64,000 nucleotides of DNA. It comes from Hydrogenothermaceae bacterium (lineage in GTDB: Bacteria; Aquificota; Aquificia; Aquificales; Hydrogenothermaceae). The translations under genes and the position numbers were made by a program. This document shows positions 1-64,000 of the stretch, in pieces. Numbering within the stretch: the stretch's first letter is position 1; each line of letters opens with the position of its first letter. The stretch is from contig WIAL01000020.1 in NCBI GenBank assembly GCA_015519975.1, forward strand, positions 1-64,000, in the 5' to 3' direction. The notes under the pieces are model-generated. The model searched no databases, had not been told where the DNA came from, and saw nothing but the letters and a program-made list of their open reading frames with translations.

Positions 1-1
1 A

Positions 2-1336
2 TTTATAGGTTTAATTATATATAGGAAAAACAGAAAAGAAATAGTTTATAAGATTTTATTGTTTATTTTACTTACCAATCCAGTTTATTTTTTTAGTTCA
101 CTATTGCCATCGATATTTCACTATATAAAAACTTATATATTAAAAATATCAGAAAATTCTTTCATATTACCAATTACTGTAAGTAAAGAAATAACAGAAT
201 TAACGGGTATTTCATTAGCTGAATTTATAGATTTTACTACCAATAATATAATTATATTAATTTTAGCAATAACTGGAATATTTTTATTATTCAAAACCAA
301 TAAAAATATATATCTATCTTTACCATTTATAGTAATTGGACTTTTGTCATTTTTTGGAGGAAATAGATTTTTAATATATATTTCTCCATTTATTGGTATG
401 GGATTGGGTTATATTACTTATCAAATATACAACTTTGCAAATAAAAAATTAACTTCAAATCTTTTAGTTAAATTTATTTACTCTATTTTAATTATTTCTT
501 TGGTATTTTTTTCAATACCTCCAAATACTGTAAAAGCCAATATTAAACCAATATTTAGAGAAAACATCTATGAAGATTTAGAAACTATTTCTAAGATAGA
601 AAAAATGCCTCTAGATTCATTTATAATGTCATGGTGGTCTTATGGGGGATTATTAACTTACTTTTTTGAAAGAGGAACATATGTAAGCAATTCTTCTATG
701 GATTCAATAAAATTATTTGCTATTGCAAATATTTTAATGTCAAATAATGAAAGAGATGCATTGAATATTATTTCTTTTTTAACAAATAACAAAAAAATAT
801 TTTATCAAAGTTATATTAAAACACCTGAAGATTTTTTAAATGCCTCCTTAAAATACAGTAAACCACCTAAAAATAATGTTTATTTATTTCTATTCCCCGG
901 AATGTTAACAAATAAAGTTATATATACTTATGGAACTTATTCAGTAAAAAATAATCAAAAATCAGGAGTGGATTTATTCTTTAAATGTTTACCTAAATTA
1001 GAAAATATATTTGACTGCGGAGTAATAGAATATAACTCTTTTTCAGGATATATAAAATTTAAAAATAAAAAATTTAAAAATCAATATCTTAAAGATATTT
1101 TAATCATAAGAAAAAATGTTTTTCCAAAACTTATTCAAAAGAAGATTTTCAATGAAAATGGTACTAAAACAATTGAAATTATCGAAACAAAAAAGGATGT
1201 GTATATAATAGTAGCTAATAAGATTTTTATTAATTCTATTTTAAATAAGATGTTTGCATTAGAAAGTAATTTCAAACATTTTAAATTAATTTATTCAGAT
1301 TTTCCTTATATCATCGTTTACAAGGTGGAAAGATGA
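2..1336 (+). CDS. pglB: PglB/STT3-like oligosaccharyltransferase, C-terminal part (5' end outside window)
   Basis: The reading frame is open to the first base of the window, so this is the 3' part of a longer membrane protein; a TTG at 59 is probably internal. It resembles the second half of bacterial PglB, which moves a lipid-linked glycan onto protein asparagine in the periplasm. The visible part has several transmembrane segments, a GGNRFLIYISP stretch matching the PglB region with the conserved Arg, then a soluble domain opening with WWSYG at 632-646. The family signature is WWDYG, so the Asp is Ser here. Its stop codon overlaps the start of the following prepilin gene, which suggests coupled translation and a pilin substrate. 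The family call is fairly secure; the substrate is inference. Confidence 0.75.
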   Translation, partial: FIGLIIYRKNRKEIVYKILLFILLTNPVYFFSSLLPSIFHYIKTYILKISENSFILPITVSKEITELTGISLAEFIDFTTNNIIILILAITGIFLLFKTNKNIYLSLPFIVIGLLSFFGGNRFLIYISPFIGMGLGYITYQIYNFANKKLTSNLLVKFIYSILIISLVFFSIPPNTVKANIKPIFRENIYEDLETISKIEKMPLDSFIMSWWSYGGLLTYFFERGTYVSNSSMDSIKLFAIANILMSNNERDALNIISFLTNNKKIFYQSYIKTPEDFLNASLKYSKPPKNNVYLFLFPGMLTNKVIYTYGTYSVKNNQKSGVDLFFKCLPKLENIFDCGVIEYNSFSGYIKFKNKKFKNQYLKDILIIRKNVFPKLIQKKIFNENGTKTIEIIETKKDVYIIVANKIFINSILNKMFALESNFKHFKLIYSDFPYIIVYKVER

Positions 1337-1638
1337 ATTCAAAAGGCTTTTCTATTATAGAATTACTTGTTGTAATTTTTATAATTACTCTATTAACGTC
1401 TATAGGATTTATATCTATTTCAAAATATCTAAAAAATTCTTACAGGGCAACAGCAATGAGCAATGCAAGAAATTGTTTAACTATTGTACATGCAGCTTTA
1501 TTAGAAAATGAAACTCCTAATGTACCGCAAAATTGCCAAATAAATAATGATTTTACATCTTGCACATGTACTGTAGAAGGATTTGCAGGGTCTGTAACAT
1601 GTACACTTGAAGAAGGAGGGATAGTTGAATGTAACTAA
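1333..1638 (+). CDS. Small cysteine-rich type IV prepilin-like protein
   Basis: The 101-residue protein opens with a class III signal, MNSKG^FSIIE, cut by prepilin peptidase after Gly5, with the conserved Glu at mature position 5 and a hydrophobic helix up to about residue 30. The mature protein is only about 96 residues and has six Cys (48, 68, 77, 79, 90, 100), enough for three disulfides. There is one N-X-T site (N59-E60-T61), but it lacks the acidic residue at -2 preferred by Campylobacter PglB and is followed by Pro. The start codon overlaps the stop of the oligosaccharyltransferase gene. It could be a major or minor pilin or a pseudopilin; which one cannot be told from sequence. Confidence 0.85.
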   Translation: MNSKGFSIIELLVVIFIITLLTSIGFISISKYLKNSYRATAMSNARNCLTIVHAALLENETPNVPQNCQINNDFTSCTCTVEGFAGSVTCTLEEGGIVECN

Positions 1639-1652
1639 ACAAATACAAACTA

Positions 1653-2090
1653 TTATTTAACCTTATATACAAACTCTATTTCTGCCTTTTCGTTTGGTTT
1701 ATTAGAGTTTTTAGCTACAACTCTTACTGTATAAACTTTTATCTGATTACCATTAATATCTACAAAAGATTCTTTTCCAAGTAAATATGCTTCTACACTA
1801 TAATTCCCAAAATTTGATTGAATTAAATCTATTTTGCATGTATTTGAAATACTTGTTGGACAAGGTGTACAGGAACTACCATTACATTTTAAATCTCCGG
1901 AGAGGATATTGCTAATTACAAGGTTTGCTCCACCTTTTGCTGCTTCTAAAGCAGTATAATATCTTTTTTCAACCCCTGAAATCTTAGTTCCACTAGTTAA
2001 AAAATATAAAAGAGCTCCAATAAATGCCAAAGCTATTAATCCTAATACTAGTGTTGTTACTAAAGCTATTCCTTTCTGATTATTTTTCAT
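1653..2090 (-). CDS. pilX: PilX-like minor pilin
   Basis: This 145-residue protein has a prepilin leader MKNNQKG followed by the hydrophobic stretch IALVTTLVLG. The mature position 5 is Thr rather than Glu, as in PilX and GspK, the minor pilins at the tip of the initiation complex. A four-Cys cluster lies in the middle (residues about 69-85). It is the last gene of the minor pilin operon, 9 bases after pilW, and faces the + strand prepilin gene with a gap of only 14 bases. The family assignment rests on leader type, size and gene order. Confidence 0.7.
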   Translation of the reverse strand: MKNNQKGIALVTTLVLGLIALAFIGALLYFLTSGTKISGVEKRYYTALEAAKGGANLVISNILSGDLKCNGSSCTPCPTSISNTCKIDLIQSNFGNYSVEAYLLGKESFVDINGNQIKVYTVRVVAKNSNKPNEKAEIEFVYKVK

Positions 2091-2099
2091 ACTATCACC

Positions 2100-3080
2100 T
2101 TATAAATCCATTGGTTTAACTTTTATTATTAAAGGCTTCCATCTGTAGTGTATATAATCAGCAGGGAGTTTTAAAAGTTCACCATTCACGATAACGCACT
2201 TATTAGAACCACAATCTGATGCTTGAGCAAATGTATAATTTAAATCATATCTTCCTTCTTGAACTAAAATATATACATTTATAGCTTTTAGTTTACTTCT
2301 AATATCACCATTTGTTGCAGGTAAAGTAGTTTGATTTTCTTCCCCTGAATCTATTACTCCATTTCCATCTAAATCAATATCAAAAGTAACAGTCCAATCA
2401 GCAACACAGTTTAATATAGGTTCTCCAGGTGATGATGTCCCTACTTTTCTTTTAAGATTATAAATATTAGGATTGCATCTATCTATTAAATTTGAATTTG
2501 AAAGATAGTATGTTATTTGTTCACAGTAAGAGTCTGAGCATCCATTTGCTGCCCCATTATATACAACATCTCTTACAGGAAAAGCAATGTATATTTTTTT
2601 ATTTATACATGTTTTACTTATTAACGTAATTGTATCTGGAGCTGTAGATTCTATTTCTCCTTTATCAAAAAATTTCTTATTTTCTGTATCAATTACAACA
2701 ACATAAGGATTATTAGTCTTATCTTCTCTTCCATCATAGGTTATCTCCAAAGTACCTCCATTACATTTTGCAAGAATATATCCTCTTGTTTTTGAATTTG
2801 TATTATTTAGTGTAGTTCTTAAGATAAGTTCTTTATTAGTACTATCCCAATAAATTATTTGTGCAGTTTCATCTTCAGGTATTCCATATCCTACATGTTC
2901 TAAGTCTAATCTTAAAATATCAAGACCTATCAAACTTTCTATCTGGGTTGAAATTTTTTCACTCTCTGATTTAAAACCTTTTAATAGCTTTATATATGTA
3001 AGATACGCAGCCGAAAGTACAACTCCTACGATAAAAAGCGTAACTAAAAGCTCTGTAATTGTGAAACCTTTTTTATTCAT
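2100..3080 (-). CDS. pilW: PilW-like minor pilin
   Basis: The 326-residue protein has the prepilin leader MNKKG^FTITE with Glu5, a transmembrane helix to about residue 28, and a long extracellular domain with several Cys pairs. Length, and its place between pilV-like and pilX-like genes, match PilW, a minor pilin that helps prime pilus assembly and present PilY1. A loop DLDGNGVIDSGEE (near residue 235) looks like a calcium-binding DxDxNG loop. Its ATG overlaps the end of the pilV-like gene by four bases, so translation is probably coupled. Confidence 0.75.
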   Translation of the reverse strand: MNKKGFTITELLVTLFIVGVVLSAAYLTYIKLLKGFKSESEKISTQIESLIGLDILRLDLEHVGYGIPEDETAQIIYWDSTNKELILRTTLNNTNSKTRGYILAKCNGGTLEITYDGREDKTNNPYVVVIDTENKKFFDKGEIESTAPDTITLISKTCINKKIYIAFPVRDVVYNGAANGCSDSYCEQITYYLSNSNLIDRCNPNIYNLKRKVGTSSPGEPILNCVADWTVTFDIDLDGNGVIDSGEENQTTLPATNGDIRSKLKAINVYILVQEGRYDLNYTFAQASDCGSNKCVIVNGELLKLPADYIHYRWKPLIIKVKPMDL

Positions 3081-3469
3081 GAAGACCCCACTAAAGTTTC
3101 TATGGTGTGTGAATAAGTTTTACCTTTATATGTCCAAGTTACAGTTATTTTTACTTGTTTAATTTTTCCTGCAACTATTTCTGATGAAGTCACATTTATA
3201 TTATAGGTAATATCTGCATTTCTAATTTTCCTATTAATTTCAAATGTATCATTTGTTGGAATATTACTTAATCCAAAATTTCTATATTTTTCTGCGTATT
3301 CATTAGCAATTTTTACAGCTTCATCTCTAATCAGATTTCTTGTAGATATTTCATACGCTGTTATTAAAGCAGATAAAAGACCAAGGAGCAGTATAGCAAG
3401 AATGACTAAAGCTACCAAAGCCTCTACTATTGTAAAACCTTTATAATTCCTATGGATTCTGATTAACAT
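3077..3469 (-). CDS. pilV: PilV-like minor pilin
   Basis: The 130-residue protein has a basic leader ending NYKG^FTIVEA, with the cut after Gly11 and Glu5 conserved, then the hydrophobic helix ALVALVILAILLLGLLSA. Size, the VEALVALVIL pattern and its order between fimT-like and pilW-like genes fit the PilV/GspI type of minor pilin. The start lies 20 bases inside the preceding fimT-like gene, so the two are translated from overlapping frames. Confidence 0.75.
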   Translation of the reverse strand: MLIRIHRNYKGFTIVEALVALVILAILLLGLLSALITAYEISTRNLIRDEAVKIANEYAEKYRNFGLSNIPTNDTFEINRKIRNADITYNINVTSSEIVAGKIKQVKITVTWTYKGKTYSHTIETLVGSS

Positions 3470-3911
3470 TATTACATTTCTCCATTTTTACTCTTATATC
3501 ACTTACTCTAATGCAGTCATACTGTGCTTCATTACCATGTGGATAATAAATTGGTCCCCCTAAAAATGTACCTCTTTTACTTATATTCACAGTATTTCCA
3601 GTAAAACTATTTTTAAGTTGAATACACTTTATATTTCCTGTTCCATATAAAGATATACAGTCATTATCACCAGTATCACATTTCATACAAACTTCATTTC
3701 CATTTACAACTACATCAAGTTTTATTTTTTCAGCAAATGCTTTTGCCCGTGCATCTTGCAAAAATGCGTAAATTGCTTTTGTATCACTTTCTATATTGTA
3801 CTTTTTTATCCATTTAAAAAACTGTGGTATAGCAATAGATAAAATTATAGCCGTAACAGCAATAACAACTAAAAGCTCTATTAAACTAAAACCTTTTATT
3901 TTTCTAGCCAA
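3450..3911 (-). CDS. fimT: FimT/GspH-like minor pilin
   Basis: The 153-residue protein begins MARKIKG^FSLIEL, a standard prepilin peptidase site with Glu5, followed by a helix rich in Val, Ile and Ala. The segment after the helix (AFLQDARAKAFAEKIKLDVVV) matches the pattern of FimT/GspH pseudopilins. FimT proteins in some bacteria bind DNA during natural transformation, which would fit the dprA gene elsewhere in the window, but that role is inference. It overlaps the end of pilY1 by 16 bases. Confidence 0.75.
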   Translation of the reverse strand: MARKIKGFSLIELLVVIAVTAIILSIAIPQFFKWIKKYNIESDTKAIYAFLQDARAKAFAEKIKLDVVVNGNEVCMKCDTGDNDCISLYGTGNIKCIQLKNSFTGNTVNISKRGTFLGGPIYYPHGNEAQYDCIRVSDIRVKMEKCNNVNQNP

Positions 3912-6900
3912 AGTATTATTTCTCCTTCTAATGATCCAGGTAATACAGGTATACCACCTTGCTCAGATGCTACTCCTCGCTTAAATTCTGTAGCTCTTCC
4001 TCCCTTATTTGAAAAAGATTCAGCTTTGAATTGTTCTATATTACCACCAGATAATTGTACCAAATACATTAATATAGTATTAGTTACAGTATAACCTGGA
4101 CATCTCTGACTGAATGCTGGATCTCCTGTCGCACAGTTCATAGCCCATGCCCTTGATCTTCCACCAAATCCACATAAATCAGCTGTAGGCTGAGTAGTTG
4201 TAAAAAATACAATATTGTTAGATATTGATGGGTCTGAGATATTTCTTTCTTTTAAATACACATTATCTCCAAGATCAAGATCTATCATCCATGCTCCTTG
4301 AGTCTTATCTGCAATATTTTCACATGCAAGTTCCGTTGTTGCAGAATGAACTGGATTGATAGTTCCTGTTGGACAATTATTATTCTCATCACACAAGAAA
4401 GGAACTCCATAAAGAGCATTTTGACTTTGGTCATCATCTGTTTTATAGAAATATCTACCTGTTCCAAAATAAAGGAACCATTTATCAAAACATTTGCTTG
4501 CTATTACAGGAGCAGTAACAGGATTATTTGCAAAGTTAAGTAATGTCTCATCAAAATCCCATTGATTAGGATTTGCACTTCCAGTCCAAATTTTTAATAC
4601 ACCACCTTTAGCTGTTGACTTTCCAACTTTTCTAGAATATCCTAAAAATACATAATCAGTTTGACCATCTTCATTTACATCAAGTCCATTATTAAAGAGC
4701 CTTCCTCCAAAAGAGTTAGAGAAATTTTGACCTAAATCTTTATCAAGTAATAAACTTCCCGTTGCTAAATCTAAAACAAATATATGCAAATTTTGGTTTG
4801 TATATCCTTCATATGATGTGGGTCCAGATGCAAATATTACAAAATGTTTCCAATTTCCATTTCCATCTTTTCTTTTAACATAAGCCGGACCTGAATAAGT
4901 AAATCCAAGATTAGGATTAGTGAATTCCCAAAGAAGTTTAGGGCTGTTTATATCTGTTACATCAAGGGCATAATATTCTGATAGCCCAACACAAGTACCA
5001 GACGAGAGATCAGGACAGGTATCGGACGGTGGTATAACACAGTTTGTTCCACTGCAGTTACAACCGCCACCAAGCCTAAGTCCTCCAACTAAAACTATTT
5101 CATCCTTACCATCGTTATTATAATCTATATTTATTAAATAAGGAGCTAAGTCGTGTATATACAAATGACAATAGTCCGGATCTGCTAAATACCTTAAATA
5201 AGGTAAAGCATGTTTCGGGATAAATGCCCAAAGTTCCTTTCCTAAGTCCGTTCCTGTTAGCTTAGCAATGTAATTTCCATTTAAATCTTGAACTTTACCT
5301 GCTTCAAAAGCGTGTAGCATACCATCATTGGAAGCAGTAAATATTACACCATGTTTTAAATTTCCATTTTTATCTTTATAATAAGCTATTTTAGGAGATG
5401 AGTAAATAATATCTGCTAATTTCCAAATATCTCCTGCATCATTAGTTTTTCTACTTCTACATCCAGGAATATCATCACCTCTTATATAGTTGACTAAATT
5501 TTTATAGTTAATAGAATTACTTGTATTATCAATTAAACAATTTGGAAATTCATTTATATCATTACCTAAATTGTTTTTAAAACTTTGTAAATTAGTATCT
5601 ATAAATTCTATTAAAGAATTATTATTCCCAACTGTATATATTACTCTATCAGAAGATTGTCTATTTTTAAGCTGTTCTCCTGCTTCCCAAAGATATTTTA
5701 CTTCATCTAGAGATGTATATGCTGGTGTAATTTCAGTTCCTTTTGTACCATCAGGATTTGAAGAAAAACGGTGAATTTTAAGATTTCCATAACTATCCAA
5801 AACAAATTCTAAAATATTATCATCTTTTATGCTTAGTTTATTATCCTGATTTGTATCTTCTCTTATATTCTGAGCATCTTTTGTATTTAAAAACCAATAT
5901 GTAAATAACTGACCTATCCAGTTTACTTTATAATTACCAAAAGTTTTTTGGGGATAAAATACAGCTTGAGTTACTAATGCACCTTTTGAATCTTTTTCTG
6001 ATAAAACAGATACAGATGTACCTGAAGCAGTCCTTTGTAATATATTTCTCAAAAATTTTAGAAGGGAATTTTTTATTTCTATAGCATTTTGGGCGCTTAA
6101 AAAATTATCAGGGACTCCATCCCCATTAGAATCCCAATCAGGAGATGATGGAGGAAGCGGTGTACAGGCACTTCCTCTTCCACTTCCACAATCATCCATT
6201 TCACATGTATCCCATGGATATTGTCCACCATTTCCATTCCAGTGAGCAGTATCATCTGTACCATACGGCCATGTATATTGGGAAATATCAAAAGAACCAT
6301 AAACAGCTACATTTTTAAGGGATTGCTCTCCAGTGCCACCTAAAAATAGCCCTAAAGAATAAATAGCTTCCACGTTAATTGTAAATTCATTACCACTTAA
6401 ACTGGACAATATTCTGTTTAAAAGCTTATGCATCCAATAAGCTGGAACAACTGGATCTGCAGAATAATTCTCATATCCTGTTTCAATATTACAGGTCAGA
6501 TATAAGTTTCCTCCAACATTCCACTGTCCATCTGAAGCAAGTATTACAAAATTTTTAGCACAAGGAACAGGCTTGCAATTTTGCCTTTGATAATCACAAA
6601 AGTAATTTGGATCTGCTGCTGTTCCAGGATCTATAGTGAATCCATTACTATAACTATGATCATTAGATTGTTTAAAGTAATCATAAGCTTCCCACATTGC
6701 AGGTGCTGTACCTGTTGCACCGCCAGGGGATACATAATTTATAGCTCTTTTTACATAAGTGTAAGGGTGATCAGGATCTGCATTATTACCATTAGGATAA
6801 TCTCCTATATATACTTTATCTGGATATATAAATGTATCGTAAAATAAAACTCCAAATCTTGGACGATTTTTTTCATTTTCAAATTCTTGTAGTACTCCTT

Positions 6901-7444
6901 TTATTCTTTCTTTAGGAACCGAAATTCTATATCCAGCATCTGTTATTAGGATACATGTATCGCTAGTACATGCCAAATCTGGATCGCAATTTATATCTGT
7001 AAAACTGCTACATCCTTCTGGCCTACCTCCTGTTAATGCCCATCTAAGAAGGTCTATCCTCGCCATTAAATGATAATTCAAACAACTACCTTTATAAGGT
7101 GTATTTCTATATAAAGTTGTTGATTCTGAACAATTTTCAGGAGGTGACGTGGTTTCTTCCCAAATCCATTCTATACATCTTCCTCTCCTATTATAGCTAC
7201 TACATACATATTGATAAACCTTATCAGGAATAAAATATCCTTCCTCATCTCCATTATAAGTACCACTATAAGCATTTCCGCTCATACTTCCACTTTTGTC
7301 AACTATTAAAAGAACATTAGGAGATACAGCAGTATTTAAAAAAGGAGGAACTTGACAATAATTTGTCATACTGTAAGAAAAAGAAAAATTGAAAATTAAA
7401 AGATTTAATATCAATGTTATTAATAAACTATTTAATAATTTCAT
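3896..7444 (-). CDS. pilY1: PilY1-like pilus tip adhesin / assembly protein
   Basis: The 1182-residue protein has a Sec signal peptide (about residues 1-24), a von Willebrand A-like domain with a MIDAS site DKSGSMSG (Asp49), and a C-terminal half typical of the PilY1 beta-propeller (TASNDGMLHAFEAG, then LWAFIPKHALPYL). Several Asp-rich loops look like calcium sites: DTNQDNKLSIKDD, DSNGDGVPDNF, DYNNDGKDE and DVNEDGQTD. PilY1 sits at the tip of type IV pili, is needed for assembly and retraction control, and acts in adhesion and surface sensing. Many Cys residues in the N-terminal half suggest disulfides. It lies in the minor pilin operon and overlaps both its neighbours. Confidence 0.9.
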   Translation of the reverse strand: MKLLNSLLITLILNLLIFNFSFSYSMTNYCQVPPFLNTAVSPNVLLIVDKSGSMSGNAYSGTYNGDEEGYFIPDKVYQYVCSSYNRRGRCIEWIWEETTSPPENCSESTTLYRNTPYKGSCLNYHLMARIDLLRWALTGGRPEGCSSFTDINCDPDLACTSDTCILITDAGYRISVPKERIKGVLQEFENEKNRPRFGVLFYDTFIYPDKVYIGDYPNGNNADPDHPYTYVKRAINYVSPGGATGTAPAMWEAYDYFKQSNDHSYSNGFTIDPGTAADPNYFCDYQRQNCKPVPCAKNFVILASDGQWNVGGNLYLTCNIETGYENYSADPVVPAYWMHKLLNRILSSLSGNEFTINVEAIYSLGLFLGGTGEQSLKNVAVYGSFDISQYTWPYGTDDTAHWNGNGGQYPWDTCEMDDCGSGRGSACTPLPPSSPDWDSNGDGVPDNFLSAQNAIEIKNSLLKFLRNILQRTASGTSVSVLSEKDSKGALVTQAVFYPQKTFGNYKVNWIGQLFTYWFLNTKDAQNIREDTNQDNKLSIKDDNILEFVLDSYGNLKIHRFSSNPDGTKGTEITPAYTSLDEVKYLWEAGEQLKNRQSSDRVIYTVGNNNSLIEFIDTNLQSFKNNLGNDINEFPNCLIDNTSNSINYKNLVNYIRGDDIPGCRSRKTNDAGDIWKLADIIYSSPKIAYYKDKNGNLKHGVIFTASNDGMLHAFEAGKVQDLNGNYIAKLTGTDLGKELWAFIPKHALPYLRYLADPDYCHLYIHDLAPYLINIDYNNDGKDEIVLVGGLRLGGGCNCSGTNCVIPPSDTCPDLSSGTCVGLSEYYALDVTDINSPKLLWEFTNPNLGFTYSGPAYVKRKDGNGNWKHFVIFASGPTSYEGYTNQNLHIFVLDLATGSLLLDKDLGQNFSNSFGGRLFNNGLDVNEDGQTDYVFLGYSRKVGKSTAKGGVLKIWTGSANPNQWDFDETLLNFANNPVTAPVIASKCFDKWFLYFGTGRYFYKTDDDQSQNALYGVPFLCDENNNCPTGTINPVHSATTELACENIADKTQGAWMIDLDLGDNVYLKERNISDPSISNNIVFFTTTQPTADLCGFGGRSRAWAMNCATGDPAFSQRCPGYTVTNTILMYLVQLSGGNIEQFKAESFSNKGGRATEFKRGVASEQGGIPVLPGSLEGEIILWLEK

Positions 7445-7721
7445 TTTTCAAAACCTCTATTATGTCATAAACTTTATCTTTTTCACATTTTGAAGAATTT
7501 ATAATAAATTTAATATTTTCTCCTTTCTCAAGCGTCGAAATATTATCAATTTTAAACTCTCTTTTTCCTTTACATGATAAAGACTTAACATCAACTATAG
7601 CTTTATTATCTTTAATATCTATCACTATCCCTCTTAACACTAAATTATCATAAAGTTCTTTACTAAAACCAAATTCTGCTATTATAAATATAAACAAAAC
7701 TATAGAACTAATAAATCTCAT
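7428..7721 (-). CDS. Small secreted protein of unknown function, first gene of pilY1 operon
   Basis: I do not recognise this 97-residue protein. It has an N-terminal signal peptide (residues 1-20, ending about FGFSKE), then a beta-rich sequence with alternating charged and hydrophobic residues and only two Cys (in LSCKGK and SSKCEK), which could form a single disulfide. Its 3' end overlaps the start of pilY1 by 17 bases, so it is very probably translated with pilY1 and acts in the periplasm, perhaps as a pilus assembly accessory. That role is inferred from position only. Confidence 0.6.
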   Translation of the reverse strand: MRFISSIVLFIFIIAEFGFSKELYDNLVLRGIVIDIKDNKAIVDVKSLSCKGKREFKIDNISTLEKGENIKFIINSSKCEKDKVYDIIEVLKNEIIK

Positions 7722-7786
7722 AATTATTAACCCCCACTTTATCTTACTTTAAATTTATATTCTAATCATAAAAAAATCGTGAAAAT

Positions 7787-8764
7787 TTATTTTTTTATTT
7801 TCAAAACTACTAAAAAATTGTTTTTTGCTCTTGTAATGAGTTTAATATTATTTCTATCTGCCAAAAACTTAGCTATTTCAAGCCCTATTCCAGACCCTCC
7901 TTTAAAATCAGTATTTATATCATTTTTGATAAAAATATAAATAAATTTCTTATCTCCGCACATTTTAATATATATTTTCTTATCTGAATGTAAAACCGCA
8001 TTTTCAATAAGTATATAAAGTAAATTTTTCAAGTCATCATAGTTTGTTCTTAAAACAGAAGGTTTTAGCCTTAATATAAGGATTTTGGTTTTTAAAATAG
8101 TTGAAAAATTGTTAATTATCTCTTCAATAATTTTATCAATTCTCACTTCTACTTTATCTTCTTTATATGCATTTATTTTTTTTAAAATATCAGTTGTAAA
8201 TTTAAAATCTTTTTCAATTACATCAAATGCCGACATTAATCTTTTTAATGCAGGAATATTGCATTTATTTTCTATTATTTCCAAATTAACTTTTTGAATG
8301 GATAGGAAATTCCCGAGTTTGTGGCTAACTGCAAGCAAAACAGTTTCAAGATATTTTTTTACTTCCATTTCTTTTTTTAAATACCTTCCGATAGTGAAAT
8401 ATAAAATGCTCATTAATGAAACAATTAAAACAAAATCCCATAAAATAAGAAGCTGAGCAAAATTAATTAATTTTTTATTAAGATAGGATCTAGAAAGAAA
8501 GACATATTTGTTGTCTAATTGGTTAAAATACACAAGTTCATATTTGTTATTAAATGTAAGTTTATCTGTAATTAAAAAATATTTAGGTATTTTATAACCT
8601 TTATTGCTTTTTGAAAGCAGATATACAAGCTGAGCCTTTTCCTGGATATTTTGCTGTAAAGAAAGTTTATAAAATAAAAAGCTAACAACATTTATCATCG
8701 AAAGTCCAAAAGTTAAAACAGCAACGAAGATAAGAAGTACTTTGGTTTCAAAATTTAATTTCAC
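7787..8764 (-). CDS. Two-component sensor histidine kinase
   Basis: The 325-residue protein has a transmembrane helix at about 9-31, a periplasmic loop of about 70 residues, a second helix at about 104-124, and a cytoplasmic kinase core. The phosphoacceptor is probably His148 in AVSHKLGNFLS, a departure from the usual HELRTPL. The ATP-binding domain has an N box (LIENAVLHS) and a GGSGIGLEIA box; the DxGxG motif is weak (KNDIN). It overlaps the response regulator gene by four bases, and the pilus operon follows 65 bases downstream on the same strand, so it may control pili. The signal sensed is unknown. Confidence 0.85.
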   Translation of the reverse strand: MKLNFETKVLLIFVAVLTFGLSMINVVSFLFYKLSLQQNIQEKAQLVYLLSKSNKGYKIPKYFLITDKLTFNNKYELVYFNQLDNKYVFLSRSYLNKKLINFAQLLILWDFVLIVSLMSILYFTIGRYLKKEMEVKKYLETVLLAVSHKLGNFLSIQKVNLEIIENKCNIPALKRLMSAFDVIEKDFKFTTDILKKINAYKEDKVEVRIDKIIEEIINNFSTILKTKILILRLKPSVLRTNYDDLKNLLYILIENAVLHSDKKIYIKMCGDKKFIYIFIKNDINTDFKGGSGIGLEIAKFLADRNNIKLITRAKNNFLVVLKIKK

Positions 8765-9405
8765 TCCAGCTTATAACCTCTTCCTTTGTAAGTTTTTATA
8801 CTATTTTCTGGAAGTATTTTTCTTAGCTCTTTTATATATGTCCTTACAATTTCATCTCCTACAGGTTTGTCAGCCCAAACGTAATTTAATATCCTTTGGG
8901 TTTCAACTATTTCACCTTTATGTTTTAAAAGTAGATATAAAACCTCCCACGCTGTTTTTGAAAGTTTTATCTCTTTTCCATTTTTATAAACCGTTTTAGA
9001 ATCAAGATTAATCTCTAAATTCCCAAGTTTTACAATATTATCCATATGTTTTCTTTTTGAAAGGGCTTTAATTCTAAGAAGAAGTTCTTTAGGGTTAAAA
9101 GGTTTTGTAAGATAATCATCAGCACCTAAATTAAAACATATCTCCTTGTCTTGAATACTGTTTTTTGCAGTAAGAATTAAAATAGGAGTTTTAATTCCTT
9201 TTAGCCTTAAATTTTTTAAAATATTTTCACCTTTTTCATATCTAAGCATTAAATCTAAAACAATAACATCATATTTATCAAAAGAATAAATTTCTTCTAC
9301 TTTTCTATCATCATAAATCCAGTCAACAGTTATACCATTATCTTCTAAATACTCTTTTAAACTTTCCCCAAGCAATAAGTCATCTTCTATAAGCAGTACA
9401 TGCAT
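8761..9405 (-). CDS. OmpR/PhoB-family response regulator
   Basis: The 214-residue protein has a receiver domain with acidic pair E7-D8-D9, phosphorylation site Asp51 (VLDLML), Thr79 and Lys101 (LTKPF), followed by an OmpR-type winged-helix DNA-binding domain (about residues 125-214) ending in RTYIKELRKIL and YKGRGYKLE. It is first in a pair with the histidine kinase (four-base overlap). Transcription diverges from ispD across a 61-base gap. The proximity of the pilY1 operon downstream suggests that operon as a target, but no operator was identified. Confidence 0.9.
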   Translation of the reverse strand: MHVLLIEDDLLLGESLKEYLEDNGITVDWIYDDRKVEEIYSFDKYDVIVLDLMLRYEKGENILKNLRLKGIKTPILILTAKNSIQDKEICFNLGADDYLTKPFNPKELLLRIKALSKRKHMDNIVKLGNLEINLDSKTVYKNGKEIKLSKTAWEVLYLLLKHKGEIVETQRILNYVWADKPVGDEIVRTYIKELRKILPENSIKTYKGRGYKLE

Positions 9406-9466
9406 AATTTATTTTTCGCCTGTTTTAAAATAATATAAATTTTATTTTCAAAATGGAGAATGGCAA

Positions 9467-10147
9467 ATGAAAATAGTAGCTGTTTTACTTGCCGCAGGTG
9501 AAGGAAAAAGATTTGGAGAAAAAAAGCAGTTTATAAAACTAAAGGGAGAACCTATTTTTCAATATTCTATAAATACTGTAAATAAAATTGATGAAATTAC
9601 TGATATTGTTTTAGTTCTGCCAAAAGAGGATTTAGAAAGGATAAAAATATTTTCTTTTAAAAATATTAAAAAAGTAGCCGGCGGTAAGGAAAGGCAGGAA
9701 AGTGTTTACAATGCGTTAAAGGAAATAGATAATGCAGATATCGTTATAATTCACGACACTGCAAGACCTTTTGCAACTGAAAATATGTTTTTAGATGGAA
9801 TAAAAAATATTAAAAAAGGATTTGACGGTAGTATAACTGCAATTAATGCAAGGGATACTATAAAAAAAGTAAAAGATAGTAAAGTAATAGAAACATTAAA
9901 TAGAAATGAGCTTTACATAGTCCAGACTCCTCAAACTTTTAAATTTGAAATTTTAAAAAAGGCTCATGAAAAAGCAAAAAAAGATAATTTTATAGGAACA
10001 GACGATGCATCATTAGTTGAAAGAATAGGTGGAAATGTAACTGTAAATAGAGGCTCTATTTTAAACTTTAAGATTACTACTAAAGAAGATTTAATACTTG
10101 CAAATTGTTTAGCAGGTAAGGGGCAAAAGCCAAAAGCCCCTTTTTAA
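9467..10147 (+). CDS. ispD: 2-C-methyl-D-erythritol 4-phosphate cytidylyltransferase
   Basis: IspD joins CTP and methylerythritol phosphate in the non-mevalonate isoprenoid pathway. The 226-residue protein has the nucleotide-binding start LLAAGEGKRFG, the HDTARPF motif and TPQTF...DDASLVE. The last ten or so codons (GKGQKPKAPF) are read through a strong hairpin, so the C-terminal tail is a by-product of a terminator folded into the gene. A candidate SD (tggaga) precedes the ATG. It stands alone, divergent from the response regulator and convergent with ccsB. Confidence 0.93.
   Translation: MKIVAVLLAAGEGKRFGEKKQFIKLKGEPIFQYSINTVNKIDEITDIVLVLPKEDLERIKIFSFKNIKKVAGGKERQESVYNALKEIDNADIVIIHDTARPFATENMFLDGIKNIKKGFDGSITAINARDTIKKVKDSKVIETLNRNELYIVQTPQTFKFEILKKAHEKAKKDNFIGTDDASLVERIGGNVTVNRGSILNFKITTKEDLILANCLAGKGQKPKAPF
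10118..10146. terminator. Bidirectional intrinsic terminator inside the ispD 3' end
   Basis: The arms aaggggc (10118-10124) and gcccctt (10136-10142) form a 7-bp stem around an 11-base loop, followed by a T run on the + strand. It lies inside the last codons of ispD and just past the ccsB stop, so it can end both convergent transcripts. Confidence 0.8.
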
Positions 10148-11263
10148 TCACTCAGTTGCGTAGCTATGAAGTCCAGGGAAATACAGGTTAACTCCAAAGT
10201 AGCATATTAAGAGCATTACAAATCCTGCTACTACTATCCAGCTGGCAGTTGTATCTTTCCATTTCCCAATAGTTCTTCCGTGAATGTATGCTGCAAAGAA
10301 AAGCCACACAATTAAAGCCCAGTTTTCTTTAGGGTCCCAGCTCCAGTAACTTCCCCATGCTTCGTTTGCCCATGCACCGCCAAGAATAATAGAAGCTGTC
10401 CATATAGGAAAAGAAAGGGCTACTGCTTTTAAAGCTACCTCTGATAAAACACTTTTTGAAGGTAAAAATTTACCCATAGGCTTTAATACATAAGTTGCAA
10501 AATAGATAAATACAATTAAAAGAGAAATAAATATTATTCCCATTACCATTGTTTTTAAATCTTTAGCTCCTGTTAAAGTCCAGTATCCAAAAGGAATTAA
10601 AAGAAGTAAAGAAGCAATGAAACCAATTATATGTTTAACATCAACTGGTGTGTTTTTCTCAAAATTATTTTTAATTAAAAATGCAACAGAAGCCCCGAAA
10701 GCAACTGTAAATCCAGCATATCCTGCAAAAGAAGCAAGAACATGTATGTAAAGCCAGTAACTTCTGAGAGCTGGAACAAGTGGGTTTATATCAGTATTAA
10801 ACTGATGTGCCCAGATTATTAAAAACGCAACTATTGGAAAGAAAAATGCACCTATTGCTTTTATTTTATACTGTCTTTCAATATAAAGATATAAAGTAGT
10901 TGCAAGCCAAGGGAAAAACATTAAAGATTCGTAAAGGTTTGTCCAGGGTGGATGGAAAATACCAAGCTGATACGCTTCAATTCCTCTGACAAAAAGACCT
11001 GCAGACTGAACAGCCCACGCAGTAAAAGCAGTTAAGGTTGCTATTTTAGAAAGTTTTTCACCTTTTAAAAACACGCCAATAATATAAAAAACAGCAGCTG
11101 CTAAATAAACAACTCCGCTTATTTGAAATAATAAAACGTTATTTATTTTTCCAGTTACAACTGCTGCTGCAGACAGTCCTAATATAAAAGCAACAGAAAT
11201 TACTGCAAATACTATTCCTGCAGATAAGGAACTTTTTTCCTTATATGTTATAACCTGCTCCAT
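10148..11263 (-). CDS. ccsB: Cytochrome c biogenesis protein, CcsA/CcsB (ResC) family
   Basis: This 371-residue multi-pass membrane protein carries the heme-handling signature WGSYWSWDPKEN near the C-terminus, with conserved His residues in flanking loops (SYWLYIHVLASFAG and AAYIHGR). It belongs to system II cytochrome c maturation, where it passes heme across the membrane to apocytochromes together with a ResB-like partner, which is not in this window. Roughly nine to ten hydrophobic segments are visible. A gggttaa-type SD is not obvious, but cggaggaatt precedes the start on the minus strand. It stands as a single gene. Confidence 0.9.
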   Translation of the reverse strand: MEQVITYKEKSSLSAGIVFAVISVAFILGLSAAAVVTGKINNVLLFQISGVVYLAAAVFYIIGVFLKGEKLSKIATLTAFTAWAVQSAGLFVRGIEAYQLGIFHPPWTNLYESLMFFPWLATTLYLYIERQYKIKAIGAFFFPIVAFLIIWAHQFNTDINPLVPALRSYWLYIHVLASFAGYAGFTVAFGASVAFLIKNNFEKNTPVDVKHIIGFIASLLLLIPFGYWTLTGAKDLKTMVMGIIFISLLIVFIYFATYVLKPMGKFLPSKSVLSEVALKAVALSFPIWTASIILGGAWANEAWGSYWSWDPKENWALIVWLFFAAYIHGRTIGKWKDTTASWIVVAGFVMLLICYFGVNLYFPGLHSYATE

Positions 11264-11323
11264 TGTAATTCCTCCGGTTAGTTTTTACATACCTAATATA
11301 TAAAACATATATTTTTATGTTTG

Positions 11324-11953
11324 TCAAAGAGTTTTAACACCTGTAGCTTCTTCTAAATGTTCACAGCTGTTTAAAAATTTCAAAAATGGTAAACCATTTT
11401 CATAGTTTATGCAGGATATACCTGTGTTTGCGTGTCTTAAAGCCCATATATTTTCAAAACCAAAATCCATTTCCATACATATTATCCCCTGAATAGACCC
11501 ACCGTGCCCTACAACAAGAATATTTTCCTCATCTTTAGATTTTATCTCATCTAAAAAATCTTTCAATCTCTTTTCTAAATCTTTAAATTCTTCCTGAGAC
11601 GGCAGAGGACAGGCAACTGGATTTTTCAGCCAGTTGTTCCAGAGCCGAGTATGGTCTTTATATATAATTTCGTAAGCAAGACCTTCCCATTTTCCAAAAT
11701 GCATCTCTCTAATTCTTTCATCAACCACAGGCTCTATACCAAGAATATCTCCAATAACAGTAGCTGTCTGATATGCTCTTCTTAAATCCGAAGTGTATAT
11801 TTTTTGAATACTGTATTTTTTTAACTGCTCCCCTGCAAGTCTTGCCTGAAAAATTCCTTTTGGAGTCAAAAATGTATCAATATGCCCCTGAATAATTTTT
11901 TTAGCGTTATATTCGCTTTCTCCGTGTCTACACAAATATAGATTCTTAAGCAA
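11324..11953 (-). CDS. Histidine phosphatase superfamily protein (phosphoglycerate mutase-like)
   Basis: The 209-residue protein has the RHG catalytic motif (LCRHGESEYN, His10), an Arg-rich TSDLRRAYQTA segment, the acid/base region REMHFGKWEG, and the second catalytic His in VVGHGGSIQG. Members include cofactor-dependent mutases, alpha-ribazole phosphatase (CobC) and the metal-independent phosphoserine phosphatase described from Hydrogenobacter, an Aquificota relative. The last is an attractive guess but cannot be proved from sequence. It overlaps the GNAT gene by 8 bases and is the last gene of the rlmN-hsp20-lon operon. Confidence 0.85.
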   Translation of the reverse strand: MLKNLYLCRHGESEYNAKKIIQGHIDTFLTPKGIFQARLAGEQLKKYSIQKIYTSDLRRAYQTATVIGDILGIEPVVDERIREMHFGKWEGLAYEIIYKDHTRLWNNWLKNPVACPLPSQEEFKDLEKRLKDFLDEIKSKDEENILVVGHGGSIQGIICMEMDFGFENIWALRHANTGISCINYENGLPFLKFLNSCEHLEEATGVKTL

Positions 11954-12416
11954 TTTTTTCCTCTAAGTTAAATGATACCGGTACTTCATGACAGTCATTA
12001 AATTTTACGCAGTGTATACATTCTGTCCACACTTTTTGGGGAAACTGAGATTTATCAACAACTTTAAAACCTAATTTTTCAAAAAACTGGGGAACATATG
12101 TTAATGCAAAAACCCTTTTTATTCCAAGCTGCTTAGCTTCATCTATACATTTTTCAACTATTTTTTTACCAATGCCTTTATGTTGATGTTCTTTTAAAAC
12201 AGCTAAAGATTTTATTTCTGCTAAATCTTCCCAGTAAACATGAAGTGAACCTACGCCTAAAATGTTGCCGTTTTCCTCATATACCCAAAAATCCCTTATA
12301 TTTTCATAAATTGAGTTTAAACTGCGGGGAAGTAAGATACCTTCCACCGCAAACTGCTGTAAGATTTGAAAAATTGATCTTGCGTCAGATACTTTAGCTT
12401 TCCTGAGATTTTTCAC
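11946..12416 (-). CDS. argA: GNAT acetyltransferase, short N-acetylglutamate synthase type
   Basis: The 156-residue GNAT-fold protein shows the acetyl-CoA loop [14 protein letters not shown] and a C-terminal [19 protein letters not shown] segment with three Cys. The [18 protein letters not shown] stretch and this Cys-containing tail are like short ArgA-type enzymes that acetylate glutamate to start arginine synthesis. A general N-acetyltransferase is the alternative. It overlaps lon upstream by 23 bases and the histidine phosphatase downstream by 8, so the three are probably co-transcribed. Confidence 0.7.
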
Positions 12417-14808
12417 TTACCTTTTTTCCTTCACATATTTTATCGAAATCTTTAATGGCAATAGGGAAAACTTCTTCAATATTTTCCACAAATATAAGAT
12501 TTAGATTTTTTCTAACAAAAGGAGGAAGATCCTCTAAAACCTCATCTTTATTTCCTTTAGGAAGGATAACATTTTTTATACCGGCCCTTTTAGCTGCTAA
12601 GATTTTTTCCTTCAGTCCTCCAACTGGAAGTACGTGTCCTCTTAACGTTATTTCTCCAGTCATTGCAACATCTGAGCTTACAGGTTTTTGTGTAAACAAG
12701 GAAAATAAAGCTGTTGTGATTGCAACACCTGCAGATGGACCATCTTTAGGAATTGCCCCTGCAGGAACATGCACGTGAACATCGTATTTTTTAAAATCTT
12801 CTGGATCAATACAGTATTCTTCAGATTTTGATTTCACAAAAGAAAGAGCAGTCATAGCTGATTCTTTCATTACGTCTCCAAGGGAACCTGTAAGTATAAG
12901 CTGTCCTTTTCCCGGCATTCTTGTTGCTTCTATTTTTAAAACTTCTCCTCCAACTTCTGTCCATGCAAGTCCCTGAACAACTCCAATCTCATCTTTTTTC
13001 TCTTTTTCAGGAGTGTATAAAGGCGCCCCAAGAAATTTTTTAACAAGTGTTTTTGTTACTTTGTATTTTTTCTTTTTACCAGTTAATGCAATTTCTTTTG
13101 CTATTTTTCTTAGAACTTCGTTTATTCTTCTCTCTAAACTCCTAACCCCAGCTTCCCTTGTATAACCTCTTATCAAAAACTGAAGTCCTGAATCTGTAAA
13201 CTCAACATATTTTAGATTTAAACCTGTTTCTTTTATCTGCTTTGGAATTAAATATTTTTTAGCAATATGAAGTTTTTCCTCTTCTGAGTATCCAGGTATT
13301 CTTATAACTTCCATTCTATCAAGTAGCGGTCTTGGAATAGTATCAATTCTATTTGCTGTACATATAAACATAACTTCAGACAAATCAAAAGGAACTCCAA
13401 GATATAAATCTACAAACTCTTTATTTTGCTCTGGGTCTAAAACCTCAAGAAGTGCAGACGCTGGGTCTCCTCTAAAATCAGATGCAAGTTTATCAACTTC
13501 ATCAAGCATAATTACAGGGTTTTTCGTGCCAACCTGTTTTAAAGCCTGAATTATTCTACCAGGCATTGCTCCAACGTAAGTTCTTCTATGTCCTCTAATC
13601 TCAGCCTCGTCTCTAACTCCGCCAAGAGCAATTCTCGTAAACTTTCTTCCAAGTGCCCTTGCAATACTTCTTCCAAGGGAAGTTTTACCAACTCCGGGAG
13701 GCCCAACAAAGCAAAGTATAGGTCCTTTAATACCTTTGCCTTTTTTTAACTTTTGTACTGCTAGATACTCAATTATTCTTTCTTTCACTTTTTCAAGGTC
13801 GTAATGATCTTCATCAAGTATTTTCTTTGCTCTTTTCAAATCAAGTTTATCTTTTGTCTTTTTACTCCAAGGAAGTTCAACAAGCCAGTCAAGATATGTT
13901 CTAATTACAGAAGCTTCAGCAGAATCAGGGTGCATTTTTTCAAGTCTTTTTAGCTGCTTTTCAGCTTCTTCTTTAACCTCCTCAGGCATACCAGCTTCTT
14001 CTATTTTCTTTTTATATTCTTCTATTTCTTCCTGTCTTTCATCTCTTTCACCAAGTTCTTCCTGTATAGCTTTTATCTGCTGGCGGAGAAAATACTCTCT
14101 CTGGTCTTTTTCCATCTGCTCTCTGGCAGAGTTTCTAATCTTTTGCTGTATTTCTAACAGCCCAACTTCTTTTAATAAAAGATCGTGAACTTTTCTAAGT
14201 CTTTCTACAGGATCTATTATTTCAAGTATTTCCTGAGCTTCTTTTGAAGAAATATCAAGTATAGATGCAACTAGATCTGCAAGTCTTCCTGGTTCATCTA
14301 CAGACTTAATTATTCCAACAAGGTCTGGGACTATCTGCTTGCCGTAAGCAACAGCTTTATCTATTAAATCTTTAACTGAGTGAATTAAAGCCTCTACTTC
14401 AATACTTTCTTCAAATTCTTCATCAGTTTCTATAACGTCTACTTTTACTTTGTATAAATTTCCTTCTTTTACAAAATCCTTTATCTTACCTCTTGCTACT
14501 CCCTGAACTAGTATTTTTACCCTATTATCTTCAAGCTTCATCATTCTTAAAATTGTTGCCACAGTACCAATTTCATAAATGTCATCTTTTCCTGGTTCAT
14601 CTATATCTTTATCTTTTTGAAGTGCTAAAAATATATATCTGTCGTTATTCTCTATCGCTTCTTCTATTGCATTTATGGAAAACTCCCTTCCTACGAAAAT
14701 AGGAAAAACCATATAAGGAAATATTACTAAATCTCTTATTGGAAGAAGTGGGTATTCTTCTGGAAGATTTATCTCATTATTTTCATCTTCAAATTGGGGT
14801 GACAGCAT
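12394..14808 (-). CDS. lon: ATP-dependent Lon protease
   Basis: The 804-residue protein is a standard bacterial LonA: an N-terminal substrate-binding domain (about 1-210), coiled-coil region (about 230-300), AAA+ module with Walker [12 protein letters not shown] and Walker [10 protein letters not shown], and a C-terminal protease domain with the catalytic Ser in KDGPSAG and Lys in LPVGGLKEK. It degrades misfolded and regulatory proteins in the cytoplasm. It follows the small heat-shock gene by three bases, which suggests a heat-stress operon. No heat-shock operator could be identified. Confidence 0.97.
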
Positions 14809-14811
14809 TCA

Positions 14812-15156
14812 CTACCTCCTGAAAATTATATTTAGTTTTATTGATGTATCAACAAATATCTCATTTTTTAATTTAGGAACTTTTATGTAAAGAACTCCAT
14901 TTTGATATTCTGCCTGAGCTTTTTCAATATTAATGCTTTCTGGAAAATTTACTTTTCTTAAAAACTTTCCTGAAAACCTTTCCATAAGTATATAGTTCTT
15001 AAATTTTTCTTTTATTTTTCTTCCTTTAATTATTAAGTAATTCTCTCCACCTTTAATCTCCAAATCCTGCGGATTTATCCCTGGAATATCCATAATAACA
15101 TAATAAAAATCTATATTATCAATTATATCAACAGGAAACAGCTCATTTCTAACCAT
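14812..15156 (-). CDS. Hsp20/alpha-crystallin small heat-shock protein
   Basis: The 114-residue protein is mostly one alpha-crystallin domain: the start VDIIDNIDFYYVIMDIPGI, the central ENYLIIKGRK, and NGVLYIKVPK near the end. N-terminal and C-terminal arms are short compared with the usual 140-150 residues, and no clear I-X-I tail is present. Small heat-shock proteins hold unfolding proteins. The gene lies between rlmN and lon with gaps of 15 and 3 bases. Confidence 0.85.
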   Translation of the reverse strand: MVRNELFPVDIIDNIDFYYVIMDIPGINPQDLEIKGGENYLIIKGRKIKEKFKNYILMERFSGKFLRKVNFPESINIEKAQAEYQNGVLYIKVPKLKNEIFVDTSIKLNIIFRR

Positions 15157-15171
15157 TTAATTTTTCCTTCA

Positions 15172-16239
15172 TCAGTTTATTTTTATAAAATTATTTAATT
15201 CTTTTTTTCTAAGTTGTCCACAAGCTGCTGATATATCCCTTCCTTTACTCCATCTAACAAATGCAGAAATGTTGTGATCCCATAAAATTTTTTGAAATCT
15301 TTCAACCCTTTCTTCATCAGGTCTTTTATAGTCGCTTTCTTCAAATGGATTAAAAGGAATAAGATTAACCTTATACCTTTTTTTATTCTTTCCAATAAGT
15401 TTTACAAGCTTTCTTGCATCTTCTTCTGTATCATTGACATCTTTAATTAAAACATATTCAAGCATTATTCTATATCCTGTTTTAAATGGAAGAGAGTTTA
15501 AAGTTTTCATCAGATCTTCAAGTGTGTTTGTTTTTGAAATAGGCATTATGTTTTCTCTTATTTTTTGATCTGAAGCATTTAATGAAACTGCAAGTCTTAC
15601 CTGCGGAAATTCAGGGTCATTGTACATTTTTAATATTTGAGCTATTATTCCAGAAGATGAAATTGTTATTTTTCTATTTGATAAATCAAGCATATTTTTA
15701 TCTGTCATTATCTGGACTGCTTTTCTTACATTATCATAATTTGCAAGAGGCTCTCCCATTCCCATAAAAACAACATTTGAAATTCTATTTTCATTTCCAA
15801 CAAATCTTTGAACCTGTAAATACTGGTCTATAATTTCTGATGTAGTTAAATTTCTTATAAGTCCATCTTTCGTTGTATAACAAAACGTGCATCCAACTGC
15901 ACATCCAACCTGAGTAGAAACACATATTGTATTGTGATCCCTTTCAGAGATAAAAACAGATTCAATTGTGTTTCCGTCTTTCAATCTCCATAAAAATTTT
16001 ATACTTCCATCAAGCTGTGATTTTTCATAAGAGACAAGTTTTAAACTGTCAAACTCTGTATTTTCTTTAAGGTAATTCCTTATTTCTTTTGATAAGTCTG
16101 TCATTTCATCATAAGAAGAAACTTTTTTATTATAAAGCCACTTTGATATCTGCTTTGCCCTAAATTTAGGCCAGTTTTTATCTTTTACCCAGTTTTCAAG
16201 TTCTTTAAAGTTAAAATCTTTTAAATTAACCTTTTCCAT
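15172..16239 (-). CDS. rlmN: Dual-specificity 23S rRNA/tRNA adenine C2-methyltransferase
   Basis: RlmN is a radical SAM enzyme that methylates A2503 of 23S rRNA and A37 of some tRNAs. The 355-residue protein has the radical SAM cluster motif CAVGCTFCYTT, the motif VFMGMGEPLANYDNV, and a second catalytic Cys in the C-terminal ISAACGQL. Length and the N-terminal accessory helix region are typical. It heads the operon rlmN-hsp20-lon and diverges from rpsO over 80 bases. Confidence 0.95.
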   Translation of the reverse strand: MEKVNLKDFNFKELENWVKDKNWPKFRAKQISKWLYNKKVSSYDEMTDLSKEIRNYLKENTEFDSLKLVSYEKSQLDGSIKFLWRLKDGNTIESVFISERDHNTICVSTQVGCAVGCTFCYTTKDGLIRNLTTSEIIDQYLQVQRFVGNENRISNVVFMGMGEPLANYDNVRKAVQIMTDKNMLDLSNRKITISSSGIIAQILKMYNDPEFPQVRLAVSLNASDQKIRENIMPISKTNTLEDLMKTLNSLPFKTGYRIMLEYVLIKDVNDTEEDARKLVKLIGKNKKRYKVNLIPFNPFEESDYKRPDEERVERFQKILWDHNISAFVRWSKGRDISAACGQLRKKELNNFIKIN

Positions 16240-16264
16240 ATTGCTACTACCACTAACAAATTTT

Positions 16265-16280
16265 TATAATATGATATAAT
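16265..16280 (+). promoter_or_regulatory. Candidate rpsO promoter -10 elements
   Basis: Two TATAAT hexamers (16265-16270 and 16275-16280) lie in the short rlmN-rpsO gap, about 40-55 bases before rpsO. A strong SD, aggagg, is at 16309-16314. No good -35 hexamer was seen. Confidence 0.5.
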
Positions 16281-16319
16281 ATATTTCTTGAAAAAATTTA
16301 ACAATGTTAGGAGGTTTTC

Positions 16320-16604
16320 ATGTCCATAACTGCAGATAAAAAAGCAGAAATAATTAAGAAATACGCAAGACACGAAGGTGATACTGGCTCTCCAGAAGTT
16401 CAAATTGCAATTTTAACTGAAAGAATTAAAAATTTAACAGAACATATAAAACAAAATAAAAAAGACCTTCACTCAAGAAGAGGTCTTATTGGAATGGTTA
16501 ATAAAAGAAGAAAACTTTTAAACTATCTTAAAAGAGTTGATGTTGAAAGATACAAAAAAATCGTAGAAGAACTTGGAATTAGACAATCAAAATCCGAGCA
16601 GTAA
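16320..16604 (+). CDS. rpsO: 30S ribosomal protein S15
   Basis: The 94-residue protein is a typical S15, with the family signature [16 protein letters not shown], the [20 protein letters not shown] block, and a slightly longer C-terminal tail than the usual 89 residues. S15 binds 16S rRNA early in small-subunit assembly and often represses its own mRNA. The SD aggagg is ideally spaced. It precedes pnp, the conserved rpsO-pnp order. Confidence 0.97.
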
Positions 16605-16619
16605 TTCTTTATCAAATGG

Positions 16620-16638
16620 GCATCGCTTTATGCGGTGC
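16620..16638 (+). terminator. rpsO-pnp intergenic hairpin
   Basis: The arms gcatcgc (16620-16626) and gcggtgc (16632-16638) pair over 7 bp, with one U-G pair and a 5-base loop, followed by a moderately T-rich stretch. It could be a leaky terminator for rpsO or a processing site, as known between rpsO and pnp in E. coli. Confidence 0.6.
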
Positions 16639-16691
16639 TTTCTTAAATTTAACGACTATCAGCATCAAAAATTAACACTCAACTTTTATGA

Positions 16692-16697
16692 TATAAT
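16692..16697 (+). promoter_or_regulatory. Candidate pnp promoter -10
   Basis: A TATAAT hexamer lies 42 bases before the pnp start, downstream of the rpsO hairpin. A convincing -35 is missing. It would allow pnp to be transcribed independently of rpsO. Confidence 0.45.
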
Positions 16698-16739
16698 TCA
16701 ATTTATCACTAAAACCATAAAAAGGGAGAAACATACAAA

Positions 16740-18866
16740 ATGGACAATACTCAAATTACTGTAGAAAAAGTAAGTGCAATTATTGATGGGAAGGAAATAT
16801 CTATTGAAACTGGATATTTTGCGAAACAGGCAAGCGGGGCTGTAATAATAAAATCAGGTGAAACAGAAGTTTTTGTAGCTGCTGTAGTATCTTCTGAAGC
16901 ACAGCCTGATATAGATTTTCTTCCTCTAACAGTTGAATACAGAGAAAAAACATATGCTTACGGGAAAATCCCAGGAGGATTTGTAAAAAGAGAAGGAAAA
17001 CCTTCAAATAGAGAAATACTTGTTTCAAGATTAATAGATAGACCTATAAGACCTTTATTCCCAAAAGGTTTTCATAATGATGTAATTATAACTGCTATGA
17101 CATTATCTGCTGACGATAAAAATGATCCGGATGTTCTTGCAATTACAGGGGCATCTGCTGCATTAATGATATCTGAAGCACCTTTTGAAGGCCCTATTGC
17201 TGGAGTTAGAGTTGCAAGGGTTGACGGCAAATTTATTGCAAATCCTACATATGAAGAAAGAGATAAGTCTGATATGGATATAGTTGTTGCAGGAACTAAA
17301 GATGCAATAGTTATGGTTGAAGGTGGATCTGAAGAAGTTCCTGAAGAAGAAATATTAGAAGCAATAATGTTTGGACATGAACATATAAAGCAGTTAATAG
17401 ATTTTCAAATTGAGCTTCAGGAAAAAGTTGGAAAAGAAAAAATAGTTGTTGAAACAGATGAAATTGAAGAAAAACTTAAAAAAGATTTAGAAAAATATAG
17501 AGATGAAATATTTGAAGCTTTTAAAATACAGGATAAAAAAGAAAGAAATAAAACTATAGATTCTATTTTTGAAAAAGCAGTAGAAGAGCTAGAAATTCAA
17601 GAAGAGTTATTAACAAAAGCAAAAATAATATACAAAGAATTTGTATCACAGTTAATGAGAGAAAAAGTATTTAGAGATAAAACAAGAATTGACGGCAGAA
17701 AACCTGACGAAATCAGACCTATATGGATGAAAGTTGGATTTCTTCCAAGGGTTCATGGATCTGCTTTATTTACAAGAGGGCAAACTCAGGCACTTGGTGT
17801 AGTAACGCTTGGTGCGCCTGGAGAGGAGCAGATTGAAGAAAGTATAGAAGAAGGCGAAGAAAAGAAAAGATTTATGCTTCATTATAACTTTCCTCCATTT
17901 AGTGTAGGAGAAGCCAGACCTCCAAGACCTCCTTCAAGAAGAGAAATTGGTCATGGGGCATTGGCTGAAAGGGCTTTAGAACCTTTAATTCCACCTGAAG
18001 AAGATTTTCCATACGTTATAAGGGTTGTTTCTGAAATACTAGAGTCAAATGGATCAACTTCTATGGCCACTGTATGTGCAGGTTCTTTATCCTTATTTGA
18101 TGCAGGAGTTCCGATGAAAAAACATGTTGCAGGTATTGCAATGGGACTTTTAAAAGAGGAAGATGAATATATAATCCTCACTGATATACTTGGAGACGAA
18201 GACCATCTTGGAGATATGGATTTTAAAGTTGCTGGAACAAGAGATGGTGTGACTGCAATACAGATGGATATTAAAATAAAAGGGCTTACAAAAGAGATAT
18301 TAGAAGAAGCTCTTAAGCAAGCAAGAAAAGCAAGATTTCACATTCTTGATTTAATGTACGAATCAATTCCACAGCCAAGACCTGAAGTTTCAAAATATGC
18401 TCCATCTGTAGTTAAAATTAGAGTACTACCGGATAAGATACCTTTAATTATTGGACCTTCAGGTAAAAATATTAAGAAGATAATAGATGAAACAGGTGTA
18501 AAAATAGATATAGAACCAGATGGTCTTGTAAAAATATATGCTGTAAATAAGGAAGCTGCAGACAAAGCAGTAAAAATGATAGATGAACTTGTAATGGATA
18601 TAGAAAAAGGAGATATTTTCCTTGGAAAGGTCACAAGAGTTGAAGATTATGGCGCATTTGTTGAGCTAATGCCTGGAAGGCTCAGCCTTTTACATGTATC
18701 TCAAATATCAGGAGAAAGATTAAGATCAGCAAAAGATGTTATAAAAGTTGGAGATGTGTTAAAAGTTAAAGTTATAGACATAGACGAACAAGGAAGGGTA
18801 AAAGTTTCTTTAAAAGATGTAAAAGAAACAGATGAAGCCAAAAATAAAGATGTTTTTGAAGGATAG
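16740..18866 (+). CDS. pnp: Polyribonucleotide nucleotidyltransferase (PNPase)
   Basis: PNPase degrades RNA 3' to 5' with phosphate and can add tails. The 708-residue protein has two RNase PH-like domains (about 1-230 and 315-545, with SNGSTSMATVCAGSL in the second), a linking helical domain, a KH domain (about 553-612, LIIGPSGKNIKKI) and an S1 domain (about 620-690). A purine-rich SD (aaaagggagaa) precedes the ATG. It is downstream of rpsO, as in most bacteria. Confidence 0.97.
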   Translation: MDNTQITVEKVSAIIDGKEISIETGYFAKQASGAVIIKSGETEVFVAAVVSSEAQPDIDFLPLTVEYREKTYAYGKIPGGFVKREGKPSNREILVSRLIDRPIRPLFPKGFHNDVIITAMTLSADDKNDPDVLAITGASAALMISEAPFEGPIAGVRVARVDGKFIANPTYEERDKSDMDIVVAGTKDAIVMVEGGSEEVPEEEILEAIMFGHEHIKQLIDFQIELQEKVGKEKIVVETDEIEEKLKKDLEKYRDEIFEAFKIQDKKERNKTIDSIFEKAVEELEIQEELLTKAKIIYKEFVSQLMREKVFRDKTRIDGRKPDEIRPIWMKVGFLPRVHGSALFTRGQTQALGVVTLGAPGEEQIEESIEEGEEKKRFMLHYNFPPFSVGEARPPRPPSRREIGHGALAERALEPLIPPEEDFPYVIRVVSEILESNGSTSMATVCAGSLSLFDAGVPMKKHVAGIAMGLLKEEDEYIILTDILGDEDHLGDMDFKVAGTRDGVTAIQMDIKIKGLTKEILEEALKQARKARFHILDLMYESIPQPRPEVSKYAPSVVKIRVLPDKIPLIIGPSGKNIKKIIDETGVKIDIEPDGLVKIYAVNKEAADKAVKMIDELVMDIEKGDIFLGKVTRVEDYGAFVELMPGRLSLLHVSQISGERLRSAKDVIKVGDVLKVKVIDIDEQGRVKVSLKDVKETDEAKNKDVFEG

Positions 18867-18871
18867 TGGTT

Positions 18872-19939
18872 TTAAAGGGTTAATTTTGTAATTAACCCGT
18901 TTTCATTTTTTATTAAATTTTTTAATTCAAGCTTAAATAAAGCTGTTATCAATTCATCTGCAGGAATTGATAATTTTTCTAATAGATTGTCAAAATGAGA
19001 ACTACTTTCAATATTATCAAGAATTAGTTTCTCAATTTCATCTAAATCCGGCAGTATATTTTCCTCTTTTCCACTTAAATACGGAATTTCTTCAAAAATA
19101 GTTTTTTCATTTATTATAGGGATAGCTCCATCTTTAATAAGAATGTTACAACCTTTACCTTGAGGATTATCTATATTTGAAGGAACAGCAAAAACAACAC
19201 GTCCATAATCATTTGCAAGCTTAGCCGTTATCAAAGAACCAGATTTTTCAGGAGCTTCAATAACGACTGTAGCCTGCGATATACCTGCAACTATACGATT
19301 TCTCAGAGGAAAATTAAATTTTGAAGGTTTTGTACCTATTGGAAACTCTGAAACCAATGCCCCATTTTCTGTTATTCTTTCAAATAAACTCCTATTAGAG
19401 GCTGGATAGGATATATCTATACCTGTACCTAAAACTGCAACAGTTTTCCCGTTATTTTCTATAGCAGTTTTATGGGCTAAAAAATCAATGCCGTAAGCAC
19501 CTCCAGAAACAATACATAGGTTGTTGTTGACAAGTTCTTTTACTAGTACTTTTGATATCTTCTTTCCATAGTTTGTAGGTTTCCTTGTTCCAACAACAGA
19601 AATTAGATTTTCATCAGGAAAATTTCCTTTTATATAAAGAACAACTGGAGGGTCAGGAATATTTCTTAGATTTTCAGGATAGTTTTTATCTTCATAACAT
19701 ATTATATCTGCACCAATTTTTTCTGCCTTTAAAAGTTCTCTTTCTGCAAGCTTTTTATTATTTAGACTTTCCTTTAAAACTAAGTTTGCTGTATTTTTTG
19801 AAGTTATATTTTCAATTTCGTAAAAAGAAGCATTATAGATTCCTTCAATACTTCCGAAACAGTCTAAAAGTAGTTTTAAAGTTTTATTTCCTATACCTTT
19901 TGTGAAATAAAGCTGTAAATATTTTATAATTATATTCAT
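18872..19939 (-). CDS. dprA: DNA-processing protein DprA
   Basis: DprA loads RecA on single-stranded DNA taken up during natural transformation. The 355-residue protein has an N-terminal SAM/HhH-like region, the Rossmann-like core with SVVGTRKPTNYG, SGGAYGIDFLAH and VLGTGIDISYP, and a small C-terminal winged-helix-like domain. Its final codons (GLITKLTL) are encoded by one arm of a terminator. Together with the type IV pilus genes, it suggests competence, although the ComEC/ComEA uptake genes are not in this window. Confidence 0.93.
   Translation of the reverse strand: MNIIIKYLQLYFTKGIGNKTLKLLLDCFGSIEGIYNASFYEIENITSKNTANLVLKESLNNKKLAERELLKAEKIGADIICYEDKNYPENLRNIPDPPVVLYIKGNFPDENLISVVGTRKPTNYGKKISKVLVKELVNNNLCIVSGGAYGIDFLAHKTAIENNGKTVAVLGTGIDISYPASNRSLFERITENGALVSEFPIGTKPSKFNFPLRNRIVAGISQATVVIEAPEKSGSLITAKLANDYGRVVFAVPSNIDNPQGKGCNILIKDGAIPIINEKTIFEEIPYLSGKEENILPDLDEIEKLILDNIESSSHFDNLLEKLSIPADELITALFKLELKNLIKNENGLITKLTL
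18877..18906. terminator. Bidirectional terminator between pnp and dprA
   Basis: The arms gggttaat (18877-18884) and attaaccc (18891-18898) form an 8-bp stem with a 6-base loop and a T-rich tail on the + strand. It starts 10 bases after the pnp stop and lies inside the last codons of dprA on the other strand. Confidence 0.75.
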
Positions 19940-19965
19940 AATTTTTATTATAAAGGAATTTTTAA

Positions 19966-20592
19966 ATGGCTTCAGTAATAGACTGGATAGCAGAAAAAAA
20001 AGAGCTTGAGATATATGTTTTTTATGAAGAAGTACCTATAAAAGATAAAATAAAACTTATTGAGATAGACTATGAAAAAGAACAAATTGCATGGACGATT
20101 GATAAAAAGCTAGAATTTGCTTTAAGTCATTCAAAAGAGCTTTATTTTGAATATGAAAGAACAATATATGTATTACATGTAATAATGTATAATAAAGAAG
20201 AAATGATAACTACATACCCATCAGTTGCTGTTGAACCTAAATTAAAAAGAAAATATATAAGGGTAAAAGTAGATCAGCAACATCCTATATATGTTGAGTT
20301 TGATGGAATTTCAGCTTTAGCCTGGGATATATCTGAAAAAGGCGTTGGACTAATTTTAGATAATATTGGTGATATAGAAATAGGTAAATCCTATGATTTA
20401 AAAATAAAAATTGAAGGTAAGGAGTTTTTAGTAAAAGGTGAGGTTGTATATATTAAAGAAGTCGGCAGAAAAAGTGTAAAAGTTGGAATCAAATTTGTAA
20501 AAGCCTCTCCTGTTTTAGAAGATAAAATATTTAAATATATTCTTGCAAAACAAAAGGATATCTTAAAAAAGATATCCCTTTTTAGAGATTAA
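19966..20592 (+). CDS. PilZ-domain (c-di-GMP receptor) protein
   Basis: The 208-residue protein has an N-terminal domain (about 1-90) of YcgR-like size and a C-terminal PilZ domain with the two c-di-GMP-binding motifs: RKYIR (about 94-98) and DISEKGVGL (about 122-130). PilZ proteins sense cyclic di-GMP, usually to control pili, flagella or matrix. Two active-type GGDEF proteins are encoded in the same window. The gene's end is read through a terminator hairpin. The target process is unknown. Confidence 0.85.
   Translation: MASVIDWIAEKKELEIYVFYEEVPIKDKIKLIEIDYEKEQIAWTIDKKLEFALSHSKELYFEYERTIYVLHVIMYNKEEMITTYPSVAVEPKLKRKYIRVKVDQQHPIYVEFDGISALAWDISEKGVGLILDNIGDIEIGKSYDLKIKIEGKEFLVKGEVVYIKEVGRKSVKVGIKFVKASPVLEDKIFKYILAKQKDILKKISLFRD
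20556..20584. terminator. Bidirectional terminator inside the end of the PilZ gene
   Basis: The arms ggatatctt (20556-20564) and aagatatcc (20569-20577) pair perfectly over 9 bp with an AAAA loop, followed by ctttttag on the + strand and ttttgtttt on the minus strand. It serves the PilZ gene and infB, which converge here. Confidence 0.85.
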
Positions 20593-20593
20593 A

Positions 20594-23230
20594 TTATTCT
20601 ATTTTTTCCTCTACTAGTTCATATGCTTCAATAATATCTCCAGGTTTTATATCATTAAAATCTTTCAGCATAAGACCACATTCAAAGCCTTTAGCAACTT
20701 CTTTAACATCATCTTTAAATCTTTTTAGGGAGATAATTTCTCCATCATAAATAACAATACCGTCTCTAACAAGTCTAGCTTTTGCATTTCTTCTAATAAC
20801 GCCGTCAGTAACATAACAACCTGCTACCGTACCTACACCTTTAACTCTGAAAATAGCCTTAACTTCACATGTTCCTAAAAGTTCTTCTCTAACTGTTGGC
20901 TCAAGTAACCCTTTAAGTGCTTTTTCAAGATCATCAACAATATCGTAAATAATGTTATAGGTTTTAATTTCAACTCCTTCTTCTTCAGCAAGTTTTCTTG
21001 CTACGCTGTCAGGTCTAACATTAAAACCAATTATTATAGCATTTGAAGCGGAAGCAAGGACAACATCACCTTCAGTAATTCTTCCAATTCCAGAGTGAAT
21101 TATATTTATAGATACATCTTCAAATTTCTCGGAAAGATCTTCAAGCGTTTTAATTATAGCCTCAAGTGAACCTTGAACATCAGCTTTTAAAATAATATTA
21201 ACCTCTTTAGCCCCGCTTAAAGATTCAAGTTTAAGTCTTGCCTTTTTAGCAAGAAGTTCTTCTTCATATTTTTGTTTTCTTTGCTCTGCAAGCTGTTTTG
21301 CTTCTCTTTCACTTGGCATAACAACAAATCTATCTCCAGCTTGAGGAACTTCTTGAAATCCAAGTACTTCTACAGGCGTTCCTGGAGGTGCTTCCTTAAC
21401 CTGCTTTCCTCTTTCATCAAACATCGCTCTCACTTTTCCCCAGGTCATACCAGCAACAAAATAATCTCCCTGCTTTAAAGTACCATTTTGAACTAGGACA
21501 GTAGCAACGGGTCCTCTTTTTGGATCAAGTTTTGCTTCAATAATTGTTCCTAGAGCAGGCTTATTTGGATTTGCTTTTAATTCTAAAATCTCGGCAACAA
21601 GCAATATGCTTTCTAAAAGCTCTTCTACATTTTCTCCTGTTTTTGCGGAAACAGGAATCATCATAGTATCACCGCCCCATTCTTCCGGAATGAGGTTGTA
21701 TTGAGTAAGCTCTCTTTTCACTCTTTCTGGATCAGCACCTGGCTTATCCATTTTGTTTATTGCAACAATAATAGGAAGTTCTGCGTTTTTTGCGTGGTTT
21801 ATAGCTTCAACTGTTTGAGGTTGAACGCCGTCATCTGCAGCAACAACTAAAACAGCAATATCTGCTACTTTTGAACCTCTTGCTCTTAAAGTAGTAAAAG
21901 CTTCGTGTCCAGGTGTATCTAAAAATGTAATTTCCTTATCATTTTCAAGTTTTATTTTATAAGCACCTATATGCTGTGTTATACCACCTTTTTCTCTAGC
22001 AGCAACATCTGTTTTTCTAATTGTATCAAGTAATGTTGTTTTTCCGTGGTCAACGTGACCCATAACTGTAACTACAGGCGGTCTTTCAACTAAATTTTCT
22101 TTTTCCTCTTCTGTGATTTCTTCCTTTTCTTCTGCTTTTTCAATTACTTCCTCTTCAGATTTTAGCTCCGCTAAAAATCCATGTTCTTCTGCAATCTCTA
22201 CAGCAATTTCAGGATCTATAGTTTGATTAACTGTAGCTAAAATACCTCTCTTTAATAAATCTGCCATTATTGTATTTACAGGTAAATCTAAAAGATCAGC
22301 AAGTTCCCTAACTGTTATAAGCTCTGGAATCTCTATAATCTTAACTTCTTCTTCTGTTTCCTCAGCAGCAACTTTTTCAGCAGCTTTTTCTTTTTTCTTA
22401 CTTTTCTTCTTTTTAGAAGATTTTGGCTTCATACCCCCCATAAGCTTTCTGAGGGCTTCCATCTCTTCTTTTTCTTTTTTTAGTTCTTTTGTAGTTTTTT
22501 CAGGCTCTTTTACTGTTTCTTTAATTTCTTCTTCGGTTGCTTTTGGTTTTTTAGCTTTTTCTACTGGCTTTTTCTTTTCAACTTTTTCTTTTTTCTCTTC
22601 AACCTTTACTTCTTTAACTTTTTCTTTTTTAGGTTTTACTTCTTTTTTAGCTATAATTTCTTCTTTCTTTTTCTCTTCTTTAACGATTTTTTCTTCTTTT
22701 TTGATTTCTTTTACTTCTTCTTTTAGTTTTTGAACTTCTTTTTTTATTTCCTTTTCTTCTTTTATTCTTTCTTGCTTTTGCTGTGCAAGCTTTTGTGCTA
22801 TTAACTTTCTTTTCTTTTCTTTTTCTTTTTCCCTTTCAAGTCTTAATCTCTCTTCTTCCTCTCTTTTTCTTTCTAGTTCTTTTAAGGCTTCTTTTACTTT
22901 TTCTACAGTTGCTTCATCTAGTGTTGTTAGATTTGATATTTCTCCTTTGAAATTTATCATTTTAAGGGCTTCAGCAATATCCTCAAAACTTACATTCAGC
23001 TGATGAGAAAGGTCAAAGATTTTAATCCCTTCTTCTTTTTTTTCTTCCTCTTCAGGAACTTCCTCTTCTACTACACCATATGTTTCTTTAATAAGCTCTA
23101 CAATTTCTTCATCTAGTGCTTTTGATGCAGATTTTATAGTCTCTCCTGTTATATTTTTTATTTCCTCTGCAAGCTCTTTCCAACTTACACCAAGCTCCTT
23201 TGCAAGCTCTGATATTTTAACTTTAGACAA
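20594..23230 (-). CDS. infB: Translation initiation factor IF-2
   Basis: IF-2 is the GTPase that brings initiator tRNA to the ribosome. The 878-residue protein has IF2_N modules near residues 1-50, 68-115 and 300-350, separated by a very charged Lys/Glu linker. The G domain follows ([30 protein letters not shown]), then the C-terminal beta-barrels and tRNA-binding domain. It is the last gene of rimP-nusA-ylxRQ-infB, the classic nusA operon order. Confidence 0.97.
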
Positions 23231-23243
23231 TTAACATAACCTC

Positions 23244-23582
23244 CTATTTTAACTGCTCATACTTATTTAAAAGCTCTTTAATTTTTAATCCGAGCTTAGT
23301 TTCAGGAATAAATATTATACCTACTTCTTTCTTACCAAGGGAACTACCTAAGATTTCCTTAGTAAATATTTCAAAATATTCACCTTCATATTTAAATAAT
23401 ATATTTCTTTTTGTCCTTTTTGAAACATCTTTTGCAATAATTAAAAATCCTTTTTTTCCCTTTTTTAGTTCCTCAACAATATCATCATATCCTATTTTTA
23501 TAAGCCTACCTTTCCACGCCAACTGTAGTAAGTTCAATATCTGTTTTTCAATTTGATGCTTAATACTTTCCTTATTCTCCAT
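23244..23582 (-). CDS. ylxQ: YlxQ/L7Ae-like RNA-binding domain (3' part of ylxR-ylxQ)
   Basis: From the ATG at 23582 this encodes 112 residues resembling the L7Ae-like YlxQ protein found between nusA and infB: QLAWKGRLIKIGYDDIVEELKKG followed by KKGFLIIAKDVSKRTKRNI. The frame is open upstream of this ATG without a stop, through the C-terminal half of a YlxR domain, up to an A9 run at 23696-23704. The true product may therefore be a YlxR-YlxQ fusion, as in some other bacteria, made by slippage. No good SD is seen before the ATG. Confidence 0.75.
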   Translation of the reverse strand: MENKESIKHQIEKQILNLLQLAWKGRLIKIGYDDIVEELKKGKKGFLIIAKDVSKRTKRNILFKYEGEYFEIFTKEILGSSLGKKEVGIIFIPETKLGLKIKELLNKYEQLK

Positions 23583-23740
23583 TTTTATTTTTTTAAAACA
23601 TTGCGGGCAAATATAATAACCTCTTCCTTTTTCTTTACCTGTAACGTCAAATTTTTTACTTTTTTTTAAAAATCTCAGTAAAGTTCCTTTAGGACTTTTT
23701 TTTTACATACCACGCATGTTCTAATTTTAATTTTTTTCAA
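23583..23740 (-). pseudogene. ylxR: ylxR (DUF448) domain, split by an A9 run; possible slippage gene
   Basis: On the minus strand a TTG at 23740, overlapping the end of nusA, opens a frame reading KIKIRTCVVCKKK, the typical YlxR start with its Cys-x-x-Cys. It stops at a TGA seven codons after the A9 run (23696-23704). Reading one base back at the run continues as SPKGTLLRFLKK and then FDVTGKEKGRGYYICPQC, the rest of a textbook YlxR domain, and runs in frame into ylxQ. The downstream part has no start of its own. It may be programmed or transcriptional slippage, a decaying gene, or a one-base homopolymer sequencing error. Confidence 0.75.
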
Positions 23741-24830
23741 GCTGCTGGATTCTTTCAAAATCCTCCTCACTTAAAATGTCTATATGCCATCCAGTTAGTT
23801 TATGTGCAAGCTTAGCATTAATACCACCTTTTCCAATAGCAAGTGAAAGTTCATTTCTTGGGACTGCTATTTCAATTCTTTTTTCGTTTTCTAAAACTCT
23901 CCATTTTTTTGGTTTAGCTGGTGCTAAAGCTCTTGCTATAAATTTTGCAGGATCCTCGTCCCACTGTATAACATCTATTTTTTCTCCAGATAGCTCATTT
24001 GATACATTTTGTATTCTACTCCCTTTTAACCCAACTACAACACCAACAGGATCAATATTTTTATCTTCTGAATATACTGCAACCTTTGCCCTTTCTCCAG
24101 GCTCTCTAGCAACTGCCTTTATTTCTATTTCACCTTCTTGAACTTCTGGAACCTCAATCTCTATTAATTTCTTCAAAAAATCTGGATGGGTTCTTGAGAG
24201 TATTATTAAAGGTGGTTCCCCTTCTATTACCCTTTTTACTCTGCCTTTTTCATAAACTTTATATTTTCCATCTTTTATGACCTTTAAAATTAAGGCTCTT
24301 ATTCGATCTCCAATTTTGTATTTTTCCTTTTTTATCTGCTCTTCCTCTGGAAGAATCGCTTCAACCCTTCCAAGGTCTACAATGATATCTCCATTTTGAA
24401 TTCTTCTAACAATTCCACTTACTATACTTCCTTCTAAATCTTTATATTCTTTGTATAAGATGTCCCTTTCAACTTGAGTAACTTTTTTAGAAATAACATC
24501 TTTTGCAACGTTAACTGCAATTCTTCCAACATCTTCAAGCGGAATTGGTATGTCTACATAATCACCTATTTTTGCATTTGGATTATATTTCTTTGCTTCC
24601 TCTAAAGAGATATCCCTTTTTGGATTTTCAATAAAAGGTGTCACTTTTTTCCTAATATAAACTTTTAGTTCATCATTTTCCTTATCAAAATCTACAATAA
24701 CGTTACTTACACCAAACTCTTTTTTTACGGCAGTTTTTATACCTTCCTTTAAAGCCCTTTCAATAACTTCTTCAGGAACGTTTTTTTCTTTTGCTACAGC
24801 TTCTATTACATTTTTTAACTTAATAGCCAT
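23727..24830 (-). CDS. nusA: Transcription termination/antitermination factor NusA
   Basis: The 367-residue protein has the NusA N-terminal domain (about 1-125), an S1 domain (about 130-200, SIVSGIVRRIQNGDIIVDLG) and two KH domains (about 225-365, with the motifs VGLKGSRIQNV and AIGKGGINAKLA). It lacks the C-terminal acidic repeats of the E. coli protein, as is common outside Proteobacteria. It binds RNA polymerase and modulates pausing and termination. It sits in its standard operon after rimP. Confidence 0.96.
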   Translation of the reverse strand: MAIKLKNVIEAVAKEKNVPEEVIERALKEGIKTAVKKEFGVSNVIVDFDKENDELKVYIRKKVTPFIENPKRDISLEEAKKYNPNAKIGDYVDIPIPLEDVGRIAVNVAKDVISKKVTQVERDILYKEYKDLEGSIVSGIVRRIQNGDIIVDLGRVEAILPEEEQIKKEKYKIGDRIRALILKVIKDGKYKVYEKGRVKRVIEGEPPLIILSRTHPDFLKKLIEIEVPEVQEGEIEIKAVAREPGERAKVAVYSEDKNIDPVGVVVGLKGSRIQNVSNELSGEKIDVIQWDEDPAKFIARALAPAKPKKWRVLENEKRIEIAVPRNELSLAIGKGGINAKLAHKLTGWHIDILSEEDFERIQQLEKN

Positions 24831-24845
24831 ATTAACATTCTCCTA

Positions 24846-25301
24846 TTATTTAAATTCAAGCTGAGCTTTTGATATTTTCTCTAAAGGCACTTCAATTATA
24901 ATGCCTTTTTCATTTTCAAGTTTTACATTTTCATCTTCCAGTCCTAAAAGTTTGCCTCTAAATACTGTATTTTTTGAATTTTCTTCAATAGGTTCACATG
25001 TAACTATTTTTATATCTCTTCCTTTAAAAATGTCGTACTCTTCAATATTCTTTAGCTTCCTTTCTCCAGGTGATGATACCTCTAGTATATAAGAATATGG
25101 AATTATATCTTCAACATCTAAAAGTGCACCTATTCTTCTGCTTACAAATTCACAATCTTCTATACTTGTACCTTCAGGATTATAAACATATATCCTTAAT
25201 GTAGGTCTTTTTTCTTTAGTAAGTTCTACATCTACTAATTTTAAGCCTCTTTCTTCAAGTATAGGCTGTAAAAGCTCTTTAACTTTTTCAATAATCTCCA
25301 A
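24846..25301 (-). CDS. rimP: Ribosome maturation factor RimP
   Basis: The 151-residue protein matches RimP, needed for 30S subunit maturation: RIYVYNPEGTSIEDCEFVSRRIGALLD, split by family-typical positions, then YILEVSSPGERK and a C-terminal Sm-like domain (FRGKLLGLEDENVKLEN). It is the first gene of the nusA operon; a cccct-rich SD equivalent (aggggtg on the minus strand) precedes the start. Confidence 0.93.
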   Translation of the reverse strand: MEIIEKVKELLQPILEERGLKLVDVELTKEKRPTLRIYVYNPEGTSIEDCEFVSRRIGALLDVEDIIPYSYILEVSSPGERKLKNIEEYDIFKGRDIKIVTCEPIEENSKNTVFRGKLLGLEDENVKLENEKGIIIEVPLEKISKAQLEFK

Positions 25302-25362
25302 AACAAAACACCCCTATTAAAATTTTTAGGTGAAATTTATTTATTATTTAAATTATGTCAAG

Positions 25363-25917
25363 TTATAAAGAAAGAATATCCTCTTCCTTTTCTTCTGTTA
25401 ATTGGTTAATTTGATTTATATATTTATCTGTAATTTTTTGGAGCTGATCCAATCCCCTTTTAATATCGTCTTCAGATATACCTTCAGATTTTAAAGACTC
25501 TATATCTTCTTTTATATCCCTTCTTATATTTCTAACTGCAATTCTGTATTCCTCAGCAATTTTATGAAGCTGTTTAACCATTTCCTTTCTTCTCTCTTCT
25601 GTCATAGGAGGAAGAATTAATCTAATTAAATTTCCTTCTGTTTGTGGATTTGCTCCAATATTAGCTTCTTGGATAGCTTTTTCTATAGATTTGACAGCAT
25701 TTTGATCCCATGTTTGAATAAGTATTTGATTTGGTTCAGGAGTACTTATTGTAGCAAGCTGTTTTAAAGGCATTTCAGAACCATAATAATCAACTTTTAT
25801 ATTTTCAACAATTGCTGTCGATGCTCTTCCTGTTCTCATTCCAGCAAGTTCTTCTTTATATTTAGAAACTACTTTCTTCATACGACTTTCAGCGTCCTTT
25901 AACAGATCCTGTATCAT
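25363..25917 (-). CDS. frr: Ribosome recycling factor
   Basis: The 184-residue protein is of standard RRF length, with the conserved start MRTGRASTAIVENI, the middle VDYYGSEMPLKQLA and TEERRKEMVKQ. RRF with EF-G splits the ribosome after termination. It is the last gene of the rpsB-tsf-pyrH-frr operon, 68 bases after pyrH; that gap shows no clear hairpin. Confidence 0.97.
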   Translation of the reverse strand: MIQDLLKDAESRMKKVVSKYKEELAGMRTGRASTAIVENIKVDYYGSEMPLKQLATISTPEPNQILIQTWDQNAVKSIEKAIQEANIGANPQTEGNLIRLILPPMTEERRKEMVKQLHKIAEEYRIAVRNIRRDIKEDIESLKSEGISEDDIKRGLDQLQKITDKYINQINQLTEEKEEDILSL

Positions 25918-25985
25918 ACTTTCACCTCCATTTTCCCTGAGAGATTTAAATAGCGGGTTTTATTATAATTATAAATGAATTGTTT

Positions 25986-26696
25986 TTATTTGACTATAGA
26001 GCCTATTTTATTACCGTGAACTATATCCTTCAAGGCTCCTTTTTGTTTGATATTAAAGACAATTATTGGAAGTTTGTTTTCCATGCAGAGGGTAAGAGCA
26101 GTATGATCCATTACTTTTATATTTTTATTTATTGCTTCTAGATATGAGATTTCTTTTATTTTTTTGGCATCTGGGTTTTTTAAAGGATCCTTATCGTATA
26201 TGCCGTCAACTTTTGTAGCTTTTAATAAAACATCTGCCTTTATTTCTGCAGCTCTTAATGCTCCAGTTGTATCTGTAGTAAAAAACGGACTTCCGGTTCC
26301 TGCTGCAAAAATAACAACTCTTGCTTTTTCTAAATGTCTTATGGCTCTTCTTCTTATATAAGGTTCTGCTATCTGTCTCATCTCTATTGCTGACATTACT
26401 CTTGTAGGCATTTCTTCTTTTTCAAGGGCATCTTGAAGCGCCAGTGCGTTCATAACAGTTGCCAGCATTCCCATATAATCAGCTGTAGCTCTATCAAGTC
26501 CTAGGCTAGCTCCCTGAACCCCTCTGAAAATATTTCCTCCACCAATTACAATTGCTATTTGGACACCTTCTTCATAAACTTCTTTAATTTCTTTAGCTAA
26601 ATATCTAACAAAAGAAGGGTCGATCCCATATTGGGAATCGCCCATCAATGCTTCTCCTGAAAGTTTTAAAAGTATTCTTTTATACTTTAGCGACAA
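25986..26696 (-). CDS. pyrH: UMP kinase
   Basis: PyrH phosphorylates UMP to UDP. The 236-residue amino-acid-kinase-fold protein has [19 protein letters not shown], the UMP-binding region with [17 protein letters not shown], and [12 protein letters not shown]. It lies one base downstream of tsf in the usual order. Confidence 0.97.
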
Positions 26697-26697
26697 A

Positions 26698-27291
26698 TTA
26701 TTCCCCTATTTCAAATCTGCAGAATCTTCCAACCTGAATATTTTCTCCAAGTTTAGCTATATATTCTTTTATTAAATCTTCAACAGTTTTTGTTTCGTCT
26801 TTAATAAATTTTTGTTCTAAAAGACAGTTTTCCTGGAAAAACTTATTAACTTTTCCTTCAGCTATTTTTTCAGCAATATGCTCAGGTTTTCCTTCAGCTA
26901 TAGCTGCTTCCCTTGCAATTTCTCCTTCTTTTTCAATTATTTCTTTAGGTACATCTTCTCTTTTTACCCATTTTGGTTTCATAGCTGCAATTTGAAGAGC
27001 AATTTCATTTGCAAGTTCTTTAAACAATTCATTTCTAGCAACAAAGTCTGTTTCACAGTTAAGCTCTAAAAGAACTCCAACTCTTCCTCCTGCGTGGATG
27101 TAAGAGTGAATTAAACCTTCTTTTGTTTCTCTTCCAGCTTTTTTAGCTGCTTTTGCAACACCTTTTTTTCTTAATACTTCAACTGCTTCCTCAAGATTTC
27201 CACCAGTTTCTTCTAAAGCTTTTTTACATTCCATAAAACCTGCGCCGGTCATATCTCTTAAAGTTTTAACTAATTTTGCATCTACTGCCAT
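26698..27291 (-). CDS. tsf: Translation elongation factor Ts
   Basis: EF-Ts recycles EF-Tu-GDP. The protein is 197 residues, the short form with one core subdomain, as in Thermus, rather than about 280. The family signatures [16 protein letters not shown] and [17 protein letters not shown] are clear. It overlaps the rpsB stop by one base and is translated with it. Confidence 0.96.
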
Positions 27292-28196
27292 TACTTAAGT
27301 TCCTCCTTTGCTTCTTCAATTTCTTCAGGTAAGTTTTCTTCAATTTGTTTATCTATATTTTCTTCAAGGGCTTTTTCCTTGTTAGGGTCATTTGCACCAT
27401 GAACTCCAGATTCTACAGCAGGACCTACTTCAGCAACACCTGCTTCTTGAGCTTTTTTCATCATTTCTGCTTCTATATCGCTAACAGTACCTGTTTCAAC
27501 CTCTTTTTCTCTTAAAGTTTTCCCTTCTATAACAGCATCAGCGATTTTGGAAGTTATTAATTTAATAGCTTTTATAGCATCATCGTTTCCTGGAATTGGA
27601 TAATCAATTAAATCAGGGTCACAGTTAGTATCTGCTATTGCAACAACAGGTATACCAAGTTTTTTAGCTTCTTTTACAGCAAGTTCCTCTCTAACAGTAT
27701 CAACAACATATATTACGCTGGGCATTTTTTCCATATCTTTGATTCCCTTAAGGAATCTTTCAAGTTTCTCTTTCTGTTTTTTGATTTTAACAACTTCTTT
27801 TTTAGGAAGAATTTCAAAAGCACCTTCTGCTTCCATTCTTTCAAGTTTTTTGAGTTTCTCAATAGATTTTCTAACAGTTTGGAAGTTTGTTAAAAGACCT
27901 CCAAGCCATCTTTGATTAATATAAAAAGCTCCACATCTTTGAGCTTCTTCTTCTATGATGTCTTGAGCCTGCTTTTTTGTTCCTACGAATAGGATGTCTC
28001 CACCTGCAGCAACTTCATCTCTTACAAATTCCCACGCCTGCTTAAAAAGTGGAATAGTTTTTGCAAGGTCAATGATGTGAATTCCATTTCTTTTAGTGAA
28101 AATGTATGGAGCCATTTTAGGGTTCCATCTTCTCACCTGGTGACCAAAGTGAACACCTGCTTCAAGCAGTTCTCTCATTGTGATTTCAAAAGGCAT
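27291..28196 (-). CDS. rpsB: 30S ribosomal protein S2
   Basis: The 301-residue protein has S2 signatures ([44 protein letters not shown]) and a long acidic C-terminal tail (about residues 235-301) beyond the usual 240-260. S2 is a late-binding small-subunit protein. The ATG follows a clear SD (aaggaggattg on the minus strand). A structured leader with a promoter precedes it. Confidence 0.97.
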
Positions 28197-28226
28197 TACG
28201 CAATCCTCCTTAAGGGTTTATTCTTC

Positions 28227-28269
28227 CGTTCCCAAACACCACAAAGGCAACCCTTTTGCAGTGGGAACG
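28227..28269 (-). promoter_or_regulatory. Structured rpsB leader, candidate autoregulatory RNA
   Basis: In the untranslated leader of rpsB, the arms 28262-28269 and 28227-28234 (tgggaacg and cgttccca on the + strand) pair perfectly over 8 bp. The enclosed 27 bases can form further short helices (for example ccac with gtgg, and aaagg with ccttt). This looks like a protein-binding mRNA leader, perhaps for S2. No T run follows, so it is not a terminator. Confidence 0.55.
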
Positions 28270-28287
28270 TGCTTAATTAATCATAGT

Positions 28288-28317
28288 ATTATATCATAAA
28301 AATAAAAAATTTTTACA
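28288..28317 (-). promoter_or_regulatory. Candidate rpsB operon promoter
   Basis: Reading the minus strand, TGTAAA (28317-28312) is followed after 18 bases by TATAAT (28293-28288). The transcript would contain the rpsB leader hairpin. The -10 is perfect; the -35 is weak. Confidence 0.5.
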
Positions 28318-28428
28318 GCATTCGATTTAATCTGTATAAATCTGGTATTGCATTTATATAACTTATGTTATAAAGATATTTATAATTTTCATAAAAAGCT
28401 AAATTAAACAGCTACAGGTTTAAATTTT

Positions 28429-29979
28429 ATGGATATAAATTTATTTAAAAATTTAGCTTTTCCAGTAATAGTTGTAGATGAAAATCACAATTTAGTATGG
28501 AAAAATCCCAAAGCTGAAGAAGATTATAAGTTTGGCTCTATCAAATGTTATGACATCATTTACAATTCTTACAAACCCTGTTTGCAAACAAATGAAAATT
28601 ATATATGTCCTGTTGAAAAAATAAGTGAAATTAAGAATAAAGATACATATTCTACTATTCACATCAGGAAAACTTCAGAAGGATACAAATACTTTTATAT
28701 TTACGCTTTAAAATACAAAAATCTGTTCATTGAAATGCATATCGATCTTGACGAGATCATTAAAACATTTGAAATGACAACTTTAAGTCCAGAAATACTG
28801 TTTTATACTGGACCTGTTTTATTTTTGATATTTAAGGGAAAAGATTTTTCTATTAAAAATATTTCACATAATGTAAATGAGATACTAGGGTATAAAGAAA
28901 ACGAATTAATTGGAAAATCCGTATTAGGCTTAATTCATAAAGAAGATAAAGAAAAATTCTTAGAAAATATTAAATTAGGAGAACAAAAAAATATAGAAAT
29001 AAGAATAAAAGATAAAAATGGAAACTTTAAATGGGTATTAATGCATATAGCTCCCACAAAAAATGAAATTTACAAAAGCATCTTGTACTATGGATATATT
29101 TTAGATATAACTGAAACACATGAAGAACATGAACTTTTTGAAACAGTTTCAGAACTTAATCCAGATGGAATAATCCTATATGATTATGTGAATAATAAAA
29201 TTGTTTATTCAAATTTAGCCTTCTCAAAAATTACAGGCTACTCTAAAGATGAAATAAAGAATATAGATCCTCTAAGTTTGTTTGCTGAAGAATCCTTGGG
29301 AAAGGTTAAAGAATGTATTGAAGAAATGAAAACTGGTTTTAAAGGTGTAAGAGAAGAAATCGTAGAAATAATTACAAAAAACGGACAAAGAAAATGGGTA
29401 AAAAAAATAACAAAAAGAGTTAAGCTAAAAAATAAAGATTTACTTCTTACTATAATTAATGATATTACTCCTCAGATAATTTACGAAAAAAAACTTGAGA
29501 AAATTGCTAATACTGACCAGCTAACTGGAATTTACAATAGAAGATACGTTTTAAGTTTTTTAGAAAAATTAATAGAATATTCAAAGAGATATAATGAACC
29601 ATTTTCAATACTTATTTTTGATATAGATAATTTCAAAAAGATCAACGATACTTACGGACATTTAAAAGGTGACGAAGTTTTAAAAGAGAGTGCAAAGATA
29701 GTAAATAATGCTTTAAGGAAAGCAGATATATTTGGAAGATGGGGAGGAGAAGAATTTTTAATAATACTTCCAAAAACAGATAACCCATTAAAAATAGCAG
29801 AAAAAATCAGAAAAAAAATTGAAAATACGGACTTTGGAATTCCTCAAAAAATAACTATTTCCATTGGAGGAACTGTTTTTAAAGGTAAAGGAAGTTTAGA
29901 AGAGATTTTGCAGAAAGCTGATGAAGCCTTGTATGAAGCTAAAAGAAAAGGGAAAAATCAAACTGTGATTAAATATTAA
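28429..29979 (+). CDS. PAS-containing diguanylate cyclase
   Basis: The 516-residue soluble protein has an N-terminal PAS-like domain (about 1-110) with a Cys-bearing insert (KCYDII...PCLQT...ICPVEK), two further PAS domains (about 125-230 and 235-345, the second with YSNLAFSKITGYSKDEI), and a GGDEF domain (about 355-516). The active site is GGEEF and an inhibitory site RKAD lies five residues before it, so it should make c-di-GMP with product feedback. The three Cys may bind a cofactor or sense redox. No transmembrane segment is seen. Its end overlaps scpA by four bases. Confidence 0.9.
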   Translation: MDINLFKNLAFPVIVVDENHNLVWKNPKAEEDYKFGSIKCYDIIYNSYKPCLQTNENYICPVEKISEIKNKDTYSTIHIRKTSEGYKYFYIYALKYKNLFIEMHIDLDEIIKTFEMTTLSPEILFYTGPVLFLIFKGKDFSIKNISHNVNEILGYKENELIGKSVLGLIHKEDKEKFLENIKLGEQKNIEIRIKDKNGNFKWVLMHIAPTKNEIYKSILYYGYILDITETHEEHELFETVSELNPDGIILYDYVNNKIVYSNLAFSKITGYSKDEIKNIDPLSLFAEESLGKVKECIEEMKTGFKGVREEIVEIITKNGQRKWVKKITKRVKLKNKDLLLTIINDITPQIIYEKKLEKIANTDQLTGIYNRRYVLSFLEKLIEYSKRYNEPFSILIFDIDNFKKINDTYGHLKGDEVLKESAKIVNNALRKADIFGRWGGEEFLIILPKTDNPLKIAEKIRKKIENTDFGIPQKITISIGGTVFKGKGSLEEILQKADEALYEAKRKGKNQTVIKY

Positions 29980-30596
29980 GCAATTTTCTCAAACACCTCT
30001 TCATTTTTTTCTATATAAATTTCTCCAAATTCTTCTTCCTGGTAAATATTTATTTTTTTGTCGTAGTTTAAAAATAAAAGTGCAACAAATGCCTGAGCTT
30101 TGTTTGGATGGTTTAAATCATTCAAAGTTATATATCCAGTTAGGTTTTCAAATTCTTTTTCTAAAATCTCTATTGTTTCTTCAAGTGTGGCATGAAATAA
30201 AGGAACTTCTATTTTTTTTGGCTTCCTTGTGTAAGGCTTTCTTCTTATGTATTTTCTTTTAGGTTTAAATTCTATAACAGGTGCAGCGTATTTTTTTAGA
30301 ACATGTGCTATTTCATCTATAGTATAAAATCTTTTAATACCAAAAACTCTATTTCTTTTTATTTTTTCTTTCTCTTCTTCTTTTTCAAGCTCAAGAGCCT
30401 CAGCCTTCATTTTTAAAAGAAGAGCTGCAGCAGATAGAACTTTCGCAGCCTGTCTGAGATCGGGTATATACAGATTTTTAACTTCTTTTAGATATTTATC
30501 TGCAAGGTCAACTATATCAACTTTCCACGGCTGTATTTCTCCATTTATAACTAGTCTTAAAACTATATCAAATGGGTTTTTATCTTTATCAAACAT
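29976..30596 (-). CDS. scpA: Segregation and condensation protein A
   Basis: ScpA is the kleisin that bridges SMC heads with ScpB. The 206-residue protein has the family start FDIVLRLVINGEIQPWKVDIVDLADKY in split form, LSAAALLLKMKAEAL, a basic linker and a C-terminal winged helix (AFVALLFLNYDKKINIYQEEEFGEI). It is somewhat shorter than typical (about 230-260). It is the last gene of era-mgtE-lpxK-scpA; scpB is not in the window. Confidence 0.9.
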   Translation of the reverse strand: MFDKDKNPFDIVLRLVINGEIQPWKVDIVDLADKYLKEVKNLYIPDLRQAAKVLSAAALLLKMKAEALELEKEEEKEKIKRNRVFGIKRFYTIDEIAHVLKKYAAPVIEFKPKRKYIRRKPYTRKPKKIEVPLFHATLEETIEILEKEFENLTGYITLNDLNHPNKAQAFVALLFLNYDKKINIYQEEEFGEIYIEKNEEVFEKIA

Positions 30597-30601
30597 AACT
30601 T

Positions 30602-31582
30602 TTACTCCAAATCCTTGTTTGAATTATTTTTCGTAAAAAAATCTTTTGACTTTAAATAACTTGTAAAATTTCCTTCTGGAACAATTTCATATTTTAAAGC
30701 AAGAGTATTTGGATTGTTAAGTTTAATCAAATCTTTTTCTGTGGTGATATAAAAATCTGCTTTTTCTCTAATTTCAAAATTTTTGTAATTAAAATGATCC
30801 GGCAAAGAAATAAATCTTTTTATATGAAAATTATATTTTTTAGATAGATTTTTTATAGTTTTAAAAAAATATTCATTATTTCCAAGACCTGAAAATACTA
30901 CTATTTCTTTATTTTTTAGAACTTCCAAAGGATAATTTTTTTTAAAATCCGTTAATTCATTTATTATTTCATTTGTTAAAAAGTGCGGTTTATTAAAATT
31001 TTTAAGCTGTGATAACTTGCTTTCATTTCCTTTCCATTTTGTTATTAAAAATAAATCTGCATATTTATAAAAACTTTTTGGCTCTCTTAATTTTCCTAAA
31101 GGAAGAGGTCTATCTTCCCAAAACGGCTTTTCCATATCAACAATAAGTATATTTAAATCTCTGTAAAGCTGAAAATGTTGAAATCCATCATCTAGAATAA
31201 AAACATCAGGTTTTAATTTTTGCAGAGCAAGTTTTCCCGCATCGTATCTTGAGCTAGAAACTACAACTGGAATTCCTTTTTTAGCTATTAAATAGGGCTC
31301 ATCACCAGCTTCTTCTAAGTTTACAAATATATTTTTTCCGTCTGAAACAACTAAAGTATCTTTTGATTTTCTTTTATATCCCCTTGATAAAACTACAGGA
31401 TTTAAACCTATACTTTGAATGTACTTAGCAAGCCAGATAGTGATGGGGGTTTTACCAGTTCCTCCAACTGATAGATTACCAACAGATACTACAGGGGCTG
31501 GGAGTTTTTTTACTTTTAATATTTCTTTTTCATATAATTTTCGTCTTAAATAAGCACCTATTGTATATATGTAATCAATCAT
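30602..31582 (-). CDS. lpxK: Tetraacyldisaccharide 4'-kinase
   Basis: LpxK phosphorylates the lipid A disaccharide at 4' on the inner membrane. The 326-residue protein has an N-terminal membrane-associated helix, the P-loop GNLSVGGTGKTPITIWLA, the VLSRGYKRKSKD motif and the LDDGFQHFQLYRDL motif. It shows that this organism makes lipid A and has an outer membrane, in line with lptE in the same window. It overlaps mgtE by four bases. Confidence 0.95.
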   Translation of the reverse strand: MIDYIYTIGAYLRRKLYEKEILKVKKLPAPVVSVGNLSVGGTGKTPITIWLAKYIQSIGLNPVVLSRGYKRKSKDTLVVSDGKNIFVNLEEAGDEPYLIAKKGIPVVVSSSRYDAGKLALQKLKPDVFILDDGFQHFQLYRDLNILIVDMEKPFWEDRPLPLGKLREPKSFYKYADLFLITKWKGNESKLSQLKNFNKPHFLTNEIINELTDFKKNYPLEVLKNKEIVVFSGLGNNEYFFKTIKNLSKKYNFHIKRFISLPDHFNYKNFEIREKADFYITTEKDLIKLNNPNTLALKYEIVPEGNFTSYLKSKDFFTKNNSNKDLE

Positions 31583-32946
31583 ATTAATTTACTAACAAAA
31601 TATGAAGCTATGCTCAAATAAATCAATACTCCTAAAATATCATTCAATGTTAAAACTATTGGTCCTGTAGCAAAAGATGGGTCTTTTTTTAAAGATTTTA
31701 AAATAAAAGGCATTAGTCCGCCTAAAATTGATGAAAACAGTATATTTATTAATATTGCCAAAGCAACAACAATCCCAAGAAGATGATTGGAAAGCCATAT
31801 AAAAGATATTATTCCAACTACAATACTTATTAAAACTCCAAGAACAAAAGCTATCTTAAGCTCTCTTAATATATACATGAAAACATCTTTTTTATTCTCT
31901 GTAATTTTACCTGTCATAAGTCCTCTGGCTGTTATTATAGCAGACTGAGAACTTATATTTCCTCCAACTGCAGCAACAAGAGGAAGAAAAAATACTATAG
32001 GTAAAGCTTTATATATTGTTATTTTGAACATACTTATAATAAATGCTGTTATAAGTTCTCCTATAACAGTAACTAAAAGCCATGGAAGTCTAAGTTTTGC
32101 AATTTTAAAAACTTGATTTGCGTAAAAAAGTTCTTCTTCCTGAGCCCCTGCCATTTTAAAAAATTCTTCTGTTGTTTTCTCAGATATAGCATCAATAACA
32201 TCATCTATGTATATAACTCCAACAAGCCTATCATTTTCATCAACAACAGGCAGTGCATAAAGATCATATCTTCTAAATAGATCAATAACCTCATCTTTTG
32301 TGGCGTCTTCTCTTACTGAAATAACGTCTCTAACCATAATATCTTTAATCTGAGTATTTGGAGGAGAAACAAGAAGTTCCTTTAACGAAACAACTCCTAC
32401 AAGTCTTTCCTTATCATCAATAACATATATATACACAACTTCTGTTTCATCACTTGCCGTTTTAACAAGATTTAAAGCATCTTCAACAGTTTGATTTTCA
32501 TTTACCTCAATGTAATCTTCTGAAACTAAATGAGTTGCAGATGCTTCACCAAAAGATATGTATTTTTCAAGCTCTTTTCTGTCTTCTTCTTCAAGCCTTT
32601 CTAGAAGCTCCCTTTGAAGCTCTTTTGGAAGTTTATCAATAATTTTAGCTATTTCTCCTGTAGAAAAAGTAAGCAGTACTTTAATAGCTTCCTTTAATGG
32701 AATATTCCTTAGTATCTCAACCTGAATATCTTCATCAAGTTCATATAAAACATCAGAAGCTTTTTCTATATCTATATCAAGCAGGATTTGAAAGGTTTTA
32801 ACCCTTTCTTGAGGTGTTAGATATCTAAATATATAGGCTATATCCCCTCTATGTGCTTTTTCTAAAAGACGTTCTAAAGCCCTTTTATTACCTTTGCTTA
32901 TTAATTTCTTTATTGTCTCTTTTAGTACTTCCAAACTTGGCGTCAT
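31579..32946 (-). CDS. mgtE: MgtE-family magnesium transporter
   Basis: The 455-residue protein has an MgtE N-terminal helical domain (about 10-130), two CBS domains (about 138-255), a connecting helix and five transmembrane helices (about 285-455) with the pore segment PLVAAVGGNISSQSA. MgtE channels bring in Mg2+ and are gated by Mg2+ bound to the cytoplasmic domains. It lies between era and lpxK, ten bases after era. Confidence 0.95.
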   Translation of the reverse strand: MTPSLEVLKETIKKLISKGNKRALERLLEKAHRGDIAYIFRYLTPQERVKTFQILLDIDIEKASDVLYELDEDIQVEILRNIPLKEAIKVLLTFSTGEIAKIIDKLPKELQRELLERLEEEDRKELEKYISFGEASATHLVSEDYIEVNENQTVEDALNLVKTASDETEVVYIYVIDDKERLVGVVSLKELLVSPPNTQIKDIMVRDVISVREDATKDEVIDLFRRYDLYALPVVDENDRLVGVIYIDDVIDAISEKTTEEFFKMAGAQEEELFYANQVFKIAKLRLPWLLVTVIGELITAFIISMFKITIYKALPIVFFLPLVAAVGGNISSQSAIITARGLMTGKITENKKDVFMYILRELKIAFVLGVLISIVVGIISFIWLSNHLLGIVVALAILINILFSSILGGLMPFILKSLKKDPSFATGPIVLTLNDILGVLIYLSIASYFVSKLI

Positions 32947-32955
32947 ATATTTCTC

Positions 32956-33858
32956 CTAAGACAGATAGTAACCAAGATCTTTTAAAAGGGTTATATTTTC
33001 CTTCCATCTTTCTTTTACTTTTACCCAAAGATTAAGATAAACCTTTTTCCCAAGTAAAAACTCAAGTTCTTCTCTTGCAAGCTGACCTATTTTTTTAATT
33101 GTTTGCCCCTTTTTTCCTATCACTATTTTTTTATGATTTTCCCTTTCTACATATATAACAGCATCGATAAAAATTATTTTCCCATTTTTCCCTTCTTGAA
33201 TATTTTCAACCTCTACAGCAACAGAATAAGGAAGTTCATCTTTTAATATATTGAAAGCTTTTTCCCTGATTATTTCTGCTATTTGGAATTTTAAAGGAAG
33301 GTCTGTTATTTGGTCTTCAGGAAATAAAGGCGGCGACTGTGGGAGATATTTTTTTATAACCCCAATTAATCTATCTAAATTTATACCTTTTAATGCAGAT
33401 ACTGGTACTATTTCTTTAAACGGATAAATTTTTGTTGACTGTTCAATTAAAGGTAGGAGCTGTTCTTTTGGAACTTTATCTACTTTGTTTATTATTAAAA
33501 TAGCAGGCTTATTTAATTTTTTTAAATAGTTCTCAACAATCTGAATATCATCTTTAGTCCAGCCTTTTGTTGCATCAATTATCATTGCGATAAGATCGGC
33601 CTCTTCCATTGAAGAAAGGGCCGACTCAACGACAGCTTTAGTTAAAATATCTTTTCCTTTTTGAACTCCCGGAGTATCTAAAAATATTATTTGGGCATCT
33701 TTATCATGTTTTACTCCAAGTATTCTCATTCTTGTGGTTTGTGGTTTTGGACTAACTATAGATAGTTTTACACCTAAAATATTATTTAATAAAGTTGATT
33801 TTCCAACATTAGGTCTTCCAACTAAAGCCACAAAACCTGCTCTGAAATTGTTTTCCAT
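32956..33858 (-). CDS. era: GTPase Era
   Basis: Era is needed for 16S rRNA maturation. The 300-residue protein has G1 GRPNVGKSTLLNN, G3 DTPGVQKG, G4 NKVDKV, and a C-terminal KH domain (about 200-290, KKIVIGKKGQTIKKIG). It heads the era-mgtE-lpxK-scpA operon and diverges from the ATP synthase operon over 84 bases. Confidence 0.96.
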   Translation of the reverse strand: MENNFRAGFVALVGRPNVGKSTLLNNILGVKLSIVSPKPQTTRMRILGVKHDKDAQIIFLDTPGVQKGKDILTKAVVESALSSMEEADLIAMIIDATKGWTKDDIQIVENYLKKLNKPAILIINKVDKVPKEQLLPLIEQSTKIYPFKEIVPVSALKGINLDRLIGVIKKYLPQSPPLFPEDQITDLPLKFQIAEIIREKAFNILKDELPYSVAVEVENIQEGKNGKIIFIDAVIYVERENHKKIVIGKKGQTIKKIGQLAREELEFLLGKKVYLNLWVKVKERWKENITLLKDLGYYLS

Positions 33859-33942
33859 GTTTTTCCTTTAAGCTTAAATTTTTGAAAATTTGTATTTTTA
33901 TATGTTAAGATAATTAAGATAAAAATACAATGGAGGTTTACT

Positions 33943-34392
33943 GTGGAACATATTCACGTAGGTGTTATACCTGACATAACATTATTCATACAATTAATAT
34001 TATTCTTTATTTTCATGTTTGCAATGAAAAAAATATTTTTTGACCCTTATTTAGCAGTTTATGAGGAAAGGGAAAACTTAGTAAACAATCTTTTAAAAGA
34101 AGCTGAAGAAAACAATAAGCAAGTTCAGCAACTTTTAGAAGAAGTTGAAAAAAAACTTAACGAAGCTAAAAACGAAGCTAAGAAGATAATGGATGAGGCG
34201 AAAGCAGAAACCGATCAGTTGGTTTCCAGTATATTAAAATCTGCATCTGAAGAAGCGGAAAAATTAATACAACAAGAAAAAGAAAAAATCGAAAAAACTG
34301 TTGAAGAAGAGAAAAAGAAAATAGACAGCCTTGTTAGAGAACTTACTGAAATTGTTGTTGAAAAAATAATTCCTCAGGAGAAGGCAGCATGA
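33943..34392 (+). CDS. atpF': ATP synthase subunit b'
   Basis: The 149-residue protein has one N-terminal transmembrane helix (about 9-30), the b-type segment KKIFFDPYLAVYEEREN and a long charged coiled coil. It starts with GTG after a good SD (tggaggttt). A second b-like gene follows, so the stalk is a b/b' heterodimer, as in Aquificota, cyanobacteria and alphaproteobacteria. It opens the F1 operon; no a or c subunit gene lies upstream (era is divergent). Confidence 0.9.
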   Translation: MEHIHVGVIPDITLFIQLILFFIFMFAMKKIFFDPYLAVYEERENLVNNLLKEAEENNKQVQQLLEEVEKKLNEAKNEAKKIMDEAKAETDQLVSSILKSASEEAEKLIQQEKEKIEKTVEEEKKKIDSLVRELTEIVVEKIIPQEKAA

Positions 34393-34919
34393 GAAAAGCT
34401 TTACTATTAACGGTTCTTTTTAGCACAGCTGCTTTTGCTTCAGAAGGAGCAGGTGGCGAACTTTTTTGGAAAACAGTTAACAGTTTAATCCTTTTAGCTA
34501 TTATAGTAATAATTGCTAAAAAATATGTTGTTAAATATTTCTCAAACAGACAAAACACAATTCAATCAATGATAGAAGAAGCCAAAAAAGCTAAAGAAGA
34601 AAGCGAAAAAGCTCTTGCAGATGCTAGAAAGCAGCTTGAAGATGCAGAAACTAAGTTCAAAGAAACTATAAAAATAGCAGAAGAAACTGCAAAAAAAGAA
34701 AGAGAAGCAGCATTAAACGAAGCTAAGGAAATAGCAGAAAGAATCAAAGCTCAGGCTAAAGAAGCTGTTGAAATAGAAGTTAAGAAAGGTGAAGCAAAAC
34801 TTAAAGAATATGCAGTTAGAAAAGCATTAGAGGCATCTGAACAGATCATCAAAGAAAAAATCAATCCTCAAACAAATAAAGCCGTTATTAAAAACGTTAT
34901 AAAACAGTTGGAGGCTTAA
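34389..34919 (+). CDS. atpF: ATP synthase subunit b
   Basis: The 176-residue protein begins with a signal-peptide-like stretch ending AAFAS (residues 1-18), then a short Gly/Glu-rich linker, a transmembrane helix (about 29-48) and a long coiled coil. The cleavable-looking start is unusual compared with E. coli b but occurs in several bacterial lineages. It overlaps the b' gene by four bases and abuts atpH. Confidence 0.92.
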   Translation: MRKALLLTVLFSTAAFASEGAGGELFWKTVNSLILLAIIVIIAKKYVVKYFSNRQNTIQSMIEEAKKAKEESEKALADARKQLEDAETKFKETIKIAEETAKKEREAALNEAKEIAERIKAQAKEAVEIEVKKGEAKLKEYAVRKALEASEQIIKEKINPQTNKAVIKNVIKQLEA

Positions 34920-35465
34920 ATGAAAGTAGATAAGAAATTTTTAAAAAGGATTGTTAAGGTTTTATTAAATAAACTTCCAGAAGATGAGGCAGTTTTAACA
35001 GAAATTTCAAATCAGCTTGAAACAATCCAAACTTTATACAGAAAAAATAGAGATCTTAGAAATTTACTTCTTGATCCTAAAATAGAAGTAAATAAAAAGT
35101 TACAATTTGTAGAAAAGCTGGGAGAATCTTTAAAATTAAACGAACATGTACTTGAAGCTTTAAAGTACATAGTTAAAGAAAATAAAGCAAATGTTTTAAA
35201 AGTTATAGCTAACGAATTTAAATTTGAAGTTGAAAAGTTCTTTGCTACAGTAACAGGTGAAATAATATCTGCTTTTGAACTTGAAGAACAGGATATAAAC
35301 GAAATTAAAAAAGTCGTAGAAAACAAAATTGGTAAAAAGGTAGAATTTGAAGTTAAACAAGACCCTTCTATTATTGGCGGTGTAATCGTAAAAGCAGGTA
35401 GTTATATGATAGACGCTTCAGTAAAAGCATTTTTAAGAAATTTAGCTTATAAAATAACAAGATAA
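34920..35465 (+). CDS. atpH: ATP synthase subunit delta
   Basis: The 181-residue protein fits the delta (OSCP) subunit joining the F1 head to the stalk: an N-terminal helical domain and the conserved C-terminal DPSIIGGVIVKAGSYMIDAS segment. It begins directly after the atpF stop. Confidence 0.94.
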   Translation: MKVDKKFLKRIVKVLLNKLPEDEAVLTEISNQLETIQTLYRKNRDLRNLLLDPKIEVNKKLQFVEKLGESLKLNEHVLEALKYIVKENKANVLKVIANEFKFEVEKFFATVTGEIISAFELEEQDINEIKKVVENKIGKKVEFEVKQDPSIIGGVIVKAGSYMIDASVKAFLRNLAYKITR

Positions 35466-35487
35466 AGATTAGACAGGAGGTTTATAA

Positions 35488-36999
35488 ATGACAATAAGAA
35501 GTGAAGAAATAGTTGAAACGTTAAAGAAACAGCTCGAAGAGTTTGAAGTAAAGGCAAATTTAGAAGAAGTTGGAACTGTTGTACAGGTTGGTGATGGTGT
35601 TGCAAGAGTTTTTGGTCTTGAAAAAGCAGTTATGGGTGAAATGCTTGAATTTGAAAGCGGAGTTACTGGTGTTGTATTTAACCTCGAAGAAGATAACGTT
35701 GGTGTAGTTTTACTTGGTGAAGAGTCTTTAATAAAAGAAGGTTCTGTAGTTAAAAGAACTGGAAAAATATTAGAAATACCTGTAGGAAAAGGATTAGTGG
35801 GAAGAGTTGTTGATGGTCTTGGAAATCCAATAGATGGAAAAGGACCAATAGAAGATATTGCATATTACTCTCCTGTTGAAAAAATTGCTCCAGGAGTTGT
35901 TGCAAGAAAGTCTGTTCATGAGCCTCTCCAAACAGGTATCAAAGCTATTGATGCTATGATTCCTATAGGAAGAGGACAAAGGGAGTTAATAATTGGTGAT
36001 AGATCAACAGGTAAAACAACAGTTGCGATAGATACAATTCTTAACCAAAAAGGAGAAAACGTTTACTGTGTATATGTAGCAATAGGACAAAAAAGAGGTG
36101 TTGTTAGACAGATAGTTGAAACACTTCAAAAACACGGAGCAATGGAATATACAACTGTTGTAGCTGCTACAGCCTCAGATCCTGCTACTATGCAGTACAT
36201 CGCTCCATTCGTTGGATGTACAATTGCTGAATACTTCAGAGATAATGGAATGCACGCATTAGTTATATATGACGATTTAACAAAACATGCTTACGCATAT
36301 AGACAGCTTTCACTTCTCTTAAAGAGACCTCCAGGAAGGGAAGCTTATCCTGGTGACGTGTTCTACTTACATTCAAGACTTCTCGAAAGAGCAGCTAAAT
36401 TAAACGATGATTTAGGAGCAGGTTCTTTAACTGCACTTCCTATAATTGAAACCCAAGCTGGAGACGTTGCAGCTTATATTCCAACAAACGTTATTTCTAT
36501 TACAGATGGTCAGATATTCCTTGAAACAGACCTTTTCAACAAAGGTATAAGACCTGCTATTAACGTAGGACTTTCAGTTTCAAGGGTTGGTGGTGCTGCT
36601 CAAATAAAAGCTATGAAGCAGGTTGCTGGTACACTCAGACTTGAACTTGCACAGTTTAGAGAGTTAGAAGCATTCGTTCAGTTTGCATCTGAACTTGATA
36701 AAGCTACACAGCAGCAAATAGCAAGAGGACAAAGAATGGTTGAGCTTTTAAAACAGCCTCCAAACAAACCTGTTCCAGTAGAAAAACAGGTTGCAATTAT
36801 ATATGCAGGTGTTAACGGGTACTTAGATGATGTTCCAGTAGAATCTATACAAAAATTTGAACAAGAGTTCTATGTATTCTTAGATAATGAGCATCCTGAA
36901 ATCTTAGAACTTATAAGAACTGAAAAACAACTTAATGATGAAATAAAAGCTAAACTTGATGAAGCAATAAAAGAATTCAAACAAAAAGTTGCACTTTAA
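35488..36999 (+). CDS. atpA: ATP synthase subunit alpha
   Basis: The 503-residue alpha subunit has a nucleotide-binding P-loop [15 protein letters not shown], where the usual Gln before TGKT is Ser, the catalytic-site Arg region ([16 protein letters not shown]) and the [20 protein letters not shown] signature. Alpha carries the non-catalytic sites and contributes the Arg finger to beta. An aggaggttt SD lies before the start. Confidence 0.97.
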
Positions 37000-37012
37000 G
37001 AGAGGTTAAAAA

Positions 37013-37888
37013 ATGGCAAAACTCTCAACAAGGGATATTAAAAGAAAAATACAGGGTATTAAAAATACCCAGAGAATAACAAAGGCTATGAAAGCTGTTT
37101 CTGCAGCTAAACTTAGAAAAGCCCAGATACAGCTTCAGGCTACAAGACCTTATTCTGAAAAACTTTATGAGCTTATAAATGACCTTGCAATGCACGTTGA
37201 TAGGGAAGCTCACCCTCTTTTACAAATTAGAGAAGAAAAAAATATTGATTATGTTGTAGTAACAGCAGATAGAGGTCTTGCAGGGGCTTTTAACTCAAAT
37301 GTAATAAAAAGAACTTTAAAGGATATACAGCAGTTTAAAGAAGAAGGAAAAAATGTAAATCTTATTTTATTTGGTAGAAAAGCAGTTCAGTTTTTCAAAA
37401 ATAAAGGGTTTAATGTAGTTTCAGAGTATGAAGATATTTATAGAGACAATGTAAATCTAACATTTACTTCTCAAGTTGGAGCTATAATCGCTGAAAGATA
37501 TATAGAAAAGAAAACAGATGCAGTTTATATTGTAAATAATGAGCTTATAACTACTGCCAACTATGAAACAAAAGTTAGAAAACTATTCCCTATAGAACCT
37601 GAAATTGATTTAGAAAAAATTGATAAAATGGTTCAGTATAACATTGAACCTACTAAAGAACAGGTTCTTGAAAACCTTTTAAAGCAGTACATAAACTTCC
37701 AGCTTTATAGAGCAATGGTTGAATCTTCAACTGCAGAACATGCTGCTAGAATGCTTGCTATGGATAATGCAACTAGAAATGCAGGTGAAGCTATAAAAAG
37801 ATGGACTGTTATATTTAACAAAGCAAGACAGGAATCTATTACAACAGAACTTATTGATATTATTAATGCAGCTCAGGCTATACAATAA
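37013..37888 (+). CDS. atpG: ATP synthase subunit gamma
   Basis: The 291-residue protein is the rotor shaft gamma: N-terminal helix with RKIQGIKNTQRITKAMKAVSA, a Rossmann-like middle (VVVTADRGLAGAFNSNV) and the C-terminal helix with MLAMDNATRNAGEAI. No regulatory insertion is seen. It lies between atpA and atpD in the standard order. Confidence 0.96.
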   Translation: MAKLSTRDIKRKIQGIKNTQRITKAMKAVSAAKLRKAQIQLQATRPYSEKLYELINDLAMHVDREAHPLLQIREEKNIDYVVVTADRGLAGAFNSNVIKRTLKDIQQFKEEGKNVNLILFGRKAVQFFKNKGFNVVSEYEDIYRDNVNLTFTSQVGAIIAERYIEKKTDAVYIVNNELITTANYETKVRKLFPIEPEIDLEKIDKMVQYNIEPTKEQVLENLLKQYINFQLYRAMVESSTAEHAARMLAMDNATRNAGEAIKRWTVIFNKARQESITTELIDIINAAQAIQ

Positions 37889-37911
37889 AGTAAAAATTTA
37901 GGAGGAAATAA

Positions 37912-39348
<1,437 letters not shown>

Positions 39349-39355
39349 TATACTT

Positions 39356-39646
39356 ATGGGGCTTTTGCCCCTTTTATTTTTCTCCTGTTCCCAAAATCCA
39401 AAAGAGAAGCTCTGTAAAGAAATTTACGGAGTTATGAAAGATTGTTACTATGCAAACACTTTTCAAAAAAATCCACCCTGTGATACTCTATCATATTTAG
39501 CATATAAAACAGCGTTGAAAGAAGGAAAAGATAAAGAAACAGCTTATATTTTTAAAGATGCTTGCTATTTTGGATGCCATAGATATCAGATAAATTTTAA
39601 ACTTCCAGACTATAAAGAATTTAAAAACAGATTTTGCAAATTTTAA
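39356..39646 (+). CDS. Small cysteine-rich lipoprotein of unknown function
   Basis: From ATG 39356 this encodes 96 residues with a short signal and lipobox (PLLFFSC, Cys11), then six more Cys (20, 30, 42, 70, 74, 94) in a C-x9-C and C-x3-C layout that suggests disulfides in the periplasm. An in-frame ATG at 39305, inside atpD, would add 17 residues and give a more usual basic n-region; the start is undecided. The signal-peptide codons double as the atp operon terminator, so expression may need read-through or antitermination. I do not recognise the family. Confidence 0.6.
   Translation: MGLLPLLFFSCSQNPKEKLCKEIYGVMKDCYYANTFQKNPPCDTLSYLAYKTALKEGKDKETAYIFKDACYFGCHRYQINFKLPDYKEFKNRFCKF
39358..39382 (+). 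terminator. Terminator of the ATP synthase operon
   Basis: The arms ggggc (39358-39362) and gcccc (39367-39371) with a TTTT loop are followed by ttttatttttc. It lies 10 bases after the atpD stop and inside the signal-peptide codons of the next lipoprotein gene. Confidence 0.75.
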
Positions 39647-39670
39647 TCATAAAAAATTCTATCTTTTTGT

Positions 39671-39676
39671 TATAAT
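39671..39676 (+). promoter_or_regulatory. Candidate -10 element for the small-gene/tlpA operon
   Basis: TATAAT lies 35 bases before the next start in the short gap after the lipoprotein gene; upstream sequence is T-rich (tcttttttg) without a clear -35. It would drive the following three overlapping genes. Confidence 0.45.
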
Positions 39677-39705
39677 TTCAAATATAAAAATTACAGAGGT
39701 TAAAG

Positions 39706-39960
39706 ATGACACCAGAAGAAAAAAAACATTTAGAGGATTTTGTAGCAAGAGTATTTACATTTGCATTTGAACTTGGAACTCAATTAGATGAACTTCATAA
39801 AGAACTTCGCCAAATGAGATTTGAAACTAAAGATAGAGATTTAGAAGCAGCTTTAATAAATTTAGAACATGCATTTTTCATGAACGCACAGGCAATAAAT
39901 ATATTAAAAGAGCAGGCAAGAAATGCAGTCATACCAACAAGAAAAGCACCAAGAAAATAA
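39706..39960 (+). CDS. Small helical protein of unknown function
   Basis: The 84-residue protein is acidic to neutral and predicted mostly helical, with no signal peptide: MTPEEKKHLEDFVARVFTFA, then a heptad-like stretch ELGTQLDELHKELRQM, and a basic tail. It follows an SD (agaggttaaag) and a -10 box. It overlaps the next gene by 38 bases in another frame. I do not recognise it; a role in the cytoplasm with the next gene is a guess from the overlap. Confidence 0.6.
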   Translation: MTPEEKKHLEDFVARVFTFAFELGTQLDELHKELRQMRFETKDRDLEAALINLEHAFFMNAQAINILKEQARNAVIPTRKAPRK

Positions 39961-40327
39961 AATTCCAACAGTTTTTTTAGAGGCTTTTGAGCTTGTAGAA
40001 GAACATAAGATTGAAAAAATAAAAGATGTAGAAACTCCATTGGTACTGGTAGAAAACATTGAAAATTTTAAAGAAAATACATTTTGGATGAAAATAAGGA
40101 ATATATGGGTTCTTATCGGTAAAATACCTCCATTAAAGCCTGAAAAAGATGACATCGTTTTTTTTAAAGAAGAAGGAAAATGGGGACTTTTTAAATATTT
40201 AGAAGAAAAAGATGAACTTGTATATTTAAGAGATGCCAAAGATGAAAGAACAACAAAAGTGCCAAAAGAGGTTTTAAATAATTTACAGCTTTTTGGAAAA
40301 GTTTTAAGGGTTCAGGAAAAAGTATGA
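39923..40327 (+). CDS. Conserved-looking protein of unknown function
   Basis: The 134-residue protein has no signal or membrane segment. It is rich in Glu and Lys; a C-terminal half (FWMKIRNIWVLIGKIPPLKPEKDDIVFFKEEGKWGL, in part) looks beta-rich and recalls the S24/LexA-type fold only vaguely, with no Ser-Lys dyad evident. The start is uncertain: an ATG at 39923 lies inside the preceding gene. Its stop overlaps the tlpA-like start, implying coupled translation. Confidence 0.55.
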   Translation: MQSYQQEKHQENKIPTVFLEAFELVEEHKIEKIKDVETPLVLVENIENFKENTFWMKIRNIWVLIGKIPPLKPEKDDIVFFKEEGKWGLFKYLEEKDELVYLRDAKDERTTKVPKEVLNNLQLFGKVLRVQEKV

Positions 40328-40815
40328 AAAAGTTAACTTTTATTTTACTGTTTATCACTATATTTTTTGCATGTAATAAAAAAGAAGAAAAAAAAGAAAA
40401 TGTACAAATTCCAAAAGGTGCTATTTTAGTAGACAAAAATGGTAACCCAATACCTCTGCCAAAAGACAAACTAATAGTGGTTAATTTCATGGCTTATAGC
40501 TGCAGTTCATGTATGAAAGAAATTCCTGTTTTAAAAAAAGTCTTAAAAGAGCCTGAGTTTAAAAATAAGTTTGTATTAATTGCTCTTGCAATTGACGCAG
40601 ATAAAAATGATCTTTCTGATCCAGATTTTCCTATTTATGCAAACAATAATGTAAACCAAGTTAGATTTCCTGTCCCTGGCACCCCAACAACATATATAAT
40701 CACTCCAGAAGGGAAAAAATTAGTTTACATATTAGGTGCCGTTACAGAGGAAAATTTAAGGAATTTCTTAAGAGAAGCCTTGAAAAAATATAAAGGGGCA
40801 AAAGCCCCTACATAA
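40324..40815 (+). CDS. TlpA/ResA-like thioredoxin-fold lipoprotein
   Basis: The 163-residue protein has a lipoprotein signal (ITIFFAC, Cys17) and a thioredoxin domain with the active site CSSC (about residues 59-62) and the cis-Pro loop GTPTTY. Such periplasmic proteins reduce or exchange disulfides, for example in cytochrome c maturation. That would fit ccsB elsewhere, and also the many Cys-rich envelope proteins near it. The last codons (KGAKAPT) run through a terminator for the facing LPP20 operon. Confidence 0.85.
   Translation: MKKLTFILLFITIFFACNKKEEKKENVQIPKGAILVDKNGNPIPLPKDKLIVVNFMAYSCSSCMKEIPVLKKVLKEPEFKNKFVLIALAIDADKNDLSDPDFPIYANNNVNQVRFPVPGTPTTYIITPEGKKLVYILGAVTEENLRNFLREALKKYKGAKAPT
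40794..40809 (-). terminator. Terminator of the CsgG/LPP20 operon, inside the tlpA-like gene
   Basis: The arms aggggc (40794-40799) and gcccct (40804-40809) with an AAAA loop form a 6-bp stem. On the minus strand a T-rich tract (tttatatttttt) follows, so it ends transcription from the LPP20 side; on the + strand the tail is weak. Confidence 0.7.
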
Positions 40816-40818
40816 TTA

Positions 40819-41418
40819 TCACTGACCACCAAATTCTTTTTCTATCTCTTTATCTAACTCCTCATAAGCTTTTTTAGCCTGGAACTGCTGCCATAAAGCC
40901 CTTTCGTTTTTAAAACTTGATAACGTAGCCTGTTTAACAGCTTCTTTAACAGATGCAGGATCAAGTACGACTAGAACATAAAGCTCTCCACTTGGAGAAA
41001 TCCACATATCTTTTTGTCTTGATCCCTGTAATACTGTAGATGTAACTTGCTTAGATACCTGAGCTGAAACTTTATCTACAGTTTGTTCATCTCCAACACC
41101 TATTTGTTGAGTAAAGTTTTTAACCATATTTTTAACTTTAACTGTTAATATTCTTGCAAGCTCATCTCTTGCATTAGCAAGTGCCTCAGTTCTTGCAAAC
41201 TGTATTCCAGCTTTTCCTATTTTTGCAGAACCAACTGCTGCAAGTCCACCTTCCATTTCTGGACTTAAAACCCATTTGGGAGCATTTGCAAACTCATTTG
41301 CCCACTGCTGGTTCTGAATTTTAGCAGGTTGCTGTTGAGGAGCAGGCTTTTTCTCTCCACAAGAAATAAAAGCAATACTAAAAGATACTGCAACTGCCGT
41401 AACCAAAATTTTTCTCAT
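40819..41418 (-). CDS. LPP20-family lipoprotein
   Basis: The 199-residue protein has a lipoprotein signal with lipobox AFISC (Cys20), a short Pro/Gln linker and an LPP20-like domain: APKWVLSP, LAAVGSAKIGKAG, an ARTEALANARDELARIL helix and a DMWISPSGELYVLVVLD end. The family includes Helicobacter LPP20 and Vibrio/Campylobacter FlgP, an outer-membrane flagellar disk protein. It is the last gene of an operon with a FlgT-like and a CsgG-like gene. Confidence 0.85.
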   Translation of the reverse strand: MRKILVTAVAVSFSIAFISCGEKKPAPQQQPAKIQNQQWANEFANAPKWVLSPEMEGGLAAVGSAKIGKAGIQFARTEALANARDELARILTVKVKNMVKNFTQQIGVGDEQTVDKVSAQVSKQVTSTVLQGSRQKDMWISPSGELYVLVVLDPASVKEAVKQATLSSFKNERALWQQFQAKKAYEELDKEIEKEFGGQ

Positions 41419-41437
41419 AGTTTTTCCTCCATAAAAA

Positions 41438-43342
41438 TTATTTTAAGCTAACCTTTATTTTCGTAGGTGTAAATTCTTCTACCTTATAACCTAAAATACT
41501 TTCAAGAGCATTCGCAAGATAAACAGGCTTCTCAAGATATTCTACTCTAAATTTACCTATACCTAAATCTTCAACAGATTTCACCCATGCAAGTTTTTGA
41601 AGTTGTTGTTTAAAATCAAAATTTTTAGACACAGAATCTATACCTTCTACTATCACTGTAACAACTTTTCTTTTAGCCTTTAAGTATCTATCTATCTTTT
41701 GGAGTATATCGTCTGCAAGTTTTGGAGCAAGTGCTTTCATCGCTTTATTTTTTGCAAATTCATCATTCATACCTGTTCCTTTCGCAGAAACTGATCCAGA
41801 TGCAAGGATTCTGATTCTTCCTTTATCTCTTACAAGCAGATAATACTGAGCTTGTGCATTTACTACGTTAAATGGTGAAGATATTCCATATCCTATATTT
41901 TGCCCAGCTTTAGATTGATATAAAAAAACTATTTTTCCGACAATAGTAGCTCCTGCTAAAGATTTAGAAAGTAAATGTCTTAGTGTGATAAATCTTTTAG
42001 AAGCTATAGCTCTTTCTATTTCATAAGGATCTATTCCTGGCTGTGAAGCAAAATCATAAACCTCAAAGCCCTGTTCGTTTAAAACATTAATTAAATCAGT
42101 TGTTACAGGATTCATTTCATCTAGAGTAATACGATTTCTATCCTGTGTGATAAGTAAAACATTAAAAGCTGTATTTTTTGAAATTAAACTTAGAGCTTTT
42201 TCTGCCTTTTCAGGATAAACACAGCCTTTTATAGTAACTGCTACAGAATCCCCATAATTTTTTTCATCAACAATTTTTACATTATCAATAAAACCTTTCA
42301 CATCCTTAGTTATAACTTCATCAAGAAGTTTAAAATTTTCAACAACGCTTTTTACAGAAACCTGTGTACCTAAAGCTTTTTCAAGTGCATCCCATTTTGC
42401 ACGGGCAAAGGCTTCCATTTTTGCAGAAGCATAGTCAGTTGTAACAGCAGCTTCACCTGTTCCAGTGGAAGGAATACATTTCACTTTATATATTTTTCTT
42501 GGCTCTTGTTCCTGTACAGCAGGAGAAGATGAAACATATGATGGAGATGGAATAGTTTTTTTAGGTGTTTTTTTAATGTGTGGAACATTTATACTTTTCT
42601 CTTTGTGTACCTTTAATGGAGGTCTTGCAGATTCTTTTCCTGTATATTCGCTGATTTTAATATCTGTAATTAATGCAGGACTTTCAGCTATAGATTTATC
42701 AGTAACAAACATATGTTTAAAGAATAGTCCAAATCCTCCTATTTCTTTTTCAAATTTTACAGGTTTTAATATTTTTCTCTTACCATCTATATAAAACTTA
42801 ACTTTACCATTTTTATATGAAATTTGAACAGTATGAATTTGCCCTTTCTCAATATTTCTGCTAAAACCTCTTCCGAATAAATTTCCTGCATCTTTTGGTG
42901 TAGGAGACACTCCAAATTTTACTTTATCATAATGACCCTCAACAGCCAAAAGTAATCCTGCATCATAAATATAAAGGTTTCCTCTTAAAATTTCAGGTTC
43001 TTTATCTTTTGAATAAAGACCAAATCTAACAAAAGGACCTCCATCTTTAAATGCGATATAAGTAAATTCTATTGAAAAATTTTCAGGAAATTTTAATGAA
43101 CGATATAAAAAGGTTCCTTGTTCCAAAGGCCTGATCCATCTTTTACCTTCATATTCAACACAGTCATAGCTTTTGAAAATAATCTTAAAATCTGGAGATA
43201 CATCTCCTAAAGGACAGTTGGAACCATCAAAATAATATAAAACTTTATCCCCTGGTACAAAAGGAGGAGAGGACATAAAAGGAGACTGGGCTAAGGATAT
43301 ATTAAAGATTAGCCCAATAAATAATAATAACACTTTTCTCAT
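41438..43342 (-). CDS. Large secreted protein with LamG-like and FlgT-like regions
   Basis: The 634-residue protein has a Sec signal peptide (about 1-19). Residues about 80-235 look like a concanavalin/LamG-type beta sandwich (FSIEFTYIAF, HTVQISYKNGKVKFYIDGK). After a Pro-rich linker, residues about 285-390 resemble the FlgT N-terminal domain (SAKMEAFARAKWDALEKALG), and about 390-634 form FlgT/CsgG-like alpha-beta repeats (FNVLLITQD, then TVIVEGIDSVSKNF). It is probably periplasmic or at the outer membrane, working with the CsgG-like and LPP20 proteins of its operon. The exact domains need profile searches. Confidence 0.65.
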   Translation of the reverse strand: MRKVLLLFIGLIFNISLAQSPFMSSPPFVPGDKVLYYFDGSNCPLGDVSPDFKIIFKSYDCVEYEGKRWIRPLEQGTFLYRSLKFPENFSIEFTYIAFKDGGPFVRFGLYSKDKEPEILRGNLYIYDAGLLLAVEGHYDKVKFGVSPTPKDAGNLFGRGFSRNIEKGQIHTVQISYKNGKVKFYIDGKRKILKPVKFEKEIGGFGLFFKHMFVTDKSIAESPALITDIKISEYTGKESARPPLKVHKEKSINVPHIKKTPKKTIPSPSYVSSSPAVQEQEPRKIYKVKCIPSTGTGEAAVTTDYASAKMEAFARAKWDALEKALGTQVSVKSVVENFKLLDEVITKDVKGFIDNVKIVDEKNYGDSVAVTIKGCVYPEKAEKALSLISKNTAFNVLLITQDRNRITLDEMNPVTTDLINVLNEQGFEVYDFASQPGIDPYEIERAIASKRFITLRHLLSKSLAGATIVGKIVFLYQSKAGQNIGYGISSPFNVVNAQAQYYLLVRDKGRIRILASGSVSAKGTGMNDEFAKNKAMKALAPKLADDILQKIDRYLKAKRKVVTVIVEGIDSVSKNFDFKQQLQKLAWVKSVEDLGIGKFRVEYLEKPVYLANALESILGYKVEEFTPTKIKVSLK

Positions 43343-43352
43343 TTCTATCCTC

Positions 43353-44537
43353 TTAATATAAAGGCTTTCTTTCTACAAGCTGTCCAAGTTTTACTCTCAT
43401 TATTTGATCTTTTTCTCCTTCTACTATCGTCCAAGATTTATCTGCCTGTACTTGATTAGATACTTCTAAAGTAACTGGAAGTTTAAACATGTCACAGCTT
43501 TCTTTTCCTGATAATGGATCAGTAACTGATTGGAATGAATATACATAAAACTCCTGTCCTGGCTGAACTCCCATTTTTGATCCAACATTTATAAGAGCAT
43601 ATCTTTTTTCTTTATCTGGAGATGTTCTAAGCTGAATTATATATCCTCTAACTTTGAAATATTTTGAAAGCTCTGGTCTTATACTCTCTACAGCATCCAT
43701 TGCTGCCTTTTTTACTCCACCAATCAATGTGTCATAATTAAATGTTGGTGTTTTTCCTAAAATTTCTTTTCCTGAAACATTTTTTGCAAAAACAACTTCT
43801 CCTGTTTGAACATCAAGTATTTTTATAGTCAGATCAGTTATGATATTCCATCCTTCTTGAGTTTCTGCCCCTGCTGCAAGCAACGCTCCTGCTAAACCTA
43901 AATATTTTTCAGCAGCTTTTTTTGCTGAAGATAAATCAACCCATTTAATAGTAACGTTATTTACAGATCCTGTAACTATATATCTAACTCCAGCAAGCTT
44001 TCCAAGTTGAATCAATGTTTTTTCGTCAGTTAATCCTGACTGCTGGAACTGCTGTTCTTGTAGAATTTTTTTCAAGTCTCTTCTTGTATAAACTTTAGCT
44101 CCTCCCATATTAACGAGCTGACCAGCAACACCTTCAGCTATACTCTCACCAAGCTTTGCATTTACTTCTCGTGATACAGCTTCCATTTGTTCTTTTCCTT
44201 TTCCTGCCTCAACCTCTGCATATCCAACCCCAACAGCCCCTGGTGCTACAACTAAACCTGCTGCACCTGCTCTTCCAGTCTTATATTTATAGTTTCTCTG
44301 TGCTTGAAATACTTTAGCTACATCAAATGTTGTGTTATTTGTAAAATCCAAGACAGCAACGCGAGGTATAGCTTGCTTATAAGCTGTTTTACATACATCA
44401 GGAATTTGTTCTACCTGTCTGTCTTCAGGTGTAATTGGTAAAGCAGAAGGGTCAATTTTCTTTGGTCCACATGAATTAATTGTAAAAACTAATGCGGTAG
44501 TTAAAAATGCTGAAGATAAAAAAGCGGTTTTTTTCAC
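43353..44537 (-). CDS. CsgG-family outer-membrane lipoprotein
   Basis: I chose the GTG at 44537 because an aaagggagg SD lies just before it and a lipoprotein signal follows (lipobox TINSC, Cys23); a longer frame from 44633 has neither. The 394-residue protein has the CsgG pattern: RVAVLDFTNNTTFD, a membrane-inserting Gly/Ala-rich region, GESIAEGVAGQLVNMGGAKV, YTRRDLKKILQEQ, VRYIVTGSVNNV and LTIKILDVQTGEVV. A further domain of about 110 residues follows. CsgG forms the outer-membrane export pore for curli; homologues are widespread with other roles. It is the first gene of the operon. Confidence 0.87.
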   Translation of the reverse strand: MKKTAFLSSAFLTTALVFTINSCGPKKIDPSALPITPEDRQVEQIPDVCKTAYKQAIPRVAVLDFTNNTTFDVAKVFQAQRNYKYKTGRAGAAGLVVAPGAVGVGYAEVEAGKGKEQMEAVSREVNAKLGESIAEGVAGQLVNMGGAKVYTRRDLKKILQEQQFQQSGLTDEKTLIQLGKLAGVRYIVTGSVNNVTIKWVDLSSAKKAAEKYLGLAGALLAAGAETQEGWNIITDLTIKILDVQTGEVVFAKNVSGKEILGKTPTFNYDTLIGGVKKAAMDAVESIRPELSKYFKVRGYIIQLRTSPDKEKRYALINVGSKMGVQPGQEFYVYSFQSVTDPLSGKESCDMFKLPVTLEVSNQVQADKSWTIVEGEKDQIMRVKLGQLVERKPLY

Positions 44538-44581
44538 GATACTTCCTCCCTTTGATTTCTTATGCACATATTTTAATTTTA

Positions 44582-44610
44582 ATATTAGTACAGTATATAC
44601 ATTTTGACAA
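44582..44610 (-). promoter_or_regulatory. Promoter of the CsgG/LPP20 operon
   Basis: On the minus strand TTGTCA (44610-44605) is followed after exactly 17 bases by TAATAT (44587-44582), about 45 bases before the GTG start. The spacer contains the palindrome gtatatac. Confidence 0.6.
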
Positions 44611-44692
44611 GTGAATTTTACCTGAATTTGCAAAATGTTTCATTTTATATTAAGAATTAAAAGGGTAACTAAATGTTTCAAGGGGGTCTATT

Positions 44693-45349
44693 ATGAAAAA
44701 ATTCACTGCATTGATACTTATTTCAGCTGTTTTAGTTTCCTGTGCAGGAAAAAAAGTGGAAAGTCGCAAAAAAACCTTGTCTTCCGAAAGAAAAGCTCAA
44801 ATTTTAGAAAAATCAAGAGCAAATTTTGAGGAACTTGAAAGAGAAGCAGAAAAGAAACCTGAAGAGCTAACTTTGCCAGAAACAAAAGAAGAAGCAGTAA
44901 TGCCTACAGTAAAGAAAAAACCAACAGTTAAAAAACAACCCAAAATCGTGAAAAGGGAAAAACCTAAAAAAGTTGAAAGACAAATAAAAACTAAGTATCC
45001 AATGAAAAATGGACTTCCTATATGGGTTTATAATCCAAATTATGGAGGGTACTTAGGAGCTGTAGGTATTGCAAAAAAAACTGCAAAAGGTGGTTATCCA
45101 CAGCAGAAAAGAATAGCTATAATGATTGCACAAGCAAACCTAGCAAAACAAATAAGACTTTTAGTAAATGCTGAAATTTATACAGAAAAACTAAGAATAA
45201 GTAAAAAAGATTATGAAATTTACAAATCTAAACTTAGATCTTTGTCAAAACAGGAAGCATCAGCTTATTTAAGAAATACTGTTGTAAAAGATGAATGGAT
45301 CGATCCTAAAACAGGAGACCTGTATGTCTGGGTTGTACTTGAAAAATAA
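44693..45349 (+). CDS. Second LPP20-like lipoprotein, divergent from the CsgG operon
   Basis: The 218-residue protein has a lipoprotein signal (VLVSC, Cys17), a long basic/Pro linker with repeated KKxPxVKK units (about 70-95) that could cross the peptidoglycan, and an LPP20-like C-terminal domain (GLPIWVYNP, YLGAVGIAKK, DPKTGDLYVWVVLE). It diverges from the csgG-like gene across 155 bases and has a strong SD (aaggggg). It probably works with the facing operon. Confidence 0.75.
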   Translation: MKKFTALILISAVLVSCAGKKVESRKKTLSSERKAQILEKSRANFEELEREAEKKPEELTLPETKEEAVMPTVKKKPTVKKQPKIVKREKPKKVERQIKTKYPMKNGLPIWVYNPNYGGYLGAVGIAKKTAKGGYPQQKRIAIMIAQANLAKQIRLLVNAEIYTEKLRISKKDYEIYKSKLRSLSKQEASAYLRNTVVKDEWIDPKTGDLYVWVVLEK

Positions 45350-45392
45350 GATAAAATAATATACTTACTTTGTTAAAAAATCGGAGGACTTA

Positions 45393-47195
45393 ATGTCTGA
45401 CAGACTTAAATATATAAGAAACTTTTCAATAATAGCACATGTAGACCACGGCAAATCTACACTTGCAGATAGATTAATGGAGTTTTGCGGGGCTGTTGAA
45501 GAAAGGGAAAAGAAAGACCAGCTTCTTGACAGCCTTGACATTGAAAGGGAAAGAGGTATTACTATAAAACTTCAGGCAGTAAGGCTCAAATATAAAGCAA
45601 AAGATCAAAATGAATACACGCTTCACCTTATAGACACGCCGGGGCACGTTGATTTTGGATACGAGGTTTCCCGTTCACTCGCTGCCTGTGAAGGGGCTCT
45701 TCTTTTAATAGATGCTACTCAAGGTATAGAAGCCCAGACCCTTGCTACTTTCTGGCAGGCTTTAAATTTAGATTTAGAGATAATTCCTGTAATAAACAAA
45801 ATAGACCTTCCGTCAGCTGATGTTGATAGGATAAAACAGCAAATAGAAGAAGTCTTAGGACTAGACTCTGAAGAAGCAATACTTGCATCTGGAAAAGCTG
45901 GAATAGGTATAGAAGAAATACTTGAAGCTATTGTAAATAAAATACCCCCTCCAAAAGGAAACGAAAACGAGCCATTAAAAGCGTTGATTTTTGACTCTTA
46001 TTATGACCCTTATAGAGGAGCAGTTGCATTTGTAAGAATTATGGATGGACAGGTAAAAAAGGGAACAAGAATAAGACTTATGTCTACAGGTAAGGAATTT
46101 GATGTTACAGAAGTTGGGGCACAAATGCCAAAGATGACAGCCTTAGACGAAATGAAAGCTGGAGATGTTGGGTACATAGCTGCTTCTATTAAAGATGTTA
46201 AAGATATTAGAGTTGGTGATACTATAACAGATGCAAGAAATCCTGCTCCTCAGCCAATACCCGGTTTTAGACCGGCAAAACCTATGGTCTACGCTGGGCT
46301 TTATCCCACAGGGTCTACAACATTTGAAGACATGAGAGATGCCCTTGAGAAATATTCTATAAATGACTCTGCATTAACCTATGAAATAGAAAGCTCCCCT
46401 GCGCTTGGACTTGGATTTAGGTGCGGATTTTTAGGACTTCTTCATATGGAAATAGTGCAGGAAAGACTTGAAAGGGAATACGGAATAGAGCTTATAACAA
46501 CAGCACCAAATGTTATTTATAAGGTTAGATTAAAAACAGGAGAAGAGATAGAAATAAGAAATCCTTCTCAGCTTCCAGAACCTACTAAAATAGATGCCAT
46601 ACTTGAGCCATATATTGAAGCGAGTATAATTACTCCTTCAGAGTATATTGGAGCAATAATGCAGCTGGTACAGGAAAAAAGAGGTGTTCAAAAAGGATTT
46701 GAATATATTGACCAGAATACTGCTCTTCTTAGGTATGAAATACCAATGGCTGAGGTCTTATTTGACTTTCATGATAAGTTAAAAACAGCTACAAGAGGAT
46801 ACGCTTCCTTTGATTATGAATTACTGGATTACAAAGAAGGCGATCTTGTAAAAATGGATATTTTAATAAACGGAGAAACTGTTGATGCACTTTCTTTTAT
46901 TGTCCACAGAGACAAGGCGTACAGAATAGGTAGAAACATTGTAGATAAAATGAGAGAAGTTATACCCCGTCAGCTTTTTGAAGTTAGAATACAGGCTGTA
47001 ATAGGCTCAAAAGTAATTGCTTCAGCAAAAGTTGCTCCCCTTAGAAGAGACGTTCTTGCAAAATGCTACGGTGGTGATGTAACAAGAAAGAAAAAGCTTC
47101 TTGAGAAACAAAAAGAAGGTAAGAAAAGAATGAAGCAATTTGGTAAGGTTGAACTTCCTCAGGAAGCATTTTTAAGTATATTAAAAGCAGAATGA
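45393..47195 (+). CDS. lepA: Elongation factor 4 (LepA)
   Basis: LepA is a ribosome-bound GTPase that back-translocates or aids initiation. The 600-residue protein has G motifs [25 protein letters not shown] and NKIDLPSAD, and the LepA-specific C-terminal domain with [18 protein letters not shown] and [17 protein letters not shown]. Its length is standard. It overlaps birA by four bases. Confidence 0.97.
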
Positions 47196-48151
47196 TAAAG
47201 TTAGACAATATTGATTTAAAAATCCTAGAGCTAACAGAAAAAGAAACTATATCTGGAGAAAAACTTTCCTCAATATTTAATATTTCACGGACTGCTGTAT
47301 GGAAAAGAATAAAAAAACTTGAAAAGCTTGGATATGAATTTTTACACACCTCAGAAGGTTATAAACTAAAAAAGAAAACCCCTTATTTACTTGAAAATGA
47401 GATAAAACCATTTTTAGAAACAAAATTTATAGGTAAAAACTATATATTCTTTGAGGAAATAGACTCTACCAATAACTATCTAAAAAATAATGAATTTGAA
47501 GAAGGAACGGTTGTTATAGCAGAAGCTCAAACAGCAGGGAAAGGAAGAAAAGGAAGAAAATGGATATCAATAAAAGAGAAAGGCCTATATTTTTCAATTT
47601 TATTAAAACCTAAAATACCTGTAAGTGATATATTAAAATTTTCATTAATATTTCCATTAGCACTTCATAAAACAATATTAGATTTTGGAATTCAAGCTAA
47701 AATAAAGTGGCCGAATGATATTTATATAAATGGTAAAAAAACCGCCGGAATTTTAACAGAAACTGATATTGAAGGGAATGAAATAAGCAAAGCAGTTATA
47801 GGTATTGGGATAAACATTAGCCATACACAAAAAGATTTACACGAAATAAAGGACATAGCAACATCTTTACTGATCGAAAAAAAAGAAAAAATAGATAGAA
47901 AAGATTTTTTTGCTGAACTTTTGAAAAATATAGAAAAAAATTATTTTAGTTATATTGAAGGGAAATTAAATACAATAAAAGAAATTGAGAAAAATATGCT
48001 CTGGATTAATGAAAAGGTTTCTTTAATAGACGATCAAAACAAAATAGAAGGAACTTTACTGGGATTAAACGAATTTGGCGGTCTTAAAATAAAAACAAAA
48101 AATAAAACAATTGATTTTTATACCGGAGATTTAACAATTAGGCGTATTTAG
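47192..48151 (+). CDS. birA: Bifunctional biotin ligase / biotin operon repressor
   Basis: The 319-residue protein has an N-terminal winged-helix HTH (about 18-60, [17 protein letters not shown]), a biotin-AMP-forming domain with GKGRKGRKW in place of the usual [24 protein letters not shown], and a C-terminal SH3-like domain. It attaches biotin to carboxylases and, with the HTH, probably represses biotin genes such as bioF nearby. No BirA operator was identified. It overlaps lepA and its 3' end overlaps the facing small gene. Confidence 0.93.
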
Positions 48152-48326
48152 AAATTGTACCTTCTGGATTTGGTGGGGGTATTTGCTGAGTTTCCTGTAC
48201 TTTATTAGAGCTGTCTGTCTGTACATTTTGATTAGGAAGCATCTGTAAAATATCATTCATCAACTGTTTTTGAAGTTCCATCATATCTTTATATATTGAA
48301 ACTTGTACTTGCCCTTTAACTTCCAT
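48138..48326 (-). CDS. YjfB-like putative motility peptide
   Basis: The 62-residue protein resembles the small YjfB family (putative motility proteins) in length, in the VSIYKDMMELQKQLMNDILQMLP helix pattern, the Gln/Pro-rich middle and the short ending ISKYA. YjfB genes lie in flagellar regions of many bacteria, but their function is unknown. An SD is not clear (aaggtgaaatac precedes the start). It overlaps birA by 14 bases tail to tail. Recognition is moderate. Confidence 0.55.
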   Translation of the reverse strand: MEVKGQVQVSIYKDMMELQKQLMNDILQMLPNQNVQTDSSNKVQETQQIPPPNPEGTISKYA

Positions 48327-48391
48327 AGTATTTCACCTTACTTTATGGTTTTAATTTAAATATATACATATGTATACTAAAGTCAATAAGA

Positions 48392-49348
48392 TTAGACAAT
48401 TCTATTTCTATCTCTACCTTCCAAAAACGCTTTAATATTTTCTGCTATTTCATTAATTAGTTTTTGCCGTGCTTCTATACTTGTCCAGGCTATATGAGGT
48501 GTGATAAAAAGTCTTTCTTTGTTCTTTATTTTTAAAAGTGGACTATCTTCATTTATAGGCTCCTTTTCAAGCACATCAAGACCTGCTCCTGCTATAAGAT
48601 TCTCATCTAGAGCACGGGCTAAATCATCTTCATCAACAATACCGCCTCTGCCGAGATTTAAAAGAATTGCAGATTTTTTCATAAGTCTTAACTGATCATA
48701 CTTAATAAGTCCCCTTGTTTTTTCATTCAACGGTGCATGTATAGAAATTATATCTGAAGTCTTTAAAAGCTCATCTAAAGAAACCTTTTTGTATTTCTCT
48801 TGTCTATCAATTCCAGACGTTGAAGAGTATATAACTTTAGCTCCAAAACTTTCAGCAACTTGAGCTACTCTTCTTCCTATAGTCCCAAGTCCTATTATTC
48901 CCCATATTTTATCGTTTATTTCCCAGAATGGTTTTCCAATATGTGTAAATATATCACTTTTTGCATACTCTCCAGATTTTACATACTCATCGTAGTACTT
49001 TAAATGCTCCAAAAGATAAAAAAGCATTGCAAATGTATGTTGAACTACACTTTCTGTTGAATACCCTGCAACATTTCTTACCTGCACGCCTTTTTCTTTT
49101 GCATAGTTTATGTTTATATTGTTATATCCTGTGGCTGCTTCACATATTAGTTTAAGGTTTTTTGCATTATCTATAACATTTTTATCTATGACTACTTTGT
49201 TTGTGATTACAATATCTGCATCTTTTACCCTTTCTATTGTTTTATCAGGAGGAGTTGTTTCATATGATATAAAATCACCAAACTGATTAAATATTGATAA
49301 ATCCACATCATTTCCAACTGTTTTTGCATCTAAAAATACTATTTTCAT
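48392..49348 (-). CDS. D-isomer-specific 2-hydroxyacid dehydrogenase
   Basis: The 318-residue NAD-dependent enzyme has the Rossmann motif GIIGLGTIGRRVAQ, the catalytic Arg in NLGRGGIVDE, Glu in LDVLEKEP and His in ITPHIAW. It could reduce glyoxylate/hydroxypyruvate or pyruvate (D-lactate); the sequence does not settle the substrate. It is not SerA, as there is no C-terminal ACT domain. It follows a small unknown gene by two bases, in an operon with bioF. Confidence 0.88.
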   Translation of the reverse strand: MKIVFLDAKTVGNDVDLSIFNQFGDFISYETTPPDKTIERVKDADIVITNKVVIDKNVIDNAKNLKLICEAATGYNNININYAKEKGVQVRNVAGYSTESVVQHTFAMLFYLLEHLKYYDEYVKSGEYAKSDIFTHIGKPFWEINDKIWGIIGLGTIGRRVAQVAESFGAKVIYSSTSGIDRQEKYKKVSLDELLKTSDIISIHAPLNEKTRGLIKYDQLRLMKKSAILLNLGRGGIVDEDDLARALDENLIAGAGLDVLEKEPINEDSPLLKIKNKERLFITPHIAWTSIEARQKLINEIAENIKAFLEGRDRNRIV

Positions 49349-49350
49349 TT

Positions 49351-49587
49351 TCAGCTCCTTTTGAAAAGTTCTTCAAGTTGTGCTATTTCTATCTGATTTT
49401 TTAGATATTTCAAGGAATCTATAAAATATTTTTTTGAAGCTTTTTGAATTTCTTCAAGAGAGCCTTCGAACTTTACCGTTTCATTATCTTTTTCAATTGT
49501 AAGTAGATATGTACCTTCCTCAATATCATATTCTAATGTTAGAATGATCCCTTTATCTGTTGTTATTTTTTCTATTAACTTTTTCAT
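49351..49587 (-). CDS. Small protein of unknown function between bioF and a dehydrogenase
   Basis: The 78-residue protein has a beta-rich first half (GIILTLEYDIEEGTYLLTIE) and a helical second half (QKASKKYFIDSLKYLKNQIE). It has no signal or metal motif. It overlaps bioF by four bases and precedes the dehydrogenase by two, so it is very probably co-expressed. I do not recognise it. Confidence 0.6.
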   Translation of the reverse strand: MKKLIEKITTDKGIILTLEYDIEEGTYLLTIEKDNETVKFEGSLEEIQKASKKYFIDSLKYLKNQIEIAQLEELFKRS

Positions 49588-50711
49588 TTTGCAACCTCTT
49601 TAATAGCTTTTATTAATTTATCTATTTCTTCATAAGGATGATTATAACTTACAGTTATCCTGAGTCTACTTTCACCTTCAGGTACTGTCGGAGGTCTTAT
49701 TGCCTGCACAAAAAAGCCTTTTTCTAAAAGTTTATCTCTAAAATATATAGCTTTTTCTGCTGTTTCAGTTATTAAAGATATTATAGGAACTCCATAATAC
49801 TTTACATTAAAATTTATTTCTTTAATATTTTCATACAAATATTTGGCCTTTTCTAAAACATCCAGTCTTCGCTGTGGATGACTTTTTATTATTTTCAGAT
49901 TCTCTAAAGATATAAAATTTTGAACAGGAGACAACGCAGTTGTAAAAATTGCCGTTCTCATTTTATTTATTAAAAAATCTATTAACAATTTACTACCACA
50001 TATAAATGCTCCATAACTTCCAACTGCTTTTGAAAGCGTTCCCATCTGTATGATTCTATTATTTGGCTTCATTCCATAATGAAAAATCGTTCCCTTTCCT
50101 TCTCCTATGATACCAGTTGCATGAGCATCATCTATAATTAGTACTGCATCATACTCTTCTGCAAGTTTATAAATTTTATCAACAGAAGCTATATCCCCCT
50201 CCATACTAAAAACGCCGTCTGTAACTATAAATATATTTCCATCTGTTTTATTTTCTTTTAATTTTTTTTCTAAATCTTCAATGTCATTATGTTTGTAAAT
50301 AACTTTTTTTGCCTTTGAAAGTCTAATGCCGTCAATTATAGAAGCGTGATTTAGTTCATCACTGAAAATTATATCTTCTTTTGTTGTTATAGATGAAATT
50401 AATCCAACATTTGCAAGATATCCGCTGCCAACTACTATACAGTCCTCAGATTCTTTAAAAAAAGAGAGTTCCTTTTCAAGTTCTTCTTGCACTTTTGTAT
50501 ATCCACTTATATGCGTAGATGCTCCACTCCCAAGAGATAAATTTTCTATATTTTTACAAAGCTTTTGTTTTGTGGAGGGTTCATCTTTTAATCCAAGATA
50601 ATCATTTGACGAGAAATTAATTATTCCATCTGATAAAACTACTCTTTTCCGATATAAATTTTTTGCCCTTATTTCACTTAATTTTTTATTTAGAAAATTT
50701 TCAAATTTCAT
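49584..50711 (-). CDS. bioF: 8-amino-7-oxononanoate synthase
   Basis: BioF condenses pimeloyl-ACP and alanine in biotin synthesis. The 375-residue PLP enzyme has NFSSNDYLGL, the DDAHATGIIGEGKG motif and the PLP Lys in MGTLSKAVGSYGA. Related Kbl (2-amino-3-ketobutyrate ligase) is possible, but the proximity of birA supports BioF. No other biotin genes are in the window. Confidence 0.88.
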   Translation of the reverse strand: MKFENFLNKKLSEIRAKNLYRKRVVLSDGIINFSSNDYLGLKDEPSTKQKLCKNIENLSLGSGASTHISGYTKVQEELEKELSFFKESEDCIVVGSGYLANVGLISSITTKEDIIFSDELNHASIIDGIRLSKAKKVIYKHNDIEDLEKKLKENKTDGNIFIVTDGVFSMEGDIASVDKIYKLAEEYDAVLIIDDAHATGIIGEGKGTIFHYGMKPNNRIIQMGTLSKAVGSYGAFICGSKLLIDFLINKMRTAIFTTALSPVQNFISLENLKIIKSHPQRRLDVLEKAKYLYENIKEINFNVKYYGVPIISLITETAEKAIYFRDKLLEKGFFVQAIRPPTVPEGESRLRITVSYNHPYEEIDKLIKAIKEVAK

Positions 50712-50774
50712 AAAATATTGACCTTTAGAGAAATTTTAATTATCATTTAATCATTAAAGGGGAGGCGAAAATTT

Positions 50775-51794
50775 TTGCCAAATGAAGTTCTAAATCTAAA
50801 AAGAAATATAACTGCATTTTATATAATTGTTTCACTGATTTTAGTTATCTATTCTATTATACATTATTTCATAGGTGGACTAAAGTTTTATATCCCATTT
50901 TTTATTATATCGTGGCTGGGTTTCACATTTTCATGGCTTTATTTTAGAAAAAATAACGACTACGAAAAAACTATTTTATATTTTTTCTTATCTGGATCTG
51001 TTGTAGCTTACGCTGCATTTTTACAAGGAGGCATTGATAAAACTGGATACCTATGGTCCATTTTACTTATATCTGTCTCTTATTTATTGATGGAAACAAA
51101 AAAAGCAAATCTTTTTTCATTTTCATTTGGAATGATTTTAGCTTTTACTATTTTACTTCACATTTCAGGTTTTATAACATTACCTTATAATCCATTATCT
51201 TATCTAACAATATTTATAATAATTTCCATTATCGTATATGTTGGAAACAGTGTAATTAGAGAAACTATAGAAAAGCTTATATTTCTGGATAAAATAGCAA
51301 ACAAAGATATTTTAACAGGTTTATATAATAGGAAAAAAATTATTGAAATTTTAAGAAGGGAACTAGCACGGGCAAAGAGATATAACAGACCTCTTTCAAT
51401 TTTGTTAATTGATATAGATGATTTTAAAAAAATTAATGATACTTACGGACATAACTTTGGAGACAAAATACTTCGGGAATTTGCAAGACTTCTTAGAATG
51501 AGTTTAAGAAAATTAGATTATTCTGGAAGATGGGGAGGAGAGGAATTTATAGTAATACTTCCTGAAACAGATAAAGAAAATGCAGTAAAAGTTGCAGAAA
51601 AAATTAGAAACTTAACTGCAAATTATTTTGAAGAGATTTATGGTAAAAAAATAACTATTTCTATAGGTTTAACTGAATTTAAACATTGGGATAAAGAATC
51701 TATTGATTTGATAATATATGAAATTATTGAAATAGCAGATAATGCCCTTTATAAAGCAAAAAGAGACGGAAAAAATAAAGTGGCTGTAAAATAA
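50775..51794 (+). CDS. Membrane-bound diguanylate cyclase (GGDEF)
   Basis: Starting at TTG 50775 after a strong SD (ggggaggcg), the 339-residue protein has five or six transmembrane helices (about 12-160) forming a sensor of no recognised type, then a GGDEF domain (about 175-339). The active site is GGEEF with an inhibitory site RKLD five residues before it, so active and product-inhibited c-di-GMP synthesis is expected. It is convergent with acnA. Confidence 0.9.
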   Translation: MPNEVLNLKRNITAFYIIVSLILVIYSIIHYFIGGLKFYIPFFIISWLGFTFSWLYFRKNNDYEKTILYFFLSGSVVAYAAFLQGGIDKTGYLWSILLISVSYLLMETKKANLFSFSFGMILAFTILLHISGFITLPYNPLSYLTIFIIISIIVYVGNSVIRETIEKLIFLDKIANKDILTGLYNRKKIIEILRRELARAKRYNRPLSILLIDIDDFKKINDTYGHNFGDKILREFARLLRMSLRKLDYSGRWGGEEFIVILPETDKENAVKVAEKIRNLTANYFEEIYGKKITISIGLTEFKHWDKESIDLIIYEIIEIADNALYKAKRDGKNKVAVK

Positions 51795-51796
51795 AA

Positions 51797-51815
51797 AAGG
51801 GGCTTAGCGCCCCTT
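51797..51815. terminator. Bidirectional terminator between the GGDEF gene and acnA
   Basis: The arms aaggggc (51797-51803) and gcccctt (51809-51815) form 7 bp with a 5-base loop. On the minus strand a T6 run follows, suiting acnA; the + tail (atatt) is weaker. Confidence 0.8.
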
Positions 51816-51818
51816 ATA

Positions 51819-54551
51819 TTATGCAGTTGCTATTTTTCTAAGTACAAGTGGAAGTATTCCACCGTTTTTGAAGTATTCAATATCAACAACAGTGTCGAGT
51901 CTTGTAATCACGTTAAACTCAACAGTTTCGCCGTTTTCTTTAGTAGCTCTAACTTTAAGTTCTTTTCCGGGAGCTATATCTTCAATGCCAAATATTTCAT
52001 AGACTTCAGTTCCATCAAGCCCAAGTTCTTCCCAGCCTTCACCTTCTTTAAATTGAAGTGGTAATACGCCCATTCCAACAAGGTTTGATCTATGGATTCT
52101 TTCAAAAGATTTAACTATAACGGCCTTTACACCAAGAAGCTGAGTTCCTTTTGCAGCCCAGTCCCTTGATGAACCTGTTCCGTACTCTTTTCCACCTAGA
52201 ACAATAAGAGGAGTTCCTTCCTGCTCATACTTAACAGCAGCATCATAAACAAACATTTCTTCTTTTTCAGGAAGCTTTAACGTATATCCACCTTCTTTTG
52301 GAGCAACTAATTTATTCTTAATTCTTACATTGGCAAATGTCCCTCTAACCATAACTTCATGGTTTCCTCTTCTTGCTCCGTAAGAGTTAAACTCTTCTAC
52401 AGGAACGCCATGTTCTAATAAGTATTTTCCAGCAGGGTATTCTGGAGGTATTTTACCGGCAGGAGATATATGATCAGTAGTTACAGAGTCCCCTAAAAGT
52501 TCTAACACTCTTGCGCCTGTAATATCTTTTGGTGGGTTAACATCTATTGTAAATCCATCAAAGTAAGGAGGTTTTCTAACATAAGTAGAATCTGGGTCCC
52601 ACTGGAATATTTCACCTGTTGGAGCCTCAAGTGACTGCCAGTACTCATCACCTTTTAGAACATCTTTATATTTTTCTTCAAATACTTCTGGAGTTAATAC
52701 GCTATTTAGTATCTCATTAATTTCTTCCTGAGAAGGCCAAATATCTTTTAAGTAAACAGGGTTTCCGTTAGGATCTTTTCCTATAGGTTCAGTTGTTAAA
52801 TCTATATCAGTTCTTCCTGCTATAGCATAAGCAACTACAAGTATTGGAGATGCAAGCCAGTTTGCTTTTACATCAGGATGAATTCTTGCTTCAAAGTTTC
52901 TGTTACCTGAAAGTACTGCAGAAACAATCAAGTCATTTTCTTTGATGGCTTTTTCTATATTAGGATTTAATGGTCCGCTATTTCCAATACATGTTGTACA
53001 GCCAAATCCAACTATGTGGAATCTAAGAGCCTCTAAATATGGTAAAAGACCTGCCTTTTTGAGATATCCTTCAACAACCCTTGAACCCGGTGCTAAAGAA
53101 GTCTTAACATAAGGCTTTACATTCAATCCTTTTTCAACAGCCTTTTTAGCAAGGAGACCTGCTCCTATTAAAACAGAAGGGTTAGAAGTGTTTGTACATG
53201 ATGTAATTGAAGCAATAACAACAGATCCATCACCAATCACAACTTCTTCTCCATCTATTTCAACTTTTGCAATTTTCTTTCCTTTATGAACTCTGCATTC
53301 CCCAATTTCCATGTCTTTTCCAGCTTCATCTTCGAAAGCAGTTATTTCTTTAATATCTATTTCTCTGTTGTAGTTGCAGTTTAAAAGATCAACAAAAGTT
53401 TTTTTCATATCCTTTAAAGGAACTCTATCTTGAGGTCTTGAAGGACCTGCCAGTGATGGCTCAACTTGAGACATATCTATTTCAATTACGTCAGAATATT
53501 CAGGGTTTTCAGTTCCTTCATAGAAGAGCATATTTTCTTTAGTATATTTTTCAGCAAGCTCTGCTGCTTCTTTTCTGTTTGTAAGTCTTAAGAAATTAAT
53601 TGTTTCCTCATCAACTGGGAAGAATCCCATAGTTGCTCCATATTCTGGAGCCATATTTGCAATTGTAGCTCTATCCGGAAGAGATAGCTTTTTAACACCT
53701 TCTCCAAAGTATTCAACAAATTTTTCAACAACACCAAGTTCTCTTAATTTCTGAGTTATAGTTAATACAAGGTCAGTTGTTGTCGCACCTTCTGGAAGCT
53801 CACCTGTTAATTTAACACCAACAACTTCAGGTATTTTCATGTAGTAAGGCTGTCCAAGCATAACAGCTTCTGCTTCGATTCCACCAACTCCCCATCCCAT
53901 TACACCAAGACCATTAATCATAGTAGTGTGGGAGTCAGTTCCAACTAATGAGTCAGGGAAAGCAACACCATTATTTGTCATTACAACCTGTGCAATGTAC
54001 TCAAGGTTAACCTGATGGATAATACCACTTCCCGGAGGAAATATTCTCAATGTATCAAATGCGTTTTGAGCCCATTTTAAAAGTAGATATCTTTCTTTGT
54101 TTCTTTTGTACTCAAGTTCAAGGTTTTTCTTGTATGCATCCTCACTTCCAAAGAAATCAATCTGAACAGAGTGGTCAATAACAAGGTCAACAGGCACAAG
54201 AGGGTTTACTTTTTTAGGATCTATTCCAAGATCTTTTGCAGCGTCTCTCATTGCTGCAAGGTCAACAACCCCAGGAACACCTGTAAAATCCTGCATTATA
54301 ACTCTTGCTGGATGGTGTGGAATCTCAACTGGAGATTCGTATTTTTTCTGCCAGTTTGCTATATTTTTAACATGCTCTTCAGTTACTACTTTGCCGTCAA
54401 GGTTTCTAAGTAAATTCTCAACTAAGATTCTAATTGAAAATGGAAGTCTTTCAATGTTTCCAATTCCTGCTTCTTGAAGTTTTTCAAGGCTGTAAACTGT
54501 ATAACTTTGCCCATTTGCTGTAATTGATTTTGTGAAATCAGACTTGTTCAT
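51819..54551 (-). CDS. acnA: Aconitate hydratase, AcnA type
   Basis: Aconitase interconverts citrate and isocitrate, here perhaps in an oxidative or reductive TCA cycle. The 910-residue protein has the 4Fe-4S ligands in IASITSCTNTSNP and GFGCTTCIGNSGPL, the DSHTTMINGLGVMGWGVGG motif, and the swivelling domain with GGKEYGTGSSRDWAAKGT. Length suits the AcnA/IRP1 branch. It stands alone between the GGDEF gene and uppP. Confidence 0.96.
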   Translation of the reverse strand: MNKSDFTKSITANGQSYTVYSLEKLQEAGIGNIERLPFSIRILVENLLRNLDGKVVTEEHVKNIANWQKKYESPVEIPHHPARVIMQDFTGVPGVVDLAAMRDAAKDLGIDPKKVNPLVPVDLVIDHSVQIDFFGSEDAYKKNLELEYKRNKERYLLLKWAQNAFDTLRIFPPGSGIIHQVNLEYIAQVVMTNNGVAFPDSLVGTDSHTTMINGLGVMGWGVGGIEAEAVMLGQPYYMKIPEVVGVKLTGELPEGATTTDLVLTITQKLRELGVVEKFVEYFGEGVKKLSLPDRATIANMAPEYGATMGFFPVDEETINFLRLTNRKEAAELAEKYTKENMLFYEGTENPEYSDVIEIDMSQVEPSLAGPSRPQDRVPLKDMKKTFVDLLNCNYNREIDIKEITAFEDEAGKDMEIGECRVHKGKKIAKVEIDGEEVVIGDGSVVIASITSCTNTSNPSVLIGAGLLAKKAVEKGLNVKPYVKTSLAPGSRVVEGYLKKAGLLPYLEALRFHIVGFGCTTCIGNSGPLNPNIEKAIKENDLIVSAVLSGNRNFEARIHPDVKANWLASPILVVAYAIAGRTDIDLTTEPIGKDPNGNPVYLKDIWPSQEEINEILNSVLTPEVFEEKYKDVLKGDEYWQSLEAPTGEIFQWDPDSTYVRKPPYFDGFTIDVNPPKDITGARVLELLGDSVTTDHISPAGKIPPEYPAGKYLLEHGVPVEEFNSYGARRGNHEVMVRGTFANVRIKNKLVAPKEGGYTLKLPEKEEMFVYDAAVKYEQEGTPLIVLGGKEYGTGSSRDWAAKGTQLLGVKAVIVKSFERIHRSNLVGMGVLPLQFKEGEGWEELGLDGTEVYEIFGIEDIAPGKELKVRATKENGETVEFNVITRLDTVVDIEYFKNGGILPLVLRKIATA

Positions 54552-54626
54552 CTGATACCTCCATAGTTTATTTTATAAATATTATAATTTGTAAATATAG
54601 AAAAAATCAAACGCTGTTTTATTCTT

Positions 54627-55391
54627 TCATAAAAGAAAAAGTAAAAAGATAATTCCAACTATTATTCTATAAATTCCAAATGGTATAAAATTATATCTGG
54701 ATATGAAAGCAAGTAAAAACTTTATTGAAATAATGGCAAAAATAAAAGCAGTAAAAAATCCTATTCCTAAGTTTATCCAGTTATCCACCTGAAATTCATT
54801 ATGATGCTTTAAAATATCGTAAGCCGTAGCCACAAACATAGTAGGAACTGCAAGCAAAAATGAAAACTCTGCTGCTGTTTTTCTGTTTAATCCCAGTAAA
54901 AGCCCTCCTATGATTGTTGCTCCTGATCTTGAAGTTCCAGGAATCATTGCGAAAGACTGGAAGACTCCAATAAAAAAAGCTTTTAAATATGGAATTTCTT
55001 CAACATCTGATATATGATGTTCTTTTTCTTTATATAAAAGTTCGACAATTATAAAAATAATACCTCCAATTATAAGCATCGTGGCAACAATATAAGGACT
55101 AAAAAGAGATTTTATTATTTTATAAAGTAAAAAACCTAAGATGCCTGTTGGAATAAATGCAATAATTAACCTTTCCCAGAGTTTTTTACTTGAAAAAAGC
55201 TTATCTTTATATAAAAACACAACAGCAAGTATAGAACCAAGCTGAATCGCAACTTCAAATGCTTTATGTGCTTCTGTTTGTTTTATATTCATTATCCAAG
55301 AAGCAAGGATTAGATGTCCTGTAGATGAAATTGGTAGAAACTCTGTTAATCCTTCTAAAACCCCAAGTATAAATGCTTCTATAAAGCCCAT
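54627..55391 (-). CDS. uppP: Undecaprenyl-diphosphatase
   Basis: UppP (BacA) recycles the lipid carrier for peptidoglycan and glycan synthesis at the membrane. The 254-residue multi-pass protein has the two family motifs EGLTEFLPISSTGHL and PGTSRSGATI. Its product also serves lipid-linked glycans like those used by the oligosaccharyltransferase at the window start. Single gene. Confidence 0.95.
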   Translation of the reverse strand: MGFIEAFILGVLEGLTEFLPISSTGHLILASWIMNIKQTEAHKAFEVAIQLGSILAVVFLYKDKLFSSKKLWERLIIAFIPTGILGFLLYKIIKSLFSPYIVATMLIIGGIIFIIVELLYKEKEHHISDVEEIPYLKAFFIGVFQSFAMIPGTSRSGATIIGGLLLGLNRKTAAEFSFLLAVPTMFVATAYDILKHHNEFQVDNWINLGIGFFTAFIFAIISIKFLLAFISRYNFIPFGIYRIIVGIIFLLFLL

Positions 55392-55465
55392 AAATTTCTC
55401 CTATATTTTTAAATTAAAGCACAAAAAATTATGATTTTGCTAATTTTATAACGAAACATTTAGGA

Positions 55466-55471
55466 TATAAT
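55466..55471 (+). promoter_or_regulatory. Candidate -10 of the queD operon
   Basis: TATAAT at 55466-55471 in agga-tataat-tagt context lies 32 bases before the first start of a + strand gene run (unknown gene, queD, small membrane gene, gamma-CA). No strong -35 was seen. Confidence 0.45.
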
Positions 55472-55502
55472 TAGTTTAAAATAAAAGTTTTGGAGAAACA
55501 AA

Positions 55503-55889
55503 ATGAAAGCAAAATCTTACAATCATTATATAGAGCTTATCGCATATGACAAAAAGGGGAATACCAAAAATATTTCTATTCTATATATAGTAGCAGTTCC
55601 AGAAAATGATGCTGTTGAAAGAGAAATAGATTTCCAGTGCTACAGACCTACTTATATGCCTAAGAATATTGTAGAAAAAATAGGTAAAGCCTATGGAATA
55701 GCTGTAGAGTTTGATATAAAAAATCCTGAAAAATACAGCATGCTCGGATACAGACCTGATTTAGATTTATATGTTTTTAAAGAAGGAATGAGTTTTGAAG
55801 AAGGTCTTGAAAAAATAAAAAAAATTGTGTCAGATTATCTAAAAGAAGAAAATTTTGAACCGTTTAAAATAGAAAATATTCCTGTATAG
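55503..55889 (+). CDS. Unknown protein upstream of queD
   Basis: The 128-residue protein has an alpha-beta look, with no signal and no metal motif: YNHYIELIAYDKKGNTKNIS, a CYRPTYMPKNIVEKIG segment and an acidic C-terminal helix. The SD (tggagaaac) is good. It ends nine bases before queD, so they are probably one operon. I do not recognise the family; a link to 7-deazaguanine or pterin chemistry is only suggested by position. Confidence 0.6.
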   Translation: MKAKSYNHYIELIAYDKKGNTKNISILYIVAVPENDAVEREIDFQCYRPTYMPKNIVEKIGKAYGIAVEFDIKNPEKYSMLGYRPDLDLYVFKEGMSFEEGLEKIKKIVSDYLKEENFEPFKIENIPV

Positions 55890-55898
55890 AGGTGAAAA

Positions 55899-56381
55899 AT
55901 GAAATATGAAATAACAAAAAAATTTAAATTTGAAGCAGGACACAGAGTATGGAAGCAAAACTTAATGTCCGGAAAAGGTGCAAAATTAATGGGTGGAGAA
56001 ATACCTCCAAATCCTTGCCTTAACATACACGGACACAGCTACAAAGTGGAGGTTACAGTTGGTTCTGATAAACTCAATGAGCAGGAGATGGTAATAGATT
56101 TTTACCATATAAAAGCTGCATTAAAAGATTTAATAGATAATCAAATGGATCACTCCTTTATCATTGACAAAAATGACCCTCTTTATCCAAAATTTAAAGA
56201 AGACTTTGGATTTTTAAAACTTTTTGAAGTAGATTTTTGTCCAACAGCAGAAGCTTTAGCTAAATTTATATATGATTTTTTAGAAAAAAAACTTGAAGAA
56301 GCAGGACTTTTAGAAGATATCAAAGTAGTATCAGTTACAATATGGGAAACAGAAACAGGAAAAGCCGTTTACAAAGGATAA
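55899..56381 (+). CDS. queD: 6-carboxytetrahydropterin synthase / PTPS-like (QueD)
   Basis: The 160-residue protein belongs to the 6-pyruvoyl-tetrahydropterin synthase fold. Zn ligands are His15 (EAGHRVW), His44 and His46 (IHGHSY), with Cys40 as the probable catalytic residue. QueD makes carboxytetrahydropterin for queuosine. There is an insert (MSGKGAKLMGGEIPPN) between the first His and the Cys. Other queuosine genes are not in the window. Confidence 0.9.
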   Translation: MKYEITKKFKFEAGHRVWKQNLMSGKGAKLMGGEIPPNPCLNIHGHSYKVEVTVGSDKLNEQEMVIDFYHIKAALKDLIDNQMDHSFIIDKNDPLYPKFKEDFGFLKLFEVDFCPTAEALAKFIYDFLEKKLEEAGLLEDIKVVSVTIWETETGKAVYKG

Positions 56382-56385
56382 ACTA

Positions 56386-56505
56386 ATGAAAATAGTATAC
56401 TTAATACCTGCTGTGTTTATAATGCTTTCGGCTTTTATTATTTATTTGACAGTTGGCTATTCTTTTTTAAAAAAGAACAAGGAGAAAAAAGATGGCGATA
56501 ATTAA
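56386..56505 (+). CDS. Small single-span membrane protein (39 aa)
   Basis: A 39-codon frame from ATG 56386, five bases after queD, has an SD-like aaagga and encodes one hydrophobic helix (LIPAVFIMLSAFIIYLTVG) followed by a basic/acidic tail KKNKEKKDGDN. Its end overlaps the start of the gamma-carbonic-anhydrase-like gene by 14 bases, a typical coupled arrangement. Size and form recall small accessory subunits such as CcoQ, but there is no other support. Real but unproven. Confidence 0.5.
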   Translation: MKIVYLIPAVFIMLSAFIIYLTVGYSFLKKNKEKKDGDN

Positions 56506-57025
56506 ACCCTATAAGGGCAAATTTCCTAAAATACACCCAACGGCTTTTATAGCAGAAAATGCAGTTATTATAGGAGATGTTGAAATAGGTGAAGACTGCT
56601 CCATATGGTATAACGTTGTAATAAGAGGTGATGTAAACTATATAAGAATCGGAGATAGAACAAATATACAGGACGGCACAATTATTCACGTTGACCACAA
56701 AAAGTATCCAACAATTATAGGCAAAGAAGTTACAGTAGGACATAATGTTATGCTTCATGCATGTACCATAGAAGATAGATGTTTAATTGGAATGTCTTCG
56801 ACTATTATGGACGGTGTTGTCGTAGGCAGAGAAAGTATTGTTGGAGCAGGTGCATTAGTTACTCCAGGAAAAAAAATTGAGCCGCGAACCCTCTGGACAG
56901 GAAGTCCGGCAAAATACAAAAGAGATTTGACAGAAGAAGAAATTCAGTGGCTTGAGCAGTCTTATAAAAACTACATAAATTACAAAAATTCTTACCTTGA
57001 AGATTTAAAACCAAAAGGCGTATAA
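56492..57025 (+). CDS. Gamma-carbonic anhydrase-like hexapeptide-repeat protein
   Basis: The 177-residue left-handed beta-helix protein has hexapeptide repeats and the three metal ligands of the gamma-carbonic-anhydrase family, His66, His84 and His89 (IIHVDH and VGHNVMLHA). It ends in a C-terminal helix. Family members include real carbonic anhydrases and proteins without activity (YrdA, PaaY). Substrate is not settled by sequence. Confidence 0.85.
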   Translation: MAIIKPYKGKFPKIHPTAFIAENAVIIGDVEIGEDCSIWYNVVIRGDVNYIRIGDRTNIQDGTIIHVDHKKYPTIIGKEVTVGHNVMLHACTIEDRCLIGMSSTIMDGVVVGRESIVGAGALVTPGKKIEPRTLWTGSPAKYKRDLTEEEIQWLEQSYKNYINYKNSYLEDLKPKGV

Positions 57026-57026
57026 T
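56997..57026 (+). promoter_or_regulatory. Promoter for the HU-family gene and tRNA-Pro
   Basis: TTGAAG (56997-57002), 18 bases, then TATAAT (57021-57026), overlapping the stop of the preceding gene; the HU-family start is 36 bases downstream. Confidence 0.6.
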
Positions 57027-57062
57027 AGTTGTCCTTTATTTGCTTTATTTCATGGAGATAAA

Positions 57063-57353
57063 ATGACAAAAATTGATATTGTTGAATGGATCGCAGAAAA
57101 TAAAGATGTAAATTTAACAAAAAAAGATATAAAAATAATAGTTGATGAGCTGTTTAATCTTATAGAAAATGAAATAAAAAATGGAGAAGATGGTAAAAAA
57201 ATACAAATATCTGGATTTGGCACATTTACAGTAAAAAAAAGAAAAGCTAAAGTTGGAAGAAATCCAAGAACAAATGAAGAAAAAATAGTGCCCGAACGCC
57301 TAGGTGTTTCATTTAAACCTGGAAAAAAATTAATAAAAGAAATAAATTCTTAA
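57063..57353 (+). CDS. HU/IHF-family DNA-binding protein
   Basis: The 96-residue protein matches HU/IHF: an N-terminal helical dimerisation part, IQISGFGTFTVKKRKAKVGRNPRTNE, the DNA-binding arm region, and FKPGKKLIKEIN. It binds and bends DNA in the nucleoid; HU and IHF subunits cannot be separated with certainty here. It is followed six bases later by tRNA-Pro. Confidence 0.92.
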   Translation: MTKIDIVEWIAENKDVNLTKKDIKIIVDELFNLIENEIKNGEDGKKIQISGFGTFTVKKRKAKVGRNPRTNEEKIVPERLGVSFKPGKKLIKEINS

Positions 57354-57359
57354 TATACT

Positions 57360-57435
57360 CGGAGCGTAGCTCAGGCGGTAGAGCACTGGCATGGGGGGCC
57401 AGAGGTCGGCGGTTCGAGTCCGCTCGCTCCGACCA
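57360..57435 (+). tRNA. tRNA-Pro (anticodon GGG), CCA encoded
   Basis: A full cloverleaf can be drawn: acceptor cggagcg/cgctccg, D stem gctc/gagc, anticodon stem ctggc/gccag with loop atggggg (anticodon GGG), T stem ggcgg with ccgct (one G-U), TTCGAGT loop, and an encoded CCA at 57433-57435. It is far richer in G+C than its surroundings, as expected in a thermophile. It lies between the HU-family gene and ruvB on the other strand. Confidence 0.93.
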
Positions 57436-57436
57436 T

Positions 57437-58390
57437 TTATAAATCTTTTTCTAGATATCTAATTCCCCTCTCTGTTACAACTCTACCTTTTGGGGTTTTA
57501 TTTAAAAATCCAATTCTTATTAAATACGGTTCAATAATGCTTTCTATAACATCAGGTTCTTCATGAATTGCAGAAGATAGGGTTTTTAAACCAACAGGCT
57601 TATTTCCAAATTTATAAAAGATAGTTTCTAAATACTGCCTATCTTTTAAATTTAAACCATACTCATCTACTCCAATAAACTCAAGGGCTTTTTTGACAAA
57701 ATCTTTATTTACTTTAGCTTCCCCATGAACTATCCAGTAATCATATACCCTCTTTAAAAGGCGGTTTGCTATCCTTGGAGTTCCTCTACTTCTTTTTGCA
57801 ATTTCTACAGCACCGTTTTCTGTAAGATTCATTTCCAGTTTAGAAGCATTTTTTAATATAATCTTTGACAAAGAGTTAATATCGTAAAAATCAAAATTTA
57901 ATATTATTCCAAACCTTGACATTAAAGGAGAAGATAAAAGCCCTGATCTTGTTGTTGCTCCAATAATTGTAAATTTAGGAAGTGAAAGCCTTATGCTTTT
58001 TGCCGACCGGTTTTTCCCAACTACTATATCTATCGCAAAATCTTCCATTGCAGAATAAAGGATTTCTTCAACAGCTTTATTTATCCTGTGTATTTCATCT
58101 ATAAAAAGAATATCTCCTTCTCTTAAAGATGTTAGTATTCCGGCTATATCTCCTTTTTTATTTAAAACTGCCCCAGTAGTTATTGTTATATCGGTGTTTA
58201 ACTCATTTGCTATTATATTTGCAAGGGTGGTTTTTCCGAGACCAGGTGGACCTGTAAGTAGGCAGTGATCAAGAACATCCCCTCTTTCTACAGCAGCTTT
58301 TATAAAAAGCTCTATTTGCTTTTTTATATTATCTTGCCCTATATAATCTTTTAAATTTAGAGGTCTTAGGTTATTCAATGAATTGTTCAT
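57437..58390 (-). CDS. ruvB: Holliday junction DNA helicase RuvB
   Basis: The 317-residue AAA+ motor has Walker A GPPGLGKTTLA, Walker B ILFIDEIHRI, sensor 1 IGATTRSGLL, and the C-terminal winged helix with TPKGRVVTERG. It drives branch migration with RuvA. It ends one base after the tRNA-Pro on the other strand and overlaps holA by four bases. Confidence 0.96.
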   Translation of the reverse strand: MNNSLNNLRPLNLKDYIGQDNIKKQIELFIKAAVERGDVLDHCLLTGPPGLGKTTLANIIANELNTDITITTGAVLNKKGDIAGILTSLREGDILFIDEIHRINKAVEEILYSAMEDFAIDIVVGKNRSAKSIRLSLPKFTIIGATTRSGLLSSPLMSRFGIILNFDFYDINSLSKIILKNASKLEMNLTENGAVEIAKRSRGTPRIANRLLKRVYDYWIVHGEAKVNKDFVKKALEFIGVDEYGLNLKDRQYLETIFYKFGNKPVGLKTLSSAIHEEPDVIESIIEPYLIRIGFLNKTPKGRVVTERGIRYLEKDL

Positions 58391-59385
58391 TGCACAAGCA
58401 CTTTTATAAGAAACTCTTCAGATTTTTTTTGTAAATCTTCATAATAAATTTTTTGTTGTTTTTCAGTTTCGTAAAGACTTTTTACCGCATTTAAAAGCTC
58501 ATTTTTAGACCATATTTTAGATGCATTTTCTATAGCTATTTGCTGAGGCTTATAATTAACGCCTATCTTTGCAAAAGCTGTTTGTTTAGGGGTTCCTTTT
58601 TCAGTTAGATCTTTAAAATAAAGAATTTTATTTAATAAATTTAAAACAAAAGACTGCACTTCAAAAGGATGCTGTCCTTCTTCAACCAATCTTTGAAATG
58701 TTTTTATAGCATTTATATCTTTCTTCAAAAACTGATTTTGAAATACAAAAATATTAACTTTAGGTTTTGTTGTAATAACTGCGTCTATATCTTCTTTTGT
58801 AATTTCCTTTTTATCTGCTGTGTAAATTAGCAGTTTTTCAATTTCCTGCTTTGTATTATAAAGATTGTTAGGCAGTTTCGAAATTAAATATTTTAAGTTT
58901 TCTAAAGATATATCCTTTCCTTCCCTTTGAATTTTTTTGTAAACGGATATTTCAAATGCTTTAGGCGTAAGTTGTGGTGAATTTATAACTGTAGAAATAG
59001 AGGCCATAGTTTTAAAAGGCTCTTTTGAAGGCATTTTTTCCTTTTTTGAAACCAAAAAAAGTTTATCTGAAGATTTAATTTCCTTTATAAATTTTAAAAA
59101 TTCTTTAACAGAATCCTTTGAAAGTTTAGATATAAATGAATCAATATCCCACAAAACAGCTACATTTTCGGAAGAAAATAAAGAAGCAGAGCTAAAAATA
59201 TCATTAAGTTCAGTTAGATTTGCTTCGTCTCCCCATAAAAAGTGAAAGTTAGAACTAACAGCTTTAAATTTATCAATAAATTGCTTTTTTAAAAGATCTT
59301 CATTGCCGTAAATGTAAACAACAGGCTCAAGCTCTATATCTTTAACTTCCTTTTTTAAAAGTTTAACTATATTTTCTTCTTTCAT
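58387..59385 (-). CDS. holA: DNA polymerase III subunit delta
   Basis: The 332-residue protein fits HolA, the clamp-loader delta subunit: VVYIYGNEDLLKKQFIDKF at the start, a degenerate AAA+ domain without Walker A, and the helical C-terminal collar (about 210-330). It lies immediately after lptE, an order also seen in E. coli (lptE-holA). Confidence 0.87.
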   Translation of the reverse strand: MKEENIVKLLKKEVKDIELEPVVYIYGNEDLLKKQFIDKFKAVSSNFHFLWGDEANLTELNDIFSSASLFSSENVAVLWDIDSFISKLSKDSVKEFLKFIKEIKSSDKLFLVSKKEKMPSKEPFKTMASISTVINSPQLTPKAFEISVYKKIQREGKDISLENLKYLISKLPNNLYNTKQEIEKLLIYTADKKEITKEDIDAVITTKPKVNIFVFQNQFLKKDINAIKTFQRLVEEGQHPFEVQSFVLNLLNKILYFKDLTEKGTPKQTAFAKIGVNYKPQQIAIENASKIWSKNELLNAVKSLYETEKQQKIYYEDLQKKSEEFLIKVLVQ

Positions 59386-59858
59386 TTTATCTGGCTAAGT
59401 AATGAAAAAATTCTAATTTGGATTAAATCTCCAAGCTGCTGAACAGCGTATCTTTTTTCAATATCTGCCCTTAAACCTGCTCCTATGTACTGGGTAGTTT
59501 CAGTTATATCTTTATTTAATATAGTACTACCTTCTTTATCATCAACTTTTAAATTTAGACTCATAGTTATTTTATAAACATTTGCCCTTTGAGACCGAGA
59601 ATATCCTATTGGATAAAAAGAAAGACTTTTTAAAGTTATATACATTACAATATTTCTTTTATAACTGCAGTCTAACTTTTTTTCTTGTGAAATTATTACG
59701 TCTCTGATTTTCCGATTAAAAATATCTAAAACCAAAGGCTCAGGAGAATTTATACTTACTTTTTCTATGCATACGTTTAGCTTTTGCTTCTCAAAATTGA
59801 CAGGCTTATACCCGCATCCTAAAAATATTGCTGCTATAAGAACAAAAAACCTTATCAT
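59382..59858 (-). CDS. lptE: LPS-assembly lipoprotein LptE
   Basis: The 158-residue protein has a lipoprotein signal with lipobox FLGC followed by GYKP, typical of LptE, then a compact alpha-beta domain. LptE plugs the LptD barrel that inserts LPS in the outer membrane. Sequence conservation in this family is low, but signal, size and the holA/coaD context support the call. It overlaps both neighbours by four bases. Confidence 0.78.
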   Translation of the reverse strand: MIRFFVLIAAIFLGCGYKPVNFEKQKLNVCIEKVSINSPEPLVLDIFNRKIRDVIISQEKKLDCSYKRNIVMYITLKSLSFYPIGYSRSQRANVYKITMSLNLKVDDKEGSTILNKDITETTQYIGAGLRADIEKRYAVQQLGDLIQIRIFSLLSQIK

Positions 59859-60337
59859 TTAAACTTCTCTTTCAATTTTTTCTCAACATAGGAAGGCACC
59901 ATTTTTGAAACGTCTCCTTTATGAAAAGCAACATCTTTAACTATTGTAGAGCTTATATGTATGTATTCTTGAGACGGCATCATGAAAAATGTTTCGGCTT
60001 TATCAAGGTTGTAATTTGTTATAGCTATTTGAAGTTCATACTCAAAATCAGTAAAAAGCCTTACACCTCTTATAATTATATGTGTATCGTATTTTTTCAT
60101 AAAATCAACAAGCAGAGTATCAAACCCTTCAACTATTACCCTATCACCATAATCTTTTACGCAGTTTTTAATAATATCCACTCTTTCTTCAAGCGAAAAA
60201 AGAGGTTTTTTCTTTGGATTTGATGCAACAGCAACTATTACTGTTTCAAATATGTTCAAGGCTCTTGTTACAATATCTAAATGTCCAAAATGAAAAGGAT
60301 CAAAAGTCCCTGGATAAACACACGTTTTTGTTATCAT
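59855..60337 (-). CDS. coaD: Phosphopantetheine adenylyltransferase
   Basis: CoaD adds AMP to 4'-phosphopantetheine in coenzyme A synthesis. The 160-residue protein has the nucleotidyltransferase motif PGTFDPFHFGHLDI and RGVRLFTDFEYELQ, with a YIHISSTIVKD signature near the C-terminus. It overlaps rsmD by four bases; rsmD-coaD is a common pair. Confidence 0.96.
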   Translation of the reverse strand: MITKTCVYPGTFDPFHFGHLDIVTRALNIFETVIVAVASNPKKKPLFSLEERVDIIKNCVKDYGDRVIVEGFDTLLVDFMKKYDTHIIIRGVRLFTDFEYELQIAITNYNLDKAETFFMMPSQEYIHISSTIVKDVAFHKGDVSKMVPSYVEKKLKEKFK

Positions 60338-60795
60338 TCCTCACCTTTATACCAAAATGACAGCACTGTATCTCCATATTTTCTTTCATCATCAGCATCA
60401 AAACTATGATTTGCCCTATGTTCAAGTATAAAAATACCATTTGGATTCAAATGATTTAAAGCAAGTTCTATAAGTTGATTGTATTTTTTATAATTATATG
60501 GCGGATCTGCAAAAATAATATCAAATTTTTCTTTCGTTTTTTTTAAAAAAGCTATAGCATCTTGGGGAAAAACCTTGAAGTTCTTTCCAAATTTTGAAGC
60601 TTTTTTCTTTATGTCATTTGCACGTTTTTTATTTAACTCCACAAAATATACTTTAGATGCATCTTTTTGCATTGCATTTATTCCTACTTCTCCGGTACCT
60701 GCAAATAAATCCAAAAATGATTTATCCGAAATATCATATAAAATATTGAATAATGCCTGTCTAACTTTGCTTGATGTTGGCCTTAAATCTGTCAT
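60334..60795 (-). CDS. rsmD: 16S rRNA (guanine966-N2)-methyltransferase RsmD, short N-terminus
   Basis: The 153-residue protein has RPTSSKVRQALFNIL, the SAM-binding LDLFAGTGEVGINA and the catalytic DPPYNYKKY. It starts directly at the RPTS motif; relatives carry about 20 residues of basic sequence before it. A stop five codons upstream of the ATG rules out a longer form in this frame. It is divergent from the NlpC gene across 28 bases. Confidence 0.88.
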   Translation of the reverse strand: MTDLRPTSSKVRQALFNILYDISDKSFLDLFAGTGEVGINAMQKDASKVYFVELNKKRANDIKKKASKFGKNFKVFPQDAIAFLKKTKEKFDIIFADPPYNYKKYNQLIELALNHLNPNGIFILEHRANHSFDADDERKYGDTVLSFWYKGEE

Positions 60796-60823
60796 TGTGT
60801 TATTATATCATTAGAGGGGTGTT

Positions 60824-61405
60824 ATGAGAAAATTAATATTTTTAATTTTAACAACATTTAGCTTTTCGATAGGAAAAGAAATTTTACCTTATCAAGATGA
60901 AGTTTATAAAAAACTCAAAATAGATTATGAAAAAGAAAAATATGCAGCAGAAATGATAGATGACGGAATACCTGCTCCTAAGTTTCAATCTGAAATCGTA
61001 GACTTAGCGATTGGTTTGCTTGGTACAAAATATATATTTGGCGGTGAAACAATAAACGGTATGGACTGCTCATCATTTGTGCAAAAGGTTTATAGAATGG
61101 CAGGGGTTGAACTTCCAAGAACTGCAAGATATCAAGCACAGTTAGGAATTTATATAGATAAAAAAGATTTAAAACCTGGAGATTTGCTATTTTTTCAAAC
61201 ATATGCAAAATTCCCTTCACATGTAGGAATTTATATTGGAAACAATAAAATGATACATGCATCATCAGCTGCAAAAAGAATAGTAATTTCAGATATAGAA
61301 AAAGACTACTATTTAAGACACTTTTTATATGCGAAAAGAATATTTTTATATAACCCAGATATAGTATTAAATAGTGAGGCAGAAATAAAAAATGGAAAAA
61401 ACTAG
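60824..61405 (+). CDS. NlpC/P60 cell-wall peptidase
   Basis: The 193-residue protein has a signal peptide (about 1-17) and an NlpC/P60 domain (about 55-165) with catalytic Cys82 (MDCSSFVQ), His133 (SHVGIYIG) and His145 (IHASS). These enzymes cut peptide bonds in peptidoglycan. No SH3 or LysM domain precedes the catalytic domain. It overlaps hslV by 14 bases. Confidence 0.9.
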
Positions 61406-61928
61406 AAGCACAACGATACTTGCAGTAAGAAGAAATGGAAAAACAGTTATTGCCGGAGACGGACAGGTAACCCTTGGAAACTCTGTAATGAAGGCAACAG
61501 CAAAAAAAATTAGAAAACTTCAGGATGGAAAAGTTGTAGTTGGATTTGCTGGTTCAGCAGCTGATGGACTTGCTTTAATGGAAAGACTTGAGGAGAAATT
61601 AAACAAATACGGCGGTAATTTATTAAGGGCAGCAGTTGAGCTTGCAAAAGACTGGAGAATGGATAAATTTCTTAGAAGGCTTGAAGCTGTTTTAATTGCT
61701 GCTGATAAAGAACATATGTTTTTAATTTCAGGGAACGGAGATGTTATTGAACCTGATGAGCCTATACTTTCAACAGGTTCCGGTGGAGACTATGCAAGAA
61801 GTGCAGCCCTTGCCCTTTACAGAAATACAGATTTAGATGCAAGGAAAATTGTTGAAGAAGCTATGAAAATAGCTGGAGAAATTTGTATATACACAAATCA
61901 AAACATTACAATTGAAGAAATACAATAA
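61392..61928 (+). CDS. hslV: ATP-dependent protease subunit HslV
   Basis: HslV is the threonine peptidase of HslUV. The 178-residue protein starts [16 protein letters not shown]; mature Thr is probably Thr7 after a short propeptide, longer than the single Met in E. coli. Conserved [21 protein letters not shown] and [13 protein letters not shown] are present. The HslU ATPase is not in the window; it may follow in the next gene, whose start alone is visible. It overlaps priA by 17 bases. Confidence 0.95.
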
Positions 61929-63984
61929 CAATCAGTTTATTTATTTTGAAGTAGCCCTTCCACTTCCTTTTTATCAAACATTTACTTATAAGCTATCTCT
62001 AGAAAAATACGACAAACTTAAAAACAAAAAGCTTATAGGAAGAAGGGTTTTAGTCCCGTTTAGAAAATCAGGTTATACAGGAATAATTACTGAAATTCAT
62101 AAAGAAAGTTTTTCGGAAATTGAAGATTATGAAGTAAAAGAAATAGAAGAACTTCCTGATGATAAACCACTGTTCACAGAAAAAGAGCTTAATATAGCAT
62201 ATAAAATATCGGATTATTACGTAGCACCGTTTGGTCTAACTTTATATTATTTCATTCCAGAAGGCTTAAGATGGAAAAAGAAAGAAGGAAAATGGATAAA
62301 AACATTTCCGGAAAGTTATATTTACGGGGTAGGAAAAATAAAAAATGATGAAAAACTTTCAGAAAGACAAAAAGAGCTTGTAGAACTTGTATCTTCTTTA
62401 GGAGAAGTTTCAGAACTTGAACTTATAGAACAGGGTTTCACAAAAACTACAATTAACTCTTTAGTAAAAAAAGGAATTTTAAAAAGAGAAAACTTTATAT
62501 TCAAAAAAGAAGAAAAAACTCAGTTAAAACAAAAAAAATTAGAAAAAACTGTAAAAGTAAAAAAAGGGATTTTTTATTATGGGGCAGACGAGGCAGAAAA
62601 AAGATTAAAAACTTATACAAACATTATCAAGAACTTGCAGGAAGAAGGAAAAAGCAGTTTACTGGTATTTCCAAGTATAGCTCATATAAAAAAAGCATAT
62701 GAAATTTTATCTAAAGAAATAAATAATCTATATGTTTACCATGATGGAATAAGTGCAAGAGAAAATGTAAAAACATGGTTTGAACTACAGGAAAAAGAAG
62801 GATCGGTTCTACTAACTTCTTATTCAGGAATTTTAATTCCCATAAAAAATTTATCATTTATTGTAGTGGAAGAAGAAGCTGCTGACAGCTATAAAACATT
62901 AAGAACTCCTAAATTTGACGTAAGAAGAGCCATTTTTGAGATATATAAAGAAAAAAAGTTAAGCTTAATTTATTCAAGTCTTGTCCCATCTGTTGAAAGT
63001 TTTTATTCAATTGAAAAAAACATAGTTAAACCTTTAAAAGAAAACTTTCTAAATGTAAAATACAAAGCAAATATAAAAAATTATCCTTTTGATAAAGAGT
63101 TTTCATTAAAAAAATTAATAGAAATTTTAAAAGATAATAAAAAAACATTAATAATTGCCAATAAAAAAGCTTATGCATCATTTTTATACTGTCCAAGGTG
63201 TGAAAATGAAATTTTATGTCAAAATTGTGATGTACCGCTAAAAGTTTATAAAAAAGAAAAAGAATATTTAGAATGCAGTATCTGTAAAACAAAGTATGAG
63301 ACCATAACAAGATGCCCAGAGTGCGAAACGCCCCTTGAAACCGTAGGAATAGGCATTGAAAAAGTTGAAGAATATTTAAAAAAATATTTCAGCAGCATTA
63401 GCTACTTACATGAAGAAAAAGATACTAATATAAAACTTACAACAACTATTTTAGATAAAGATCTAACAACGGAAAATTTTGAAAGGGTAATAAACATATA
63501 TCCTGATTTTTTCCTTTTTGTTCAAGATTTTAAAGGAAGGGAAAAATTTTTCAGAAATATTTTATACTCTTATATAAAGGCAGAAAAAGAGTTTATACTT
63601 TTTACAAACCAATCAAATGATGTAAGTATTAAAGCATTTTTAAATAAAAAGCTAGAAAAATTTTATAAAGATGAACTTAATATAAGAGAAAAGTTTAATT
63701 ATCCGCCGTTTAAAAGATATATTTTATTAACTTTTGAGAAGAAAAATTTAGATATAAACTTTTTAAACGAACTTTTTAAAATATGGATAAAAGAAAATAA
63801 ATTAAAAAATGTAAAATATAAAGGTATTTTTAAAGGTTATCACTCTAAAGTAAAAGGAAAAGAAAGAGCACAGCTTCTTTTAATAGATTTTAAAAATAAA
63901 CAGGCATTAAAAATCTTACATGAAAAATGTAGAAAATTAGGTATAAAATTAATAATAGACGTTGACCCTGTACAAATAATTTAA
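61912..63984 (+). CDS. priA: Primosomal protein PriA with degenerate helicase motifs
   Basis: The 690-residue protein keeps the PriA 3' DNA-binding domain (about 8-110, [17 protein letters not shown]), a winged-helix region (about 145-190) and all eight zinc Cys (427, 430, 436, 439, 455, 458, 468, 471). The ATPase appears lost: the Walker A region is [13 protein letters not shown] (about 223-235) with no GKT, the DEEH box is VEEEAADSY (about 319-327), and the GTQM and QVAGRAGR motifs are not found. It would be a non-ATPase replication restart scaffold, as known in some lineages. Confidence 0.85.
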
Positions 63985-63994
63985 CGGAGGTATT

Positions 63995-64000
63995 ATGGAA
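63995..64000 (+). CDS. Start of the next gene (truncated by the window end)
   Basis: A ggagg SD at 63986-63990 precedes an ATG at 63995, 10 bases after the priA stop. Only two codons are inside the window, so no identity can be given. hslU is a plausible but untested guess because hslV lies just upstream. Confidence 0.5.

What the first reader, a model, noticed from the sequence alone, without database searches (positions are those of the whole stretch)
2..1638. PglB-like oligosaccharyltransferase translationally coupled to a small prepilin gene, with a WWSYG variant
The stop codon of an oligosaccharyltransferase gene overlaps the ATG of a type IV prepilin (1333-1336). The OST signature WWDYG reads WWSYG (632-646), changing the residue near the +2 Ser/Thr binding site. 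A dedicated pilin-glycosylating N-OST with changed sequon preference would be unusual outside the Campylobacterota. The pilin has only one N-X-T (Asn59), without the acidic -2 residue.
Basis: partly seen in the sequence, partly recalled or inferred. Interest (0 to 1): 0.6.

Follow-up and report, generated by a model that had tools for sequence, protein, structure and literature searches.

The report
Pilin-locus STT3-type glycosyltransferase in Aquificota
A heat-loving bacterium carries, wedged between two pilus-subunit genes, an enzyme of the family that attaches sugar chains to asparagine in animals and archaea; in close relatives the same spot holds a different kind of sugar-transferring enzyme or none, which suggests an exchangeable kit for sugar-coating pili.

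Summary
Window 2-1336 is the last 444 codons of a 657-codon STT3/PglB-family gene; its start lies on another contig, directly behind a major-pilin gene. The stop overlaps the ATG of a small prepilin (ATGA, 1333-1336). WWDYG reads WWSYG, and a second near-invariant acceptor-loop Asp is also Ser (only row of 74 with both). Catalytic residues are intact.

New here: the enzyme belongs to a fast-evolving OST clade that sits in pilin loci (prepilin within 200 nt in 12 of 15 clade rows; 0 of 45 general OSTs). In relatives the same slot holds a TMEM260-like (PF11028) enzyme, an OST stub, or nothing. A third type (Wzy_C/PglL-like) sits among pilins of a second pilus system. Closest functional parallel: P. 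aeruginosa tfpO/tfpW pilin cassettes.

Not supported: N-X-S/T sequons are no denser in OST-linked pilins than in control pilins, and +2 Ser/Thr use does not differ (p 0.24), so 'changed sequon preference' stays open. STT3 homologues outside Campylobacterota are common (53 of 136 Aquificota genomes). No glycan was observed; function is inferred. New variant of a known kind: a pilin-modification cassette with an N-OST-family enzyme.

The parts
2..1336 (+). C-terminal 444 codons of the STT3/PglB-family OST gene; the first 213 codons lie on contig C47:3-770(-), outside the window
   Evidence: PglB 3RCE E 3.5e-67 with family profile A1; fold match to PglB
197..199 (+). codon of the Glu equivalent to PglB E319 (external loop 5)
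   Evidence: invariant E66 of the fragment; E in 74 of 74 rows
632..646 (+). WWSYG, variant of WWDYG (Ser codon 638-640)
   Evidence: D in 67, S in 6, E in 1 of 74 rows
686..688 (+). Ser where 71 of 74 rows have Asp (loop Asp, C. jejuni PglB D475)
1322..1328 (+). AAGGTGG, ribosome-binding-like site of the small prepilin inside the OST gene
   Evidence: sequence
1333..1336 (+). ATGA overlap of OST stop and prepilin start
   Evidence: same 4-nt overlap in L008/L132 and behind the OST stub of G028
1333..1638 (+). 101-aa prepilin, one N-X-S/T (Asn59)
   Evidence: (N_methyl)
1653..2090 (-). PilX-like minor pilin (145 aa), convergent operon (sub-family name recalled)
   Evidence: family F7 kept at the same place in relatives
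2100..3080 (-). minor prepilin, PilW-like
   Evidence: (N_methyl 7e-7; PilW below cut-off)
3077..3469 (-). minor prepilin
   Evidence: N_methyl 6.5e-9
3450..3911 (-). minor prepilin, FimT/GspH-like (sub-family name recalled)
   Evidence: N_methyl 1.6e-7
3896..7444 (-). PilY1-like protein
   Evidence: PF05567 E 5e-8

Best explanation
It is the glycosyltransferase gene of a pilin cassette: major pilin, STT3-family OST, second pilin. The enzyme is thought to take a polyprenyl-pyrophosphate-linked glycan at the outer face of the inner membrane and transfer it to the periplasmic domains of the neighbouring pilins before pilus assembly, most simply to Asn in N-X-S/T. Translational coupling and tight linkage would keep enzyme and substrate together when the cassette is gained, lost or swapped. 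Shown by sequence: family and fold, intact catalytic residues, gene overlap, conserved pilin linkage, replacement of the enzyme at the same locus. Inferred: activity, that pilins are the substrate, Asn as the acceptor, the donor lipid, and any role in hiding pili from phages (by analogy with P. aeruginosa).
For: Profile and fold match to PglB. D56, R147, D154, D156 and E319 equivalents kept. OST clade with SH-aLRT 100 in which 12 of 15 rows have a same-strand prepilin within 200 nt; two of the three misses are cut at the 5' contig edge. General OSTs with at least 1 kb on both sides: 0 of 45. One chromosomal locus holds an OST (G016, G017), an OST stub (G028), a TMEM260-like enzyme (G018) or no enzyme (G022, G015). 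Within the window's genus at one locus: OST between pilins (own), pilin-pilin-OST (G004), pilin only (G003). TMEM260-like genes over the Pfam cut-off have a same-strand prepilin within 500 nt in 13 of 14 genomes. The own genome has a cluster with ManC-, PglC-, Wzx- and GT-like genes, a possible donor route.
Against: N-X-S/T is as over-represented in pilins next to TMEM260-like enzymes (1.60) and in pilins with no enzyme (1.44) as in OST-linked pilins (1.47), so sequons give no independent support for Asn as acceptor. One OST-linked pilin has none (in L030). The own enzyme lacks two acceptor-site Asp residues; changes at these positions inactivate C. jejuni PglB (D459V, D459N-S492C, D475F/Y; PMC3527161 passages). 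L032 is a clade member with no pilin nearby. The pilin-linked OST is the only OST found in the own genome, so it could also serve other proteins.
Confidence: 0.6

Rival explanations
1. The STT3-fold enzyme is pilin-dedicated but no longer follows the N-X-S/T rule: loss of the WWD Asp (and here also the loop Asp) means another acceptor motif or residue, with specificity set by the pilin fold.
For: D to S in three lineages (own; L139/L031 as TWSYG; L044/L023/L024 as WWSEG) and D to E in L034; all of these are in the pilin-linked clade or next to GspG. The TWSYG pair and WWSEG trio are under purifying selection (dN/dS about 0.14, and 0.08 to 0.23; dS near saturation). Sequons do not separate OST-linked from control pilins.
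Against: Pilins next to xWS enzymes still carry N-X-S/T sites: own 3 and 1, L139 3 and 3, L031 3 and 1. The +2 Ser/Thr split (9/5 against 26/33) is not different (p 0.24). The GspG pseudopilins next to WWSEG enzymes have no sequon, but whether they are substrates is unknown.
Confidence: 0.2
2. It is a general N-OST that happens to sit beside pilin genes.
For: Only OST in the own genome. PglB of Campylobacter is a general OST (recalled). General Aquificota OSTs exist (Desulfurobacteriaceae and others).
Against: Prepilin linkage in 12 of 15 clade rows against 0 of 45 general OSTs. Gain, loss and replacement at the pilin locus.
Confidence: 0.12
3. The own copy is inactive or decaying; WWSYG and the second Ser are signs of loss.
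For: Two Asp residues lost; OST absence or loss is seen in G028, G022, G003.
Against: 657 codons open across two contigs and all catalytic residues kept. Other xWS copies are under purifying selection. No near relative of the own copy is held, so its own dN/dS cannot be computed.
Confidence: 0.08

Closest known systems
P. aeruginosa pilA-tfpO / pilA-tfpW pilin glycosylation cassettes
   Same: Unrelated glycosyltransferase genes alternate with the major-pilin type and modify that pilin (PMC11841053, passages).
   Different: Enzymes there are TfpO and TfpW, adding O-antigen units or D-arabinofuranose; here the alternates are an STT3-family OST and a TMEM260-like (PF11028) enzyme. No glycan shown here.
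PglB of Campylobacter (bacterial N-OST)
   Same: Same family, catalytic residues and fold.
   Different: PglB keeps WWDYG, R331 and the loop Asp; this one has WWSYG, Phe and Ser. Scores 70 bits against the 1300-bit NCBIfam PglB cut-off (444-aa fragment; full-length relatives 89 to 102).
Archaeal AglB acting on type IV pilins
   Same: STT3-family enzyme and pilin substrate; PilA pilins N-glycosylated in Haloferax (PMC8241124 passages). A 2015 review says pilin N-glycosylation 'appears to be limited to the archaea' (PMC4371748 passage).
   Different: This one is bacterial and locus-linked to pilins. That AglB is not paired with single pilin genes is recalled, not tested.
PglL/TfpO-type O-OTases (Wzy_C)
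   Same: Also found among pilin genes in Aquificota: 6 of 6 loci fetched.
   Different: Different family; in a second pilus system (GFTLIELAIVLVIIG pilins with PilB/PilC-like genes).

Membership tests
STT3/PglB/AglB oligosaccharyltransferase | catalytic acidic residues and Arg (PglB D56, R147, D154, D156, E319) | tested here: met
   own D, R, D, D, E; kept in every row with a letter there (69, 72, 74, 74 and 74 of 74 rows, the rest gaps)
STT3/PglB/AglB oligosaccharyltransferase | profile and fold similarity to solved OSTs | tested here: met
   3RCE 3.5e-67; 6GXC E 3.3e-20, TMq 0.74 for the 444-aa fragment; model pLDDT 86.8
STT3/PglB/AglB oligosaccharyltransferase | WWDYG +2 Ser/Thr pocket | tested here: not met
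   own WWSYG; D in 67 of 74 rows. So it is placed with the STT3 family by catalytic core and fold, not claimed as a proven N-X-S/T transferase
PglB equivalog (NCBIfam NF050801) | score over curated cut-off 1300 | tested here: not met
   70.3 bits (window fragment), 88.7 and 102.2 (full-length relatives)
PglB (Campylobacter type) | Arg331 reading an acidic -2 residue | tested here: not met
   Phe in own; the eight commonest residues printed for the column include no Arg
N-linked protein glycosylation system | glycan on Asn of N-X-S/T in the substrate | not testable with these tools
   no mass spectrometry; sequon density does not discriminate
pilin-modification cassette (tfpO/tfpW-like organisation) | glycosyltransferase gene beside the major pilin, exchanged between strains or species | tested here: met
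   and the TMEM260-like replacement
pilin-modification cassette (tfpO/tfpW-like organisation) | enzyme modifies the linked pilin | not testable with these tools
   inference only

The most novel reading that the evidence does not exclude
Aquificota pilin loci carry an exchangeable slot filled by an STT3-family OST or a TMEM260-like O-mannosyltransferase relative, and the STT3 members, freed from a general N-glycosylation role, have repeatedly given up the 'strictly conserved' WWD Asp. In those lineages an STT3-fold enzyme recognises its acceptor by the pilin fold and not by N-X-S/T, possibly modifying a residue other than sequon Asn.
Probability: 0.2. Interest if true: 0.85.

Novelty: new variant of a known kind. 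Interest (0 to 1): 0.6.

Why it matters
Bacterial pilin glycosylation is known as O-linked, and pilin N-glycosylation was described as limited to archaea (PMC4371748 passages). A pilin-dedicated STT3 family in bacteria, exchanged with a TMEM260-like enzyme at one locus, would extend both pictures. It also offers natural, selected variants of the WWD motif, so the question of what the +2 pocket Asp is needed for becomes directly testable.

Tried and rejected
Sequon test as support for N-glycosylation: rejected by its own controls (OST-linked 73 observed against 49.8 expected, reversed motif S/T-X-N 64 against 49.7; TMEM260-linked 56 against 35.0; no enzyme 35 against 24.3; convergent minor pilins 60 against 53.7). 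Leaving out N-C-S/T did not change this (p 0.50 against TMEM260-linked, 0.50 against no enzyme, 0.96 against both). +2 Ser/Thr shift in xWS enzymes: p 0.24. Mutual exclusion of pilin-clade STT3 (20 genomes, my count) and TMEM260-like (14) across 136 genomes: no overlap at pilin loci, but p 0.095, not significant; the synteny evidence is what counts. G103 and G104 carry TMEM260-like plus a non-pilin-linked STT3. A Nitrospira bin (L028, GC 57.7%) belongs to the clade; contamination looked unlikely from GC but is not excluded. Presence of PF02397 does not follow the OST: G016 and G017 have the OST without it. Plasmid collection: no match.

Papers (PMC open library only; ten searches): no paper held all of oligosaccharyltransferase, Aquific- and pilin; none held TMEM260 and pilin or DUF2723 and bacteria; the three papers with pilin N-glycosylation phrases are about archaea by title. 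Passages only were read of PMC4894442, PMC7226087, PMC11841053, PMC8241124, PMC11292533, PMC3527161, PMC3703281 and PMC4371748 (PMC11164674: term search, no occurrence). The other papers were seen in listings only.

Full report
WHERE IT IS. The window starts at the edge of contig C8 of a 1.92 Mb, 65-contig genome. A same-genus OST locus is also held under the title 'Hydrogenothermus sp.' (L031 = L014/G002), so the family is taken as Hydrogenothermaceae, Aquificota. The first 132 bases equal the end of contig C47 with one silent mismatch. C47 gives the first 213 codons of the same gene and, 18 nt upstream, a 135-aa PilA-like prepilin. Order: pilA, OST (657 aa), 101-aa prepilin overlapping by ATGA, then a convergent operon of minor pilins and a PilY1-like gene.

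WHAT THE PROTEIN IS. A profile of 13 relatives finds C. lari PglB (3RCE E 3.5e-67; 5OGL 3.7e-65), then STT3 and AglB. An AlphaFold2 model of the window's 444-aa part (pLDDT 86.8) matches PglB best (6GXC E 3.3e-20, TMq 0.74). Residues equivalent to PglB D56, R147, D154, D156 and E319 are kept. Pfam alone is below its cut-offs (20.1 of 23 bits). The protein is not a PglB equivalog by NCBIfam (70 of 1300 bits for the fragment).

THE MOTIF. In PglB the WWD residues hydrogen-bond the +2 Ser/Thr, and R331 reads an acidic -2 residue (PMC7226087 passages). Among 74 OSTs the WWD Asp is Asp in 67, Ser in 6 and Glu in 1. The Ser cases are three lineages: own (WWSYG), L139/L031 (TWSYG; also W to T) and L044/L023/L024 (WWSEG). 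Own also has Ser at a loop position that is Asp in 71 of 74 (Ala in L117, gap in one). In C. jejuni PglB, D459V, D459N-S492C and D475F/Y were inactive (PMC3527161 passages). Pairwise dN/dS is about 0.14 for the TWSYG pair and 0.08 to 0.23 in the WWSEG trio (dS is near saturation), so those variants are under selection. No close relative of own is held. Sampling caveat: the scan used patterns that allow D or S at this position, while the phylum search did not depend on them.

LINKAGE TO PILINS. 53 of 136 Aquificota genomes have an OST match; the scan of named genomes added 59 loci. In a 74-row tree (quick method) own falls in a clade of 15 (SH-aLRT 100) in which 12 have a same-strand prepilin within 200 nt. 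Of the other three, L034 and L036 are cut at the 5' edge and L032 truly lacks one. A second Aquificaceae lineage (L120, L121, L073) and one Acidobacteria row (L060) are also pilin-linked. Of 45 general OSTs with at least 1 kb on each side, none is (Fisher 6e-13 for 17 of 20 against 0 of 45, but rows are related and three of the 20 were chosen for linkage). Tip branches in the pilin clade are long (many near 1 change per site).

THE SLOT. In one syntenic locus of genus g7 and its neighbour g6 the pilins are accompanied by an STT3 OST (G016, G017), an OST stub of the last 35-47 codons whose ATGA overlap with the small pilin survives (G028), a TMEM260-like protein with glycosyltransferases behind it (G018), or nothing (G022, G015). 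In the window's genus one locus has own (OST between pilins), G004 (pilin-pilin-OST) and G003 (pilin only). PF11028 is over its cut-off in 14 of 136 genomes; 13 of the 14 have a same-strand prepilin within 500 nt, the 14th (G103) being 330 nt from a contig edge. Most are followed by GT4 or GT9 and GT2 genes; a polyprenyl-phosphate-mannose synthase role for the GT2 is recalled, not tested. TMEM260 itself is a GT117 protein O-mannosyltransferase of animals (PMC11292533 passages). The pilins served are up to 66% identical between enzyme types. A third type, Wzy_C proteins of about 590 aa with weak PglL_A matches in three of five scanned, lies between or beside prepilins of another pilus system in 6 of 6 loci fetched, out of 39 genomes over the Wzy_C cut-off among 112; these six were picked mostly for their long frames.

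SEQUONS. Observed/expected N-X-S/T in soluble pilin parts: OST-linked 1.47 (32 pilins), TMEM260-linked 1.60 (23), no enzyme 1.44 (13), minor pilins 1.12 (24). Locus means do not differ. D or E at -2 in 4 of 73. +2 Ser/Thr: WWD enzymes 26/33, xWS enzymes 9/5, p 0.24. So the sequence of the pilins neither supports nor excludes Asn as acceptor.

MECHANISM. Shown: family, fold, catalytic core, gene overlap, linkage, replacement. Inferred: transfer from a polyprenyl-pyrophosphate donor (own contig C54 has ManC-, PglC-, Wzx-, UDP-galactopyranose-mutase- and GT-like genes; names beyond PF02397 are by eye) to pilins in the membrane pool. The nearest parallel is P. aeruginosa, where unrelated TfpO and TfpW glycosylate their own pilin type and protect against pilus phages (PMC11841053 passages).

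VERDICT. 'Dedicated pilin glycosyltransferase' is the best reading; 'N-linked' is the default for the family; 'changed sequon preference' is an open and testable question.

Noticed in passing
L131 5400-7000 (G028): OST deleted but for its last 35-47 codons between pilA and the small pilin; ATGA overlap kept.
   Followed up: yes
L154, L155, L157, L158, L160-L162, L169-L173, L175: TMEM260-like (PF11028) proteins beside tandem pilins, mostly with GT4/GT2 genes behind; no paper holding both TMEM260 and pilin was found.
   Followed up: partly
L179-L184: Wzy_C/PglL-like ~590-aa proteins between or beside prepilins of a second pilus system with PilB/PilC-like genes; G004 has this and a pilin-linked STT3 OST.
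   Followed up: partly
L017, L023, L024 (L044, L038, L040): STT3 OSTs with WWSEG sit directly before gspG (TIGR01710 E 2e-48) and, in L017, a GspE-like ATPase: an OST in a type II secretion locus whose pseudopilin has no N-X-S/T.
   Followed up: no
L016, L018, L019: OST (WWDFG) stop overlaps the start of hisIE by 4 nt, an unexplained coupling.
   Followed up: no
L013:3497-3913(-): Second pilin carries a tandem duplication of its helix (LLELIIVVAILSLLLSI twice).
   Followed up: no
L068: Contig titled 'DPANN group archaeon' holds a Persephonella-like pilin-pilin-OST locus; probably mis-binned.
   Followed up: no
G000:C54 (L178): Glycan cluster of the own genome: mannose-1-P guanylyltransferase-, PglC-, Wzx-, Glf- and GT-like genes.
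   Followed up: partly

Follow-up and report, generated by a model that had tools for sequence, protein, structure and literature searches.

A conserved envelope gene set in Aquificota that may encode a flagellum-independent ring built like FlgT and FlgP

Four neighbouring genes of a Hydrogenothermaceae bacterium encode a CsgG-like outer-membrane lipoprotein, a large secreted protein, referred to as FT in the following, and two LPP20 lipoproteins (LPP20a and LPP20b). They were found in a stretch of 64,000 nucleotides, which we call the window. Between them, FT and the CsgG-like protein account for the N, M and C parts of FlgT and look like a FlgT that is split over two genes. As these genes do not follow flagella, but are accompanied by a wall-cutting enzyme and small outer-membrane proteins, they probably encode a separate envelope ring or anchor. 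The reading we favour, although we rate its chance as slightly below even, is that of a flagellum-independent outer-membrane assembly that is built like a FlgT/FlgP ring and has the block of CsgG-like, FT and LPP20 genes as its ring core.

FlgT, FlgO, FlgP and LPP20 are known chiefly as parts of flagellar rings. Should our reading be true, the FlgT/FlgP rings of flagella would seem to be derived from a general envelope ring kit, and a conserved six-gene relative, independent of flagella and equipped with its own wall-cutting enzyme, would show the origin of such rings. Our literature search found no description of this gene set and nothing on LPP20 together with CsgG; for Aquificae with CsgG, it returned a general survey of outer-membrane pores, with no account of the set.

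Results

Layout of the locus

Three of the genes form a unit on the minus strand (44537-40819), in the order CsgG-like lipoprotein, FT and LPP20a, with gaps of just 10 and 19 bp, while LPP20b is divergent from them (Table 1). A previous reading of the DNA, made from the sequence only, had described four reading frames, a promoter and a terminator, and all four frames are present. The best start of the CsgG-like gene is a GTG at 44537, which lies 3' of the candidate promoter and is preceded by a good Shine-Dalgarno sequence, GGGAGGAAGT. The promoter is thus well placed, but sigma-70-like sites number 14 in the window against 17.3 expected from shuffles, and are hence no commoner than by chance; the terminator is a well-formed hairpin, read from 40809 to 40794. 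The unit is surrounded by ATP synthase genes, a gene for a TlpA-like lipoprotein, lepA and a birA-like gene, and, as the sequence-only reading had stated, no curli or flagellar gene adjoins it in the window; the genome encodes FlgH and FlhA on another contig.

Table 1. Coordinates of genes, domains and candidate signals in the window
Feature	Position	Strand	Evidence or remark
LPP20a lipoprotein, 199 aa	40819..41418	-	PF02169 2.6e-15
FT, secreted, 634 aa, signal peptide	41438..43342	-	Pfam, AlphaFold, family profile
FlgT_N / SHS2-type domain of FT, residues 288-376	42215..42481	-	Pfam, family profile
LamG/ConA-like beta sandwich of FT, residues 28-232	42647..43261	-	AlphaFold pLDDT mostly 85-96
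CsgG-like / FlgT_M+FlgT_C-like outer-membrane lipoprotein, 394 aa, GTG start	43353..44537	-	Pfam, relatives, Foldseek
FlgT_C of CsgG-like protein, residues 314-376	43410-43598	-	Pfam
CsgG domain of CsgG-like protein, residues 124-259	43761-44168	-	Pfam
LPP20b lipoprotein, 218 aa, long basic/Pro linker	44693..45349	+	PF02169 5.1e-7
Candidate promoter, sigma-70-like TTGTCA-17-TAATAT	44582..44610	-	upstream of CsgG-like gene; number of such matches at chance level
Candidate intrinsic terminator, hairpin AGGGGC-TTTT-GCCCCT + T-rich tail	40794..40809	-	well formed

FT combines a lectin-like module with an FlgT_N domain

FT begins with an ordinary signal peptide, unlike its partner lipoproteins with their lipobox-like cysteines, and continues with a ConA/LamG-like sandwich, a disordered Pro/Lys linker, an FlgT_N domain of the SHS2 type, a middle domain and a C-terminal beta-alpha-beta domain. 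On its own, the protein gives E-values of 0.0014 for FlgT_N and 0.22 for Laminin_G in Pfam. The sandwich, which had been proposed earlier, is accordingly weak by sequence, yet clear in the AlphaFold model, where it matches CBM66 and other ConA-like folds at about 3e-7. The FlgT-like domains proposed alongside it were also recovered: FlgT_N is matched by 16 of 25 FT family members (best 5.2e-10), and the best PDB match of the FT model is Vibrio FlgT (1.2e-9). Two cysteines, Cys289 and Cys374, are invariant in the Aquificota alignment.

Searches of single proteins against the PDB with phmmer yielded no useful match, and profiles were therefore needed. The best PDB sequence match of the FT profile is chain C of 9hmf (4e-6), a protein of 171 residues named 'Lipoprotein, putative' in the motor scaffold of Campylobacter jejuni (PMC12222027); its size and name suggest that it is FlgP. 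In the FlgP family, ring formation accompanies an insertion that separates the second strand from the SHS2 helix; FlgT has been named as a further case (PMC12222027). The alignment with residues 86-167 of 9hmf chain C stays ungapped from the helix to the strands beyond it, insert region included, and FT accordingly has, by sequence, an FlgP-type insert at this position (residues 329-349, a low-confidence segment of the monomer model), which by itself is no proof of ring formation. When the FT profile was compared with those of the LPP20 and CsgG-like families, no significant similarity emerged. FT also resembles Leptospira LipL46 (NCBIfam NF033164) over residues 290-591 (4.9e-6), but this weak match reaches 25.5 bits against an equivalog cut-off of 400, and we rejected a LipL46 identity.

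The CsgG-like and LPP20 lipoproteins

The CsgG-type outer-membrane lipoprotein of the sequence-only reading is borne out by a lipobox-like cysteine (INSC-G) and by a Pfam match to CsgG (9.8e-11), which at 41.8 bits exceeds the gathering score of PF03783 (20.8) and spans only positions 31-153 of the 210 in the profile. LpoB (3.9e-5) and FlgT_C (5.4e-5) are matched as well, and FlgT_M falls below threshold (0.0099). All 14 relatives that were scanned match both CsgG and FlgT_C, and 13 of them match LpoB. In Foldseek searches of the PDB, the model of the CsgG-like protein finds FlgT first (3w1e, 8.4e-13), followed by CsgG (8e-6) and PelC (9e-6). The models of FT and of the CsgG-like protein have mean pLDDT values of 77.5 and 76.0, and their whole-chain TM-scores are low (0.18-0.33), because the domains are oriented differently or just some of them match; the likeness to FlgT is therefore a domain-level similarity. 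Residues 74-116 of the CsgG-like protein form a Gly/Ala-rich insert that is modelled with low confidence; a test of this insert for amphipathic hairpins against shuffles was negative and did not bear out its reading as a membrane hairpin.

The two LPP20 proteins, the second of them divergent and with a basic/Pro linker, are as the sequence-only reading had described them. Their scores against PF02169 (57.1 bits for LPP20a and 30.5 for LPP20b, cut-off 25.9) place both in this family, and both have lipobox-like cysteines in their sequences (C20 and C17, respectively). The third gene of the block is LPP20b in Aquificaceae and LPP20a in the window's genus, where LPP20b is divergent. Orthologues of LPP20a lie within the block in Hydrogenothermaceae and beside a lytic transglycosylase gene of the MltC type in Aquificaceae.

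The block is conserved in Aquificota and partly in a second phylum

FT has a strong match in 23 of 136 Aquificota genomes, many of the genomes surveyed being incomplete drafts. Wherever the contig reaches far enough, these carriers have the order CsgG-like, FT and LPP20, with the exception of two divergent copies in one genome (G075). The carriers with names are metagenome-assembled genomes (MAGs) of Aquificaceae and Hydrogenothermaceae, including one of a Hydrogenothermus species. As the same gene order recurs in other species, the block goes beyond chance.

The pair of CsgG-like and FT genes is also found in a phylum of former Deltaproteobacteria, in which full-length FT occurs in 14 of 395 sampled genomes and a CsgG-like gene adjoins FT in about 10 of the 13 loci examined. 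The close type of CsgG-like protein (E below 1e-100, 47-51% identical to that of the window) is present in five of these 395 genomes and stands next to FT in all five, for which the probability by chance is 2.6e-8.

The unit is one half of a larger set

The sequence-only reading had regarded the unit as self-contained, a view that does not survive comparison with relatives. In two genomes (G002 and G004), six genes form an almost gapless run in the order LPP20a, LPP20c, MltC, CsgG-like, FT and LPP20b, where the MltC-type lytic transglycosylase has SLT and Mltc_N domains. A further genome (G079) has the order CsgG-like, FT, LPP20a, LPP20c and MltC, with LPP20b divergent, and in the three Aquificaceae examined (G009, G018 and G023), the genes of the set are divided between two clusters. 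The window's unit is likewise half of this larger set, which is split here: the partner pair of LPP20c and MltC is found on another contig of the same genome (contig 45:2138-3749).

Co-occurrence across Aquificota agrees with this picture. MltC was counted in 16 of 23 genomes with the block and in 4 of the 113 without it (p 3.6e-12, shared ancestry being ignored); the 16 are a lower bound, since G009 has MltC by BLAST. LPP20 is present in 22 of 23 genomes with the block and in 9 of 113 others (p 3.3e-17, likewise ignoring shared ancestry).

In two of the Aquificaceae with a split set (G023 and G009), the MltC half is followed by a gene for a barrel-like protein of about 250 residues with a C-terminal Phe and no Pfam match, which we infer to be an outer-membrane barrel. 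It is 38-41% identical to a protein encoded beside FT in the phylum of former Deltaproteobacteria, and none was seen in the part of the window's genome that was searched. A different protein of 188 residues, with an OMP_b-brl match, follows LPP20b in Aquificaceae.

Discussion

Relation to flagella

The strongest alternative is that the set is a flagellar accessory of Aquificota motors, an H/T ring or basal disk that corresponds to FlgO, FlgP and FlgT of Vibrio and is encoded apart from the flagellar genes. We consider this unlikely, despite a similar part list. In Vibrio, flgO-flgP-flgT encode a lipoprotein of the TolB/CsgG fold, an LPP20 lipoprotein and FlgT, and the set described here likewise joins FlgT domains to lipoproteins of the LPP20/FlgP type; however, it has no Pfam match to FlgO and is linked to MltC and the barrel-like protein instead of to flagellar genes. 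Vibrio FlgT itself, the H-ring protein (PDB 3w1e, 8z5n), is the best fold match of both window proteins, but its domains are distributed over two genes here, FlgT_N being confined to FT and FlgT_M and FlgT_C to the CsgG-like protein, which is a lipoprotein; there are also an additional lectin-like module and C-terminal domain, and flagellar linkage is lacking. With the domains split in this way and an occurrence that is not tied to flagella in two phyla, we rejected membership of the window proteins in FlgT. Similarly, the SHS2-type domain of FT and the LPP20 lipoproteins recall the FlgP basal disk of Campylobacter (PDB 9hmf, PMC12222027), but FT is larger and non-lipidated, and FlgP is flagellar.

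The distribution of flagellar markers points the same way. FlgH is found in 19 of 23 Aquificota genomes with the block and in 85 of 113 without it (p = 0.59), such that most flagellated Aquificota do without the block, and in the phylum of former Deltaproteobacteria FlhA is not enriched among carriers either (6 of 15 genomes with FT, 7 of 14 without; p = 0.72). No flagellar gene adjoins the block in the neighbourhoods read in both phyla, and a scan of the window for sigma-54-type sites stayed at chance level. An apparent near-linkage to flgHIJ (15-20 kb in G009 and G023) was discarded, as housekeeping genes lie in between, the direction is not the same in these two genomes and the distance is 63 kb in G010. 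Flagella are therefore neither sufficient for the block nor clearly linked to it. On the other hand, all 23 Aquificota carriers have FlgH or FlhA, and the genomes checked that have neither (G078, G096 and genus g13) also lack the block. With a flagellar marker in every carrier, a flagellar accessory role in Aquificota keeps a low but appreciable probability.

Export and peptidoglycan remodelling

A second alternative, which we regard as improbable, is an export machine of the CsgG or PelBC type, in which the CsgG-like ring and a barrel would form a conduit for protein or polysaccharide, with FT as its plug, adaptor or surface anchor; a comparable case is Caulobacter HfaB in holdfast anchoring (PMC6707917). 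The above-threshold CsgG match, the fold matches to CsgG and PelC, the barrel-like neighbours and the lectin-like modules of FT are in line with it, as is the C-terminal fusion of FT's sandwich family to canonical CsgG, seen in three further genomes of related Aquificota (2.9e-36 for CsgG in the one that was scanned). The likeness of the ring lipoprotein to the CsgG curli channel, HfaB and PelC/PelBC is, however, limited by the partial coverage of the CsgG profile and by the negative hairpin test, and the set is not linked to a substrate gene, an exopolysaccharide synthase, or curli, holdfast or pel genes. Curli membership was not supported either, the translations of the window and of relatives' neighbourhoods containing neither curli subunit nor accessory genes.

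It is just as doubtful that the set is a peptidoglycan-remodelling complex, in which an LpoB-like CsgG-like protein and the LPP20 lipoproteins would position or activate the MltC-type transglycosylase while FT binds wall glycan: the LpoB matches of relatives, the dedicated and sometimes co-operonic MltC-type enzyme and the adjacency of MltC and LPP20 in a further Aquificota family, which lacks the block, argue for it, but the LpoB fold is common to many unrelated lipoproteins, the CsgG-like protein scores 20.9 bits against an equivalog cut-off of 110.55 (NCBIfam TIGR02722), for which we rejected an LpoB identity, and such a complex would not account for FlgT_C, FlgT_N or the barrel.

A possible ring and its exchangeable modules

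Returning to the flagellum-independent ring, we envisage the following for the function of the set as a whole. The CsgG-like lipoprotein would oligomerise under the outer membrane, and FT would dock on it, the two together providing the N, M and C parts of FlgT; FT could form a second ring via its FlgP-like insert, around which the LPP20 lipoproteins might pack as a disk. The MltC-type enzyme would open the peptidoglycan locally, and the small outer-membrane barrel, where present, might join the ring to the membrane. The exchangeable lectin-like module of FT may bind a glycan, either of the wall or a surface polysaccharide, as its modelled fold suggests. With such binding, the machine would probably be an envelope anchor or scaffold rather than a secretion channel of the curli type. 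Of the 'secretion or disk-like assembly' suggested by the sequence-only reading, the disk or ring thus gains from the FlgT fold matches, the FlgP-like profile match and the conserved block, whereas secretion gains no direct support, with neither a substrate nor a curli gene and with a restricted CsgG match. More tentatively, we propose that Aquificota and their relatives possess a hitherto undescribed ring machine of this kind, in which a split FlgT with exchangeable lectin modules is surrounded by as many as three LPP20 lipoproteins and served by an MltC-type transglycosylase and an outer-membrane barrel of its own. The set occurs in hot-vent bacteria and would offer a thermostable system for structure work.

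Lastly, the N-terminal module of FT is swapped among its relatives, which carry a LamG-like module, a C-type lectin (PF00059, about 1e-10 to 1e-11), a C-type lectin with PAN, or none. To our knowledge, it is uncommon in bacteria for a single scaffold to exchange LamG-like, C-type lectin and PAN modules, and the pattern suggests that glycan recognition at the envelope is variable.

Further genes and gene runs in Aquificota

The genome carrying the CsgG-like/FT/LPP20 block (FT being the secreted protein with LamG-like and FlgT_N-type domains) also encodes, on another contig and adjoining argG, an LPP20c lipoprotein and an MltC-type lytic transglycosylase, and this pair is the remaining, detached part of the larger set. 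Several genomes of the same genus retain the window's TlpA-like lipoprotein and 134-aa protein in their position beside the block.

Genes and gene runs outside the block
Location	Coordinates	Content
Window	1333-7721	Type IV pilin-like genes in a run with a 1182-aa PilY1-like protein
Window	39923-40327	134-aa protein
Window	40324-40815	TlpA-like thioredoxin lipoprotein (CSSC)
Same genome, contig 45 (L095)	2138-3749	LPP20c, MltC-type transglycosylase
G075, contig 39 (L144)	517-9499	Divergent FT/CsgG copy, MltC, LPP20a; 1355-aa lipoprotein, Gly-rich at its start; 349-aa secreted protein, no Pfam match
G125, contig 1 (L143)	6450-13215	MltC and LPP20 at the head; PEGA and FecR domain proteins

The L143 run, from another Aquificota family, is of a different kind and lacks FT; it perhaps represents a related system. 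In three further Aquificota genomes (L029, L030, L035), a canonical CsgG protein bears the LamG-like module at its C-terminus, and curli genes are absent next to these fusions.

Loci in former Deltaproteobacteria and on a contig labelled archaeal

An FT relative with 43% identity is found on a contig labelled as Thermoplasmata archaeon (L086), which is probably bacterial and mis-binned. The former-Deltaproteobacteria loci L088, L089, L126 and L132-L134 encode multiple FlgT_N-, CsgG- and LPP20-type genes together with barrel-like proteins and, at some of them, an Mla-like lipid ABC transporter.
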